DNA from: Deroplatys truncata | Lineage: Eukaryota > Arthropoda > Insecta > Mantodea > Mantidae | Direction of reading: 5' to 3' | Length of the DNA: 64,000 bases | Assembly (NCBI GenBank): GCA_030765065.1 | Contig: CM060988.1 | Location: 198,026,565-198,090,564, forward strand | In this document: positions 1 through 64,000 of the stretch, in pieces | How the letters are laid out: each line of letters begins with the position of its first letter | Position numbering within the stretch: the first letter of the stretch is position 1 | Made by a program: the position numbers and the translations under genes | Notes under the pieces: model-generated | What the model was told of the DNA's origin: nothing | Databases searched by the model: none | The model's input: the letters and a program-made list of their open reading frames with translations, nothing else

Positions 1-480
1 TAAAAATTGACATCTGTGTTATGTATGTCTACCATGAAGGCAAGCAAGGAAGGGTGCCACTGAAGAGGTTTCATTGTTATACGACTATATTCAAGAACAT
101 GTGTCTGAAACAGTTACTGATATTCATTTATTTGCAGATTCTTGTCCTGGTCAAAACAGGAAACACACTCTTCTCAGGTTGTGCTTAGGTTTGATTGCGC
201 CTGGCAGATTAAAAAATATTACATATAAATTTCTTGAAAGAGGCACCCGCGCTTACCTTGCGACTGGTATTCTAGAGTGTTCAAGCAGAAAGAATGTACA
301 TTCCTCTTATTATGTGCAAATCATCTGCAATGCAAGGGAAAACGTTTTTTTTTAAGATGGTGAAGACGGAAGATATCCTTGATTTTGACAAATGGTGGTG
401 AAATGGTAGTTAAACCTCAAATGCCTTATATGTGCTCTAGATTCATAAACATTAAGTTCTGTACACACTATTTTGATTTC
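1..480 (+). pseudogene. D-x-C-x-G-Q-N family transposon-like protein, left-truncated remnant
   Basis: A 93-residue open stretch (74-355) carries the motif HLFADSCPGQNRKHTLLR, followed by a GRLKNITYKFLERG block. The same protein family recurs at 8.2-9.6 kb, where the motif reads FSDNCAGQNK. I recall this motif from multi-copy uncharacterised arthropod proteins that behave like transposon proteins, but I cannot name the family. Downstream, similarity seems to continue after a frame change (KMVKTEDILDFDKWW near 352-400). The copy runs off the left edge, has stops, and is not expected to be functional. The acidic D of the motif could be a catalytic residue; that is inference. Confidence 0.5.
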
Positions 481-557
481 AGATCATAATTATGAGTAGA
501 AAAGAACCTAGTCAGCTCTTGAAACAATTTAAAAAGGTATGATAGTAATCCATGTTC

Positions 558-578
558 GCGCACACACGCACATGCGCA

Positions 579-610
<32 letters not shown>

Positions 611-614
611 CACA
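558..614. repeat. CA/CGCA microsatellite
   Basis: An uninterrupted run of alternating purine/pyrimidine dinucleotides, with CGCA units in the middle and CA units at the ends. It is a simple-sequence repeat and a potential Z-DNA tract. Confidence 0.95.
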
Positions 615-646
615 GACTGTAGTGACATACGTAAACTGATATCTTT

Positions 647-745
647 TACACCCAAAAAATCCATCACCGTCCGCCAGGTTTGAACCTGTGACCTTTGGAA
701 CTAGAGGTTAGCATCGTAACCGCTACACCATGGAGGATGACATAT
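647..745 (-). mobile_element. SINE family A, tRNA-like head fragment
   Basis: Read on the minus strand, this segment has a box A-like stretch (TGGTGTAGCGGTTACGATG) and a box B (GGTTCAAACCT), followed by the body start GGTGATGGATTTTTTGGG. The same head is seen at 11.2 kb and 14.5-14.7 kb, where the body and tail are present. Here the element is cut off after the head, so it is a truncated copy. It is a tRNA-derived retroposon, not a tRNA gene. Confidence 0.8.
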
Positions 746-1479
746 TATCTGTCTACAATACACATACAGTTGAAACTGCGTGGAGACTTCACTCGGAAAA
801 TTACAGTTGTGAATGACAATTATACTGTGACAGTCTGCACTATCAAAAAGCAAGTTATAATCACTCATGCTTGATGTGAATGCTGCCAACAATAACAAAA
901 ATTGTAAATGCATGTGCTTTAGCAAAAGAAATTCATTACAGTTATGACTTTGGTAGAAGGTAGTACTGTGTCCTGCATTTGTAAAATAATAAAATACTGT
1001 GAACTTTTGTAAACTGCGAGGGCTAAACACTTGAAATTAACAATACACCACTTTACAAAAAGAAAGTGTGCTTTTAATAGTGACCTACAAAGGGAATACA
1101 CATACAACCTGTTATGTCCCAGAACTATTTTCTTATGAATTGCTATGGGAGTCCTTAGGAATATAAACATCTTACTCATTTTGTTTTTCTCCCCTAGATG
1201 TGCCCAAACAGAGGTGCTGCCATATGGCATTGCTGGATCATAGGGGGAAAGAAAACTGTATAGACTATAAAACTATTATACTTGCCTACTTATTGAATAC
1301 CATGCTGTTTACTAATACAGCAAAGGGTATGAAATGGTTTAACATTAATTTAACATGTTTCATTGTATTATTTTCAATAAATATTAATAAACATCAACAC
1401 ATTTGTACAAAAATTGGTCATTGTTCATTCTGTAGCCTTTAACATAAAGACTAACATTGCATTTGCTGCTCTCAGTGTG
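746..1479. other. Unassigned spacer
   Basis: AT-rich sequence with short ORFs only (up to about 109 codons). Neither strand gave a recognisable domain, repeat family or RNA. Confidence 0.5.
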
Positions 1480-2830
1480 GCTTATTGTGGAGCAACCTCT
1501 ACCGCACATCTCTTTTTATCAATTGAATTTGACCAGTAATTCAGCCAATCATAACATAAAGCTTTGTAAGATGTACTTTCCAATTTATATTTATGAGCCG
1601 GTCCAGGTCCCTTACCTCTAGTACCTGTTGTGGCATATCCACGGGATTTCAAATAAGCCAACATGGGAAACAAGTGAACAAATTGTCAGAATCAAAAGAC
1701 AAGTACAGTTTTTGAAAAACAGGTTCAAAATCATCAATTATAATCAAAGGTGGTATGAGCACTTGCCGAACTTTTCTTCATAAACAATATTTAATCTTGG
1801 ATGTTTTCCTTGGTATATCTCAAAATTTATCAAGTAGCCTGAAGGTGTATGCAATGACCACACTTTATACCAAAGTGTAGCGGCTTTATCTTGATAAACT
1901 GCTTACATCCAGCAGTAAAATAGGAAATCATGCTCTCATCATAAGAGATAATGTTCAGGATGAAAATGTTTTAGCATGTTTGACTTTAGATGATCTACAA
2001 TGGATCATAGTTTCCACATCTTATCCCAATCAGTGCTTTTTTACAGCTGTCTTCAAAATGAAAAAACCTCAGTATTTGCTGGAAATGATTTCTGTGCATT
2101 GATTTCATCACCATTTCATTCTGTAGGTCTTTATCAGTACTCCAAAATCTTCTGACATGGCTGTGATAAGTTAAAAGTTAAATGCAATGAAAACTTTGAG
2201 TTCCTCAGCTGTAACGTTTCGATTTGGTTTTCCAAGAAATGCTGCATATTTTCCAGATTCAGCATAAACATTTTCCAGTAAGGCATCTTCAAAAAGTTTC
2301 TGGAATTCTTCATATGGTTTTAGTCCACTAGAATCTGTATAATTAGTGGTGAAAATATGAGTAACATTGCTCCAAAGTCCTCATCCATTCAAACAAACTA
2401 GTATTTTTATCAGAACATGTAGATTTAGTTGCTGTAACTTGACAGGCGCCTGTTAGGAGATGAAGTGAACTCAAACATTTTCAATAATTCTGTTTCTGTA
2501 TTTTGATTACAGTTTTGTAAAACAACCAAAATATCATGTATTCCGGGTTCATTTGTAAAAGGTATTTGTTCTTGATTTGCAGACACTTCATCATTTGAAT
2601 CATTACGTTAATCCTTATGAAAACACTATTTTACAATTTGCTTTCAACTGGCAAGGCACAAATCATCTGGAATACCACTTTCTTCATCATCTTCTCCACT
2701 CATTCACAATCTTATAGCTCAGGGGGCTCTACGTGCAATGCCTGTGCTTCTTCATCATCTGCCAATATTTCATGTAAATAGTTGAGTGCATCCTTCAGTG
2801 AGAAGTCCCTAAAACAAAAATTGTTTCATC
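1480..2830 (-). pseudogene. piggyBac-like (PGBD-type) transposase pseudogene
   Basis: Translated in pieces on the minus strand, the region follows the order of a piggyBac transposase. Near 2690-2810 there is an acidic N-terminal piece (FSLKDALNYLHEILADDEE, then VEPPEL). Near 1990-2100 lies NHFQQILRFFHFEDSCK. Near 1880-1945 lies SYDESMISYF with GCKQFIK, which holds the first catalytic aspartate region. Near 1610-1670 lies FPMLAYLKSRGYATTGT, the block after the second catalytic aspartate. Many stops and frame changes separate the blocks, and no terminal repeats or TTAA pair were found. It is unrelated at sequence level to the piggyBac pair at 42-47 kb, so a second piggyBac lineage is represented. 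Confidence 0.7.
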
Positions 2831-2949
2831 ACTTTTCTACTCTTGACCAACCAGTTGGCATAAAAGCAATAACCATTCGAACTGCTTACCTCAAATTGTC
2901 TCACTAGGCTTATTGGAGGCCCAGTATTGCTCTGAAAATATTCTAGAGC

Positions 2950-4660
2950 CCTGGGTATCAAACACAGGACATCAAAATGTACAGCTAAACAAGGATGCAG
3001 TAAAGACAGACCACCAAGAAAGAAACCATATGGCATCTCTGGGACAAATCAGGTTAAAAAAAACAATTTCTGACTCAGATATTCGATGCAATAAATTTGC
3101 ATCTACTTTCAGTATAAGAAATAGGGGGATATCACAACATATAAACAGTGACAAACATAAAAGAATGATCATGCAAGTGCTTCATCTAACACTGTAGTGA
3201 ATAACTTTATTAAAAGTGAAAATTTTGCTGATAAGATATGAAATTAACACCTGTTGAACCAGTGTTTGCTTACCATACTGTCCACCACAACCAATCATTC
3301 AGATCAATGGACTGTACTACTAAACTTATCCAATGTACTTTTGAATCAAAGTTTATTATGGCCGTAACAAACCCCAGGCAATTATTTTAAATGTTTTAAC
3401 AGTATTTGCCATATCTCAATACTAGAATCTGATTTACAGAAAGCTAATTTTATTTCAATACTGATGTGTGCATCAAGCCATTAAAATATTTCCATGTTAG
3501 GTTGCTTTAATCCTACTGAGGGGATTCAATTTAAAATATTGGCTTTGAAATCTTTGCCTAGAGAAACTTCAGAAATCCTTGCTTCATTTCTGACCGAGTT
3601 TGAAAAATAATAACTTTGAAAGAAAAACCAATCACTATTTCTGCACATAATGCAAACTGCAATTTTGAATTTGTATCTAGAAAGAGCAACAATGTCTTCA
3701 TAAAACTGAAAGGAAATTTAGGTCAAAACTTATTTGTTGTTGGGTGTTCTGCTCATATAATCCACATGGCTGCTGAAGTCCTTCCTATTGATGTTGAAGG
3801 CATTCTTTCTAAAATATATTCTTATTTCAATGTGTATATTGTAAGAGTTGAAAATCTTAAAGAATTTTGTAAATTTGTAGACCAGGAGTACAAAGGAGTT
3901 TTAGGGTATAGCAAAACAAGGTGGCTTACTTTACTCCCTGCGGTCAAACATCTTCTGACTATGTTCCTCTGACATTATATTTTGAATCTCAAAATAAATG
4001 TCCATTTGTTAACAAATCATTATTTGAAAATCCTTTATCAGAAGCTTGGCTGTACTTTCTTTACAACCAAGTATCTACTTTTCACATGCAGTTGAAAGAG
4101 TAGAGGGTCAAACAATTACAGTTTTTGAAGTAATTTCTGTGTTAAATGATTTAAAAGCTAATTTAGTTTATAAGGATGAAGACTGATTCTTAATATCAGC
4201 TGTCAGATCAACTCTTGGTGAGTTGGAAAATGAGGTTTTATCATTAGAATTTGCAAAATTTAAACGGTATGTCCATACATTTTATCAAACTGCATTTAAC
4301 ATTTAAATAAGAGGTTGAAGCCTTAACAGTTTGTGAGACTGCAGTTGGGTAACACTTAAGGCGGGACATATCACTGAAAATATTAGAAAAATGGAAACTG
4401 GAAAAAGAAAACATCACCTAGCGACTGTTGGGTAGAAATTATTTCACATTGTAATATGAACAATGTGCCTTATAACAATTTTCTTAAAATAATAGAATTT
4501 CTTCTTTGTTTACCTGGAACTAAAGCCCCTACTCAAAGAGTGTTTTCTCATATGAAGGGTTTGTGAACAGATGACAAGAACACTCTTTCAGTATAGACTT
4601 TGAAATCTATGTTGATTAATGAAGTGAACTTTAATCACATTTGAGTAAATTATTACAATA
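2950..4660 (+). pseudogene. hAT-family transposase pseudogene (zinc-finger type)
   Basis: Decayed coding sequence in the usual hAT order. A BED/TTF-like finger remnant lies at 3050-3160 (CNKFASTFSIRNRG, then QHINSDKHKR). A middle block lies at 3480-3600 (PTEGIQFKILALKSLPRE). The longest open piece, 3616-3972, includes VVGCSAHIIHMAAEVLPID and GYSKTRWLTLLPAVK. The C-terminal dimerisation-like block lies at 4490-4570 (FLLCLPGTKAPTQRVFSH). Several stops and at least three frame changes make it non-functional. Terminal repeats and an 8-bp target duplication were not identified. The resemblance is to the insect zinc-finger hAT proteins that include domesticated host proteins, but decay here argues for a dead transposon. 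Confidence 0.75.
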
Positions 4661-4849
4661 AGTCGTGTGGTAAAGTGGACATACTGAAGAATTTCAGACA
4701 GCACAAAGCAAGACGTATAAATGGCATCTCTTAGATATATTGTACCCAATAATGTAACAATAGATATTGTGCCTGATGGAGGATTAAATTCCAATTCTGA
4801 TTATGAATTTAACACAATTAAATAAACACTATTTAAATGATTTCATATA

Positions 4850-5728
4850 CGAGGGCTGATCAATAAAGACTGAGACTGATTTTTTCCTGTAGCTTTCTTG
4901 AGAGTTTCCTGTCTCTACCATGAATATTTGAAAAGAGGGGGGTTTCATGTATAATGTCTATAGACAGCAGCACTCTTGTATCGGTAGGTTGGTAGTAATG
5001 CTGTATATTGTTGACCCTACTTGAATTTCGCATACCACTTGACACGAGGGGAGCAATAAAATTTTGTTTTCGTTTAAATCATACAGCCTCTGAAACTTTG
5101 GAAAAGCTGAAGCAAGCATACGGTGAAGATGCACTATATCGTGCAACAGTGTTTAGGTGGTTCAAGGACTTCAAAGAAGGGCAAGTCCTCTGAGCTAAGC
5201 AAGGTGGGCCTGATGCTTCGGCTTCAACATCAACACAGCTGCTGTGATTGTTGTTCTTCCTCACACTACTGCTACATCAGCGTACTACACGCCAGTATTG
5301 GCTACACTGAGGAAGCACATTGCAAGGAAACATCCAGAACTTCATCAGAATGGGTGGCGACTTCATCACAACAATGCATGGCCTCACGTCGCAAATCAAG
5401 TCCAGGAATTCAACATCACCTGCATACTGCATCCGCCTTATAACCCCAATCTTGCCCCCTGTGATTTCTTTTTTATTCCCATCACTAAAGGCAAAGCTCC
5501 AGGGCATTCCATTTGAGAGCACTGAAGCATGCTGAGGAAAAGTGAGGCGATTCTCAAAGACCTGACAAAGAATGGCCTGTACCATGTGTTCGAGTACTGG
5601 CAGAGATGGTATAAAAAGTGCATTCAAGTAGGAGAGGACTACTTTGAAAAATATCATGTCAACATTGAAATGGAGTAATAAATACTGTGAAAAAAATATC
5701 AGTCTCAGTCTTTATTGATCAGCCCTCG
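4850..5728 (+). mobile_element. Mariner element, internally deleted copy
   Basis: Near-perfect terminal inverted repeats of about 30 bp (CGAGGGCTGATCAATAAAG at 4850; its reverse complement ends at 5728) are flanked by TA on each side (4848-4849 and 5729-5730). At 879 bp it is shorter than the roughly 1.3 kb usual for the family. The N-terminal helix-turn-helix is present at 5020-5180 (IKFCFRLNHTASETLEKLK, then YRATVFRWFKDFKEG). The coding sequence then jumps to the C-terminal third, with RLHHNNAWPHVANQVQEF at 5349-5410 and NPNLAPCDFF at 5440-5470. The middle, including the first catalytic aspartate, is missing, and the HDNA motif reads HNNA, so the second catalytic aspartate is Asn. It could only have moved with help from a full-length relative. 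Confidence 0.92.
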
Positions 5729-5732
5729 TAAA

Positions 5733-5874
5733 TGAACTAGTAGTCAATGAAACTTAAACACGAGGAAATATACTTCACCTTAAAAAATACTTATACCTAA
5801 ATTGATCAAGGTGATGATTTTTGTTTAAGGGCATTCAACTGCTTGCTCATTAGCACCCTTTTAAAACAGATAAT
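5733..5874. other. Unassigned spacer between mariner and short tandem repeat
   Basis: AT-rich sequence, nothing recognised. Confidence 0.5.
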
Positions 5875-6020
5875 GGAAAAGGCCAGAGATAAAGATCAGT
5901 ACAAAATATAATGGTAAAGGCCAGAGATAAACATGAGTATAAAAACTATAGCAAAAGCCAGAAATAAGGATCAATATAAAAGATGTAGGAAAAGTTAGAA
6001 ATAAATATATAAAACTAAAC
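5875..6020. repeat. Degenerate tandem repeat, about 38-bp unit, four copies
   Basis: The phrase GGAAAAGGCCAGAGATAA recurs at about 38-bp steps with increasing decay (near 5877, 5913, 5952 and 5989). The copies are not coding in any frame. Confidence 0.75.
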
Positions 6021-6052
6021 CAAAAAGTATGAAACACCTGAATTCAACATAA

Positions 6053-6560
6053 CTAAATCCGCAATTGGAAATTTTCCTTTGGCACAAATTTAAAAATTCC
6101 ATCAACTGCTTGCTTATCATCCGCTAAGACCTCCGCAAGACTGGCTGGCAGATGCAGAGTGTCCCGAAGATATATTACAGCAATACACTCTAGAAATACG
6201 TGATGAACCTTTGTTACAAAGGGGACAAGCAGGAGCAGGGTCACCCTTAAAAAGGTAACTGTGCATAAAATTGCAGTGGCCAATACACAACCGAGCCAAA
6301 TTCATCTCCTCCCGACGAGATACACAAGAGAAAGTTACCCAGTTTACCGGAATTTCCTTCACTACTCTAAGCTTATTTCCATGGAGAGTTAACGACTCCT
6401 TGCACCAGAACGACAGCTCCGCTCTCCGTACAACAAGCCTAAAGTCTTCCGAAGTTAGTCAAGATATTGTAACGCTGGGTTCTGTGGCTGCCAAATCAGC
6501 GATTAATTCCCCAGAAAGTTAACGTGATCAGCTATCCAAGCACACTCCTCACTAATGCCA
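6053..6560 (-). pseudogene. LINE fragment: RNase H end and C-terminal Cys/His region
   Basis: On the minus strand the piece 6117-6362 reads SRREEMNLARLCIGHCNFMH, then SYLFKGDPAP and CPLCNKG. This is the usual C-terminal stretch after the RNase H domain of insect non-LTR retrotransposons (IGHTRLTHSYL-like). Upstream (6440-6550) a poor match to a GNE-x-AD RNase H motif can be read across frames. It is a short dead fragment on the opposite strand from the LINE remnant at 6.7 kb, so the two are probably separate insertions. Confidence 0.65.
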
Positions 6561-6689
6561 GAAGCTCTTTTCTTTTCAAATTTAATGTTAGAAAATGTGG
6601 TGCTAAAAGAGACTGAATTCACTGTCTCTCAGAAAAGTACTGTTTACTTGCTTTTACTCTGATTCACCAACTGAAACACAGTACAGTAT

Positions 6690-7056
6690 TGGCGCCATTT
6701 TAGATGAGAAAATTATTTTAAAGTATGATCTCAAAACTTGAGGGCGGAGGGGAGAAGGTACCAAGTTCCAGACTGCTTTAGCTTCTGCAGCTGGGCCTAC
6801 TTGGGGCATTGATTCTGAGGCACTACACATTATGTATCAGGGAGCTTTAGAACCTCTAGTATTATATTGCATGTCTGCATTTCAACATATCCTAAACAAA
6901 TTGCATTCAACCCAGACTAATGTTACAGATTATAGGAGGATACCATACAATCTCAAAAGATGCAGTCTTAATCATAGCCGGAATATGTCCTTTACACTTA
7001 AGTGCCATAGCCTGAGCCAAGTTCAACCTGTGTTAAGAAAGGAATTAAAATATTAA
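6690..7056 (+). pseudogene. LINE fragment: region after the reverse transcriptase domain
   Basis: The open stretch around 6790-6880 reads TWGIDSEALHIMYQGALEPL, then VLYCMSAF. This resembles the conserved W-G...Y-x-x-x-x-E-P-x-x-x-Y segment between the RT and RNase H domains of RNase H-bearing insect LINEs. Later blocks (for example near 6980-7030) fit the following ICPLHLK-type segment after frame changes. It is a short, frameshifted remnant. Confidence 0.55.
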
Positions 7057-7060
7057 ATCA

Positions 7061-8170
7061 ATGTCTATCTTCAAATGGAATATAATGCAAACTTCTTTAT
7101 AGAGAGGCCACCCTCATTATTTCCCAAAATTCAACAAGTTTCAATTGTCATTACTGAAAAACAGTTCACAAGTGTATACAGGTGATTGCTGAACTCCAAG
7201 ACATGCAGCTGATTTGATAGAATGTGCTTTTGTTGTATACTTCAGCAATAATGAAATACAGACACATATAAGTTGGCTCCTTTATGCTCCATATTCCAAG
7301 CTGAATTATTTTCCATTCAAAAGGCTGCTAACTGGATCTTAAACAATGACTCTACTTCATGTAGATGAAGCGTGATGTTTTCAAAACGAGGTAAGCATAC
7401 TAGGGGATGTAAACTAGCTTGAAGCAGATTTCTACTCCAAAATTTGGGCTGCATCAAGATATGGTTTTGCTTTCATTCAAAACAAAATTTTTAACCCTGT
7501 AAATCAAATAAAAGTTAAGGACCCTTTTTCAAAATGTGCTCTGTCCAGCCTGTTACAATTGCTAATGTAATGCACCTAAAGTTGAATAAGAAGCCATAAA
7601 CCTGAGAAAGTAAACATTCCAAACCTCACAACGGTGTTGTATTGTTTATCAGTTATTGTTTTATGTGACAGGTTTGTTGTTCAATATTGTGTTTTTGTGC
7701 TAGAATGCAGTTTATCTACTGAGTGATGCACGTAGAAGAAAGTGTGGATGTAGGGGACCATTCTTCTGGCTCTAGGAATCTGTAGAAGGGCATAGTGAAA
7801 AGAAAAGTGGAGCAGATGAAAAGGTAACTACTTTAAAAGACAATTTTGTGATGAAATCCGTTAAATTACGTTTTATTACAATTATTACTAGCGGCATATT
7901 GCTGCATTAATCTGTGGATCGAATCTACTTATGCAATTACATGTTAATTGCTAGGTATTGTGTTAGGGACCCTGAAATGTTGCAGTTTGAACCACCCTGT
8001 GCACACAAGGATGGAACATTTAAAGCCTGTACTATCCCAGTCTACCATCTTATCAGGAATAGGTATAGGTCTACAGCCATAAACAAACAGAAACAGGACA
8101 GGATTCTTTCATCACTTAGGACAGTGCTAGCCCAAAATGACGGCATCCTTGGAAAGAAAGTAGAAGACTG
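7061..8170. other. Unassigned region with an 85-codon ORF
   Basis: Mostly AT-rich. An ORF at 7914-8171 lies directly upstream of the D-x-C-x-G-Q-N pseudogene and could be its 5' part, but I could not match it to anything. No RNA or repeat was recognised. Confidence 0.35.
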
Positions 8171-9640
8171 AATTCTTTGGTTACAAAGTTTCTGGTTAGA
8201 TTAATAAACAATGAGCAAGTTGTATATTCCAAGTTTTTAAGGTTCTGTTTGGCATAGAAACAACCACACTTAACAGTATTGCTGCCTCATTAATTGCTGG
8301 TAATTCCATTCTAGAAAAAAGAGGAGGGGACCATAAAACAAAATAAAACATTCCAAAGAAAGACAACATGATTAAGTTAATTTTGAATTTGAGAGCTAGG
8401 GAAAGTCACAACAGAGAAAAGAGTAAAAGGCGGTATCTTTCTTTGGACATGAATATCACAAAGCTCTTTAAATAGTATACTGAGAATATTACTGGTTCAT
8501 TAAAGGTTAAAAAGCAGTTCTTGATTAATATCGTCTTTTCTAAAAATCTTAATTTGGGATTAGCTGATCCTGCAGTAGATGTCTGTAGAATGAAACATGA
8601 AATGAAACTCAATAAAAACTGTAGCAAAAGACAAAGAGTGCATGCTGAGCTTGCTGCCCATTAAATGAGAGCAAAGCAAAATTATGAAACAGAAACTGCC
8701 CAACACCTTGCCTTTATGCTTTGATCTACAGCAAGTTCAACCCTTGCCAAAACTTGCTATTGATGAGGCATATTATGCACGAGAACTATCATATTATGCT
8801 CTCTGTATTACAGACAGAAAATAGGTTTCCAAAACCTCTATTGCTGGACTGAAAACCAGGCTGGCTGTGGACCAAATGAAGTAGCTTCAAGTACAGATGT
8901 GAAGAACAGGCTTGAGCCATTAGATTATTTTCTGACAACTGTGCTGGGCAGAACAAAAGTGTCCATGTAGTTCATTCTCTGTATTGTTGGTTTCTAAAGA
9001 AATCTCCAGAATCAATCAAAGAGATATGCATTACATTCCCCATGCATGGACATTCCTATTTCCCTGCAGACTGCCTGTTTGACACAGTAAAGTCTTTGGA
9101 AACAATCTGAAATATTAACTCCTGAACAATGTCATAACCTTTATGAGAAAATGCAAAACATTCAGAAGTTTGAAATAGGTTGGAATACTTTAAACTTCAA
9201 GGACCTCTATCGTGATATGCTGGTGGGCATAAGATATATGAAATGGGTAATACTGAAAAAGAAGTCCCACGGGAAGAAAACCTCCATCATTTTTAAAATG
9301 TAGCCCTCATACAGACTGGACAAAACATCAAAAGGTTATATTTCCTTGCTAAAAACAGATGTAGCAGCAGATCCAGATGTTGTCAGTGATGTGCCCTATA
9401 AAATTAGAAAAAAAGAAAGACTTACTCACTATTCTGAAACAGTGCTTTGGTGATAGCTGGGAGGAAGATGAAACCCTGAAATTCTATGTTGATATACTTG
9501 AGAGAGAGATGTTGCAACAAACAATGTAGATGAGCAAGTTGAAAATGAAGAGTGTGATTGCTTGAAGGAGGAAGCTGGATATCAAATGCTCTGAAGAGGA
9601 GTTAAGAGACATACTATCCATTCAGATCTCAAAAATGTAA
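8171..9640 (+). pseudogene. D-x-C-x-G-Q-N family transposon-like protein, decayed copy
   Basis: Read across frames, blocks appear in a fixed order. EKRGGDHKTK lies near 8317-8350, followed by ESHNREKSKRRYLSLDMNI to about 8460. DPAVDVCRMKHEMKLNKNCS lies near 8565-8625. QPLPKLAIDEAYYARELSYY lies near 8735-8800. YFSDNCAGQNKSVHVVHSLY lies near 8925-8985. FPMHGHSYFPADCLFDTVK lies near 9035-9095. The motif matches the remnant at the left window edge. The layout (finger-like Cys residues, then an acidic D-x-C-x-G-Q-N core, then GHS-x-x-x-x-D) looks enzymatic, possibly a divergent transposase, but that is inference. Numerous stops and frameshifts make the copy dead. Confidence 0.55.
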
Positions 9641-10390
9641 CTACAATCAGACAACAGCTACTTCAACTACTTTTGATGATTTGTTTTTTATAATGTGAGC
9701 CATAAAACAGCTTTTAACATTTTATTTTCAAACAAGATAATATTTTACTGACTTGTTTAATGGCTATCTAAAGATTTTTGTGAATTATTAATATTGATTT
9801 TATTCCTGAGATAAGTTTCAAGCCAAAAAAACTTTGCAGATTATTTACAAACAAATTCATTTTGAACCTGTTATGTATTATATTGTGTGAAAAGAACTTG
9901 CTGAATTATTAATGATTTTGATTAAATTGTTTCATATAGTTTTTAAAAAATTTTAAGAAAACGAAAGTAAGAACTAGGACTGGATTATTTAAATAATGCT
10001 TGGAAGTGTTCTCCTTAATGACAATTCTGATTGCATTGCATAATAATATTAGGACATTTTTCAAAGAAGCAGTATGCAACTGTTAAAACAAGTGACTGCT
10101 TTTGAATCTATTGTTTAAAATAATTGGTTGGGAACATCTTCCTCAATTAATGATTTCAGCTTATCAATTCCTTAGCTAAAAATAACAAATAATATATTCT
10201 TGCATTATTTCTGTATAAATTTGTTTCGAAACACAATTTGTCCCTTTGGTTGGTGCAAAATGCAACAAATCCAAAAATTTTAAAATTCATTTAACAGCTG
10301 TGCCTTTAAATAAAGAGTGAGATTTTCTCTATTTTACTACATCTCTGTACTTAAATGATCAATTATTATAAAGCTTTACTCAATATTAGT
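9641..10390. other. Unassigned AT-rich spacer
   Basis: Very AT-rich with no long ORF, repeat family or RNA recognised. Confidence 0.5.
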
Positions 10391-10397
10391 TTCCAGT

Positions 10398-10951
10398 TTG
10401 TCCTGTATAATTTGTATTTGTGGACGTTTTGAAAAGTTACTCCTCATATACACCGACTCTCAGTCTGCTATCAATGCTATTATAGATAAACTCAATCTTT
10501 ATCCCACAGACATAGCTATCAGAAAAAACATAAATTATAAAAATATTATAACCCTGTCATGGATTAAGGACATGAAGGATTACTAGGCAATGAAGGAGCA
10601 GATAAACTAGCAAAGACAGCTGCAAACAGTCACAAAGAATTTAGTTATACAAAATATCAAACATCACCTGTCAAGATGGAATATTGGAAGCTATTAACAG
10701 ACAATGGGAACAGATACTGGATAAATAGCACTAAAGGACATATCAGTAAGACTTTATTTCTTCCAGACTTAAATACTTGCTTTAAATGCAAAAACTTCCA
10801 TCCAAATTTTGCACGCATAGAGTTCATGACAAGGCATGGAAAATTTCTAGACTACTTCAAAAGGTTCCATGTCAATGTAGGAAGTAGTTATCAATGTCTT
10901 TGTGGCAGTAAACAGACAGTAAAACATTTATTATTATGGCCCAAATTATAA
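10398..10951 (+). pseudogene. LINE RNase H domain and C-terminus, one frameshift
   Basis: The first ORF (to about 10570) contains LLIYTDSQSAINAIIDKLN, with the catalytic D of the TDS motif of LINE RNase H. After a frame change, GNEGADKLAKTAANS gives the second RNase H motif (near 10588-10632). The second ORF, 10676-10951, includes RFHVNVGSSYQCLCGSKQTV and ends in a CxC...H-type region (HLLLWPKL). Residual open lengths suggest a fairly young but 5'-truncated copy. It is probably of an RNase H-bearing insect LINE clade; exact clade not assigned. Confidence 0.72.
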
Positions 10952-11205
10952 TGACATGTCATATTTATTTCCTGGACTTTAGGGAGACTTTTACAATAAT
11001 TTATGCATAAATCCAGCTGTAGTAGCGTAGATAATTGCATTTTTATTGTGCATATAAAATCATATTTACACCCTTTTTAGTAATAGATCATATTTGGGCC
11101 AACTTTCTCCAAAACTGCATATATTTGTTGTATCTTTAAGAACACAAGGATAAAAACATGAAAATGTTGCTCACATGACAATGTTGCAGATGACACTGTG
11201 ACTCA
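10952..11205. other. Unassigned spacer, possible LINE 3' end
   Basis: Follows the LINE C-terminus directly and may be its 3' untranslated region. Nothing else recognised. Confidence 0.35.
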
Positions 11206-11210
11206 ATGTT

Positions 11211-11510
11211 GGCCTTTGTGGTGTAGTACTTATCATGCTAGCCTCTAGTTCCTGAGGTCGTGGGTTCAAACCCGGCAGAGGGCGATGAATTTTTTTCAGC
11301 CATAAAATTCCTTAGCATGGCTTCCTTCGGAAGAGAAGTAAAGCCGGTGGTCTTGTGTCTTAGATATACAGCACATAATAGAACCTCAAGCCTGATAGAG
11401 GCCTCTGAGCAAAATTACTGTTCTTTCATGCCCAAAATAGAATGGGACGCTAAGGACCACATTATTTAAAGAGCGTCCATAAATAAAACTCAATTTAATT
11501 TAATTTGATA
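11211..11510 (+). mobile_element. SINE family A, near full-length
   Basis: The tRNA-like head (11214-11285) has a box A-like TGTGGTGTAGTACTTATC and box B GGGTTCAAACCC. The body contains GGGCGATGAATTTTTT, GAAGTAAAGCCGGTGG and AGAATGGGACGCTAAGGACC. The 3' end is GAGCGTCCATAAATAAAACT, followed by an A/T-rich repeated tail (CAATTTAATTTAATTT). The same head, body and tail recur at 14.2-14.7 kb, and the tail alone at the right window edge. Transcription would be by RNA polymerase III and mobility would depend on a LINE; neither is shown here. Confidence 0.88.
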
Positions 11511-11799
11511 TTCTCACAAATAAACACAACAATTACTACAAAGCTTTACTGATAAATGAAGTTTTTTACTGATAAATACACAACCAGTGTAATACACTAG
11601 TCAGTTTACTGATGTTAAATATTATTGTGCGGAGTCGACAAAACACTCTCGAAGCCAACAAAGATGGCTTCCAATGTAATACACATTGCACATGTGGTCA
11701 TACTATTCCGTTTGAGTACAAACTTAGTTTGATTCAACATGTCAAAATTAAATTACTGTAACAGCATCAAGTTGTGAGGATTTGTTCATGATTTTGGAG

Positions 11800-13170
11800 A
11801 GAAATTCTTCAGCACTGCCGTGGAAATGTTATTTTATGAATATGTGAAGTTAAAGTTAATGCAGAAAACTCTTTAATGTGCAACAACACTGTAATTCCGC
11901 TAAACAGCAGCTGTGTGAAGAGAAGTGGTGAAAATGACAGCAGACAAATGCTGTTATTTGAGCAGACAGGTCCATCTTCAACTGTGCAATCATTTCTCAA
12001 GAATTGTGTGAGATGATGGTGTCTTGCAACATCCCATGGAAAAGCTGAAGAATCAACACTTCAGACAGTTCTTGGAGAAGTACTCAACACAACCAGTTCC
12101 AGATGAATCTACATTGAGAAAAAACTATTTATCCATGTGCTATGAGGAGGTGCTCAACAAAATACAAATTAATGTTGCTGACCAAAAGGTCTGGTGCGTG
12201 CCACACTGATGTGGGTGCGTGCCATATTGCAAATGTTGGTGTCCTAAAAGATGACAGGCCTGGAGAAATGTTCCTATCGTGTGAAGCTCTTCAGAGAATA
12301 AACAACTGGAGATTTGTCATTTTGTTTGACAACTCTATGAAACTACTGATGGTGTGAACAGAGATGTTTTGCTGCTAGTAAGAGATGGTGCTTCATACAT
12401 AATTAAAGGAGCCAAGGGGCTTCAGATTCTCTACCCCAGTATGGAGTATGTCACTTGCCTTGCACATGCATTACACAGAGTTGTGATCAAATTACCCTGA
12501 TGTGGACAAATTAATTTCCTGTGGCAAGAAAATCTATGTGAAAGCTCAAATACGGGTGCAGAAATTCAAGGAACAAACACCTTCACTGTCCCTCCCATTC
12601 AGCATGTTCTACACGATGGGGTTCTTGGTTTAATGAACCTGAGTATTACTGCACCAACAACACCAAAATAAAGACAACTTTTGTGAGCTTGATAGCGATG
12701 AACAAGTGCTATCAAAACTGTGAAAGAGGTCTTTATAGATACCTGATCTGGAAACTTGTTATACATCAATGCCAACTTTCCAGTGGTATCAAAATCAATC
12801 ATACTACTGAAAGCTGCTGGTACTAAACTGACAACTTGGATATTGTGAAACATGTGCAGAGTGAGTTGGGTCGAGCTCATGGTCACGTGGTTAACCAAGT
12901 GAACAACAAATTGCAAAGTGTTCTCCAGCAGAATCCTGGATATTCTGCAATGTGCAGAATTAGTGATAGTCTTTCTGGAAATGCCACAACATTTGAAGAC
13001 AACGAACCAAAGCTGGCCTGCAGTGACCTTACCGCCTTCAAATATACTCCTGTGACATAGAGAGGAGCTCTTCCAGGTACAAAATCATCCTCAGCAACAA
13101 CCATAGATATTTCAAAATGGAAAACCTGAAAATGCACCTTGTAATCCAGTGCAACACTGCAGAAACTGAA
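11800..13170 (+). pseudogene. hAT-type transposase pseudogene resembling CGGBP1-like proteins
   Basis: Blocks in order: PMEKLKNQHFRQFLEKYSTQ followed by PVPDESTLRKNYL (12033-12135); GDRPGE-type block read as KDDRPGEMFLSCEALQRIN (12247-12302) and FDNSMK; MEYVTCLAHALHRVVIKLP near 12440-12498; IVKHVQSELGRAHGHVVNQV (12838-12900); and a C-terminal dimerisation-like segment near 13015-13145 (FKYTPVT, then SRYKIILSNNHRYFKMENLK). The architecture fits hAT-derived CGG-binding-protein-like transposases. Frame changes at about 12200, 12355 and 12600, plus stops, make it a pseudogene. It differs from the hAT relic at 3-4.6 kb. Confidence 0.72.
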
Positions 13171-14215
13171 GATTGACAGGATGTGTTAACTAAATTGGAT
13201 TACTTTAAACAAGCAGTGTGCAGTAGTAAAAACATGTTTTATTGTTTAGATAGGTGTTATTTTTTTTACTGTACTGTTTTTTTTTTAAAAAAAAAACATG
13301 CAGACATTTCAAAAACAAATGCTAGTTAGTTTCAAACACTGCAAAAAGTAAGTACTATACTTACAGTTTGTTATGAAGTGAATTTTGTATTGCATGATGC
13401 ATAAAAATATCAACAAGAATGTTTTTAAATAAGCTTATAAAAAGTCATATTTTATTTTTAAGGTCATATTTATAAAAGTTTTAGGTCATAAATGCTTGCA
13501 TATTTCAGTGTTTTTAAATAATTAAACTTCCAGCCCTGTTTAATATCTGACTGTGATGTTTTAAATTAAAAGATATTTCTTTATTAGTCATTTATCTTAC
13601 TGTAGTAATCAATTTTGTGCATACTGTATCATTTATTTAAAAAGCAATGTTGTTGTACCAGTTTCTTATATTTTATCTGACACATTCATATTAAATTGTA
13701 ATGTTTTCGTTATTGTTGTTTAGAATTTAGTTAGTTTTTTATTAACTATAAGCCTAATATACATCTAAATGTAAAACAGGGTTGACAATTGTGGGGGGGG
13801 GCATAGTACAGCCACATGCAGGTAATGTAACATTCAGCATATAGATGACTGGAAGTGAGGGAAACATTTACCATAAAACCAATAAATGGAGCTGTTTATG
13901 TGACGAAAGTCTAGGTAATCATACTAGTCCATGCTCTCTGACAATTAAGTTAACCAACAACATATAGTCTTATGCCCCGCACTTCTCCACCATGCACCTC
14001 TGCGCTCCATTGATTTGCAACCCTGTACGACTATGGACAGCAGCCAGGAGTAGACTATTTGACTCTGACAAATAATATACTGCTTGCTGAGGTCCACTGA
14101 CCAAGGTCAGGTCAGAATGAAATAGAAATGTAGATATAAACAATATAGTTGTTTACATTAAAGGGAAAGCCAGGATATAGTTGTAGCACAAACATACTAC
14201 CACATTAAGAACTCT
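13171..14215. other. Unassigned AT-rich spacer
   Basis: Low-complexity A and T runs and a run of nine G at about 13793-13801; no coding or repeat family recognised. Confidence 0.5.
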
Positions 14216-14216
14216 A

Positions 14217-14427
14217 ACCGGCATGTTAGCCTCTAGTTTCCGAGGTCGCAGGTTCAAACCCGGCGGAGTGCGATGGATTTTTTCGGGCGTAAAAATTCTT
14301 AACACCCCTAAGGGAAGTAAAGCCGGTGGTTGAGTTTCGTAGTTGCAGGAACCTCAAGCTTGATAAAGAGGCCTCCCAGTAAAATTTCGGTCTTCCACAC
14401 TCAATATAGAATGGGATGCTAAGAATT
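14217..14427 (+). mobile_element. SINE family A, 5'-truncated copy
   Basis: Starts inside the head (ATGTTAGCCTCTAGTTTCC) with box B AGGTTCAAACCC, then the family body (GGCGGAGTGCGATGG, GAAGTAAAGCCGGTGGTTGA, AGAATGGGATGCTAAGAATT). Its tail meets the tail of the next copy, which lies on the opposite strand. Confidence 0.85.
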
Positions 14428-14740
14428 GAATTGAGTTTTATTTATGGACACTCTTTAACTACTGTGGTCCTTAGTGTCCCATACTAGACTGGGCATGAAA
14501 GACCGGAAATTTTGCTCAGACGCTCCTTTATCAGGCTAGATGTTCTTTTACGTGCCGTAAATGTACGACAAGGGGACACCGGCTTTGCTTCCCCTCCGAA
14601 GGAAGCCGTGCTAAGGATTTTTACGCCCGAAAAAATCCATCGCCCTCCGCCGAGTTTGAACCCACGACCTCGGCAACTACAGGCTAGCATGGTAACCACT
14701 ACACCCGGAGGACGACAAGGTATGCTAAGAATCACAGCAG
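14428..14740 (-). mobile_element. SINE family A, near full-length, inverted to the previous copy
   Basis: On the minus strand the order is head (box A-like GTAGTGGTTACCATGCTAGC, box B GGGTTCAAACTC), body (GGCGGAGGGCGATGG, GGAGGGGAAGCAAAGCCGG), then tail (AAAGAGTGTCCATAAATAAA). Together with the copy at 14217-14427 it makes a tail-to-tail inverted pair. Confidence 0.87.
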
Positions 14741-14783
14741 TTAAACACCTCCAAGAATAAATCTCAATTTATGTTGTACATAC

Positions 14784-15023
14784 TGAGGCTTTCACGGCCG
14801 GCGTCATAACTAATAAATGAATTACAACTATCCGGGCTTGTAGGACGTGGTCTAGAAGGCATTGTGGATACCGACGTTTCGCCAAGTACAGCGCTTGGCA
14901 TCTTCAGGGTGAAGTGATTCAGTGTCTGCGGTGGTCGGAGTCTGTACTTGGTGAAACGTCGGTATCTACAATGCCTTCTAGACCACGGTCTACAAGCCCG
15001 GATAGTTGTAATTCATTTATTAG
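14784..15023. mobile_element. Penelope-type foldback element remnant with 80-bp arms
   Basis: Two inverted arms, 14810-14889 and 14944-15023, match almost base for base and are separated by 54 bp. The left flank holds TGAGGCTTTCACGGCCGGCG. The arms contain AACTATCCGGGCTTGTAG and GGTCTAGAAGGCATTGTGG, which I recall from terminal regions of Penelope-like retroelements in animals; the family name rests on that memory. No reverse transcriptase is attached here. As RNA, the segment would form a long hairpin. See the ribozyme entry inside it. Confidence 0.65.
14870..14910 (-). ncRNA. Hammerhead-ribozyme-like motif (minimal type I)
   Basis: On the minus strand the parts of a hammerhead core appear in order. 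ACC at 14910-14908 is the stem I 5' side. CTGAAGA at 14907-14901 fits CUGANGA. GCCAAG (14899-14894) and CTTGGC (14886-14881) make a 6-bp stem II with a 7-nt loop. GAAA follows at 14880-14877, then CGTC with the cleavage-site triplet GTC (14875-14873), then GGT (14872-14870), which pairs with ACC. Stem III is the palindrome ACGT with no loop, as reported for dimer-forming hammerheads of Penelope-like elements. One extra U (14900) sits between CUGAAGA and stem II. Activity is not shown. Confidence 0.55.
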
Positions 15024-16835
15024 TCAATTTTTGTTATTCATCATAACCTTTCACATTCATCCATTATAATTCTAATCGGTTAACGTTTCGGTACCTGCTT
15101 AAACAAGATATAAGTCCAATTAGCAATAGGTATTCTTCTGAATTAACAGACTCATTACATAAAGTTTTGAAACTGCAATTACCTGTATAGCCACTATAGT
15201 TCCGTTATATTAAGTGGTGCACCAAATATTCAGCTCAGCAAACTAACAACGACGCCCAGTTAATATATTATTCGTACCAAACTGTGTATCTAAGTAAACT
15301 GTTGCACAGCATTGGGATTGAAAATCAGAACGACACATTTGAGATAAACGACATCCACCATCTTACTGGCCGTGCGTACTCAGAATCTCTCTGAAATAAC
15401 GTTTGGATTAAAGTTAAGGAAATTAAACTGCTTTAAAGCAACTTAACGCAGGAGTAATAAGACACATTAAAAAGATATTTGCTGGCATAGGGATTCGCTT
15501 CTCCGCTAGGAGCGATTCCGTCCCCATGGAAACAACCGCCCAGTTCAAACATAAAGCATGGAAAATTCTTTCAAACCTTTTTTACATTGGGGAATAGTAA
15601 TTAGATATTTCGAGAGAAAAACGTTCGTCTTTCTTATTTGTGGACTTAACAAGGTTCCAAAACGGGTACTGATTTCCAGTCATACCATTGTAAAGTGTGA
15701 ATCTAGCTGGATTTAACGAGTAAACAAATGCTAGTTATTAATGGTGAACGAACAATTAATTCCTAAAAACAAAAGCAACAAAGTTTCGTCACAGTTAACC
15801 TATTACTTATATTTGAAACTATTATATATAATGCAACAATTTAAATTCCAATTCAGACTGTAAGTTTAATGCAATTACATGAGCTAGTAGTCAATGGAGC
15901 TAAACTTGATCAAATACACTTAACCTTAAAACAAATACACCTAAGTTGATCTAGAGAATCAGTTTATAAAAATTCTTGCAGATTTATTTTTATGAAAAAG
16001 GTTATCGGGATCAACACACTTTGAGAGCATGTTATGTGCTGGAAAAACTAAGCTTTGAATCAGTGCCTATGGAACAAATTAATGGGTATTAAACTCTTCT
16101 TCATACCAATATATATTATGATATTCCATCTGGGGTAACTCGAGTGTAGCAGGGCAGTTGTTAAAAACAGAATTACAGGTATTAAAGGTCTTGCTCCCTG
16201 TAAAGGACATTTTGTTGCATTAGGAATATTAGCAACTCCCAGTCTATTTAGTTTACATGCTCTAAGAGGCAGAAACAGACACAGGATTCCCAAAGAGCGA
16301 CCAGTTGTAATTATAATGTGTAATTCTGATATTTCACCTCTGCAGTGATGAAATCTCCCAAGTTTCTTTTAAGGAAACTGTTACAGTACCACAAACGCTA
16401 ATACAGGTGTAATGTATCATTATATAGTTCACAAGTTAACAGTCCGTGTTTCATTAGCCCTATATGTTTTCTTGCAAAATCTCGGCATCATTTTAGAGGT
16501 TTGCTATTTCCACACACTGAAAACAAGGAGCACTTGTTTTTATTTCATATCTCCAGATCTCTCAACTTTTCCAGCGTAATCATGCCAATGCCACCAGAAG
16601 GATCCTTATCTGCAGAATTTTCACATGTTTTGACTTCTGCTTCACTTTTTGGCTTTTTAGAAAGCAATAAATTTGAAACACCATTACATTTATGCATAGA
16701 AAACACTCAACTTTCAGCTAATATTTCAAGTATTGCTTGTAAAGTAAGGCTACTGTGAGTGTGTCTTAAACTTGTTGTGAAGTATGGACTGGTGTTGCTG
16801 ATGTAATACACTAGGGAATATTCTGTAATCTATCA
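15024..16835. other. Unassigned region
   Basis: Several short ORFs (for example 85 codons at 16501-16758 and 77 codons on the minus strand at 16060-16293) match nothing I recognise and lack supporting signals. No RNA genes seen. Confidence 0.45.
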
Positions 16836-16839
16836 AAAG

Positions 16840-17935
16840 CATTTGACTGTGAAAATCATAATATACTCTTATCAAAATTATCATATTATGGCATTAAGAA
16901 TAAAACATATCAATGGATTGCATCTTACCTATCAAACAGACATCAAAAGGTCATAATAAATACTGCAGATAATTCCAAACTATATTCCAAATGGTCAGAA
17001 ATAAAGCATGGTGTTCTACAAGGTTCGATTTTGGGTCCATTATTGTTTCTAATATATGTCAACGAGCTCCCCAGAGTAATAAATGAACATGCTCACCCAG
17101 TTCTCTTTGCAGATGATACAAATATTATAATTAAAGAACATAACATCAGTTGCCTCTCAGAGTTATCCAACGGTATTTTCAGTATGCTAAATAATTGGTT
17201 CAATAGTAAATAAATTCATATAAACTTTGAAAAAACTAAGTATATCAATTTTTGCACAAAAAATAAAAGTATTGCGGACATAAGAATTGAACATGAAGGC
17301 AATGAAATTACTGAAACTTGTAGCATAAAATTTCTTAGTCTTATTATAGATCATAATATGAATTGGAAAGACCATATTGACTACATCCTACCAAAATTAA
17401 GCTCTGCATGTTTTGCAATTAGGTAATTAGTTCATTTTACAAATAAAAGCATCCTAAAAACAATATATTATGCTTATTTTCATTCAATTATGACTTATGG
17501 AATAACATTTTGGGGAAATTCAGTGGATGCAAAGAAAATATTTCTTTTGCAAAAAAAGGTGATAAGATAATGGCAGGTGTAAAGAAATCAACTCATTGTA
17601 AACCACTATTCAAAACATTTGGAATTCCACCATTATCCTGTGAGTATATTTTAGCTATACTTTTAACCGTGGTTGACCACCCAGAAGTGTTCATAAAAAA
17701 TTCAGACATACACAGCAAACAAACCAGAAAGGGCAGGACTTACACAGGTCAAGCAATAACCTATGAGTATTCCAAAAAGGGGCTTACTGCAATGGTATAG
17801 TATTATTTAATTCGCTTCCATCACATATTAAGGAACTGAAAACTAATAAAAATAAATTCAAATTAGCATTAAAAAGATATCTCATCACTCATACCTTCTA
17901 TACAGAGGAAGATTTCTTTCATTCAAAAAAATAAC
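16840..17935 (+). pseudogene. LINE reverse transcriptase fragment
   Basis: A frame read with few stops gives LSKAFDCENHNILLSKLSYY (near 16833-16890), HGVLQGSILGPLLFLIYVNE (17009-17068) and VLFADDTNIIIKEHN (17101-17145), the FADD catalytic motif being intact. The thumb region follows (IKFLSLIIDHNMNWKDHIDY, near 17325-17385; then YYAYFHSIMTYGITFWGNS). A C-terminal stretch ends near 17930 (FYTEEDFFHS type). Stops interrupt it at 17213 and 17424 and it becomes frameshifted after 17560. There is no endonuclease, so it is 5'-truncated. It is typical of insect Jockey/CR1-like non-LTR elements; clade not decided. Confidence 0.82.
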
Positions 17936-18495
17936 TGACTATAATATGTTACCAAATTTTATAACTACATTAAGTATAAATAATATTGTTTTAAAATTTT
18001 TTAGCTCTAACGTACTCTACATTAGAACTACAATTTATTTACATACAAGTACACAATGTAATTATGTATTTATGATGCAATCAACATCCTAGAGTAGACT
18101 AGCTTTCTTTAAGCTGGTCTAGCTCACTATAGGGTCCATAGATTGAGATCTTATGTCAAACAACACATGCAACCTGTTATTGCTAGGATGATCTAATTGT
18201 TACCATTGAAGGACCATATGCTTCACTATAGTGAAAACTTATGTTTTTGACATGTATTTAAGGTATAAATAAAACTGTAAAATTCAATTACATTAAACCA
18301 AAATCTTTGTAAATTTAAATGTAATTTGGGGAGGGATGCTAAATTGTCTCTTAGCCCCCTGCATGCTCCTCTTTTATATATACATATACATAATACTAAT
18401 GAATTTGATTTATTAGGTATTCCTATAAGAACGGCTGTTAATCATCATCTTTATATGGGACTTATAATGGGCTCTTAGTCTTATTGAAGTATTTA
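17936..18495. other. Probable LINE 3' region and spacer
   Basis: AT-rich sequence directly after the LINE coding region, with AATAAA at 18268 and a short alternating TA/CA tract near 18376-18391. No other feature recognised. Confidence 0.35.
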
Positions 18496-18900
18496 CAATT
18501 GTCACATTTTCCTGTGGGAATTCCTACAGAAACCTTACAAAACTGGCTAAACACAGAAATGCTAAAACAGGGTGAATGCCAGAACATAAAGGAATTGAGG
18601 GCAATGAAAATGCAGATTCCATTGCAAGATAAACCAAATGGAAATGAATCAGTTTTTGAAATTCCCTTATGCTGCATCAAACAGGTTCCACAAATTTGAG
18701 TGGATTATGCAAAAATAAGAAGTTTTGGATCAGAGTGGAAGTGAACAAGCACATTAACTAAACGTTGGATGAGCCATGATTTTTGGTAACAGAAAATCCT
18801 TTGAGGCCTTGCAGAATCTGAAGAAAACTGAGATAATGGCCTCTCGAGAAAGGAGATACTAAACTTATAGAAGGTACAAACACTTTAGTATCTTTAACTA
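18496..18900 (+). pseudogene. LINE RNase H remnant
   Basis: One frame reads MPEHKGIEGNENADSIAR (about 18576-18629), matching the W-x-P-x-H-x-G-I-x-G-N-E-x-A-D-x-x-A motif of LINE-encoded RNase H, with a TGA where the preceding codon would be. The overlapping 71-codon ORF in another frame (18484-18699) is a shadow. The rest is heavily decayed. Confidence 0.55.
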
Positions 18901-19690
18901 AAATAAAAAACTTTTTACAAGAAATCAGCTAAATATTCCTTACCTTAAGTAATGGAGGAGATCACGTTAAAACTAGAACTAGTGGAAATGTTAAATATAC
19001 AACAAACACAAGATTGTGGTATAAGAATGCAATTAAATTGTTCCAAAGGAAATAACATCCCGGTGAAAATTTTGATATTTAAAACCATATATAATTTCTG
19101 TACATTTACATTTATATAACAGCCAGCTTGACCAAAATATTGAGGCAATTACTAGAATTTTAAACTAACTTTCATAAGTCAACAATTTGGAATTTCTTCT
19201 GTCAGTTATGGAGCAGACATATACACCTTTTGCAGTGCTTTTATAAACAAAAACTACATTTATGGAAAAGACAGTCATGTTTTATTACAGATAATTATTT
19301 TAATACCTTGCTATCAATTACATATATCTGATATTTTTTGTACAAAAAAAAAACAAAATTGAAATTTCATTAAAAACTATAAAAACAGTTTTCAAATTTA
19401 TAGCAAATACAGATCAGTGTAGAGATTTACATAATGTAGTAAATATATGACAAATAGAAGTGTTAGGAGAAAAAGAAAGTAACTCAAAAGACTATCAAAC
19501 AATTTGGAAACATAACTGCAGATGAGCAAGTAATTGCATGATTTATATACTTTGTATGAGGAGTATCTTTTTAAAACAGCTGTTTTTCTCTTTCTATAAA
19601 AATCAGTTTTTAACAATTAATTTAAACCTGTGGTGAATGTTTCAGAACAAGTCTTCTCCCATCTTAATATATATTACAAGAAAACTTCAG
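18901..19690. other. Unassigned AT-rich spacer
   Basis: No domain, repeat or RNA recognised. Confidence 0.5.
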
Positions 19691-19691
19691 T

Positions 19692-22600
19692 TGAGTACTC
19701 TTATGAGCTGGGCAGTACAAAACTTGAATACCCTATGGGCTGGACACATCAAAACATGAGAACTCTATGAGTTGGATAGTCCCAAATGTGATTACTGTAT
19801 GAGTTCGGACAGCTCAAAACTTGAATACTCTATTAGCTCGACACATCAAAATGTGAGTACTCTATGAGCTAAATGGTTCAAATATGATCACTGTATGAGC
19901 TGGACAATTCAAAGCTTGAATACTCTGTGAACTGGGCAGTTCAAAACTTGAATAGGCTGTGAGCTGGACAGTTCAAAATATGATTACCCTGTGAGCTGCG
20001 CATATCAAAACATGAGTACCCTATGAGCTGGACACATCAAAACATGAGTACTCTATGAGCTGGGCACATCAAAACATGAGTACTCTATGAGCTAAATGGT
20101 TCAAATATGATCACTGTATGAGCTGGACAATTCAAAGCTTGAATACTCTGTGAACTGGGCAGTTCAAAACTTGAATAGGCTGTGAGCTTGACAGTTCAAA
20201 ATATGATTACCCTGTGAGCTGGGCACATCAAAACATGAGTACCCTATGAGCTGGGCACATCAAAACATGAGTACTCTATGAGCTGGGCACATCAAAACAT
20301 GAGTACTCTATGAGTTGGACACATCAAAACATGAGTACCCTATGAGCTGGGCACATCAAAACATGAGTACTCTATGAGCTGGGCACATCAAAACATGAGT
20401 ACTCTATGAGCTGGACACATCAAAACATGAGTACTCTATGAGTTGGACACATCAAAACATGAGTACCCTATGAGCTGGGCACATCAAAAGATGAGTACCC
20501 TATGAGTTGGACACATCAAAACATAGGTAATCTATGAGCTGGGTACATCAAAACATAAGTACTCTATGAGCTGGACACATCAAAACATGATAACCCTATG
20601 AGCTGGACACATCAAAACATAGGTAATCTATGAGCTGGGTACATCAAAACATGAGTACTCTATGAGCTGGACACATCAAAACATGAGTACTCTATGAGCT
20701 GGACACATCAAAACATGAGTACCCTATGACCTGGACACATCAAAACATGAGTACTCTATGAGCTGGACACATCAAAACATGAGTACTCTATGAGCTGGAC
20801 ACATCAAAACATGAGTACTCTATGAGCTGGACACATCAAAACATGAGTACTCTATGAGCTGGACACATCAAAACATGAGTACTCTATGAGCTGGACACAT
20901 CAAAACATGAGTACTCTATGAGCTGGACACATCAAAACATGAGTACTCTATGAGCTGGACACATCAAAACATGAGTACTCTATGAGCTGGACACATCAAA
21001 ACATGAGTACTCTATGAGCTGGACACATCAAAACATGAGTACTCTATGAGCTGGACACATCAAAACATGAGTACTCTATGAGCTGGACACATCAAAACAT
21101 GAGTAATCTATGAGCTGGGTACATCAAAACATGAGTACTCTATGAGCTGGACACATCAAAACATGAGTACTCTATGAGCTGGACACATCAAAACATGAGT
21201 ACCCTATGAGCTGGACACATCAAAACATGAGTACCCTATGGGCTGGACACATCAAAACATGAGTACTCTATGAGCTGGACACATCAAAACATGAGTACCC
21301 TATGAGCTGGACACATCAAAACATGTGTACTCTATGAGCTGGACACATCAAAACATGAGTACTGTATGACCTGGACACATCAAAACATGAGTACCTTATT
21401 GGCTGGACACATCAAAGCATGAGTACTGTATGAGCTGGACAGTTTGGAACAGCATTACTTTATGAGCTGGACAAATGAAAACATGAATACCCTATGAGCT
21501 GGACACATCAAAACATGAGAACTCTATGAGCTGGACATATCAAAACATGAGTACTCTATGAGCTGGAAAGTTTAGAACAGCATTACTTTATGAGCTGGAC
21601 AAATGAAAACATGAGTAACCTATGAGCTGGACACATCAAAACATGAGAACTCTGAGCTGGACACATCAAAACATGAGTACTCTATGAGCTGGACAGTTTA
21701 GAACAGCATTACTTTATGAGCTGGACAAATGAAAACATGAGTAACCAATGAGCTGGACACATCAAAACATGAGTACTCTATGAGCTGGGCACATCAAAAC
21801 ATGAGTACTCTATGAGCTGGACACATCAAAACATGAGTACTCTATGAGCTGGACAGTTTAGAACAGCATTACTTTATGAGCTGGACAAATGAAAACTTGA
21901 GTACCCTATGAGCTGGACAAATGAAAACATGAGTACCCTATGAGCTGGACACATCAAAACATGCGTACTCTATGAGCTGGACACATCAAAACATGAGTAA
22001 TCTATGAGCTGGGCACATCAAAACATGAGTAATCTATGAGCTGGGCACATCAAAACATGAGTACCCTATGACCTGGACACATCAAAACACGAGTACTCTA
22101 TGATATGGAGAGTTCAAAACATGAATATTTTGCGATCTGGGAGTTCAAAACATGAGTACACTGTGAGCTGGGCAATACAAAACACGAGTACTCTATGACA
22201 TGGACAGTTCAAAACATGAAAGTTTTGTGATCTGGGAGTTAAAAACATGAATATTTTGTGATCTGGGAGTTCAAAACATGAGTACACTGTGAGCTGGGCA
22301 ATACAAAACACGAGTACTCTATGACATGGACAGTTCAAAACATGAATATTTTGTGATCTGGGAGTTCAAAACATGAGTACACTGTGAGCTGGGCAATACA
22401 AAACACGAATACTCTATGACATGGACAGTTCAAAACATGAATATTTTGTGATCTGGGAGTTCAAAACATGAGTACACTGTGAGCTGGGCAATACAAAACA
22501 CGAGTACTCTATGATATGGACAGTTCAAAACATGAATATTTTGTGATCTGGGAGTTCAAAACATGAGTACACTGTGAGCTGGGCAATACAAAACACGAGT

Positions 22601-22946
22601 ACTCTATGACATGGACAGTTCAAAACATGAATATATTGTGATCTGGGAGTTCAAAACATGAGTACACTGTGAGCTGGGCAATACAAAACACGAGTACTCT
22701 ATGATATGGACAGTTCAAAACATGAATATTTTGTGATCTGGGAGTTCCAAACATGAGTACACTGTGAGCTGGGCAATACAAAACACGAGTACTCTATGAC
22801 ATGGACAGTTCAAAACATGAAAGTTTTGTGATCTGGGAGTTAAAAACATGAGTACACTGTGAACTGGACAGTTCAAAACCTGGGAACTCTGTCAGCTGGG
22901 CAGTTCAAAACAAGAATACTCTGTGAACTGTGCACATCAAAACTTA
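19692..22946. repeat. 32-bp tandem satellite/minisatellite array
   Basis: About 100 units with a 32-bp period. Each has a core of GACACATCAAAACATGAG followed by TACTCTATGAGCTG. The centre (about 20600-21350) is the most homogeneous; the left end (19692-20100) and the right third are diverged. A second variant, containing GAACAGCATTACTTTATGAG, recurs at about 21430-21870. The array is not coding: stops occur in most frames and 32 is not a multiple of 3. Confidence 0.95.
22120..22870. repeat. 95-bp higher-order repeat inside the 32-bp array
   Basis: Three diverged 32/32/31-bp units alternate in fixed order: one with GGGCAATACAAAACACGAG, one with ATGGACAGTTCAAAACATG, one with GATCTGGGAGTTCAAAAC. 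The trimer repeats about seven times with few differences, so amplification happened at trimer level here. Confidence 0.85.
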
Positions 22947-25318
22947 TATACTGCAGACCTATTGTCAAGCGTGGTATATTCTTTCTGACTTCCTTGGCAA
23001 GAAAGAAAGTGGAGTAGATAAATCAGGCAAAGTGTACTGCTGTATTATGTGTTTGCTAGGGAGACTTTGGAGTTGAATGCAAGTAGCAGTAGTAATAAAA
23101 AGAATGGAAGACGAACCAACAGATGAAATTGAAAATAGGTCAGTTGTCTGCAGTATGCTTATTATCATTATTACTAAATAGATATTTGTTTTGTAGGTGT
23201 AAACAGAAAAGGGGAACTTCCAGTCTGTGCTAAGTATATTCCAAATACTTTGATATAACATGTTTAAGACTTTGATCAATTTTCATAAGTTGATAAATGG
23301 AAAATGTCTGTTTTCGGGAAATGCATTTTTTAAATATTGAACCAAAATAGTAATTGTATTTCATAATAAAGAACATTTAAACTATGTTTTTAAGCATGTA
23401 TTTTACACTTTCGTTTTCACTGATAAAATTGAAAATCTATGATACAATTTCCGGGTTTTGCCAAAGTTGATATATGCAAAGCTGGAAAGTCAGAATTTTA
23501 ATATGCACATTCAAAACGTAACTTATTTATTTCCTGTAATCTATTTACAGATAATGTAAGGAGGGCATCTTTATTGCTCTAGTCGCATTTTCACATTGTT
23601 TTATAGCAGTTTGATAAACTTAAGTACAAAGTAATGACATCGGACAAGCAGAATAAAGGACAAAATATAAACTCAAATGCCACGATAAGTGGAAACCTAA
23701 TAGTGACTTTAAGCTATGGCTTTTTAAAATACTTCATGAGTTTTATGATTTCCTTTCATTTATTCTTACTGATATGCTCCTTTTTAGCAAACTAGCTGCT
23801 TTACTTCCTCACTGCAGCCTTTGGACTTGCAGCTCAAGTGTCCTATACTGACAACAATACCTAACTTCTATACTTGTCATAAGCCATGGTATTTCAGTAA
23901 TAATTTATTTAGATCAGTAATGTATAAACTATTTACAAGTAATTGAAAAGCTGTGATATCAACAAAACTAGATCAGCTGCTCTGCATTTGTTTCTTCCTA
24001 AGGCTTTTGGGTTCATTGGTATGTTTGGTAGCCCATGTGAAATGCAATAGTTGGCATTTCCTTATTCTTAATGAGCTTATGAGCCAAATTTACTCTAGAT
24101 CTGGACTTCCTATCGCTTGGACACTCAGTTATATATATGTATGTTTTTAATCAACTGTATGAACTTCCACACTAATGTTTAACAGACCACTTTTTACTGT
24201 GATACTGTTCCTGCAAAAGCTGCCAGAAATGGATCATGATAATCAGAAATTTATGTCATGTGAATCTTCAACCTGTACTGTTGCTTCTATTGGGAAGCAC
24301 TTGCCTATAATACAATGTTACTCTCTCTAGAAGTGAAACATCTTTTGCATTTTATTGCTCTGACTGGCTGAGAACAAATATCATTGGCAAAAACTCAATG
24401 TTTTCAACAACCTATACCCATGACAAAATATCAAATTCTGATCAAACCATTACAACAGCTTATGCTTAGCAATAAGGTATAATAGATCCCTACAAAAATT
24501 AAGATTTTCAAAATTTGAGGATTTATCAACTTTCAAAAAATGCTTCTTTGTTATTCCCATCTAAAAGGAAGTCTGTAACAAAACTCTTAACACATCTTCT
24601 TCATGTACTTGAGATTCTTTACTCGTAGAGACCAAGTCAAAATTTGTATCCTTCAGCAGACCTAAGAAGCAGTGCATTATTTACAATGTGCAATGCTTCA
24701 TTAGCAGAAATTTGCAGGTTTATGGGAAAACTTAGTGAAAACAAACGGATACTTCTCATTTACAAAGAAACTTGTAAAAGTCTTCGGTCGAGCCTGAGAA
24801 ATACAGAACTTCCAAGTAACTAGTTTATTCAACACTTCCAAGTTTTCAGTAAATCAAAAACCTTCATTTTCAGAAATAAATTAATGGATCCAGAGACAAT
24901 TTTGTTTGCATTGGGAAACCAATTTGATGACCCAACTGAAAATATTTTCCTGTTTTGAAGCAAGAAAACAGCAGCAAGGACCTGCCTACAAATCCTTTGA
25001 CATCGCAGATTAAGAAACATAAGAAAGAAAGACAGTGGTCATGAAGCTATTTAAAAAAAAACAACATGAAAAATTAAAATTTTTAATAATGTTGTGATTC
25101 AAACTGTACTTCAATCACAGACACTGATCATGAGAACAAATGTGAATGCCTTGATGAAGAGGTTGACTATACCAACTATGATTGTCGTAATGGAGTGGAA
25201 ACATTAGTAATTTATCATTCAATGTTATGTTTCTGAGGGATATTTACTTCATTTATAACCACTTAAAATTAAAGGTAAAATATTAAATATTCACTTGCAA
25301 TACTTTTATAAAATACCC
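22947..25318. other. Unassigned region between satellites
   Basis: AT-rich, with short ORFs only. A stretch near 25090-25205 can be read as an acidic, Cys-containing peptide end, but it has no family match. No RNA, SINE or LINE motif was recognised. Confidence 0.45.
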
Positions 25319-25328
25319 ATTTTTAATT

Positions 25329-25673
25329 GGGGCGGTGCCGTGGCCGAGTGATTAGACCGCTCGCCTCCCACCGAGGCGGCCCGGGTTCAATCCCAGGGAC
25401 CTGCATGTGGGATTTGTGGTGGACGAAGCGGCGTTTGGGCGGGTTTTCCACGGGTTCTCCGGTTTCCCCCACCATTCATTCCACCAACTGCTCCATCATC
25501 ACCTTTCCTTTCATCCATTTCACCAACATTTCGTTTCATCTACTTCCTTCATCCCATACCAGGCTGATCACCCATCCTGGATGCTCTGTCTGATCCATGA
25601 GTGTCTGCTCCTCGACGGGCCTCTGTAAGTCCTGGGGGTGTAAGTCCTACATAAGAGAGATAATGAATGAATG
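25329..25673 (+). mobile_element. SINE family B with 10-bp target-site duplication
   Basis: The head resembles a type II (long variable arm, Ser/Leu-like) tRNA: GCCGTGGCCGAGTGATTAGA, then box B CGGGTTCAATCCC. The body includes GTGGACGAAGCGGCG and GGTTCTCCGGTTTCCCCC. The 3' end is a TGAA-type tail (ATAATGAATGAATGA). The direct repeat ATTTTTAATT flanks it at 25319-25328 and 25674-25683, fixing both ends. A second copy lies at 44.5-44.9 kb. Clean ends suggest a fairly recent insertion. Confidence 0.93.
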
Positions 25674-25831
25674 ATTTTTAATTACCGTTATATATTATCC
25701 ATTCTACTTTTCTTTAAATATGCTCCTGTTTGCTTTAATTATCTGAATATGGTATTAAAAGTAGAAACTTTAAACTTGTATTGGAATTAATTGTTCTTCT
25801 ACACAAGCCGTGTGTTGGACAGAGTTGGAAA

Positions 25832-26051
25832 GGTAGAATCAGACGACTGAAAAATTCAATGCCGGTATTTGAACCACGGATCTCCAGGTCTCCATCTGGT
25901 TGCTCTAACCACTGAGCTACCATGGAACTTGCTGGTAGGACATTAAATTCCCCAACTGAAATGCATGTTTCCTGGTAAACCATAAGGAGACTCAAATTGT
26001 ATTGAGATGACATACCCCAGTGGTGACCTACAATGTATTAAGTACTTTAAA
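25832..26051 (-). mobile_element. tRNA-like repetitive element (family C), left arm of inverted pair
   Basis: On the minus strand it has an exact box A (TAGCTCAGTGG, within 25905-25925) and a box B-like GGTTCAAATACCGG. It ends in TTTTCAGTCGTCTGATTCT. About 130 bp precede the tRNA-like part, so the promoter is internal. It is the mirror image of 26069-26299. Confidence 0.78.
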
Positions 26052-26068
26052 GTACTATAAAGTCCGGG

Positions 26069-26299
26069 ACTTAAAGTACTTACAACATTGTAGATCGCCA
26101 TTGTGGTGTGTCATCTCAATACAGTTTGAGTCTCCTTGTGGTTTACTGGGAAAAATGCAAATCAGTTGGGGAATTTAATGTCTTACCACCATGCCTTGCC
26201 ATGGTAGCTCAGTGTTTAGAGCATCTGGATGGAGACAGGGAGATCTGTGGTTCAAATCCCGGCTATAGCGTTGTATTTTTCAGTCGTCTGATTCTACCT
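26069..26299 (+). mobile_element. tRNA-like repetitive element (family C), right arm of inverted pair
   Basis: Plus-strand copy of the same unit, with box A-like TAGCTCAGTGTTTAGAGC and box B GGTTCAAATCCCGG (26249-26262), ending in CAGTCGTCTGATTCTACC. Only about 17 bp separate it from the left arm. The pair is a roughly 470-bp palindrome that could fold as a hairpin. Confidence 0.78.
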
Positions 26300-27780
26300 T
26301 GTAAGAGGATTCTTTTAGTCCACCCTCTTAAGCTTCTATAATGGTAGGTGTTCTTCATAGGAGGGAGCTGGGTAATAGGAAATATGAATTAATAGGAAAT
26401 AGCTTCTCATAAACCTAATACATATTAAGCTACTAATATAACAATTAAGTATGAATAAATGTTCTGCTCTATTAATTAACATGAATATTTGTTTTAAACC
26501 TAGTTAAGATGGCTCTTATTCTGAATCCTTAGAAATAAAATTTACTTGGCTGCAAAAGGATTATCCTTTACTTTCTCATCAGGAAGACAATGATGAGGAA
26601 AGTTGACTGGATGTCTATTGTGGAGTCTAGTAGCAAAAGACAGGTTCACTGTGTCACACTTCTCCAGAAGATGTCTATTGTGGAGTCTAGTAGCAAAAGA
26701 CAGGTTCACTGTGCCACACTTCTTCAGAAGATGTCTATTGTGGAGTCTAGTAGCAAAAGACAGGTTCACTGTGTCACACTTCTCCAGAAGATGTCTATTG
26801 TGGAGTCTAGTAGCAAAAGACAGGTTCACTGTGCCACACTTCTTCAGAAGATGTCTATTGTGGAGTCTAGTAGCAAAAGACAGGTTCACTGTATCATACT
26901 TCTCCAGAAGATGTCTATTGTGGAGTCTAGTAGCAAAAGACAAGTTCACTGTATCACACTTCTTCAGAAGATGTCTATTGTGGAGTCTAGTAGGAAAAGA
27001 CAGGTTCACTGTACCACACTTCTCCAGAAGATGTCTATTGTGGAGTCTAGTAGCAAAAGACAGGTTCACTGTGTCACACTTCTCCAGAAGATGTCTATTG
27101 TGGAGTCTAGTAGCAAAAGACAGGTTCACTGTGTCACACTTCCCCAGAAGATGTCTATTGTGGAGTCTAGTAGCAAAAGACAGGTTCACTGTGTCACACT
27201 TCTCCAGAAGATGTCTATTGTGGAGTCTAGTAGCAAAAGACAGGTTCACTGTGTCACACTTCCCCAGAAGATGTCTATTGTGGAGTCTAGTAGCAAAAGA
27301 CGTTCACTGTGTCACACTTCTCCAGAAGATGTCTATTGTGGAGTCTAGTAGCAAAAGACAGGTTCACTGTGTCACACTTCCCCAGAAGATGTCTATTGTG
27401 GAGTCTAGTAGCAAAAGACAAGTTCACTGTGTCACACTTCTCCAGAAGATGTCTATTGTGGAGTCTAGTAGCAAAAGACAAGTTCACTGTGTCACACTTC
27501 TCCAGAAGATGTCTATTGTGGAGTCTAGTAGCAAAAGACAGGTTCACTGTGTCACACTTCTCCAGAAGATGTCTATTGTGGAGTCTAGTAGCAAAAGACA
27601 GGTTCACTGTGTCACACTTCTCCAGAAGATGTCTATTGTGGAGTCTAGTAGCAAAAGACATGTTCACTGTGTCACACTTCTCCAGAAGATGTCTATTGTG
27701 GAGTCTAGTAGCAAAAGACAGGTTCACTGTGTCACACTTCTCCAGAAGATGTCTATTGTGGAGTCTAGTAGCAAAAGACA

Positions 27781-30700
27781 GGTTCACTGTGTCACACTTC
27801 TCCAGGAGGTGCCTATTGTGGAGTCTAGTAGCAAAAGACAGGTTCACTGTGTCACACTTCTCCAGGAGGTGCCTATTGTGGAGTCTAGTAGCAAAAGACA
27901 AGTTCACTGTGTCACACTTCTCCAGAAGATGTCTATTGTGGAGTCTAGTAGCAAAAGACATGTTCACTGTGCCACACTTCTCCAGAAGATGCCTATTGTG
28001 GAGTCTAGTATCAAAAGAGAGGTTCACTGTATCACACTTCTCCAGCAGAGGTCTATTGTGGGGTCTAGTAGCAAAAGACAGGTTCACTGTATCACACTTC
28101 TCCAGAAGAGGTCTATTGCGGAGTCTAGTAGCAAAAGACAGGTTCACTGTATCACACTTACCCAGAAGGGGTCTATTGTGGAGTCTAGTAGCAAAAGACA
28201 GGTTCACTGTATCACACTTCTCCAGAAAATGTCTATTGTGGAGTCTAGTAGCAAAAGACAGGTTCACTGTATCACACGTCTCCAGAAGAGGTCTATTGTG
28301 GAGTCTAGTAGCAAAAGACAGGTTCACTGTATCACATGTCTCCAGAAGAGGTCTATTGTGGAGTCTAATAGCATAAGACAAATTCACTGTATCATACTTC
28401 TCCAGAAGATGTCTATTGTGGAGATTAGTAGCAAACGACAGGTTCACTGTGTCACACTTCTCCAGAAGATGTCTATTGTGGAATCTAGTATCAAAAGACA
28501 GGTTCACTGTATCACACTTCTCCAGAAGATGCCTATTGTGGAGTCTAGTAGCAAAAGACAGGTTCACTGTATCACACTTCTCCAGAAGATGTCTATTGTG
28601 GAGTCTAGTAGCAAAAGCCAGGTTCACTGTATCACACTTCTCCATAAGATGTCTATTGTGGAGTCTAGTAGCAAAAGACAGGTTCACTGTATCACACTTA
28701 TCCAGAAGGGGTTTATTGTGAAGTCTAGTAGCAAAAGACAGGTTCACTGTATCACACTTCTCCAGAAAATGTCTATTGTGGAGTCTAGTAGCAAAAGACA
28801 GGTTCACTGTATCACACGTCTCCAGAAGAGGTCTATTGTGGAGTCTAGTAGCAAAAGACAGGTTCACTGTATCACACGTCTCCAGAAGAGGTCTATTTTG
28901 GAGTCTAATAGCATAAGACAGGTTCACTGTATCATACTTCTCCAGAAGATGTCTATTGTGGAGATTAGTAGCAAACGACAGCTTCACTGTGTCACACTTC
29001 TCCAGAAGATGTCTATTGTGGAGTCTAGTATCAAAAGACAGGTTCACTGTATCACACTTCTCCAGAAGATGCCTATTGTGGAGTCTAGTAGCAAAAGACA
29101 GGTTCACTGTATCACACTTCTCCAGAAGATGTCTATTGTGGAGTCTAGTAGCAAACGACAAGTTCACTGTATCACACTTCTCAAGAAGAGGTCTATTGTG
29201 GTGTCTAGTAGCAAAAGACAGGTTCACTGTATCACACTTCTCCAGAAGAGGTCTATTGTGGGGTCTAGTAGCAAAAGACAGGTTCACTGTATCACACTTC
29301 TCCAGAAGAGGTCTATTGCGGAGTCTAGTAGCAAAAGACAGGTTCACTGTATCAAACTTATCCAGAAGGGGTCTATTGTGGAGTCTAGTAGCAAAAGACA
29401 GGTTCACTGTATCACACTTCTCCAGAAAGTGTCTATTGTGGAGTCTAGTAGCAAAAGACAGGTTCACTGTATCACACGTCTCCAGAAGAGGTCTATTGTG
29501 GAGTCTAGTAGCAAAAGACAGGTTCACTGTATCACACGTCTCCAGAAGAGGTCTATTGTGGAGTCTAATAGCATAAGACAGGTTCACTGTATCATACTTA
29601 TCCAGAAGATGTCTATTGTGGAGATTAGTAGCAAACGACAGGTTCACTGTGTCACACTTCTCCAGAAGATGTCTATTGTGGAGTCTAGTATCAAAAGACA
29701 GGTTCACTGTATCACTCTTCTCCAGAAGATGCCTATTGTGGAGTCTAGTAGCAAAAGACAGGTTCACTGTATCACACTTCTCCAGAAGATGCCTATTGTG
29801 GAGTCTAGTAGCAAAAGACAGGTTCACTGTATCACACGTCTCCAGAAGAGGTCTATTGTGGAGTCTAGTAGCAAACGACAAGTTCACTGTATCACACTTC
29901 TCAAGAAGAGGTCTATTGTGGTGTCTAGTAGCAAAAGACAGGTTCACTGTATCACACTTCTCCAGAAGAGGTCTATTGTGGGGTCTAGTAGCAAAAGACA
30001 GGTTCACTGTATCACACTTCTCCAGAAGAGGTCTATGGCGGAGTCCAGTAGCAAAAGACAGGTTCACTGTATCACACTTATCCAGAAGGGGTCTATTGTG
30101 GAGTCTAGTAGCAAAAGACAGGTTCACTGTATCACACTTCTCCAGAAAATGTCTATTGTGGAGTCTAGTAGAAAAAGACAGGTTTACTGTATCACACGTC
30201 TCCAGAAGAGGTCTATTGTGGATTCTAGTAGCAAAAGACAGGTTCACTGTATCACACCTCTCCAGAAGAGGTCTATTGTGGAGTCTAATAGCATAAGACA
30301 GGTTCACTGTATCATACTTCTCCAGAAGATGTCTATTGTGGAGATTAGTAGCAAACGACACGTTCACTGTGTCACACTTCTCCAGAAGATGTCTATTGTG
30401 GAGTCTAGTATCAAAAGACAGGTTCACTGTATCACACTTCTCCAGAAGATGCCTATTGTGGAGTCTAGTAGCAAAAGACAGGTTCACTGTATCACACTTC
30501 TCCAGAAGATGTCTATTCTGGAGTCTAGTACAAAAGCCAGGTTCACTGTATCACACTTCTCCATAAGATGTCTATTGTGGAGTCTAGTAGCAAAAGACAG
30601 GTTCACTGTATCACACTTATCCAGAAGGGGTCTATTGTGGATTCTAGTAGCAAAAGACAGGTTCACTGTATCACACTTCTCCAGAAAATGTCTATTGTGG

Positions 30701-32579
30701 AGTCTAGTAGCAAAAGACAGGTTCACTGTATCACACTTCTCCAGAAGAGGTCTATTGTGGAGTCTAGTAACAAAAGACAGGTTCACTGTATCACACGTCT
30801 CCAGAAGAGGTCTATTTTGGAGTCTAATAGCATAAGACAGGTTCACTGTATCATACTTCTCCAGAAGATGTCTATTGTGGAGATTAGTAGCAAACGACAG
30901 GTTCACTGTGTCACACTTCTCCAGAAGATGTCTATTGTGGAGTCTAGTATCAAAAGACAGGTTCACTGTATCACACTTCTCCAGAAGATGCCTATTGTGG
31001 AGTCTAGTAGCAAAAGACAGGTTCACTGTATCACACTTATCCAGAAGATGTCTATTGTGGAGTCTAGTAGCAAACGACAAGTTCACTGTATCACACTTCT
31101 CAAGAAGAGGTCTATTGTGGTGTCTAGTAGCAAAAGACAGGTTCACTGTATCACACTTCTCCAGAAGAGGTCTATTGTGGGGTCTAGTAGCAAAAGACAG
31201 GTTCACTGTATCACACTTCTCCAGAAGAGGTCTATTGCGGAGTCTAGTAGCAAAAGACAGGTTCACTGTATCACACTTATCCAGAAGGGGTCTATTGTGG
31301 AGTCTAGTAGCAACAGACAGGTTCACTGTATCACACTTCTCCAGAAAATGTCTATTGTGGAGTCTAGTAGCAAAAGACAGGTTCACTGTATCACACGTCT
31401 CCAGAAGAGGTCTATTGTGGAGTGTAGTAGCAAAAGCCAGGTTCACTGTGTCACACGTCTCCAGAAGAGGTCTATTGTGGAGTCTAATAGCATAAGACAG
31501 GTTCACTGTATCATACTTCTCCAGAAGATGTCTATTGTGGAGATTAGTAGCAAACGACAGGTTCACTGTGTCACACTTCTCCAGAAGATGTCTATTGTGG
31601 AGTCTAGTATCAAAAGACAGGTTCACTGTATCACACTTCTCCAGAAGATGCCTATTGTGGAGTCTAGTAGCAAAAGACAGGTTCACTGTATCACACTTCT
31701 CCAGAAGATGTCTATTGTGGAGTGTAGTATCAAAAGCCAGGTTCACTGTATCACACTTTTCCATAAGATGTCTATTGTGTAGTCTAGTAGCAAAAGACAG
31801 ATTCACTGTATCACACTTATCCAGAAGGGGTCTATTGTGGAGTCTAAGAGCAAAAGACACGTTCACTGTATCACACTTCTCCAGAAAATGTCTATTGTGG
31901 AGTCTAGTAGCAAAAGACAGGTTCACTGTATCACACGTCTCCAGAAGAGGTCTATTGTGGAGTCTAGTAGCAAAAGACAGGTTCACTGTATCACACGTCT
32001 CCAGAAGAGGTCTATTTTGGAGTCTAATAGCATAAGACAGGTTCACTGTATCATACTTCTCCAGAAGATGTCTATTGTGGAGATTAGTAGCAAACGACAG
32101 GTTCACTGTGTCACACTTCTCCAGAAGATGTCTATTGTGGAGTCTAGTATCAAAAGACAGGTTCACTGTATCACACTTCTCCAGAAGATGCCTATTGTGG
32201 AGTCTAGTAGCAAAAGACAGGTTCACTGTATCACACTTCTCCAGAAGATGCCTATTGTGGAGTCTAGTAGCAAACGACAAGTTCACTGTATCACACTTCT
32301 CAAGAAGAGGTCTATTGTGGTGTGTAGTAGCAAAAGACAGGTTCACTGTATCACACTTCGCCAGAAGAGGTCTATTGTGGGGTCTAGTAGCAAAAGACAG
32401 GTTCACTGTATCACACTTCTCCAGAAGAGGTCTATTGCGGAGTCTAGTAGCAAAAGAAAGGTTCACTGTATCACACTTATCCAGAAGGGGTCTATTGTGG
32501 AGTCTAGTAGCAACAGACAGGTTCACTGTATCACACTTCTCCAGAAAATGTCTATTGTGGAGTCTACTAGCAAAAGACA
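27781..32579. repeat. 4.8-kb higher-order repeat, copy A
   Basis: Eighty 60-bp units whose unique variants reappear in the same order about 4799 bp downstream. Markers include two CCAGGAGGTGCC units at the start, CCAGCAGAGG, CGCTATGGCGG-type variants, and a 1-nt deletion near 30530. A few single-base differences separate it from copy B. Confidence 0.85.
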
Positions 32580-35500
32580 GGTTCACTGTGTCACACTTCT
32601 CCAGGAGGTGCCTATTGTGGAGTCTAGTAGCAAAAGACAGGTTCACTGTGTCACACTTCTCCAGGAGGTGCCTATTGTGGAGTCTAGTAGCAAAAGACAA
32701 GTTCACTGTGTCACACTTCTCCAGAAGATGTCTATTGTGGAGTCTAGTAGCAAAAGACATGTTCACTGTGCCACACTTCTCCAGAAGATGCCTATTGTGG
32801 AGTCTAGTAGCAAAAGAGAGGTTCACTGTATCACACTTCTCCAGCAGAGGTCTATTGTGGGGTCTAGTAGCAAAAGACAGGTTCACTGTATCACACTTCT
32901 CCAGAAGAGGTCTATTGCGGAGTCTAGTAGCAAAAGACAGGTTCACTGTATCACACTTACCCAGAAGGGGTCTATTGTGGAGTCTGGTAGCAAAAGACAG
33001 GTTCACTGTATCACACTTCTCCAGAAAATGTCTATTGTGGAGTCTAGTAGCAAAAGACAGGTTCACTGTATCACACGTCTCCAGAAGAGGTCTATTGTGG
33101 AGTCTAGTAGCAAAAGACAGGTTCACTGTATCACATGTCTCCAGAAGAGGTCTATTGTGGAGTCTAATAGCATAAGACAAATTCACTGTATCATACTTCT
33201 CCAGAAGATGTCTATTGTGGAGATTAGTAGCAAACGACAGGTTCACTGTGTCACACTTCTCCAGAAGATGTCTATTGTGGAATCTAGTATCAAAAGACAG
33301 GTTCACTGTATCACACTTCTCCAGAAGATGCCTATTGTGGAGTCTAGTAGCAAAAGACAGGTTCACTGTATCACACTTCTCCAGAAGATGTCTATTGTGG
33401 AGTCTAGTAGCAAAAGCCAGGTTCACTGTATCACACTTCTCCATAAGATGTCTATTGTGGAGTCTAGTAGCAAAAGACAGGTTCACTGTATCACACTTAT
33501 CCAGAAGGGGTTTATTGTGAAGTCTAGTAGCAAAAGACAGGTTCACTGTATCACACTTCTCCAGAAAATGTCTATTGTGGAGTCTAGTAGCAAAAGACAG
33601 GTTCACTGTATCACACGTCTCCAGAAGAGGTCTATTGTGGAGTCTAGTAGCAAAAGACAGGTTCACTGTATCACACGTCTCCAGAAGAGGTCTATTTTGG
33701 AGTCTAATAGCATAAGACAGGTTCACTGTATCATACTTCTCCAGAAGATGTCTATTGTGGAGATTAGTAGCAAACGACAGCTTCACTGTGTCACACTTCT
33801 CCAGAAGATGTCTATTGTGGAGTCTAGTATCAAAAGACAGGTTCACTGTATCACACTTCTCCAGAAGATGCCTATTGTGGAGTCTAGTAGCAAAAGACAG
33901 GTTCACTGTATCACACTTCTCCAGAAGATGTCTATTGTGGAGTCTAGTAGCAAACGACAAGTTCACTGTATCACACTTTCAAGAAGAGGTCTATTGTGGT
34001 GTCTAGTAGCAAAAGACAGGTTCACTGTATCACACTTCTCCAGAAGAGGTCTATTGTGGGGTCTAGTAGCAAAAGACAGGTTCACTGTATCACACTTCTC
34101 CAGAAGAGGTCTATTGCGGAGTCTAGTAGCAAAAGACAGGTTCACTGTATCAAACTTATCCAGAAGGGGTCTATTGTGGAGTCTAGTAGCAAAAGACAGG
34201 TTCACTGTATCACACTTCTCCAGAAAGTGTCTATTGTGGAGTCTAGTAGCAAAAGACAGGTTCACTGTATCACACGTCTCCAGAAGAGGTCTATTGTGGA
34301 GTCTAGTAGCAAAAGACAGGTTCACTGTATCACACGTCTCCAGAAGAGGTCTATTGTGGAGTCTAATAGCATAAGACAGGTTCACTGTATCATACTTATC
34401 CAGAAGATGTCTATTGTGGAGATTAGTAGCAAACGACAGGTTCACTGTGTCACACTTCTCCAGAAGATGTCTATTGTGGAGTCTAGTATCAAAAGACAGG
34501 TTCACTGTATCACTCTTCTCCAGAAGATGCCTATTGTGGAGTCTAGTAGCAAAAGACAGGTTCACTGTATCACACTTCTCCAGAAGATGCCTATTGTGGA
34601 GTCTAGTAGCAAAAGACAGGTTCACTGTATCACACGTCTCCAGAAGAGGTCTATTGTGGAGTCTAGTAGCAAACGACAAGTTCACTGTATCACACTTCTC
34701 AAGAAGAGGTCTATTGTGGTGTCTAGTAGCAAAAGACAGGTTCACTGTATCACACTTCTCCAGAAGAGGTCTATTGTGGGGTCTAGTAGCAAAAGACAGG
34801 TTCACTGTATCACACTTCTCCAGAAGAGGTCTATGGCGGAGTCCAGTAGCAAAAGACAGGTTCACTGTATCACACTTATCCAGAAGGGGTCTATTGTGGA
34901 GTCTAGTAGCAAAAGACAGGTTCACTGTATCACACTTCTCCAGAAAATGTCTATTGTGGAGTCTAGTAGAAAAAGACAGGTTTACTGTATCACACGTCTC
35001 CAGAAGAGGTCTATTGTGGATTCTAGTAGCAAAAGACAGGTTCACTGTATCACACCTCTCCAGAAGAGGTCTATTGTGGAGTCTAATAGCATAAGACAGG
35101 TTCACTGTATCATACTTCTCCAGAAGATGTCTATTGTGGAGATTAGTAGCAAACGACAGGTTCACTGTGTCACACTTCTCCAGAAGATGTCTATTGTGGA
35201 GTCTAGTATCAAAAGACAGGTTCACTGTATCACACTTCTCCAGAAGATGCCTATTGTGGAGTCTAGTAGCAAAAGACAGGTTCACTGTATCACACTTCTC
35301 CAGAAGATGTCTATTCTGGAGTCTAGTACAAAAGCCAGGTTCACTGTATCACACTTCTCCATAAGATGTCTATTGTGGAGTCTAGTAGCAAAAGACAGGT
35401 TCACTGTATCACACTTATCCAGAAGGGGTCTATTGTGGATTCTAGTAGCAAAAGACAGGTTCACTGTATCACACTTCTCCAGAAAATGTCTATTGTGGAG

Positions 35501-37379
35501 TCTAGTAGCAAAAGACAGGTTCACTGTATCACACTTCTCCAGAAGAGGTCTATTGTGGAGTCTAGTAACAAAAGACAGGTTCACTGTATCACACGTCTCC
35601 AGAAGAGGTCTATTTTGGAGTCTAATAGCATAAGACAGGTTCACTGTATCATACTTCTCCAGAAGATGTCTATTGTGGAGATTAGTAGCAAACGACAGGT
35701 TCACTGTGTCACACTTCTCCAGAAGATGTCTATTGTGGAGTCTAGTATCAAAAGACAGGTTCACTGTATCACACTTCTCCAGAAGATGCCTATTGTGGAG
35801 TCTAGTAGCAAAAGACAGGTTCACTGTATCACACTTCTCCAGAAGATGCCTATTGTGGAGTCTAGTAGCAAACGACAAGTTCACTGTATCACACTTCTCA
35901 AGAAGAGGTCTATTGTGGTGTCTAGTAGCAAAAGACAGGTTCACTGTATCACACTTCTCCAGAAGAGGTCTATTGTGGGGTCTAGTAGCAAAAGACAGGT
36001 TCACTGTATCACACTTCTCCAGAAGAGGTCTATTGCGGAGTCTAGTAGCAAAAGACAGGTTCACTGTATCACACTTATCCAGAAGGGGTCTATTGTGGAG
36101 TCTAGTAGCAACAGACAGGTTCACTGTATCACACTTCTCCAGAAAATGTCTATTGTGGAGTCTAGTAGCAAAAGACAGGTTCACTGTATCACACGTCTCC
36201 AGAAGAGGTCTATTGTGGAGTGTAGTAGCAAAAGCCAGGTTCACTGTGTCACACGTCTCCAGAAGAGGTCTATTGTGGAGTCTAATAGCATAAGACAGGT
36301 TCACTGTATCATACTTCTCCAGAAGATGTCTATTGTGGAGATTAGTAGCAAACGACAGGTTCACTGTGTCACACTTCTCCAGAAGATGTCTATTGTGGAG
36401 TCTAGTATCAAAAGACAGGTTCACTGTATCACACTTCTCCAGAAGATGCCTATTGTGGAGTCTAGTAGCAAAAGACAGGTTCACTGTATCACACTTCTCC
36501 AGAAGATGTCTATTGTGGAGTGTAGTATCAAAAGCCAGGTTCACTGTATCACACTTTTCCATAAGATGTCTATTGTGTAGTCTAGTAGCAAAAGACAGAT
36601 TCACTGTATCACACTTATCCAGAAGGGGTCTATTGTGGAGTCTAGTAGCAAAAGACACGTTCACTGTATCACACTTCTCCAGAAAATGTCTATTGTGGAG
36701 TCTAGTAGCAAAAGACAGGTTCACTGTATCACACGTCTCCAGAAGAGGTCTATTGTGGAGTCTAGTAGCAAAAGACAGGTTCACTGTATCACACGTCTCC
36801 AGAAGAGGTCTATTTTGGAGTCTAATAGCATAAGACAGGTTCACTGTATCATACTTCTCCAGAAGATGTCTATTGTGGAGATTAGTAGCAAACGACAGGT
36901 TCACTGTGTCACACTTCTCCAGAAGATGTCTATTGTGGAGTCTAGTATCAAAAGACAGGTTCACTGTATCACACTTCTCCAGAAGATGCCTATTGTGGAG
37001 TCTAGTAGCAAAAGACAGGTTCACTGTATCACACTTCTCCAGAAGATGCCTATTGTGGAGTCTAGTAGCAAACGACAAGTTCACTGTATCACACTTCTCA
37101 AGAAGAGGTCTATTGTGGTGTGTAGTAGCAAAAGACAGGTTCACTGTATCACACTTCGCCAGAAGAGGTCTATTGTGGGGTCTAGTAGCAAAAGACAGGT
37201 TCACTGTATCACACTTCTCCAGAAGAGGTCTATTGCGGAGTCTAGTAGCAAAAGAAAGGTTCACTGTATCACACTTATCCAGAAGGGGTCTATTGTGGAG
37301 TCTAGTAGCAACAGACAGGTTCACTGTATCACACTTCTCCAGAAAATGTCTATTGTGGAGTCTAGTAGCAAAAGACAGG
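32580..37379. repeat. 4.8-kb higher-order repeat, copy B
   Basis: Directly abuts copy A and repeats its variant order, including the paired CCAGGAGGTGCC units (32603, 32663) and the 1-nt deletion near 35328. It has one private deletion near 33978. The junction lies in the unit around 32570-32585. The arrangement is what unequal exchange would give. Confidence 0.85.
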
Positions 37380-38579
37380 TTCACAGTATCACACGTCTCC
37401 AGAAGAGGTCTATTGTGGAGTGTAGTAGCAAAAGACAGGTTCACTGTGTCACACGTCTCCAGAAGAGGTCTATTGTGGAGTCTAATAGCATAAGACAGGT
37501 TCACTGTATCATACTTCTCCAGAAGATGTCTATTGTGGAGATTAGTAGCAAACGACAGGTTCACTGTGTCACACTTCTCCAGAAGATGTCTATTGTGGAG
37601 TCTAGTATCAAAAGACAGGTTCACTGTATCACACTTCTCCAGAAGATGCCTATTGTGGAGTCTAGTAGCAAAAGACAGGTTCACTGTATCACACTTCTCC
37701 AGAAGATGTCTATTGTGGAGTCTAGTATCAAAAGCCAGGTTCACTGTATCACACTTTTCCATAAGATGTCTATTGTGTAGTCTAGAAGCAAAAGACAGAT
37801 TCACTGTATCACACTTATCCAGAAGGGGTCTATTGTGGAGTCTAGTAGCAAAAGACACGTTCACTGTATCACACTTCTCCAGAAAATGTCTATTGTGGAG
37901 TCTAGTACCAAAAGACAGGTTCACTCTATCACACGTTTCAGAAGAGGTCTATTGTGGAGTCTAGTAGCAAAAGACAGGTTCACTGTATCACACGTCTCCA
38001 GAAGAGGTCTATTTTGGAGTCTAATAGCATAAGACAGGTTCACTGTATCATACTTCTCCAGAAGATGTCTATTGTGGAGATTAGTAGCAAACGACAGGTT
38101 CACTGTGTCACACTTCTCCAGAAGATGTCTATTGTGGAGTCTAGTATCAAAAGACAGGTTCACTGTATCACACTTCTCCAGAAGATGCCTATTGTGGAGT
38201 CTAGTAGCAAAAGACAGGTTCACTGTATCACACTTCTCCAGAAGATGTCTATTGTGGAGTCTAGTAGCAAAAGCCAGGTTCACTGTATCACACTTCTCCA
38301 TAAGATGTCTATTGTGGAGTCTAGTAGCAAAAGACAGGTTCACTGTATCATACTTCTCCAGAAGATGCCTATTGTGGAGTCTTGTAGCAAAAGACAGGTT
38401 CACTGTGTCACACTTCTCCAGAAGATGTCTATTGTGGAGTCTAGTAGCAAAAGACAGGTTCACTGTATCACACTTCTCCAGAAGATGTCTATTGTGGAGT
38501 CTAGTAGCAAAGGACAGTTTCACTGTATCACACTTCTCCAGAAGATGTCTATTGTGGAGTCTAGTAGCAAAAGACAGGT

Positions 38580-39660
38580 TCACTGTATCACACTTCTCCA
38601 GATGATGTCTATTGTGGAGTCTAGTAACAAAGGACAGGTTCACTGTATCACACTTCTCCAGAGGATGTCTATTGTGGAGTCTAGTAGCAAAGGACAGGTT
38701 CACTGTATCACACTTCTCCAGAAGATTTCTATTGTGGAGTCTAGTAGCAAAAGACAGGTTCACTGTGTCACACTTCTCCAGAAGATGTCTATTGTGGAGT
38801 CTAGTAGCAAAAGACAAGTTCACTGTGTCACACTTCTCCAGAAGATGTCTATTGTGGAGTATAGTAGCAAAAGACAGGTTCACTGTATCACACGTCTCCA
38901 GAAGAGGTCTATTGTGGAGTCTAGTAGCAAAAGACAAGTTCACTGTGTCACACTTCTCCAGAAGATGTCTATTGTGGAGTCTAGTAGCAAAAGACAGGTT
39001 CACTGTGTCACACTTCTCCAGAAGATGTCTATTGTGGAGTCTAGTAGCAAAAGACAGGTTCACTGTATCACACTTCTCCAGAAGATGTCTATTGTGGAGT
39101 ATAGTAGCAAAAGACAGGTTCACTGTATCACACTTCTCCAGATGATGTCTATTGTGGAGTCTAGTAACAAAGGACAGGTTCACTGTATCACACTTCTCCA
39201 GAAGATGTCTATTGTGGAGTCTAGTAGCAAAGGACAGGTTCACTGTATCACACTTCTCCAGAAGATTTCTATTGTGGAGTCTAGTAGCAAAAGACAGGTT
39301 CACTGTGTCACACTTCTCCAGAAGATGTCTATTGTGGAGTCTAGTAGCAAAAGACAAGTTCACTGTGTCACACTTCTCCAGAAGATGTCTATTGTGGAGT
39401 ATAGTAGCAAAAGACAGGTTCACTGTATCACACGTCTCCAGAAGAGGTCTATTGTGGAGTCTAGTAGCAAAAGACAAGTTCACTGTGTCACACTTCTCCA
39501 GAAGATGTCTATTGTGGAGTCTAGTAGCAAAAGACAGGTTCACTGTGTCACACTTCTCCAGAAGATGTCTATTGTGGAGTCTAGTAGCAAAAGACAGGTT
39601 CCCTGTATCACACTTCTCCAGAAGATGTCTATTGTGGAGTATAGTAGCAAAAGTCAGGTT
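38580..39660. repeat. 540-bp (nine-unit) higher-order repeat, two copies
   Basis: Nine 60-bp units beginning with CAGATGATGTCTATTG and CTAGTAACAAAGGACAGG at 38600 recur at 39140 in the same order, with an ATTTCT variant and two CGTCTCC units. Confidence 0.8.
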
Positions 39661-40762
39661 CACTGTATCACACGTCTCCAGAAGAGGTCTATTGTGGAGT
39701 CTAGTAGCAAAAGACAAGTTCACTGTGTCACACTTCTCCAGAAGATGTCTATTGTGGAGTCTAGTAGCAAAAGACAAGTTCACTGTGTCACACTTCTCCA
39801 GAAGAGGTCTATTGTGGAGTCTAGTAGCAAAAGACAGGTTCACTGTATCACACTTCTCCAGAAGATGTCTATTGTGGAGTCTAGTAGCAAAAGACAAGTT
39901 CACTGTGTCACACTTCTCCAGAAGATGTCTATTGTGGAGTCTAGTAGCAAAAGACAAGTTCACTGTGTCACACTTCTCCAGAAGATGTCTATTGTGGAGT
40001 CTAGTAGCAAAAGACAAGTTCACTGTGTCACACTTCTCCAGAAGATGACTATTGTGGAGTCTAGTAGCAAAAGACAAGTTCACTGTGTCACACTTCTCCA
40101 GAAGATACCTATTGTGGAGTCTAGTAGCAAAAGACAGGTTCACTGTGTCACACTTCTCCAGAAGATGTCTATTGTGGTGTCTAGTAGCAAAAGACAGGTT
40201 CACTGTGTCACACTTATTCAGAAGATGTCTATTGTGGAGTCTAGTAGCAAAAGACAGGTTCACTGTATCACACTTCTCCAGAAGATGTCTATTGTGGAGT
40301 CTAGTAGCAAAAGACAGGTTCACTGTGTCACACTTTTTCAGAAGATGCCTATTGTGGAGTCTAGTAGCAAAAGACAGGTTCTGTGTGTCACACTTCTCCA
40401 GAAGATGTCTATTGTAGAGTCTAGTAGCAAAAGACAGGTTCACTGTGTCACACTTCTCCAGAAGATGTCTATTGTGGAGTCTAGTAGCAAAAGACAAGTT
40501 CACTGTGTCACACGTCTGCAGAGGATGCCTATTGTGGAGTCTAGTAGCAAAAGACATGTTCACTGTGGCACACTTCTCCAGAGGATGCCTATTGTGGAGT
40601 CTAGCAGCAAAAGACAGGTTCACTGTGTCACACTTCTCCAGAAGATGTCTATTGTGGAGTCGGTAGCAAAAGACAGGTTCACTGTGTCACACTTCTCAGG
40701 AAGATGTCTATTGTGGAATCTAGTAGCAAAAGACAAGTTCAATGTGTCACACTTCTCCAGTA

Positions 40763-41045
40763 GATTCCTGTTTACACAAAATGTTTAAGATGGTGTCCAC
40801 TATACAGGCATCACAAGGAATGCGTGGGATCCTGGATTTTCCTCAGGATGCTAATAAGTAAAGATGAGGCTACATCAAAGTTAAGCTTAAAGAAAATTAT
40901 GAAGTGACTTTCTTGGTTAAGAATCTGACTATTGACAATCTTTCAATATGCACTCTTTCTTTTACAGGCATAGCAATGTGGTCTACACATAACTGTTAAG
41001 AAATTGAATATAAGGTATTAAAAAAAGGAAGTAGGTTGCTAAAAT
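40763..41045. other. Unassigned spacer
   Basis: Flank of the 60-bp array; nothing recognised beyond its proximity to the LINE-like fragment that follows. Confidence 0.4.
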
Positions 41046-41300
41046 ATGAAACCATGTATTAGAAAAGAATTAAAAATAGTGAAAGCATTTGTTTACTTAG
41101 GAGTAAGACTGAGTAGTAGCAGTGGATGGGAAAAATATGTTAAGAAGGTGGTTCCTAAAGGAAAATTAGCCAAGAAACAAGTGAGGGTGTGTTTAATCAA
41201 CATACCAGGAATATCTGAAACTGTTTGGAGTGCAGTGGCAGAATCAAAGATGAGAAGCATCATTTCAAATCATATAATGTCCACCAATGGACAAAATTGA
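41046..41300 (+). pseudogene. LINE reverse transcriptase thumb-like fragment
   Basis: This 84-codon ORF reads KIVKAFVYLGVRLSSSSGWE, then KYVKKVVPKGKLAKKQV. It matches the F-x-Y-L-G-V...W-x-x-H/Y-(V/I) segment that follows the RT active site in many LINEs. There is no catalytic FADD block upstream in the window, so it is a short fragment. Confidence 0.55.
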
Positions 41301-41942
41301 ATCTGATACATTTTCGTATAGTTTATGAAGTTATCTTTCATGCTGTGAGGTCAAGTTTTAATGAATTGTATTCAGTAACAGTGTAAATAGGTGCTTAAAA
41401 GTAGCTATTGTATCAAATTGTATTCAGACCTGTATAGTTTGTGTTTAAATTTTATTGTGTCCAACTTTAATACTATATGAAACTGATTAGTTATTTGAAC
41501 TATCAGTAATTTCACCATAGAGTAGGATGAGTGAAGCAAAGAAGGCTAAGGTGAATAATTTGCTATGTAAATGTTTTGGGGATGACTGAGGAGAATAAGA
41601 GATTTAAATGTCTATGCTAACATCATCGATGCAGTTACTGCAGTAACTGACGATGAGAAAGAATCCCGGCTTGTGTTTACTTAGAAGGATTGAACCAAAT
41701 TTGAAAATAAACCAAAATGATTGGCATTCTGAACTTTCTATGAAAGATTTAGCCAGAAGATTTAGACTTTTTATTAACAGTTTTGTATAATAACAACACA
41801 CAGAAGCATTTAAAGAATGTAGTATTAAAGAATTATAGCAAAAACCGATACCGAATTGTATATAAAATGGTTTATGTGAATAGTTTTATTGTGTAATTAT
41901 ATGGTTTTCAATAATAACTTGTTAGTTTTGATATAAACCTTA
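41301..41942. other. Unassigned spacer before the piggyBac pair
   Basis: AT-rich. A stretch at about 41660-41780 can be read as a short peptide block, but nothing was recognised. Confidence 0.4.
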
Positions 41943-42248
41943 TTAACCCTCCGTCAGGCGCGCGCTTTGGTAGAACGCCGTTTGTCGCGCGGGGCCTAGT
42001 AGACCCGCACTATATTTTTGTTTTATTGTTTGCATTTTTGTTTTCTTTCGTTTATTTTCTTTTTTTCCCTGTTTTTACCTTTATTTAGATTAAGCGTACA
42101 AGGCTTTCATTAATAGGTATTATCTTACAACATAAAAATACAACCTAAAATATGAGTACATATACGTTATAAATTGTACTACAGTAAGTATAAATAAATA
42201 CATTGCCATTTCCAGGTATACATACAACTTGAAATTTCAAACGTTCAG

Positions 42249-43822
42249 TTACTCAGAATCATATACTATTTCACCCGTGTTTTCCCCGACTAAGCAACTA
42301 TCGCCAATAATTTTAGCATGTTTGCTCAAATACAGGGGGGTGTTGCATTTCCCACATGCATATTTAGTTTTGCAGTTCATTTTGTCTTTGTTGCTGGGTT
42401 CACATCGTTTCCTTTTCAATGTGCATAGTGGTGTGTTTGACAATTCATCTACGCCGGATTCTTCAGGTTTATATTTTGTCAAAAGGCCTTTCAAATCATC
42501 GGATAGATTTGATGCTATTGCTCTCCTTTGTAGCTGTTGCAACAGTAAAGCTAAAGATAGTGATTTCAAATACTCCTGCCTTGTGGAATATTTATTTTGG
42601 TTTCCAAGGAAGATAACCCTAGAATTAATATCTGCAATGTTCAAGATATGGTCAAAAATTACCACGGGCCACCTTCTCGTTGTTCTGGCTACATTGTATG
42701 TAGCACACAATTTATCTACTGCATCAACTCCACATTTAGTGTTGTTGTAATGCAGGATTATTTCAGGCTTTTTCTCAGCACCTTCTGATAACTGTGTGGA
42801 TGAAACATGTAGACTTGAGAGCAAAACTACTGTTTTACCCTTTTTTGGTACATATGAAACAAGTGTTTCATTTTTTGTGAAGCCAAATATGCTTTCGTAC
42901 TGTCTGCGATCTTTTGGAGAAGTGAAATTAGTGGGTAACTCTTTTTTGTTCTTTCGCACTGTACCGACTAAAGAAAGTTGTCTTTTGCGCAATTCATTCA
43001 CCAGCGATACACTGGTAAACCAATTATCTGTAGTAACGTTTCGTCCAGTGCCAGAGATTGGTTCAGTTAGTCTCAGCACTACAGCCTCTGCCGAGTTAGT
43101 TTGCAAATATGGTCCGCCCGGCTGCTGTCCACAATAAATCTCCATGTTAGTTGTATAAAACAGTTTTGCATCACTGAAACAGAATATCTTTATGCCATAC
43201 TTGTTTGGCTTGGATGGTATATATTGTCTAAAAGCACATCGACCACGAAATGCCGGCAACTGTTCGTCGACAGTGACATTTTGTCCAAGAGAATAATGGT
43301 TCTGACAGTTGTTCAGAAACAATGTAAACATTTCTTTTACAACAGCCAATTTATCCAATCTTCGTCGCTCCAGCCTTGAGCTTTGTCATCAAAGCAAATA
43401 CAGCGTATTAGAAAACTGAATCGTTTTTCGGAAATAGTCATTCAGAATAGAGGAATTCCAAGATCGGTTATCCAAACTCGTGAATATTCTGGCGTCCACC
43501 ACGAAAAATTCCTGCCAGGTACAATAAGCCTAGGAAAACTTTTATTTCTATTACATCTGTAGGTCTGCTGTCTCTATCACAATCAAATTTGTGCTGCACA
43601 CTGCTAATGTAAGTAGTTGAGCTTTCAACAATCAAATCAATTATATCTTCGGTAACAAAAAGGTTCCAACAATCAATTTCCATTTTCGCATTTTTGGCAG
43701 CTCCTACCACACCAGGAAGTTTTGTTAACATATTGTGAGCCCTTGTCTGTGTTATTTTCAAAGGTGTTTTTTTTTTCATTTTGTATCATCTCTTCCTGCG
43801 AATAACAAGAGAATGTATTGTC

Positions 43823-43884
<62 letters not shown>

Positions 43885-44149
43885 GAAGAAGAAGAAGAAG
43901 AAAAATAAGAAGAATTACTATGATACGCATATAATGTTACCTATAAAATACATGTTATCACACATGCTGCTTTCATCGTCTTCCTCTTCATCTTCATGGT
44001 CAGTTTCTGAATCTAAAGATCTCGTATCGAGTTTATCTTCTGAATCAGAGTCATCTTATTCATATAAGTTGTCATCCACGGGCAAGTAGGCGATGTACTT
44101 CTTCCAAATCATTCGGATTTTGTAGATCGTACCTTTTACTCGTATTCAT
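42249..44149 (-). pseudogene. piggyBac transposase, copy 1 (two exons, broken)
   Basis: Exon 1 starts at 44149 with an acidic N-terminus (MNTSKRYDLQNPNDLEEV type) and contains a stop in the YE-DDS stretch. A 145-nt intron (43940-43796, GT...AG) holds a TAA/GAA microsatellite. Exon 2 begins with the piggyBac G-x-D-x-T-x-W motif, here with W changed to a stop. KTPLKITQTRAHNMLTKLPG and GGRQNIHEF follow. A frameshift near 43470 separates this from a clean 369-codon block (43358-42249) with VTVDEQLPAFRGRC, DNWFTSVSLV and CGVDAVDKL, which carry the three catalytic aspartates. A C-terminal Cys-rich zinc-binding tail (KTKYACGKCNTPLYLSKHAK) completes it. Catalytic core intact but gene inactivated by at least three lesions. 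Confidence 0.9.
43828..43910. repeat. TAA/GAA trinucleotide microsatellite in piggyBac copy 1 intron
   Basis: A run of AAT/TAA units followed by AAG units, inside the predicted intron. Copy 2 has an ATT run at the same place. Confidence 0.93.
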
Positions 44150-44538
44150 GACGAAGCAGTAATAGCTATTTGCAATAGTAAAGCAATATTGCACAAAAGC
44201 TAATGAGAAACAAATCTGTCAACAATATGTAACGAGAGCAGGCGCGCGGGGCCTAGTTGACCTGTGCGACACGTAACTGCTGATTATTCATTCCTCCAGC
44301 CAAACAAATAAACAAATAAGGTTATCGCTGCAGCAAATAATCGCGCAAGGTGTAATGTTAGATGTCCTAGTCAGGCAATTGCATAGGTGCGTTCGTTTGA
44401 AAATTATAACATTTATATAATGCCAGGGGTCTCTCAGGCCCCTAGCGACTGACGGAGGGTTAAAGTTAATTGGCAGGAAGGAGGACGTCATGGACACCCT
44501 ATACATCTGGATGGTCGCTAGGGGCCCTGGCATTATAT

Positions 44539-44905
44539 TCATTGTTTATCCTCATCGTTATGTAGGACTTACACCCCCAGCACTTACAGGCGGGTGCCTG
44601 GGATCAGAGGCTCGTCGAGGCAGGCACTCTCATGGAGCAGATAGAATGTCCAGGATGGTTGATCAGCCCGATGCCTGGTATGGGATGAAGGAAGTAGATG
44701 AGACGAAATGACTGCGAAGTGGATGAAAGGAAAGATGATGATGGATCAATCGGTGGAGTGAATTGCGGGGGAAACCGGAGAACCCAAAGAAAACCCTCCC
44801 ATACGCCGCTTTGTCCACCACAAATCCCAAATGCGGGTCCCTGGGATTGAACCTGGGCCGCCTCGTTGAGAGGCGAGCGGTCTAACCACTCGGCCACGGT
44901 GCCAC
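44539..44905 (-). mobile_element. SINE family B inserted into piggyBac copy 2, 14-bp target duplication
   Basis: Minus-strand copy of the SINE at 25.3 kb: head GGTGGCACCGTGGCCGAGTG and box B AGGTTCAATCCC at the right end, tail at the left end. The sequence CCCTGGCATTATAT flanks it at 44525-44538 and 44906-44919. Copy 1 of piggyBac has this sequence uninterrupted (near 44411-44425), which proves insertion into a pre-existing element. Confidence 0.96.
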
Positions 44906-45156
44906 CCCTGGCATTATATAAATGTTATAATTTTCGAACGAACGCACCTATGCAATTGCCTGCCTGACATCTAACATTACACCTTGCGCGATTATTTGCT
45001 GCAGCGAATATCTGTTCATTTGTTTGACTGGAAGAAAGACTAATCAGCAGTTACATGTCGCACAGGTCAACCAGACCCCGCGCGCGTTACATATTGTTGA
45101 CAGATTTGTTTCTCATTATCTGTTGTGTAATATTGCTTTGCTGTTACTGTTTCGTC

Positions 45157-45413
45157 ATGAATACGAGTAAAAGGTACGATCTACAAAATCCGAATGATTT
45201 GGAAGAAGTACGTCGCCTACTTTGCGATGATGATGCCTTGCCCATGGATGACAACTTATATGAATCAGATGATTCTGAAGATAAACTCCAAACTAGATCT
45301 TTAGATTCAGAAACTGATCATGAAGATGAAGACGATGAAAGCAGCTTGTGTGATAACATGTATTTTATAGGTAACATCATATGCTTATCATAGTTCTTCT
45401 TCTTATTATTATA

Positions 45414-45467
<54 letters not shown>

Positions 45468-47047
45468 GACAATACATTCTGTTGTTATTTCAGGAAGAGA
45501 TGCAACAAAATGGGGAAAAAACACCTTGGAAAATAACACAGATAAGAGCTCACAATATATTGAACAAACTTCCTGGTGTGGTAGGAGCTGCCAAAAATGT
45601 GAAAATGGAAATTGATTGCTGGAACCATTTGGTTACCGAAGATATAGTTGATTTAATTGCTGAAAGCTCAAATACTTACATTAGCAGTGTGCAGCCCAAA
45701 TTTGATCGTGAAAGAGACAGAAGACCTACAGATGTAATAGAAATAAAAGCTTTCCTAGGCTTATTGTACCTGGCAGGAATTTTTCGTGGTGGACGCCAGA
45801 ATATTCAGGATTTTAGGAGAACCGATGATCTTGGAATTCCTCTATTCCGGATGGCTATGTCCGAAAAGGATTCAGTTTTCTAATACGCTGTATTCGCTTT
45901 GATGACAAAAGCTCAAGACTGGAGTGACGAAGATTGGATAAATTGGCTGCTGTTAGAGAAATGTTTACATTGTTTCTGAACAACTGTCAGAACTATTATT
46001 CCCTTGGACGAAATGTCACTGTCGATGAACAGTTGCCGGCATTTCGTGATCGATGTGGTTTTAGACAATATATAACATCCAAGTCAAACAAGTATGGCAT
46101 AAAGATATTCTGTTTGAGTGATGCAAAACTGTTTTATACAACTAACATGGAGATTTATTGTGAACAGCAGCCGGACGGACCATATTTGCAAACTAACTCG
46201 GCAGAAGCTGTAGTGCTGAGACTAACTCTACCAATCTCTGGTACTGGACGAAACGTTATTGCAGATAATTGGTTTACCAGTGTATCGCTGGTGAATGAAT
46301 TGCGCAAAAGACAACTTTCTTTCGTCGGTACAGTGCGAAAGAACAAAAACGAATTACCCACTAATTTCGCGTCTCCAAAAGATCGCAGTCAGTACGAAAG
46401 CATATTTGGCTTCACAAAAAATGAAACACTTGTTTCATATGTTCCATAAAAGGGTAAAAACAGTAGTTTTGCTCTCAAGTCTACATGTTTCATCCACAAA
46501 GTTATCAGAAGGTTATGAGAAAAGACCTGAAATAATTCTGCATTACGACACTAAATCTGGAGTTGATGCAGTAGATAAATTGTGTGCTACATACAATGTA
46601 ACCAGAACAACGAGAAGTTGGCCCATGGTAATTTTTTGCCATATCTTGAAGATTGCAGGTATTAATTCTAGGGTTATCTTCCCTGGAAACCGAAATAAAT
46701 ATTCCACAAGGCAGGAGTATTTGAAAGCACTGTCTTTAGCTTTACTGTTGCAACAGTTACAAAGGAGAGAAACAGCGTCAAATCTACCCGGTGATTTGAA
46801 AGACCTTTTGACAAAACATAAACCTGAAGAATCCGGCGTAGATGAATTGTCAAATACACCGCTATGCACATTGAAAAGGAAACGATGTGAACCCTGCAAC
46901 AAAGACAAAATGAACTGCAAAACTAAATATGCATGTGGGAAATGTAACACCCTTTCCCCCCCTGTGTTTGAGCAAACATGCTAAAATTATTTGCGATAGT
47001 TGCTTAGTCGGGGAAACACGGGTGAGATAGTAGATGATTCTGAGTAA
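45157..47047 (+). pseudogene. piggyBac transposase, copy 2 (two exons, broken)
   Basis: Exon 1 (45157-45370) encodes the acidic N-terminus (RRLLCDDDALPMDDNLYES, then D/E-rich). The intron, 45371-45493, begins GTAACATC and ends TTTCAG, and holds an ATT microsatellite. Exon 2 restores the piggyBac G-x-D-x-T-x-W motif across the junction. Lesions: one extra A in an A-run just after that motif; a frame change near 45865; a TGA near 45920; a TAA at 46447 followed by an extra A; and a frameshift in the Cys-rich tail near 46950. The catalytic blocks VTVDEQLPAFRDRC, DNWFTSVSLV and SGVDAVDKL survive. The gene is inactive. Confidence 0.88.
45404..45468. repeat. ATT trinucleotide microsatellite in piggyBac copy 2 intron
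   Basis: About 21 ATT units inside the predicted intron, at the position where copy 1 has its own trinucleotide run. Confidence 0.93.
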
Positions 47048-47352
47048 CTGAACATTTGAAATTACAAGTTGTATGTATACCTGAAAATGGCAATGTATTG
47101 CTTTATACTTGCTATAATACAATTTATAACGTATATGTACTAAATGTTTTGGCTTGTATTTTTATGCTGTAAGATAATAGCTACTAATGGCAACCATGTA
47201 CGTTTAATCTAAATAATGGTAAAAATAGGGCAGAAAGTAAAATAAACCAAAGCAAACAAAAGTACAAGCAATAACAACAAAAACATAGCGCGAGTCTATT
47301 AGGCGCCACGCAGTTAACGGCGTTCTATTCAAAGCGCGCGCCTGACGGAGGG

Positions 47353-48056
47353 TTATTTAAAAAAAATAATATTCTATTAATTTGTAATACTCTTTTATAA
47401 TAATAAAAATAATTTATTAATTATGTATTTACTTTATTAATAGCTTTTTATTTCTATATAATATACCAATTATTGAATCAAAGCATATGAAGTTCAATAC
47501 ATGTTCCTTAAATTTGAAGAACAATTGCAAACCAATGTCAATGTTTCATGTTCTTTAGAAGTAAACCTTAAACAGAATGACTTCACATTTTACTATTTGT
47601 GAAAAATTGCCCAGGTTAGGAGTAATCAGTTTCTTGCTTCTCCTGTAAATTGTTGTTTTGACAATATAATTTCAAACAATGCTCCTCAGATTTGTATGGA
47701 GAGAAAATTTGAGGATTATCAGAGATTCTGAACAAAACTGATGTAATATATAGGATGCCTTGTAAAGTTATAAGATTTATCAAAGCATCACCAAGATGAG
47801 CAGCATTGGCAGAACGGAATTGATAATAGTGGTACAGGAATCTGAAATTAGAGGGGGATGATAATATAATTAAAAGTTGCATGAATTACCAAGGAGCACC
47901 TTTGCACAATAATTTGGGAAGAAATTGAAAGAAACCCTAGAAGAGATTAATATGAGAGATGTATGACAGAAGAGAAAATAATTAAATCAGATTCTGGAAG
48001 AAGTAAGGCAAAAGTTAGAAAATATTGTGATGCAGGGGCTATAGACAAAGCATATT
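47353..48056. other. Unassigned spacer
   Basis: AT-rich; short ORFs such as 88 codons on the minus strand at 47616-47882 match nothing. Confidence 0.45.
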
Positions 48057-48560
48057 GTAAGGTTGGCACCAGGCACACAGAAGGATAAACAGAAATAAAT
48101 TACATGGTTGCAATATCACCCCCTGTGCATACACCAGAAACACTATCAACAATAACCAGAATCTTCTGGAAGCATCCCTCCCACAACTCCTCCAGAACAT
48201 CTGTCCAGAACATGCTAGAATGTCCTATAGAAACCTCCAGTGGCTGTATAAGCCGGAGTGTGTCGCAGCAGGTTGATTAGTGAACAAATTGGCAAGTGTG
48301 TTTCTGCTGTAAGATCAGGTGTAGTTCTACAAGTGAGTTTGAAATCACAGCATAATGCTGAGTGATGCTCCTAATGAGGAAGATTAGGGGCATCTTGTGT
48401 TGGAATCCCCTACAAGTGAAATGGACTGAAGAGGAGACATTGTGTGTATTTCAGTATGCGGCTATGTGATGAAGAAAAGTGTAGTGGCAGGAAACTGAAG
48501 TGATAATATGAAGTTACAGTGAAAGTTGAACTACATAAAAAATGTGAAGTGACAGTGAAA
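48057..48560 (+). mobile_element. LTR-like block (5' LTR plus leader) of a Ty3/Gypsy element
   Basis: This segment is similar in order and sequence to 53452-53960. Shared landmarks are TGTAAGGTTGGCACCAG/GGAGGTTGGCACCAG at the start, ATAACCAGAATCTT, a TATA box in TGTATAAGCC, GTGTAGTTCTACAAGTGAGT, and TTACAGTGAAAGTTGAAC. It stands directly before a gag gene, as a 5' LTR should. The exact LTR/leader boundary and the primer-binding site are not resolved. Confidence 0.6.
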
Positions 48561-48603
48561 ACAGGACAAAGACACGCTCGTATTAAGAATAGGATATAAG
48601 GCC

Positions 48604-49660
48604 ATGCAGGAGGAAATGCTTCAGAAATTACTGGCTGGAATGTAGAACATGGAGATGGAAATGGAATCTATAATGGAGAAGATGGGAATGGCAGTAAAGA
48701 GTGCTATGGAAGAAATGAAAAAATGGACAAATTGCAAAAATAAGACTGAAATAGAGAGAATGAAATTATAACTCAGTTTTAACATTGACAATGTAAAGTT
48801 TGAGATAAATAAAATGGTGAAACAGAACTTGCACAGGAGTTACAACAAACTAAATCTGACATGGAAGATAAAATTAATGTAGTAGAAGAGAATCTAGTTT
48901 GGAAACAAAAACAGGTAGTCTAGCAAATGAAGGTAAACAAGGGGATGATAGAAGCCGAAAGGATCAGGGTCTGGACCTACAAGCTAAGGTAAGCAAGAGG
49001 ATGATAGACGCCACAGTGGAGGCACAACACTGTGACCTGCAACTCAAGATCCATGCTGAAAGTGCTATTGCAACCCACAATGAATGGAAGCCAATGCAGG
49101 TTATGGCTGCCTTGCAGAAGCAAGCAGTGGATACACTTCACACTTTCACAGCTGGAGGTTCATCCACTAATTTAATTGAACTGTTGGAGGGACGTTATAG
49201 AGAACATTGCCTTGTTGCAACTTACTGGGCCCAGTTGAAGGCAAGAGTGTAACAACCAAATGCCAACTTACAAGAACGTGCCATGGAGGAGCGGCTGAAA
49301 CACCGGGCTCTGAATGACTTTACCACCACATTGCATTTCTGGAAGGACAGCTAATGCAGTCATTAGTAGGGTAACAGACCAGGAGTTGAAACAGCAGCTT
49401 CTCCTGGGGGCAAGAGTATAACATAAATGATACTCTGGCTGAATCAGTAAAGATGACAGCCAGAAAAGTCTCAGTGCTATCCAGAACTGCCACAGTCAAC
49501 AAGGATAATTAAAATTAAATGATACATACCTTCTTTCTTCTTGAATTTGAAAAATTTAATTCTCAGCCACAACATCTGTCATAGGACTTGAGACTGGAGA
49601 CCCACATACTGGTGTTGCAGTAAGCCTGGACACCTCAGCGTAAATTGCTGGTAAACAAGA
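48604..49660 (+). pseudogene. Ty3/Gypsy gag pseudogene with zinc knuckle
   Basis: The start is at about 48604 (MQEEMLQKLLAGM, then a stop), followed by a Met/Glu/Lys-rich coiled-coil-like part. The clean ORF 48899-49252 is gag capsid-like: LKIHAESAIATHNEWKPMQV, then LQKQAVDTLHTF and LLEGRYREHCLVATYWAQLK. After a frame change it continues (ELKQQLLLG-type block near 49383-49410, then KVSVLSRTA). A CCHC zinc knuckle read as CSKPGHLSVNC lies at 49616-49655. It would package element RNA; here it carries several stops. Confidence 0.8.
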
Positions 49661-50560
49661 TAATCTCTAAGAGCCAACTTGAGCAGGACTACATTGGCGC
49701 TGTCACCGCCTCCTCTTTGCTTAACCTTAGAACACTGAGTAGGAACATGTCATTCTAACTGAATAGTCAAATCCTGAAGACCATGCCAGGCAAGTGGCAA
49801 CCAATAGATAATGGTCAAGGCGGATGCCAGTGTTATAGCCTTATTCATGATCTGGTCAAAGTCCAACTTACAGTGAATTCAGATGGACTTTGCGGGGAAG
49901 ACTGCACTGCCCGGAATGCTTTGTATCGTTTGCTAAATTGTAAAATGCATTTGTCTTTTAAGATGGAGATTCAGTGCTGGGCCCTTTATAAGATTTAATT
50001 ATACACACTTTAACAGCCAAATATCGTAGTAGCAGGCATATGTCCAAGGAAAGAAAGGTCGAACATTTACATAGAAATGAAAAGCTTAATGTTTTTGTAA
50101 TTCTATATTGTTTTTTGTTCTGAAATATTCAACTAAGATTCACAAAGAAGTTAACAAGCAGTAAATTGAATAAAGCCTGTTCTTTTTTCTTCTTCTTGTG
50201 CATATACAATGCTTTACGTCCATTAGAAGTAACAAATTGCAATATTACTAAACATGTTCTAAATGGCAACCATTATAAAGGCATGCTGCATGACTTGGTA
50301 TGTTAAATTTGGAATGTTACTCACTAAATGTATGAATAGAATTTTATACTAGGCCAAAATTGCATGTGCAAGCTGCTGCTTCCCAGACCACTGAGCTACG
50401 CTGGCTTCTCTGGTGACAATCAACCCTCGACAAATTCCTCTTCTTCATGTCCAAAGCTGCCCGGCCTCCCACTGTGGAGTGTAACATGTGACTTCACGTC
50501 ATCGTCACTAGCTCCTGTCAGGCTACCAAGCTGGCCCTACAGATGAAGAAGCAGACTGTT
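49661..50560. other. Unassigned interior of the Gypsy remnant
   Basis: Protease, reverse transcriptase and most of RNase H would be expected here but no conserved motif can be read. The pol middle appears deleted or decayed beyond recognition. Confidence 0.4.
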
Positions 50561-51310
50561 TCTAGACAACTCAGCCAGCGGTCTCCGTCGGTTACATACT
50601 CGAATGCCCAGGCAAATAGCTGTTGATCTCGTCTGTAGGCAATGTATGGCTTTTATCGCCAGCCCCTTGTACAGACGATGATAGTATAGGAAGTGGGCCC
50701 AAGATGGCTCAGAGTAACAAGAACACTGATATATAACACCAATATTGAAGACATGACCAGCATGGGGAGATATCACTCCCAGAGACTCAAACAATAAGAG
50801 TTATTGGGCTAAGCTGGACTCCGTAGGAGTTAGGAATGGTCTGCTGAAGAAAGTATAGGAGTCCCCAGATTGGAGGACTAAGGTCAAATAATTCCTCGAA
50901 GAAAACCATGTTGGTGCTACCAGAGCGTACTTGAATGTTACTCAGATCATGAAAAAACCACTCACCAATTCTATTGGTTGCATCTGCAAAGGTGGTGCCA
51001 GCAGTGCAACATCTACTTCGCAAGTCTTGGGTCCAAGACTGTAGTCAGCTACAAGTTGGGCAATATGATGTTCGGCCCTCAACAGTCAACTAGGAGTCAC
51101 CATGACAAATGCTTGAATGAAGGCATGCTATGACAGTCTGGCAAACAGTGCAATCGTCCCATGAGGAATAAGGGGAAGTCCCTGAAGCATCAACTTCCTG
51201 GTACAGTCTGTATAATGTAATCACCTGTTACAATGTAGTTGTATACCACATTCAGCATCAACACAGAAAGATGCTTAGGTGGTTCACTTTGATTGCCTTG
51301 CAGCATATCG
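50561..51310 (+). pseudogene. Ty3/Gypsy pol end: RNase H-integrase linker, zinc domain and integrase C-terminus
   Basis: Reading across frames gives NKSYWAKLDSVGVRNGLLKK (50794-50853), then ESPDWRTKVK and HVGATRAYLNVTQ, the pre-integrase linker. HQFYWLHLQRWCQQC (near 50965-51010) is the H2C2 zinc domain. Next come YDSLANSA, RNKGKSLKHQLPG, and a terminal VVYHIQHQHRKMLRWF-type block near 51236-51290, corresponding to the V-V-Y-R-I-Q...K-V-V-H-x-D-R-L end of Gypsy pol. The catalytic core is missing. The end of this coding sequence runs straight into the 78-bp tandem array. Confidence 0.72.
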
Positions 51311-53425
51311 CAGAATGACAAAAAGCTCTGAGAAGGGAGCCGAGTGAACACTGATGTTGGTTCACCTGGATTGTCTTGATCCATATCACAGAATGACTAA
51401 CAGCTCTGAGAAGGAAGCTGAGTGAACGCTGATGTTGATTCATCTGGATTGTCTTGATCCATATCACAGAATGACTAACAGCTCTGAGAAGGGAGCCGAG
51501 TGAACACTGATGTTGGTTCATCTGGATTGTCTTGATCCATATCACAGAATGACTAACAGCTCTGAGAAGGAAGCTGAGTGAACGCTGATGTTGATTCATC
51601 TGGATTGTCTTGATCCATATCACAGAATGACTAACAGCTCTGAGAAGGGAGCCAAGTGAACACTGATGTTGGTTCATCTGGATTGTCTTGATCCATATCA
51701 CAGAATGACTAACAGCTCTGAGAAGGAAGCTGAGTGAACGCTGATGTTGGTTCATCTGGATTGTCTTGATCCATATCACAGAATGACTAACAGCTCTGAG
51801 AAGGGAGCCAAGTGAACACTGATGTTGGTTCATCTGGATTGTCTTGATGCATATCACAGAATGACTGACAGCTCTGAGAACGGAGCCGAATGACGCTGAT
51901 GTTGGTTCATCTGGATTGTCTTGATCCATATCACAGAATGACTAACAGCTCTGAGAAGGAAGCTGAGTGAACACTGATGTTGGTTCACCTGGATTGTCTT
52001 GATCCATATCACAGAATGACTAACAGCTCTGAGAAGGGAGCCGAGTGACGCTGATGCTGATTCATCTGGATTGTCTTGATCCATATCACAGAATGACTAA
52101 CAGCTCTGAGAAGGAAGCTGAGTGAACGATGATGTTGATTCGTCTGGATTGTCTTGATCCATATCACAGAATGACTAACAGCTCTGAGAAGGAAGCTGAG
52201 TGAACGCTGATGTTGATTCATCTGGATTGTCTTGATCCATATCACAGAATGACTAACAGCTCTGAGAAGGAAGCTGAGTGAACGCTGATGTTGATTCATC
52301 TGGATTGTCTTGATCCATATCACAGAATGACTAACAGCTCTGAGAAAGCTGTGTGTGATGCTGATGTTGGTTCATCTGGATTGTCTTGATGCATATCACA
52401 GAATGACTAACAGCTCTGAGAACGGAGCTGAGTGAACGCTGATGTTGATTCATCTGGATTGTCTTGATCCATATCACAGAATGACTAACAGCTCTGAGAA
52501 CGGAGCTGAGTGAACGCTGATGTTGATTCATCTGGATTGTCTTGATCCATATCACAGAATGACTAACAGCTCTGAGAACGGAGCTGAGTGAACGCTGATG
52601 TTGATTCATCTGGATTGTCTTGATCCATATCACAGAATGACTAACAGCTCTGAGAAGGAAGCTGAGTGAACGCTGATGTTGATTCATCTGGATTGTCTTG
52701 ATGCATATCACAGAATGACTAACAGCTCTGAGAAGGAAGCCGAGTGACGCTGATGTTGCTTCATCTGGATTGTCTTGATCCATATCACAGAATGACTAAC
52801 AGCTCTGAGAAGGAAGCCGAGTGACGCTGATGTTAGTTCATCTGGATTATCTTGATCCATATCACAGAATGACTAACAGCTCTGAGAAGGGAGCCGAGTG
52901 ACGCTGATGTTGCTTCATCTGGATTGTCTTGATCCATATCACAGAATGACTAACTGCTCTGAGAAAGCTGTGTGTGATGCTGATGTTGGTTCATCTGGAT
53001 TGTCTTGATGCATGTCACAGAATGACTAACAGCTCTGAGAAAGCTGTGTGTGATGATGTTGGTTCATCTGGATTGTCTTGATCCATATCACAGAATGACT
53101 AACAGCTCTGAGAAAGCTGTGTGTGATGCTGATGTTGGTTCATCTGGATTGTCTTGATCCATATCACAGAATGACTAACTGCTCTGAGAAAGCTGTGTGT
53201 GATGCTGATGTTGGTTCATCTGGATTGTCTTGATGCATATCACAGAATGACTAACAGCTCTGAGAAAGCTGTGTGTGATGCTGATGTTGGTTCATCTGGA
53301 TTGTCTTGATCCATATCACAGAATGACTAACTGCTCTGAGAAAGCTGTGTGTGATGCTGATGTTGGTTCATCTGGATTGTCTTGATGCATGTCACAGAAT
53401 GACTAACAGCTCTGAGAAAGGAGTG
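51282..53425. repeat. 78-bp tandem array derived from the Gypsy pol C-terminus
   Basis: About 28 units, 78 bp in the left half and 75-77 bp in the right third. Each unit reads on the plus strand as VHLDCLDPYHRMTNSSEK..E followed by TGA. This matches the K-V-V-H-x-D-R-L-A-P-Y end of Gypsy pol, whose single-copy version (WFTLIALQHI) leads directly into the first unit. Two subfamilies exist: GAAGGAAGCTGAGTGAACGC and GAAAGCTGTGTGTGATGC. Minus-strand ORFs with repeated IQMNQHQRSLSFLLRAVSHS are shadows of the 78-bp (26-codon) period. Confidence 0.88.
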
Positions 53426-53451
53426 TATGATGCTGCGGCTGTGCACTAAGC

Positions 53452-53960
53452 TTTTCTGGAGGTTGGCACCAGCAATTGGAGGGGAAAACATAGATAAGTG
53501 ATGGAGTAGTGCTCTTTCCCAGCATAAACACTAGAAGCATTATTGACAAATAATCAGAATCTTACCTTCCTACCTGCTGTCTCCTGAATGTGTGAGTGTT
53601 CTTGTAGAAACTTGCACCAGCCATATAAGCCAAAGGATTTGCTAGTCTCATGATTAGTGAATGAGTGAGATGGAAAGTGCATTTCTGTTGCAATATCAAG
53701 TGCAGTTCTACTAGTGAGTTTCTGACAACAGTGGGGGCTATTAAAGAGAGAGTTTAGATAGGCTGTGTTTGACTTCCCAAGTGAAGTGGAGCAAAGAAGA
53801 GGCTGCTTCACATATATTCCACTATGCAGTGAAAAACTGAAGTGAATCACATTAGACAATGTGAACAACGTGTAATTACAGTGGAAGGTGAACTAGATCA
53901 AAACAGTGAAGTCATAGAGTACTGAGGAAAGTGACAGGGGTAACTAGACAAAGTCACAAT
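53452..53960 (+). mobile_element. Second LTR-like block, same orientation
   Basis: Diverged homologue of 48057-48560 (roughly two thirds identity by eye), with GGTTGGCACCAG, TAATCAGAATCTTACC, the TATA-box segment CCATATAAGCC, and GTGCAGTTCTACTAGTGAG. The sequence TGGGGGCT at 53731 could be part of a primer-binding site. It sits about 27 bp after the 78-bp array, so it could be the 3' LTR of the same element. Similarity to leader sequence seems to continue further, so it could also be the 5' end of another element. Confidence 0.55.
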
Positions 53961-55120
53961 ATTGAGAGACAAGAGATATGATCAAGCTTTGAAAATAAAG
54001 GTTCTTTGGTATTGCACAAGATAATAAAGAAGGACTGAGGGAGGGAGAAATAAGTTGAGAGCTGTGATAAGCAAGGCCAAGAGGGATATGCATGGATGTA
54101 ACTGGGGCATCCTATCTTACAGGATTTAGGAACTGCAAGATACTACAACATGTAACACCAGGTAAGTATTTGTTTTGTATAGAGAAACACGGTGTATGTT
54201 TCGTTGTTTGACACAGTACACAGAAACAAGTAATTGGAAATTGGGAGTATGGGATCCAAATTGTAATGAAACAAACAAATTTTTGTAGTAATAAAAATGT
54301 TGACGTTGGAAGGTGGGAAAGAATTAAGAGAATGGGTGAATATCTAGGAGGAGTAAAGCACAAATGGATTAGAAAAATGAGAAGAAAAACCTAGTTAAAA
54401 CAGGGCTCTAACAAATGCAGAGACCAAGCAATCAGGTATGCTGTGTCCTTAAAGAAGGTTGTTTTCATTCTTAAGAAATGTATAACTTACACTATACTTA
54501 GTTAAGCTTGAAATAAATATATTTTATTGGCTACATCTTAGTCGATAGGAAACTTTGTAACCTTTTTATTGCCTGCATCTTAGGAGATAGGAACCTTTCT
54601 TTTAAAAAATAAAGAAATTAAAATAACAAGCAGTTTTCCAATGTATGTGCTGATTATATTCCAGTAATTATAGTTATCTTTGCCTTAATCATATGTCTCT
54701 TAGAGTACTCTTAATGTGCTTATTAAATACCATTGCCAAAAGTAACAATTACCAGTACAGCTATTCTGTTCATGAATTACTTGTAGATTAACATTCTTTT
54801 TAACATCCTGGAAAAAAATACTGAGATTGAGAAAACTTATGTTGAAATAATGCTGCTTATGTAACAGATAATGACTTGAATACAATCTTCTATCAAATTT
54901 AATTTTATTCTTAGTTACACAGATTGACATGATCAGAAGACTTACAGGGAAGAGCTTTACACTTTTTAAAAGGCTGCTAACATTACATTATAGTGCACCA
55001 GTTTGCTTGAATAATTAAATTTGTCAGTGCACTTTAAACAAAACATTGCCAGTAACAGATTCATTTCAGATATCTCTCACATTCTTCAAAATAGAGAAAA
55101 CTGTATTTCCAACTAACAAC
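53961..55120. other. Unassigned AT-rich spacer
   Basis: No gag follows the second LTR-like block. Short ORFs only; nothing recognised. Confidence 0.45.
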
Positions 55121-55124
55121 TTAA

Positions 55125-56353
55125 ACTCTCTTAGTGCCATGCAACAGAATGGCTGGCAGCCATTAAACTGCCAGATATGGGCAGATTGGCTTTGAAAGTT
55201 CGTCCTGCTGAGTGGCAGAGCCAATTATGTCAACCTGCAACAACCTTCATGGTAAAACAATTTTTGTGACATTGAATGCTAATGGAATTCAAGCCCTTGG
55301 GAAAAAGATTCAAACTTTTTCCTTTTACTGCTTGGTTTATAATGTTATACATCAGTTTCAATAAAGTAAACCGCCCCTCAGTCTACGACTGTGCATCGTG
55401 TACTTTTTATGTAAAATGGCAAACAGCTTTTGTGATCTTTTTACAGCTGGTGATCATGACAAGAAGCTGTTGCAATATTTTGCGCAATGCTGATGAGTTG
55501 ATGTCAAATAGCAATAGTGATAGTGATCATGATAATGGTGATATAACAGACATGGCCCTAAGGCTCTCTACCACCAAAAAAAAAAAAAAGTTTCAAAACT
55601 TGCAAGGAAATGATGCCAACATCACTGTCAACAAAACGGAAATTGTTTATACCATTTTACCATTCCATTGTAGATTCTCTAAGAAAATAAGGTTGTCTAC
55701 AAGAGAGAGCATCCACACATTCTAACTAACAAGGATAGTACCAGAAAATTAGTCTGCGGTATCAGGCTGTTACCTGAACAGTGCATCATGTTCTATTCAC
55801 AACAAACATCTCAATCAACAACTATTTATGTCAGGTGTGGTAAACGATTGCATACCACGTGTGCAAAATAAGTGCATATAAATAACTATATATTAACTTT
55901 CTCAGCCACTTGTGTGCTACATCATTTCTGGCCTAAATTTTAAAACAATCAAATTATTTTAAATGCTAATGCAAGTTTCCTTGTTCATAAAGTATCACTC
56001 TTTCATTTGCTATACCTCAAACGTTTTCAGTGCATTTTCAGTGGTGGATTTTTTAACTCATATCTTGAAAAAAAAATGTTTATACTACAAAAAATTTTGA
56101 AGTAAAACATTTTACTCCTGATATAAAATTAATATACATTATTACCATAATGACATTTATATTACCTGAATCTCATGCAGGAAAGGTTTCTACCACTGTG
56201 TCTATTAAAGAATTATTTTTATACAATTTTTCATAATAGCTACCTCCTGCTTAAAATGCCTTGGCACTTTACAGCAGGTAAACGTGGCAGGCATGTGACT
56301 TTCTCCAATCAGTTTCAGAAAGCTGACTAGATTGGCTCACGGCATTAAGAGGG
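55125..56353 (+). mobile_element. Short piggyBac-type element with TTAA flanks
   Basis: Imperfect inverted ends sharing CTCTTA(G/A)TGCC(A/G)TG lie next to TTAA at 55121-55124 and 56354-56357. At 1229 bp it is too short for a full transposase. Inside are an acidic stretch (MSNSNSDSDHDNGD, near 55501-55542) like a piggyBac N-terminus, and a Cys/His-containing segment (IYVRCGKRLHTTCAK, near 55824-55868) like the C-terminal zinc region. The middle with the catalytic residues is absent. A non-autonomous deletion derivative is the simplest reading. The 149-codon ORF 55276-55725 is part of this debris. Confidence 0.6.
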
Positions 56354-56566
56354 TTAAATAATGAATTCATGAATGCATTTCTCCTTCTAAAATGAAATTA
56401 CAACAAAATATTTATACTTCATTGCATACCTAAAGTCAATTAAGCTGAACTGATAGATTATGACCTTAAAAAACTAATTCTACATATTAAAAAACCTTCA
56501 CCATTTAGTGTTTTGGTTACAATGCAATTATATGTGATAGCAGAGTAACACTTTTTTATGAATACA

Positions 56567-56872
56567 TTATACGTTTGTGGCTTTTGCACTCATAATGCAC
56601 TTGTGTGCTTTCAAGTTTGATAGCCGAGGAAAGCTCTTATTGTAATCATTATATCCATAAGCCTTTTCACCCTCATGAATTAAACTGTATGTTTTCTTCT
56701 TGTAAACATTAAATTTATGTGGATTTTTTAGCTCATGTAGCTCATGAATCAAAGTGTCTTTTCATATGAAAAATCGAAGTAAAGCTCTTTTTGCAAACAT
56801 TACAATCATGAGACCTTTTAATCTCATAAACTTAGTCGTGTGTTTATACATGCAACACCAGACTAATCCTCT
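56567..56872 (-). pseudogene. Decayed C2H2 finger cluster (third copy of zinc-finger gene 3' end)
   Basis: On the minus strand, finger remnants read HDCNVCKKSFT, then LIHEGEKAYGYNDYNKSF and LSNLKAHK. Several zinc-binding Cys are lost (for example Y-x-x-Y replacing C-x-x-C). It belongs to the same tandem series as 57935-58256 and 58257-59622; the series was later split by a LINE. Confidence 0.8.
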
Positions 56873-56884
56873 TATTTACATATA

Positions 56885-57922
56885 CACGTGAAAGCATTCA
56901 GGAGGGAGCAGTAGAAACAATCCTTATTGCAACAGACAGATTGTTTGCCTCAACAGGGGATGCTGGAGGTCAGACAAGCAAGGATCCTAGGCCAGGCCAC
57001 CGCTCAACTAATACAAGCAATTAAGGGAGAGGCTGAGAAGCAACCAGATTCAGAGATACAGCGTCGACTAGAGCTAGGGAGGTTTGGTAGCAAAGCAAAA
57101 ATTGTGGAAAGGGTATTAAAATATTGGTATAGAATTAAGGAACTGGAAAATAATAATATGTTAAAATAGTGCCTAGAAGTGCAGTTAAAACTCAACAAAG
57201 AGGATTCTTGGTGTAAGTATATAGAAGGAATCCTGAATGAAATAGGTTATGGAGATATTTGTAGAGAGGGGCAGGTACTGGAGAAGGGGTTCTGGAGAAG
57301 GGTAAAATTGAGATTTGAAGATATTGAAAGACAAGAAATTCTAGGTAGTTTTAAATTTAAATCTTCTTTATGTATATATGCTGATTTAAAAATGGTGTGG
57401 GAAAGAAAAATATATCGATATATGTGACAGATCAGCACGAGAAGGTTTTGCATGGGCGAGGACAGGAGTGATGATGTTAAAAGGCTTAGGGGAAAGAGAG
57501 AATCAAGGAAAGTGTCCGCTATTTAATAGAAAGTATAATAATTATTGGCATTTAATTCTAGAATGTGAAGGAACTAAGGAATTGAGGGGAAGATGGCAGA
57601 AAACAAAATGGGACAATTTACCAATTGAAATTATAGGTAGAAAGATATTGGGTGCTAAATGCAAGGGGAACATATTAGAAGTAGGAAAATATTTAGGTTT
57701 AATTAGAAAGAGATGGCTGAAGAATTATAGGAATAAGGAGTAAGAGGAAAAGTAGTTAGTAAAAAGTAGATTAATAACATATTTATTTATTCAGTCAAGT
57801 AGGGCCCATTGACTCGGTAACCACAGTGTTGGAGGATAGGGGCCCTAGAAAACCAGCAACTCGATAAAGCTTGTAAAGTGGAATATGTATACACTATGTA
57901 TTTAATGAAATAAATATCTCTC
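56885..57922 (+). mobile_element. 5'-truncated LINE with 12-bp target-site duplication
   Basis: The direct repeat TATTTACATATA flanks it at 56873-56884 and 57923-57934, and removing the insert restores continuity with the paralogous zinc-finger sequence at 58250. Three ORFs in different frames form one C-terminal LINE protein piece: 56927-57169 (GEAEKQPDSEIQRRLELGR), 57179-57427, and 57468-57743 (CPLFNRKYNNYWHLILECEG, a C-x-x-C...H...C region with one Cys changed to Phe). The 3' part has AAATAAATATC before the duplication. Confidence 0.85.
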
Positions 57923-57934
57923 TATTTACATATA

Positions 57935-58256
57935 TAATTATGTGGAATTTTAACCTTGTGAATATAACCATGTTCTTTCAAATGTGATAGCCAAGCAAAA
58001 CCCTTATTACAGTCACATTTGTGTGGCTTTCCGCCCTCATGAATCAAACTGTGCATTTTTAAATTCCCTTGTTAAGCAAAGCTCTTATTACAGACATCAC
58101 ATTTGTGTGGGTTTTTGCCCTCATGAATCCAACTGTGCATATTCGAATTCCATAGCTGAGTAAAACATTACAACATTGCAAACATTACATTCATGAGACT
58201 TTTTAATTTCATGAATTTAATCATGTGTTTATAAATGCAATACCAGACTAATCCTC
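57935..58256 (-). pseudogene. Decayed C2H2 finger cluster (second copy of zinc-finger gene 3' end)
   Basis: Minus-strand reading gives SHECNVCN, then QKPTQM-type shifted linkers, NKGFAWLSHLKEHGYIHK-like residues across small deletions, and an end like the main gene (PHNYICK plus stop). It directly follows the stop of the main gene, so it looks like a tandem partial duplication that decayed. Confidence 0.78.
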
Positions 58257-59622
58257 CTATTTACAAACATAGTTATGCGGCAATTTAACCTCATGAATCA
58301 AACCATGTCTTTTCAAATGCGATAGTCGAGCGAAGCTCTTACTGCAGACATCACATTTGTTTGGCTTTTTGCCCTCATGAATCAAACTGTGTGTTCTCAA
58401 ATTCCCTAGCTGAGTAAAACTCTTATTGCAAATATTACATTTGTGCGGCTTTTTGCCCTCATGAATCAAAATGTGTCTCTTCAAATTTCCTAGCTCAGTA
58501 AAACACTTATTGCAAACATTACATTTGTGTGGCTTTTTGCCCTCATGAATCAATATGTGTTTTTTCAAATGGCCTAGCTGAGTAAAGTACTTATTGCAAG
58601 CATTACATTTGTGTGGCTTTTTGCCCTCATGAATCAAGCTGTGTGTTTTTAAACTCCCAAGCTCAGTAAAGCTCTTATTACAAACATTACATTTGTGTGG
58701 CTTTTTGCCTTCATGAATCAAACAATGTCTTTTCAAACTTACTAGCCATGCAAAGCTCTTATTACAAAGATTACATTTATGTGGCTTTTTACCCCCATGA
58801 CCCAAGCTATGTGCTTTTAAATTTGTTAGCTGAGTAAACCTCTTATTGCAAACATTACATTTGTGCGGCTTTTTACCATCATGAATCAAGCTATGTCTTT
58901 TCAAATCTGACAGCCCAGTAAAGCCTTTATGGCAAACCTTACATTCGTGTGGTTTTCTACCCTCATGAATCAAACTGTGTTTTTTCAAATACCCTAGGAC
59001 AGTAAAGCTCTTGTTGCAAATATTACATTTGTGTGGCTTTTTGCCGTCATGAATCAAACTGTGTGTTTTCAAATGTCCTAGCTGTGTAAAGCCCCTATTG
59101 CAAACATTACATTTGTATGGCATTCTACGTTCATGAATCCAACTGTGTGTTTTCAAATTCCCTAGCTGAGTAAAGCTTTTATTGCAAACAGTACATTTGT
59201 ATGGCCTTTTGTTATCATGAATAAAACTGTGTGTTTTCAAATGAGATAACCAAACAAAGCGCTTATTGCAAATATTACATTTGTGTGGCTGTTTGCCCTT
59301 GTGACTCAACCTGTGTCGCTTCATTGTTTGCTGTAGAGAGAAGCTCTTCTGGCAAATGTCACAGTTGTATACCTTCTTTTCTTCACGACTCAAATCAGGC
59401 AATTTCAATGCTGATTTGCCAGGAAACACTTTTCCAAAGAGCTCACATTGTATTCCTGCTTCCACAATCATAACTTGCTTTTTTGAAGGTAATACTGAAA
59501 CACAAGCTTTACTATTCTCAATGTTCCTCTTAGATCTATGAGAAAAAACGTCTTTAGCTATTTGGGATGGGTCCATAGCTTCTATTCCAGGAACTTCAGG
59601 ACAAGTTGTATCTAGATTTAAT
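58257..59622 (-). CDS. C2H2 zinc-finger protein, 13 fingers, 3' exon
   Basis: The exon opens at 59622, right after a consensus splice acceptor (TACTTTTTCAG on the minus strand). The first in-frame ATG is at 59576 (MDPSQIAKDVF), so either this is the start or an upstream exon provides it. The first 70 or so residues are a non-finger N-terminus with no BTB, KRAB or ZAD motif. Thirteen C-x2-C-x12-H-x3-H fingers follow, joined by HEGKKPHKC linkers (a variant of TGEKPY), then the tail LPHNYVCK and TAG at 58257. The product should be a nuclear DNA-binding protein, probably a transcription factor; target unknown. The finger backbone is nearly constant while helix positions -1, 2, 3 and 6 vary. No frame break is seen, in contrast to everything around it. 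Confidence 0.88.
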
Positions 59623-59640
59623 CTGAAAAAGTACAAGAAA
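59612..59640 (-). promoter_or_regulatory. Splice acceptor of the zinc-finger exon
   Basis: A pyrimidine-rich tract ending in TTTTTCAG abuts the exon at 59622. A duplicated version (ACTTCTTCAG) is found at about 62475-62487, supporting its identity as an exon edge. Confidence 0.65.
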
Positions 59641-60535
59641 TGTCTTTAATTTGAGAAATGAGTGTAGACATAATTAACTAATAACACTGAGAGGAAAATG
59701 GTATTTAGTTACTAAATGGGAAAATATAATGTTCTTGAAATTTATCCCTGATTATACTTATGAATGCAGTATTAATTAGTTGTTTATTTATAAGTAGTTC
59801 CATAAAATACTATTTTTTATACTGATAATAAAGTTTAAGTTTATCACTGATAGGCAGTAGTTTCTTGTGTACTTGATTCTTGAGCTTTAAATACAGCAAA
59901 ACCTTTACCCAATGCACCTTTATGGACTACTTATATAAAAAGTATTAAGTCAGTATACACCTCTGTTATTAGCAGCAAAAGTAATTTGTTAGAGTACCAC
60001 AACCAAGCAACCAGTCACCCACGAGGCAGACCTTCCAGCAGCATCACGTGGCTCACCATTTCTTTGACTTCAAAGTGCAAGAAAGCACAGTTGTATACAC
60101 ACTGTAGTGGTCATAAGTGGCCACACAGTCAGTCAAAAGTATTGTTTGCATTCCCTTTATCATCTTTGGAATTAGGAATCACATGACTTAAGTATCTTCC
60201 CAAAATCTGCAGTATTCCTTTGTTTCATTTGTAATTGTACTGTGGTTATTGAGCAGTTAACAATTGTGGACTGACAGTCTTGCCTGGGCAACAAGTTTCG
60301 AAAGTATCTGCATTGACGCCACCAGCAGAAATTGTTGTACCAATGGCACTGGGGATTAATTGACCTCCATCATTTTCCCTCTGGCTTTCCAATATAAAGT
60401 CTGTAATTATCACTTTCAAGGCTTTTGCATTTGGCGAGATAGTTCTGTGAGACAATTGTGGCAACTGGCCATGCTAAATAAGGCCACTGCAGTCTTCTTT
60501 GACATTTTTTGTATAGCAACTCTATCTTTAATATT
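59641..60535. other. Unassigned spacer / possible intron
   Basis: Upstream of the zinc-finger exon on its strand, so probably intronic. A 72-codon minus-strand ORF at 60246-60464 may be the tail of the LINE that follows; nothing else recognised. Confidence 0.4.
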
Positions 60536-60539
60536 CTTA

Positions 60540-63500
60540 TAATTTTTATCCTTTAATTTATCTTCTTCATCAGGTCTCTGCTGTCTTTTGAAATGTTGTT
60601 TAATGTTATTTGTTTATTTATTTCCATTTGTCCTAAAGGTTTTATTTGTTGTATTGCACCTTTCTTTACTAATAGATCTGCACGTTCATTGCCCAAAAGT
60701 CAAACATGTGCTGGGATCCACTGTAGAGTGACATGATTTCTAGTTTTAACTGCTTTAATTAGGCTTCTTATTTCTTTAATATTTCTTGTTGTTTTATTAT
60801 TGTAACTTACTATTCACTCTATGGCTGATTTTGAGTCTGATAAGATGACTATTGTTTGTTTTATGTATGGTCTATATAAAATGTTCTGTAATGCTGCTTT
60901 TATAGCTGTTATTTCTCCATCATATTGGTTTGATGTTTCATCTAATGTTAAATACTGTGCAAAATGTTTATAGTATACATCTGCACCATTTTTGTTATTG
61001 ATGAGGGATCCATCTATACATATTCGGAGCCATTCCATTTCTGGGTATCTTTCATTTTCCGTAGCTATTGCTATGGCTCTTATTTCATCTGGTATATTGT
61101 TTTGTTTGTATATTGTATATATCAGGTCATTCTGATATTGTATATCAATATATTCTATTGGACTGGTTACCCCTGTTGCAATTATATTTGTTGTAATTAT
61201 ATTCTTGTATTTTAAGTTATTAATATATGTTTTAAAGCTTATTTGAGTTTTTAAATTACTTATAGTATCTGCTGTGTGGTACCATTTATATCTGTTTCTA
61301 TTGACTTGCAGTTTTTGTGCTAGAGTAATTCCTTTCAACTCATGTTCCAATTCTATAGCCATGTTTTTTGTGAAGCTTTGTAGTACTGTAATTGGTAGTG
61401 TTTTTACAGCTCCTGTTATTATTCTTAGTGAATTGAAATGTCTAGTTTACTTTTAAGTCTCTTGTTTACTGTTGCTAGTAGTTCTCCATACAATAGGTTA
61501 GGTTTTATGTGTGTTATTAAGGAGGTCCATGTTTCCACGCCATTTTATTCCTGCTAAACATTTTAAAATGTTGTTCTTTTGGTTGATTTTATTCATTACA
61601 TTGTTTACATGTTCTTTTATTGATAGCTTTTTATCTAATTCTATCCATAGATAGGTTGTTGTAGTTGCTTCTTGTGTTTTTTTGTTGTCGATTTGCAGGC
61701 ATGTATTTTCTGTTTTATGCTACATTGTGAATAGTTGATATTGAGTTTTTCCTGTAATTGTTTCCATATTGTTATTATTAGTCCACTGTTCTAGGGTTAT
61801 GATTGTATTCTCCATTGTTGTTTGTAATGTTTCCCAGATCTTAGGTTCTTTTCTTAAGTCCATATTACCATGTCGTTAGCAAACATTCCTACTTGTATGT
61901 TACCTATTTTCTTTAGTACATCTACTAGGTCATTTATATATATATTGAACAGAATAACACTTGTAACAGACCCTTGAGGTAGTCCAACTCTCGTTTGTTT
62001 CCATTTAGATATGGCTGTTTTGTATTGTACTGCAAACCATCTTTGGGATAGGAAAGTTTGAAACCAGTTTAGCATGTGACCTGATATGCCATATGTGTTC
62101 ATCTTGTCTAGTAGCATTTCTTGCCATACTGTGTTAAACGCATCTTTGAAGTCGACAAACAGTGCTACAGTAGTCTTATTATTATTGAAATTTTCTTTAA
62201 TGTCCTGTGTGAGTCTTACAACCTGGTGTATTGCCGAGCTGTCCTTCCTAAATCCAGGTTGTTCAGGGACTAATAGATTTTGTACTTTTAGATAGTATGT
62301 AGTCTTGTAGCCACCATTCTTTCTAAGAGTTTTGCTATGTTAGATGTTAAGGATATCATTGGTATTCTCAATGTTCTTCTTAGATCTATGAGAATAAACA
62401 CCTTTAGCTATTTTAGATGGGTCCATAGCTTCTACTCCAGGAGCTTCAGGACAAGTTGTATCTAGATTTAATCTGAAGAAGTATAGTTAATTGAACATAT
62501 TTCTAAAGTTAGATGTATCTTCGAGGTTGCTATTTCTTAAGTATTTATTCTGTTTTTTGTTTTTAATGTAGTGCTAGTTTTATAGTATGTTGCTAATTTT
62601 TCTGCTATAACATTATCCTTGTATATTTCTTTATTATCGACATTTAATGGCTGATTTTGTTGGCTTTCTCTATATATTTGTTTAATGTAATTATGTACTT
62701 TACAACTATTTGTTTTATAGTCTAGTTTGTTTATAAATTCTTCACAGCTATGTTTTTTGTTTTTTTTTTACAATTTTATAGCCTATTTTACTGTGCATTT
62801 TCTTTTTGCCATTCTATTACATCTGCTTTGTCTTGTGTCCTTTCTGCTTTTTCTCTAGCTTTATCTTGTTTTGATTTCAGTTGTGCTAACTGTTCATTTC
62901 AGAAGGGTTTGTATTTATGAATTTTCCTTCTTGGGCTACATTGTTTTGCAGTTTTTAAAATTGTGGCATTTAGTACTTCACTACTTTGTTTATGTTTTGT
63001 TCCAATTCAATTTCTTTGAAAAGTTTGTTTGCTTTCGTTTTATATTCTTCCCAGTGCGGCTTTTTAAAATTCCATTTAGGCTTTATTTTTCCTTTTGTTC
63101 TAGGCAGTTGATGATTTAGATCTGTTTTTGTTATTATGGCTCTATGTCCACTACCACTATCTTCGATTACTTTTTTTGTAGTTTTATCTTGTAAATCAGT
63201 TGATATGATAGCAATGTCTGGATTGGTTGACCTTCCCGGGTAGTGTATGTAGGTTTTTAGGTCTTCATCCCTATGTAATATTTTCATTAAGATGGAGTCT
63301 ACAAATTCTTCAATAATTTCACCAACTTTGTTGTTGTCACTATAACCCCATCTTGGAGAATGTCCATTGAGATCATCAATTATGACTGTTCTATTGTCAA
63401 TATCAATTTAGAAATTGATAAAATTTTTCCTTTTGATCTATATTTGCTTTAGCTATGATGAATACATCTATGTCATTGTCTCTTAAAAGATTGTCTATCA

Positions 63501-63590
63501 TGGTTTTTTTTACCTTGATTCATTCCACCGGCATTCCAAAATAGCACTGAGAAGTGCTCTTCTTTTAACTTTATTGGCTTGGGAAGTATG
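60540..63590 (-). mobile_element. LINE (endonuclease, reverse transcriptase, RNase H), decayed
   Basis: Minus-strand domain order: endonuclease start FSVLFWNAGGMNQGKK (near 63580-63530), NGHSPRWGYSDNN (near 63360) and DSGSGHRAIITKTD (near 63155-63115); reverse transcriptase IPMISLTSNIAKLLERMVAT (62360-62300), FVDFKDAFNTVWQEMLLDKM and VGLPQGSVTSVILFNIYIND (62010-61950); thumb LWIELDKKLSIKEHVNN; RNase H ICIDGSLINNKNGADVYYK (61030-60970), LSDSKSAIE and GNERADLLVKKG (near 60690-60655). The RT catalytic motif reads FANDM where FADD is expected, so one catalytic Asp is Asn. Many stops elsewhere. Confidence 0.85.
62361..62487 (-). pseudogene. Duplicate of the zinc-finger exon start, embedded in the LINE
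   Basis: This 127-bp segment matches 59513-59640 closely (roughly 90% by eye), including the acceptor-like CTTCTTCAG, the codons for LNLDTTCPE and MDPS, and the start of the Ser/His/Arg-rich stretch. LINE coding sequence lies on both sides: RT block to the low side, pre-RT coding to the high side. It is an exon fragment inside a retrotransposon body. Confidence 0.82.
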
Positions 63591-63970
63591 CCTGTGTTGT
63601 AGTCCATTTAGCATTACCCAGGGAACACCATGTGGAGGCGGACTACATTGTTTCCCCCAGCGGAAATAGTAAAAGTGAGCTTTTGTAGACATACATTACC
63701 TTACTCTCAAGGCATTTCTTATTATCAAACTTTCAGTTTCTGTTAGTCATGTGATTTTGTTACATTCAGGTAGACAAATTTCTTTTTATTTATAAACTTA
63801 TTTGCAGAATGGACTGTTATGAAACGAAAAATGAAAGAATCAGGAATATTGTTGTCCAGATCTTGACAGGAATGACCACAAAAGGTGAAATCTGTGACCG
63901 ACTTATATCATCTGAAGCACAGCAACACCATTGTGTGTATTTTATTCTGTTTACATTATTATACAAAAAA
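63591..63970. other. Unassigned region upstream of LINE
   Basis: Possibly LINE 5' untranslated sequence (a GCTGGGGGAAACAATGTAG-type stretch on the minus strand near 63640-63662). No other feature recognised. Confidence 0.35.
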
Positions 63971-64000
63971 TAAAACTCAGTTTTATTTATAGGCGCTCTT
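63971..64000 (-). mobile_element. SINE family A tail, cut by window edge
   Basis: AAAACTCAGTTTTATTTATA followed by GGCGCTCTT matches the reverse complement of the family A 3' end (AAGAGTGTCCATAAATAAAA). The rest lies beyond the window. Confidence 0.7.

Follow-up and report, generated by a model that had tools for sequence, protein, structure and literature searches.

A minisatellite of 28 units in the window, by which we mean the whole 64,000-bp stretch of DNA analyzed (C14:198026565-198090564 in a 4.29-Gb genome), consists of copies of the end of a retrotransposon pol gene; the 78-bp unit covers the final ~22 codons of pol and the likely polypurine tract and ends on the first bases of the long terminal repeat (LTR). 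We favor, with a probability of roughly 0.84, an explanation built on a single insertion, block copying, duplication between short repeats, and unequal exchange. A Ty3/Gypsy-like LTR retrotransposon would have inserted once into a host block with a C2H2 zinc-finger (ZNF) gene, and the block, including the element, would have been copied into clusters on C14 and C1. In some of these copies, a GATGCT(G) pair would then have allowed replication slippage or microhomology-mediated repair to duplicate the ~76 bp between its members, and the resulting two-unit pair would have been long enough to grow by unequal exchange, with local homogenization, to 28 units in the window, 59 in a more distant locus, and over 220 in a sister locus. 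The basis of this explanation is observed: the unit content, the single-copy relatives, the common insertion and flank, the empty site, the stage series, and the border repeats.

The array and the element that contains it

TRF reported an array at 51304-53423 (period 78, 27.5 copies, 93% matches, score 3393), and anchor splitting gave 28 units with 27 spacings of 73-78 bp, in agreement with the ~28 units between the pol end and the LTR described in an earlier sequence-only reading. Together with the locus comparison, these analyses place the minisatellite at 51270..53424 (+), its natural phase running from about 51270 up to the start of the 3' LTR near 53425. The head-to-tail units of 73-78 bp fall within the range of minisatellites (tandem units of roughly 10-100 bp). 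No gap separates the decayed pol end from the array, and the frames of the window bear out this continuity, which had been proposed earlier; however, the terminus RWFTLIALQHI proposed along with it is an out-of-frame reading. The stretch VVYHIQHQHRKML is in another frame than the repeat motif; in the frame of the repeat units, the first unit gives VVHFDCLAAYRRMTKSSEKGAE followed by a stop and is out of frame with the upstream pol. Those internal units that were translated give VHLDCLDPYHRMTNSSEKxAE and a stop, or nearly so, and contain H-L-D-C-L-D-P-Y instead of the motif H-x-D-R-L-x-P-Y that had been assigned to them. The end of the unit is formed by the first bases of the LTR itself, rather than lying just near an LTR-like block; the pol stop codon sits within these bases, and the purine-rich GAGAAGGGAG just 5' of the LTR start is, we assume, the polypurine tract.

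The element is flanked by target-site duplications of ATAT (alternatively ATATTG) at 48022..48025 (+), from comparison with the empty site in L056 and with L038-L040, and at 53959..53962 (+), from the empty-site and border comparison. Duplications of 4-6 bp are typical of Ty3/Gypsy elements. The degraded 5' LTR (48026..48596, +) has its start from the same kind of comparison and its 3' end from similarity to the 3' LTR. The latter (53425..53958, +; start approximate), delimited by the LTR pair and the empty-site and border comparison, ends in ...GTCACA, and the empty-site comparison gives an LTR of the form TGTGATGC...GTCACA with the expected TG...CA ends. From the empty-site and border alignments, the 3' LTR therefore starts directly after the last unit. 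We set aside dating from the LTR pair of the window itself, since the 5' LTR aligns over just two short segments (48274-48340 with 53651-53721, 77%; 48514-48550 with 53876-53912, 84%).

Between the LTRs, a 124-aa open stretch at 48878..49252 (+) is presumably a gag remnant, judging by its position; Pfam gave no match for this stretch or for the L026 and L028 pieces. It is followed by an unrelated dispersed repeat (49915..50711, unstranded), recognized by matches outside C14 and in L033-L036: 37 of the 41 matches to the left-flank query lie outside C14 and all 37 end by query position 421 (window 50720), and L033-L036 match parts of 49915-50300. The 3' pol remnant (50712..51303, +), delimited by its frames and itself broken in frame, comprises the pol C-terminus and, at about 50960-51040, what we take to be the integrase zinc-binding motif. 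The window copy is internally deleted and, from the gag-position remnant to the integrase end, is missing most of its pol.

Pol domains were recognized by Pfam in relatives and not in the window copy: RT_RNaseH_2 in L014 (7.1e-9) and Integrase_p58_C in L017 (6.5e-5, under the gathering score), and these matches identify the family as Ty3/Gypsy-like. The RNase H stretch of L014 lies 1.9 kb upstream of the integrase end, consistent with the order RT-RNaseH-IN, which separates Gypsy from Copia, as far as these two parts show. LTR-like repeat pairs (73-78%) occur in L016, L017, L023, and L025, just about 1.4-2.4 kb apart, and the repeat-pair comparison found no LTR pair in L014 and L028. The short distances suggest that internally deleted copies of this Gypsy family are common. 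L016 showed no clean insertion border, and sequence resembling another copy precedes its 5' LTR. Upstream of the Gypsy remnant in the window, between it and a 60-bp array, lie two open stretches, 42249-43385 (-) and 45470-46984 (+), which we presume to be similar to piggyBac-type transposases.

Single-unit relatives and sister loci of one insertion

A genome search with the pol end and the first units returned further copies on C14 within 0.36 Mb and scattered copies elsewhere. In L014, the unit segment is single and colinear with the pol end, and a 122-aa open stretch holds the pol end ...RRKLMAAHLDCLAAYRGVPKSSEKGAV. Using the L014 pol-end/LTR junction as query, we scored the best 40 of 2047 first-look candidates, all of which were single colinear matches (L014 itself, L012, L013, and 37 others) spanning query 53-189, i.e. 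the unit at about 67-144 and both of its sides. Besides the query, 39/39 of these best matches carry one unit, as the sequence-only reading had expected of relatives, and a pol end unlike the unit was looked for among them and not seen; the best 40 favor colinear, single-unit copies, and array loci are absent from them. A counterweight to this bias is provided by nine dispersed loci (L014, L016, L017, L021, L023-L026, and L028) that came from the array-containing query, and no array of the pol-end unit was found in 9/9 of them.

The host DNA past the 3' LTR (53963..56890, +; from flank comparison) is common, whole or in part, to paralogs on C14, C1, and C2, namely the window, L009-L013, L019, L020, L044, L046, L048-L054, and L056; in L010 and L011 it starts again just about 1 kb out. 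The C2H2 zinc-finger gene of the duplicated block lies at 58257..59645 (-; Pfam zf-H2C2_2, 2.2e-74), and 84-bp finger-like repeats occur in or near L010, L011, and L041-L044. The left flank of the window has full-length matches to three nearby loci (84-87%). The LTR end and the flank aligned through in 12 of the 19 loci tested and three others show the 5' border; the 3' border query gave no match in L010 and L011, and L044 and L046 gave no alignment through the border. L015, L018, L022, and L045 were counted as sister loci by similarity and position, and duplicates of other loci (L001-L008, L029, L031, L032, and L047) were set aside in the locus and flank comparisons. Since the host flank is common to the sister loci in the ZNF clusters of C14 and C1, these loci descend from one insertion, and the element copies travel with C2H2 ZNF genes.

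The paralog on C2 (L056) is an empty site. It aligns with the window at 71% over 134 bp up to the element start and at 75% over 433 bp from 53959, and the two matches overlap by 27 bp in L056 with nothing in between.

The C14 sister loci contain 0, 1, 1, 2, 2, 28, 59, and over 220 pol-end units, the variation in copy number between loci that characterizes a minisatellite being found here among paralogs. L049 has none, its pol-end region being deleted; L012 and L013, with the same host flank and insertion border as the window, have one unit each; L010 and L011 have two each; and L009 has 59. The L030 array (about 197788397-197805272, 16.9 kb) holds 219 complete units in four adjoining stretches, plus units cut at the stretch ends, giving over 220; gaps are at most 3 bp in three stretches and the spacing is a regular 71-77 bp in the first. 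By eye, the C1 copies L015, L018, L019, L020, L022, and L027 each carry one pol-end unit. Arrays elsewhere in the family had been anticipated and do exist, but in sister loci rather than in new insertions. Given the empty site and the unit numbers of the sister loci, the array arose in place after insertion; the proposal that the unit is a copy of the pol end amplified in place agrees with these data and with the single-unit relatives.

Several comparisons bear on the order of events. Both the left-flank tree (local support 0.93) and the LTR tree (87) join the window with L030, the two being 0.075-0.085 apart in the pieces compared with L010 and L011 and 0.055 in a further flank piece; flank distances of 0.020-0.057 pair L010 with L011. 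Nevertheless, the pairing of the window with L030 is not uniform across the pieces compared: in the gag stretch, L030 is slightly closer to L011 (0.081) than to the window (0.084), and over a 200-bp piece of the LTR the distance from the window is 0.052 to L010 versus 0.075 to L048. By eye, the last unit of the window has variants of the second unit of L010/L011, a type to which the internal units of both the window and the L030 array also belong; this would fit a two-unit ancestor followed by growth in the window and L030 lineages. A 6-bp shortened junction is common to L011 and the 71-bp units of the L030 array and, because of this, L010 and L011 may be contracted arrays instead of a preserved two-unit stage. 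The LTR tree does not unite L009 with the window group in one clade, so the step from one to two units possibly occurred once, possibly twice.

Founding, growth, and neighboring arrays

The array borders coincide with the short direct repeat GATGCT(G), which occurs in the pol C-terminus and in the first bases of the LTR. The outer edges both carry the exact 7-bp GATGCTG in L030/L048 and L011, and the exact 6-bp GATGCT in the window and L009; in L010 and the single-copy L012 and L013, the borders match at just 5/7 positions. Five stretches of these loci gave 260,073 position pairs with separations of 60-130 bp, and exact runs of at least 7, 6, 5, 4, and 3 bp occurred in 0.0006, 0.0018, 0.0057, 0.019, and 0.059 of these pairs, figures that are inflated by the two units included in the L010 stretch. 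Conversion at a later time may have made the border repeats more alike. We infer slippage, end joining, or unequal exchange as the molecular step, and neutrality.

Most units have their nearest neighbor solely in their own array (217/219 in L030 and 23/27 in the window, with 1 and 3 ties, respectively), i.e. the arrays are locally homogenized. Units of type c (the 76-bp class) differ by 0.058 across the window and L030 arrays versus 0.107-0.143 from other types in their own array, indicating that the 76-bp class is older than the duplication of the two loci. Type a differs by 0.080 across the arrays but by 0.052-0.071 from type b in its own array, and types a and b showed no pairing across the two arrays in the unit comparison. 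The length subfamilies noted in the sequence-only reading thus exist, but their supposed late split is ruled out for the 76-bp class, which is common to the sister array. Second neighbors in the window are slightly closer (0.042) than first neighbors (0.049), which would fit growth partly by two-unit steps.

At least four segments of these blocks became arrays, with units of 78 bp from the pol end, 93 bp from the zinc-binding region, 110/111 bp from the polypurine tract and LTR start, and 60 bp from an upstream segment. On C1, the 93-bp unit from the integrase zinc-binding region is present in 17 copies in L015, 16 in L018, 8 in L019, and about 49 in L045/L022; the 110/111-bp unit is present in 3 copies in L020, 8 in L019, and at least 22 each in L015, L018, L022, and L027. 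The two arrays of L015 lie at 640-2224 and 2456-5000, and the tandem-repeat reading of L046 found neither. The 93-bp arrays are bordered by ACGTCGTCA/ACGTAGTCA (8/9 bp, longest exact run 4) and the 110/111-bp arrays by AGAAG/AGAAG. The 60-bp array of the window (26610-40765, 236 copies) derives from a segment that lies upstream of the element at a distance of about 7 kb and is present as one unit in L038 (1764-1833) and L039 (2202-2271) and as five in L040 (1459-1768); the single unit of L039 lies between GATTTCTGTT and GATGTCTATT (8/10 bp, longest exact run 3), and that of L038 has a border match of 7/10. The longest exact runs at the 60-bp and 93-bp borders, 3 and 4 bp, are not rare (0.059 and 0.019), and these arrays support the border-repeat step weakly since the chance rate covers exact runs, not imperfect repeats.

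Further tandem repeats were observed in passing. The window has a 32-bp array at 19692-22943 (about 102 copies). The sister loci L051-L054 (C1:20.96-21.98 Mb) have lost the pol end and show a twofold 167-bp repeat in the gag-position region, with downstream arrays of 120 bp (L051, L053, and L054) and 137 bp (L052-L054).

Counting arrays with a period of at least 15 and at least 3 copies, tandem repeats cover 33.5% of 136 kb taken from the C14 cluster and 41% of 60 kb taken from the C1 cluster, versus 0.2% of 45 kb surrounding the nine dispersed copies; ten arbitrary places, 40 kb in total, had no such arrays. This enrichment is suggestive only, as the cluster loci were chosen partly via array hits and sister loci are not independent. 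We tentatively consider the duplicated ZNF blocks to be minisatellite nurseries, a reading to which we give somewhat less than even odds, in which the locus and not the retrotransposon would be the driver: recurrent breaks, stalled forks, or homologous exchange between copies of the block would keep making arrays of sequences that lie between short direct repeats.

In a quite unlikely alternative, reverse transcription would have produced the tandem repeat, the element would have brought it along on insertion, and the low-copy sister loci would have lost units. In favor of such an origin, the unit includes the likely polypurine tract and stops where the LTR starts, which is the expected plus-strand priming site; its place in the element, between pol and the 3' LTR, is also that of the 3'UTR repeats of plant Ogre elements, which, as given in an excerpt of PMC7004042, would be a precedent. 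On the other hand, one unit is found in 39/39 scored relatives (from the colinear-biased best 40 of 2047), the nine dispersed loci are free of arrays, L012 and L013 carry the same insertion with one unit each, and other pieces of this insertion are arrayed solely in other sister loci; on the evidence of the single-unit relatives and sister loci we rejected this origin. Less probable still is an array maintained as a functional element of the ZNF block, either a regulatory spacer or a coding repeat. Minus-strand open stretches of 120-227 aa do run across the units, but they follow from the stop-free 78-bp period, lengths of 71, 73, 76, and 77 bp break the frame, and sister loci exist with 0, 1, or 2 units; a coding function was rejected, the open stretches being a product of the period. 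A pre-existing minisatellite joined by an adjacent insertion, with a pol-end likeness due to chance, has nothing specific in its favor beyond a block rich in minisatellites and is hardly conceivable, being refuted by the array-free empty site on C2, the one-unit sisters L012 and L013, and the unit colinear inside the pol end of the scored relatives (best 40 of 2047).

Comparison with known systems

Amplification in place from a pol terminus can be compared with several systems, for which we rely on excerpts of the cited papers. According to the part of PMC6947457 used here, minisatellites can originate by duplication between flanking repeats of 5-10 bp (Haber and Louis 1998), a single motif between short direct repeats being followed by slippage or unequal exchange, much as proposed here. 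In the unexpanded state the flanking sequences match incompletely, at 5/7 positions in L012 and L013 and, at the 60-bp site, at 8/10 in L039 and 7/10 in L038. In contrast to that type, the empty site, the single copy, the two-unit loci, and the three expanded arrays are here sister copies of one locus.

For plant Ogre elements, an excerpt of PMC7004042, which cites Macas 2009 on Ogre repeats, describes satellites from Ty3/Gypsy 3'UTR repeats that are hypothesized to form during element replication. Shared features are the Ty3/Gypsy family, repeats downstream of pol, staged array expansion, and pol-lacking elements, which those authors inferred for two of nine satellites; the array described here was instead born after insertion and from pol coding sequence. 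The maize centromeric retrotransposon repeats CRM1TR and CRM4TR (PMC3648361, in part) likewise have a single parental Ty3/Gypsy element, repeated origin from similar regions, and a proposed illegitimate recombination between short homologies, but their units are LTR-UTR sequences and they are (peri)centromeric; moreover, for a single-step junction their authors report finding no short direct repeat, and such a repeat is present here. Mouse Ms6-hm, from MaLR, and the soybean Gmr9/Gm-ogre minisatellites, listed in a table of PMC6947457 seen as an extract, also grew from LTR retrotransposons, of other element types and in other hosts. Among the literature matches listed, mostly titles and the starts of abstracts, none described a minisatellite grown from a pol terminus in ZNF blocks.

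The coding origin fixes the ancestral state of the array sequence, and the four arrays in the same blocks act as replicates from which founding and growth rates, and the role of the short direct repeats versus that of the locus, can be estimated. This kind of minisatellite birth is already known. What stands out is that sister loci of a single insertion display a series of stages: the founding duplication of minisatellites is usually lost, and here the stages extend from an empty site to over 200 units.
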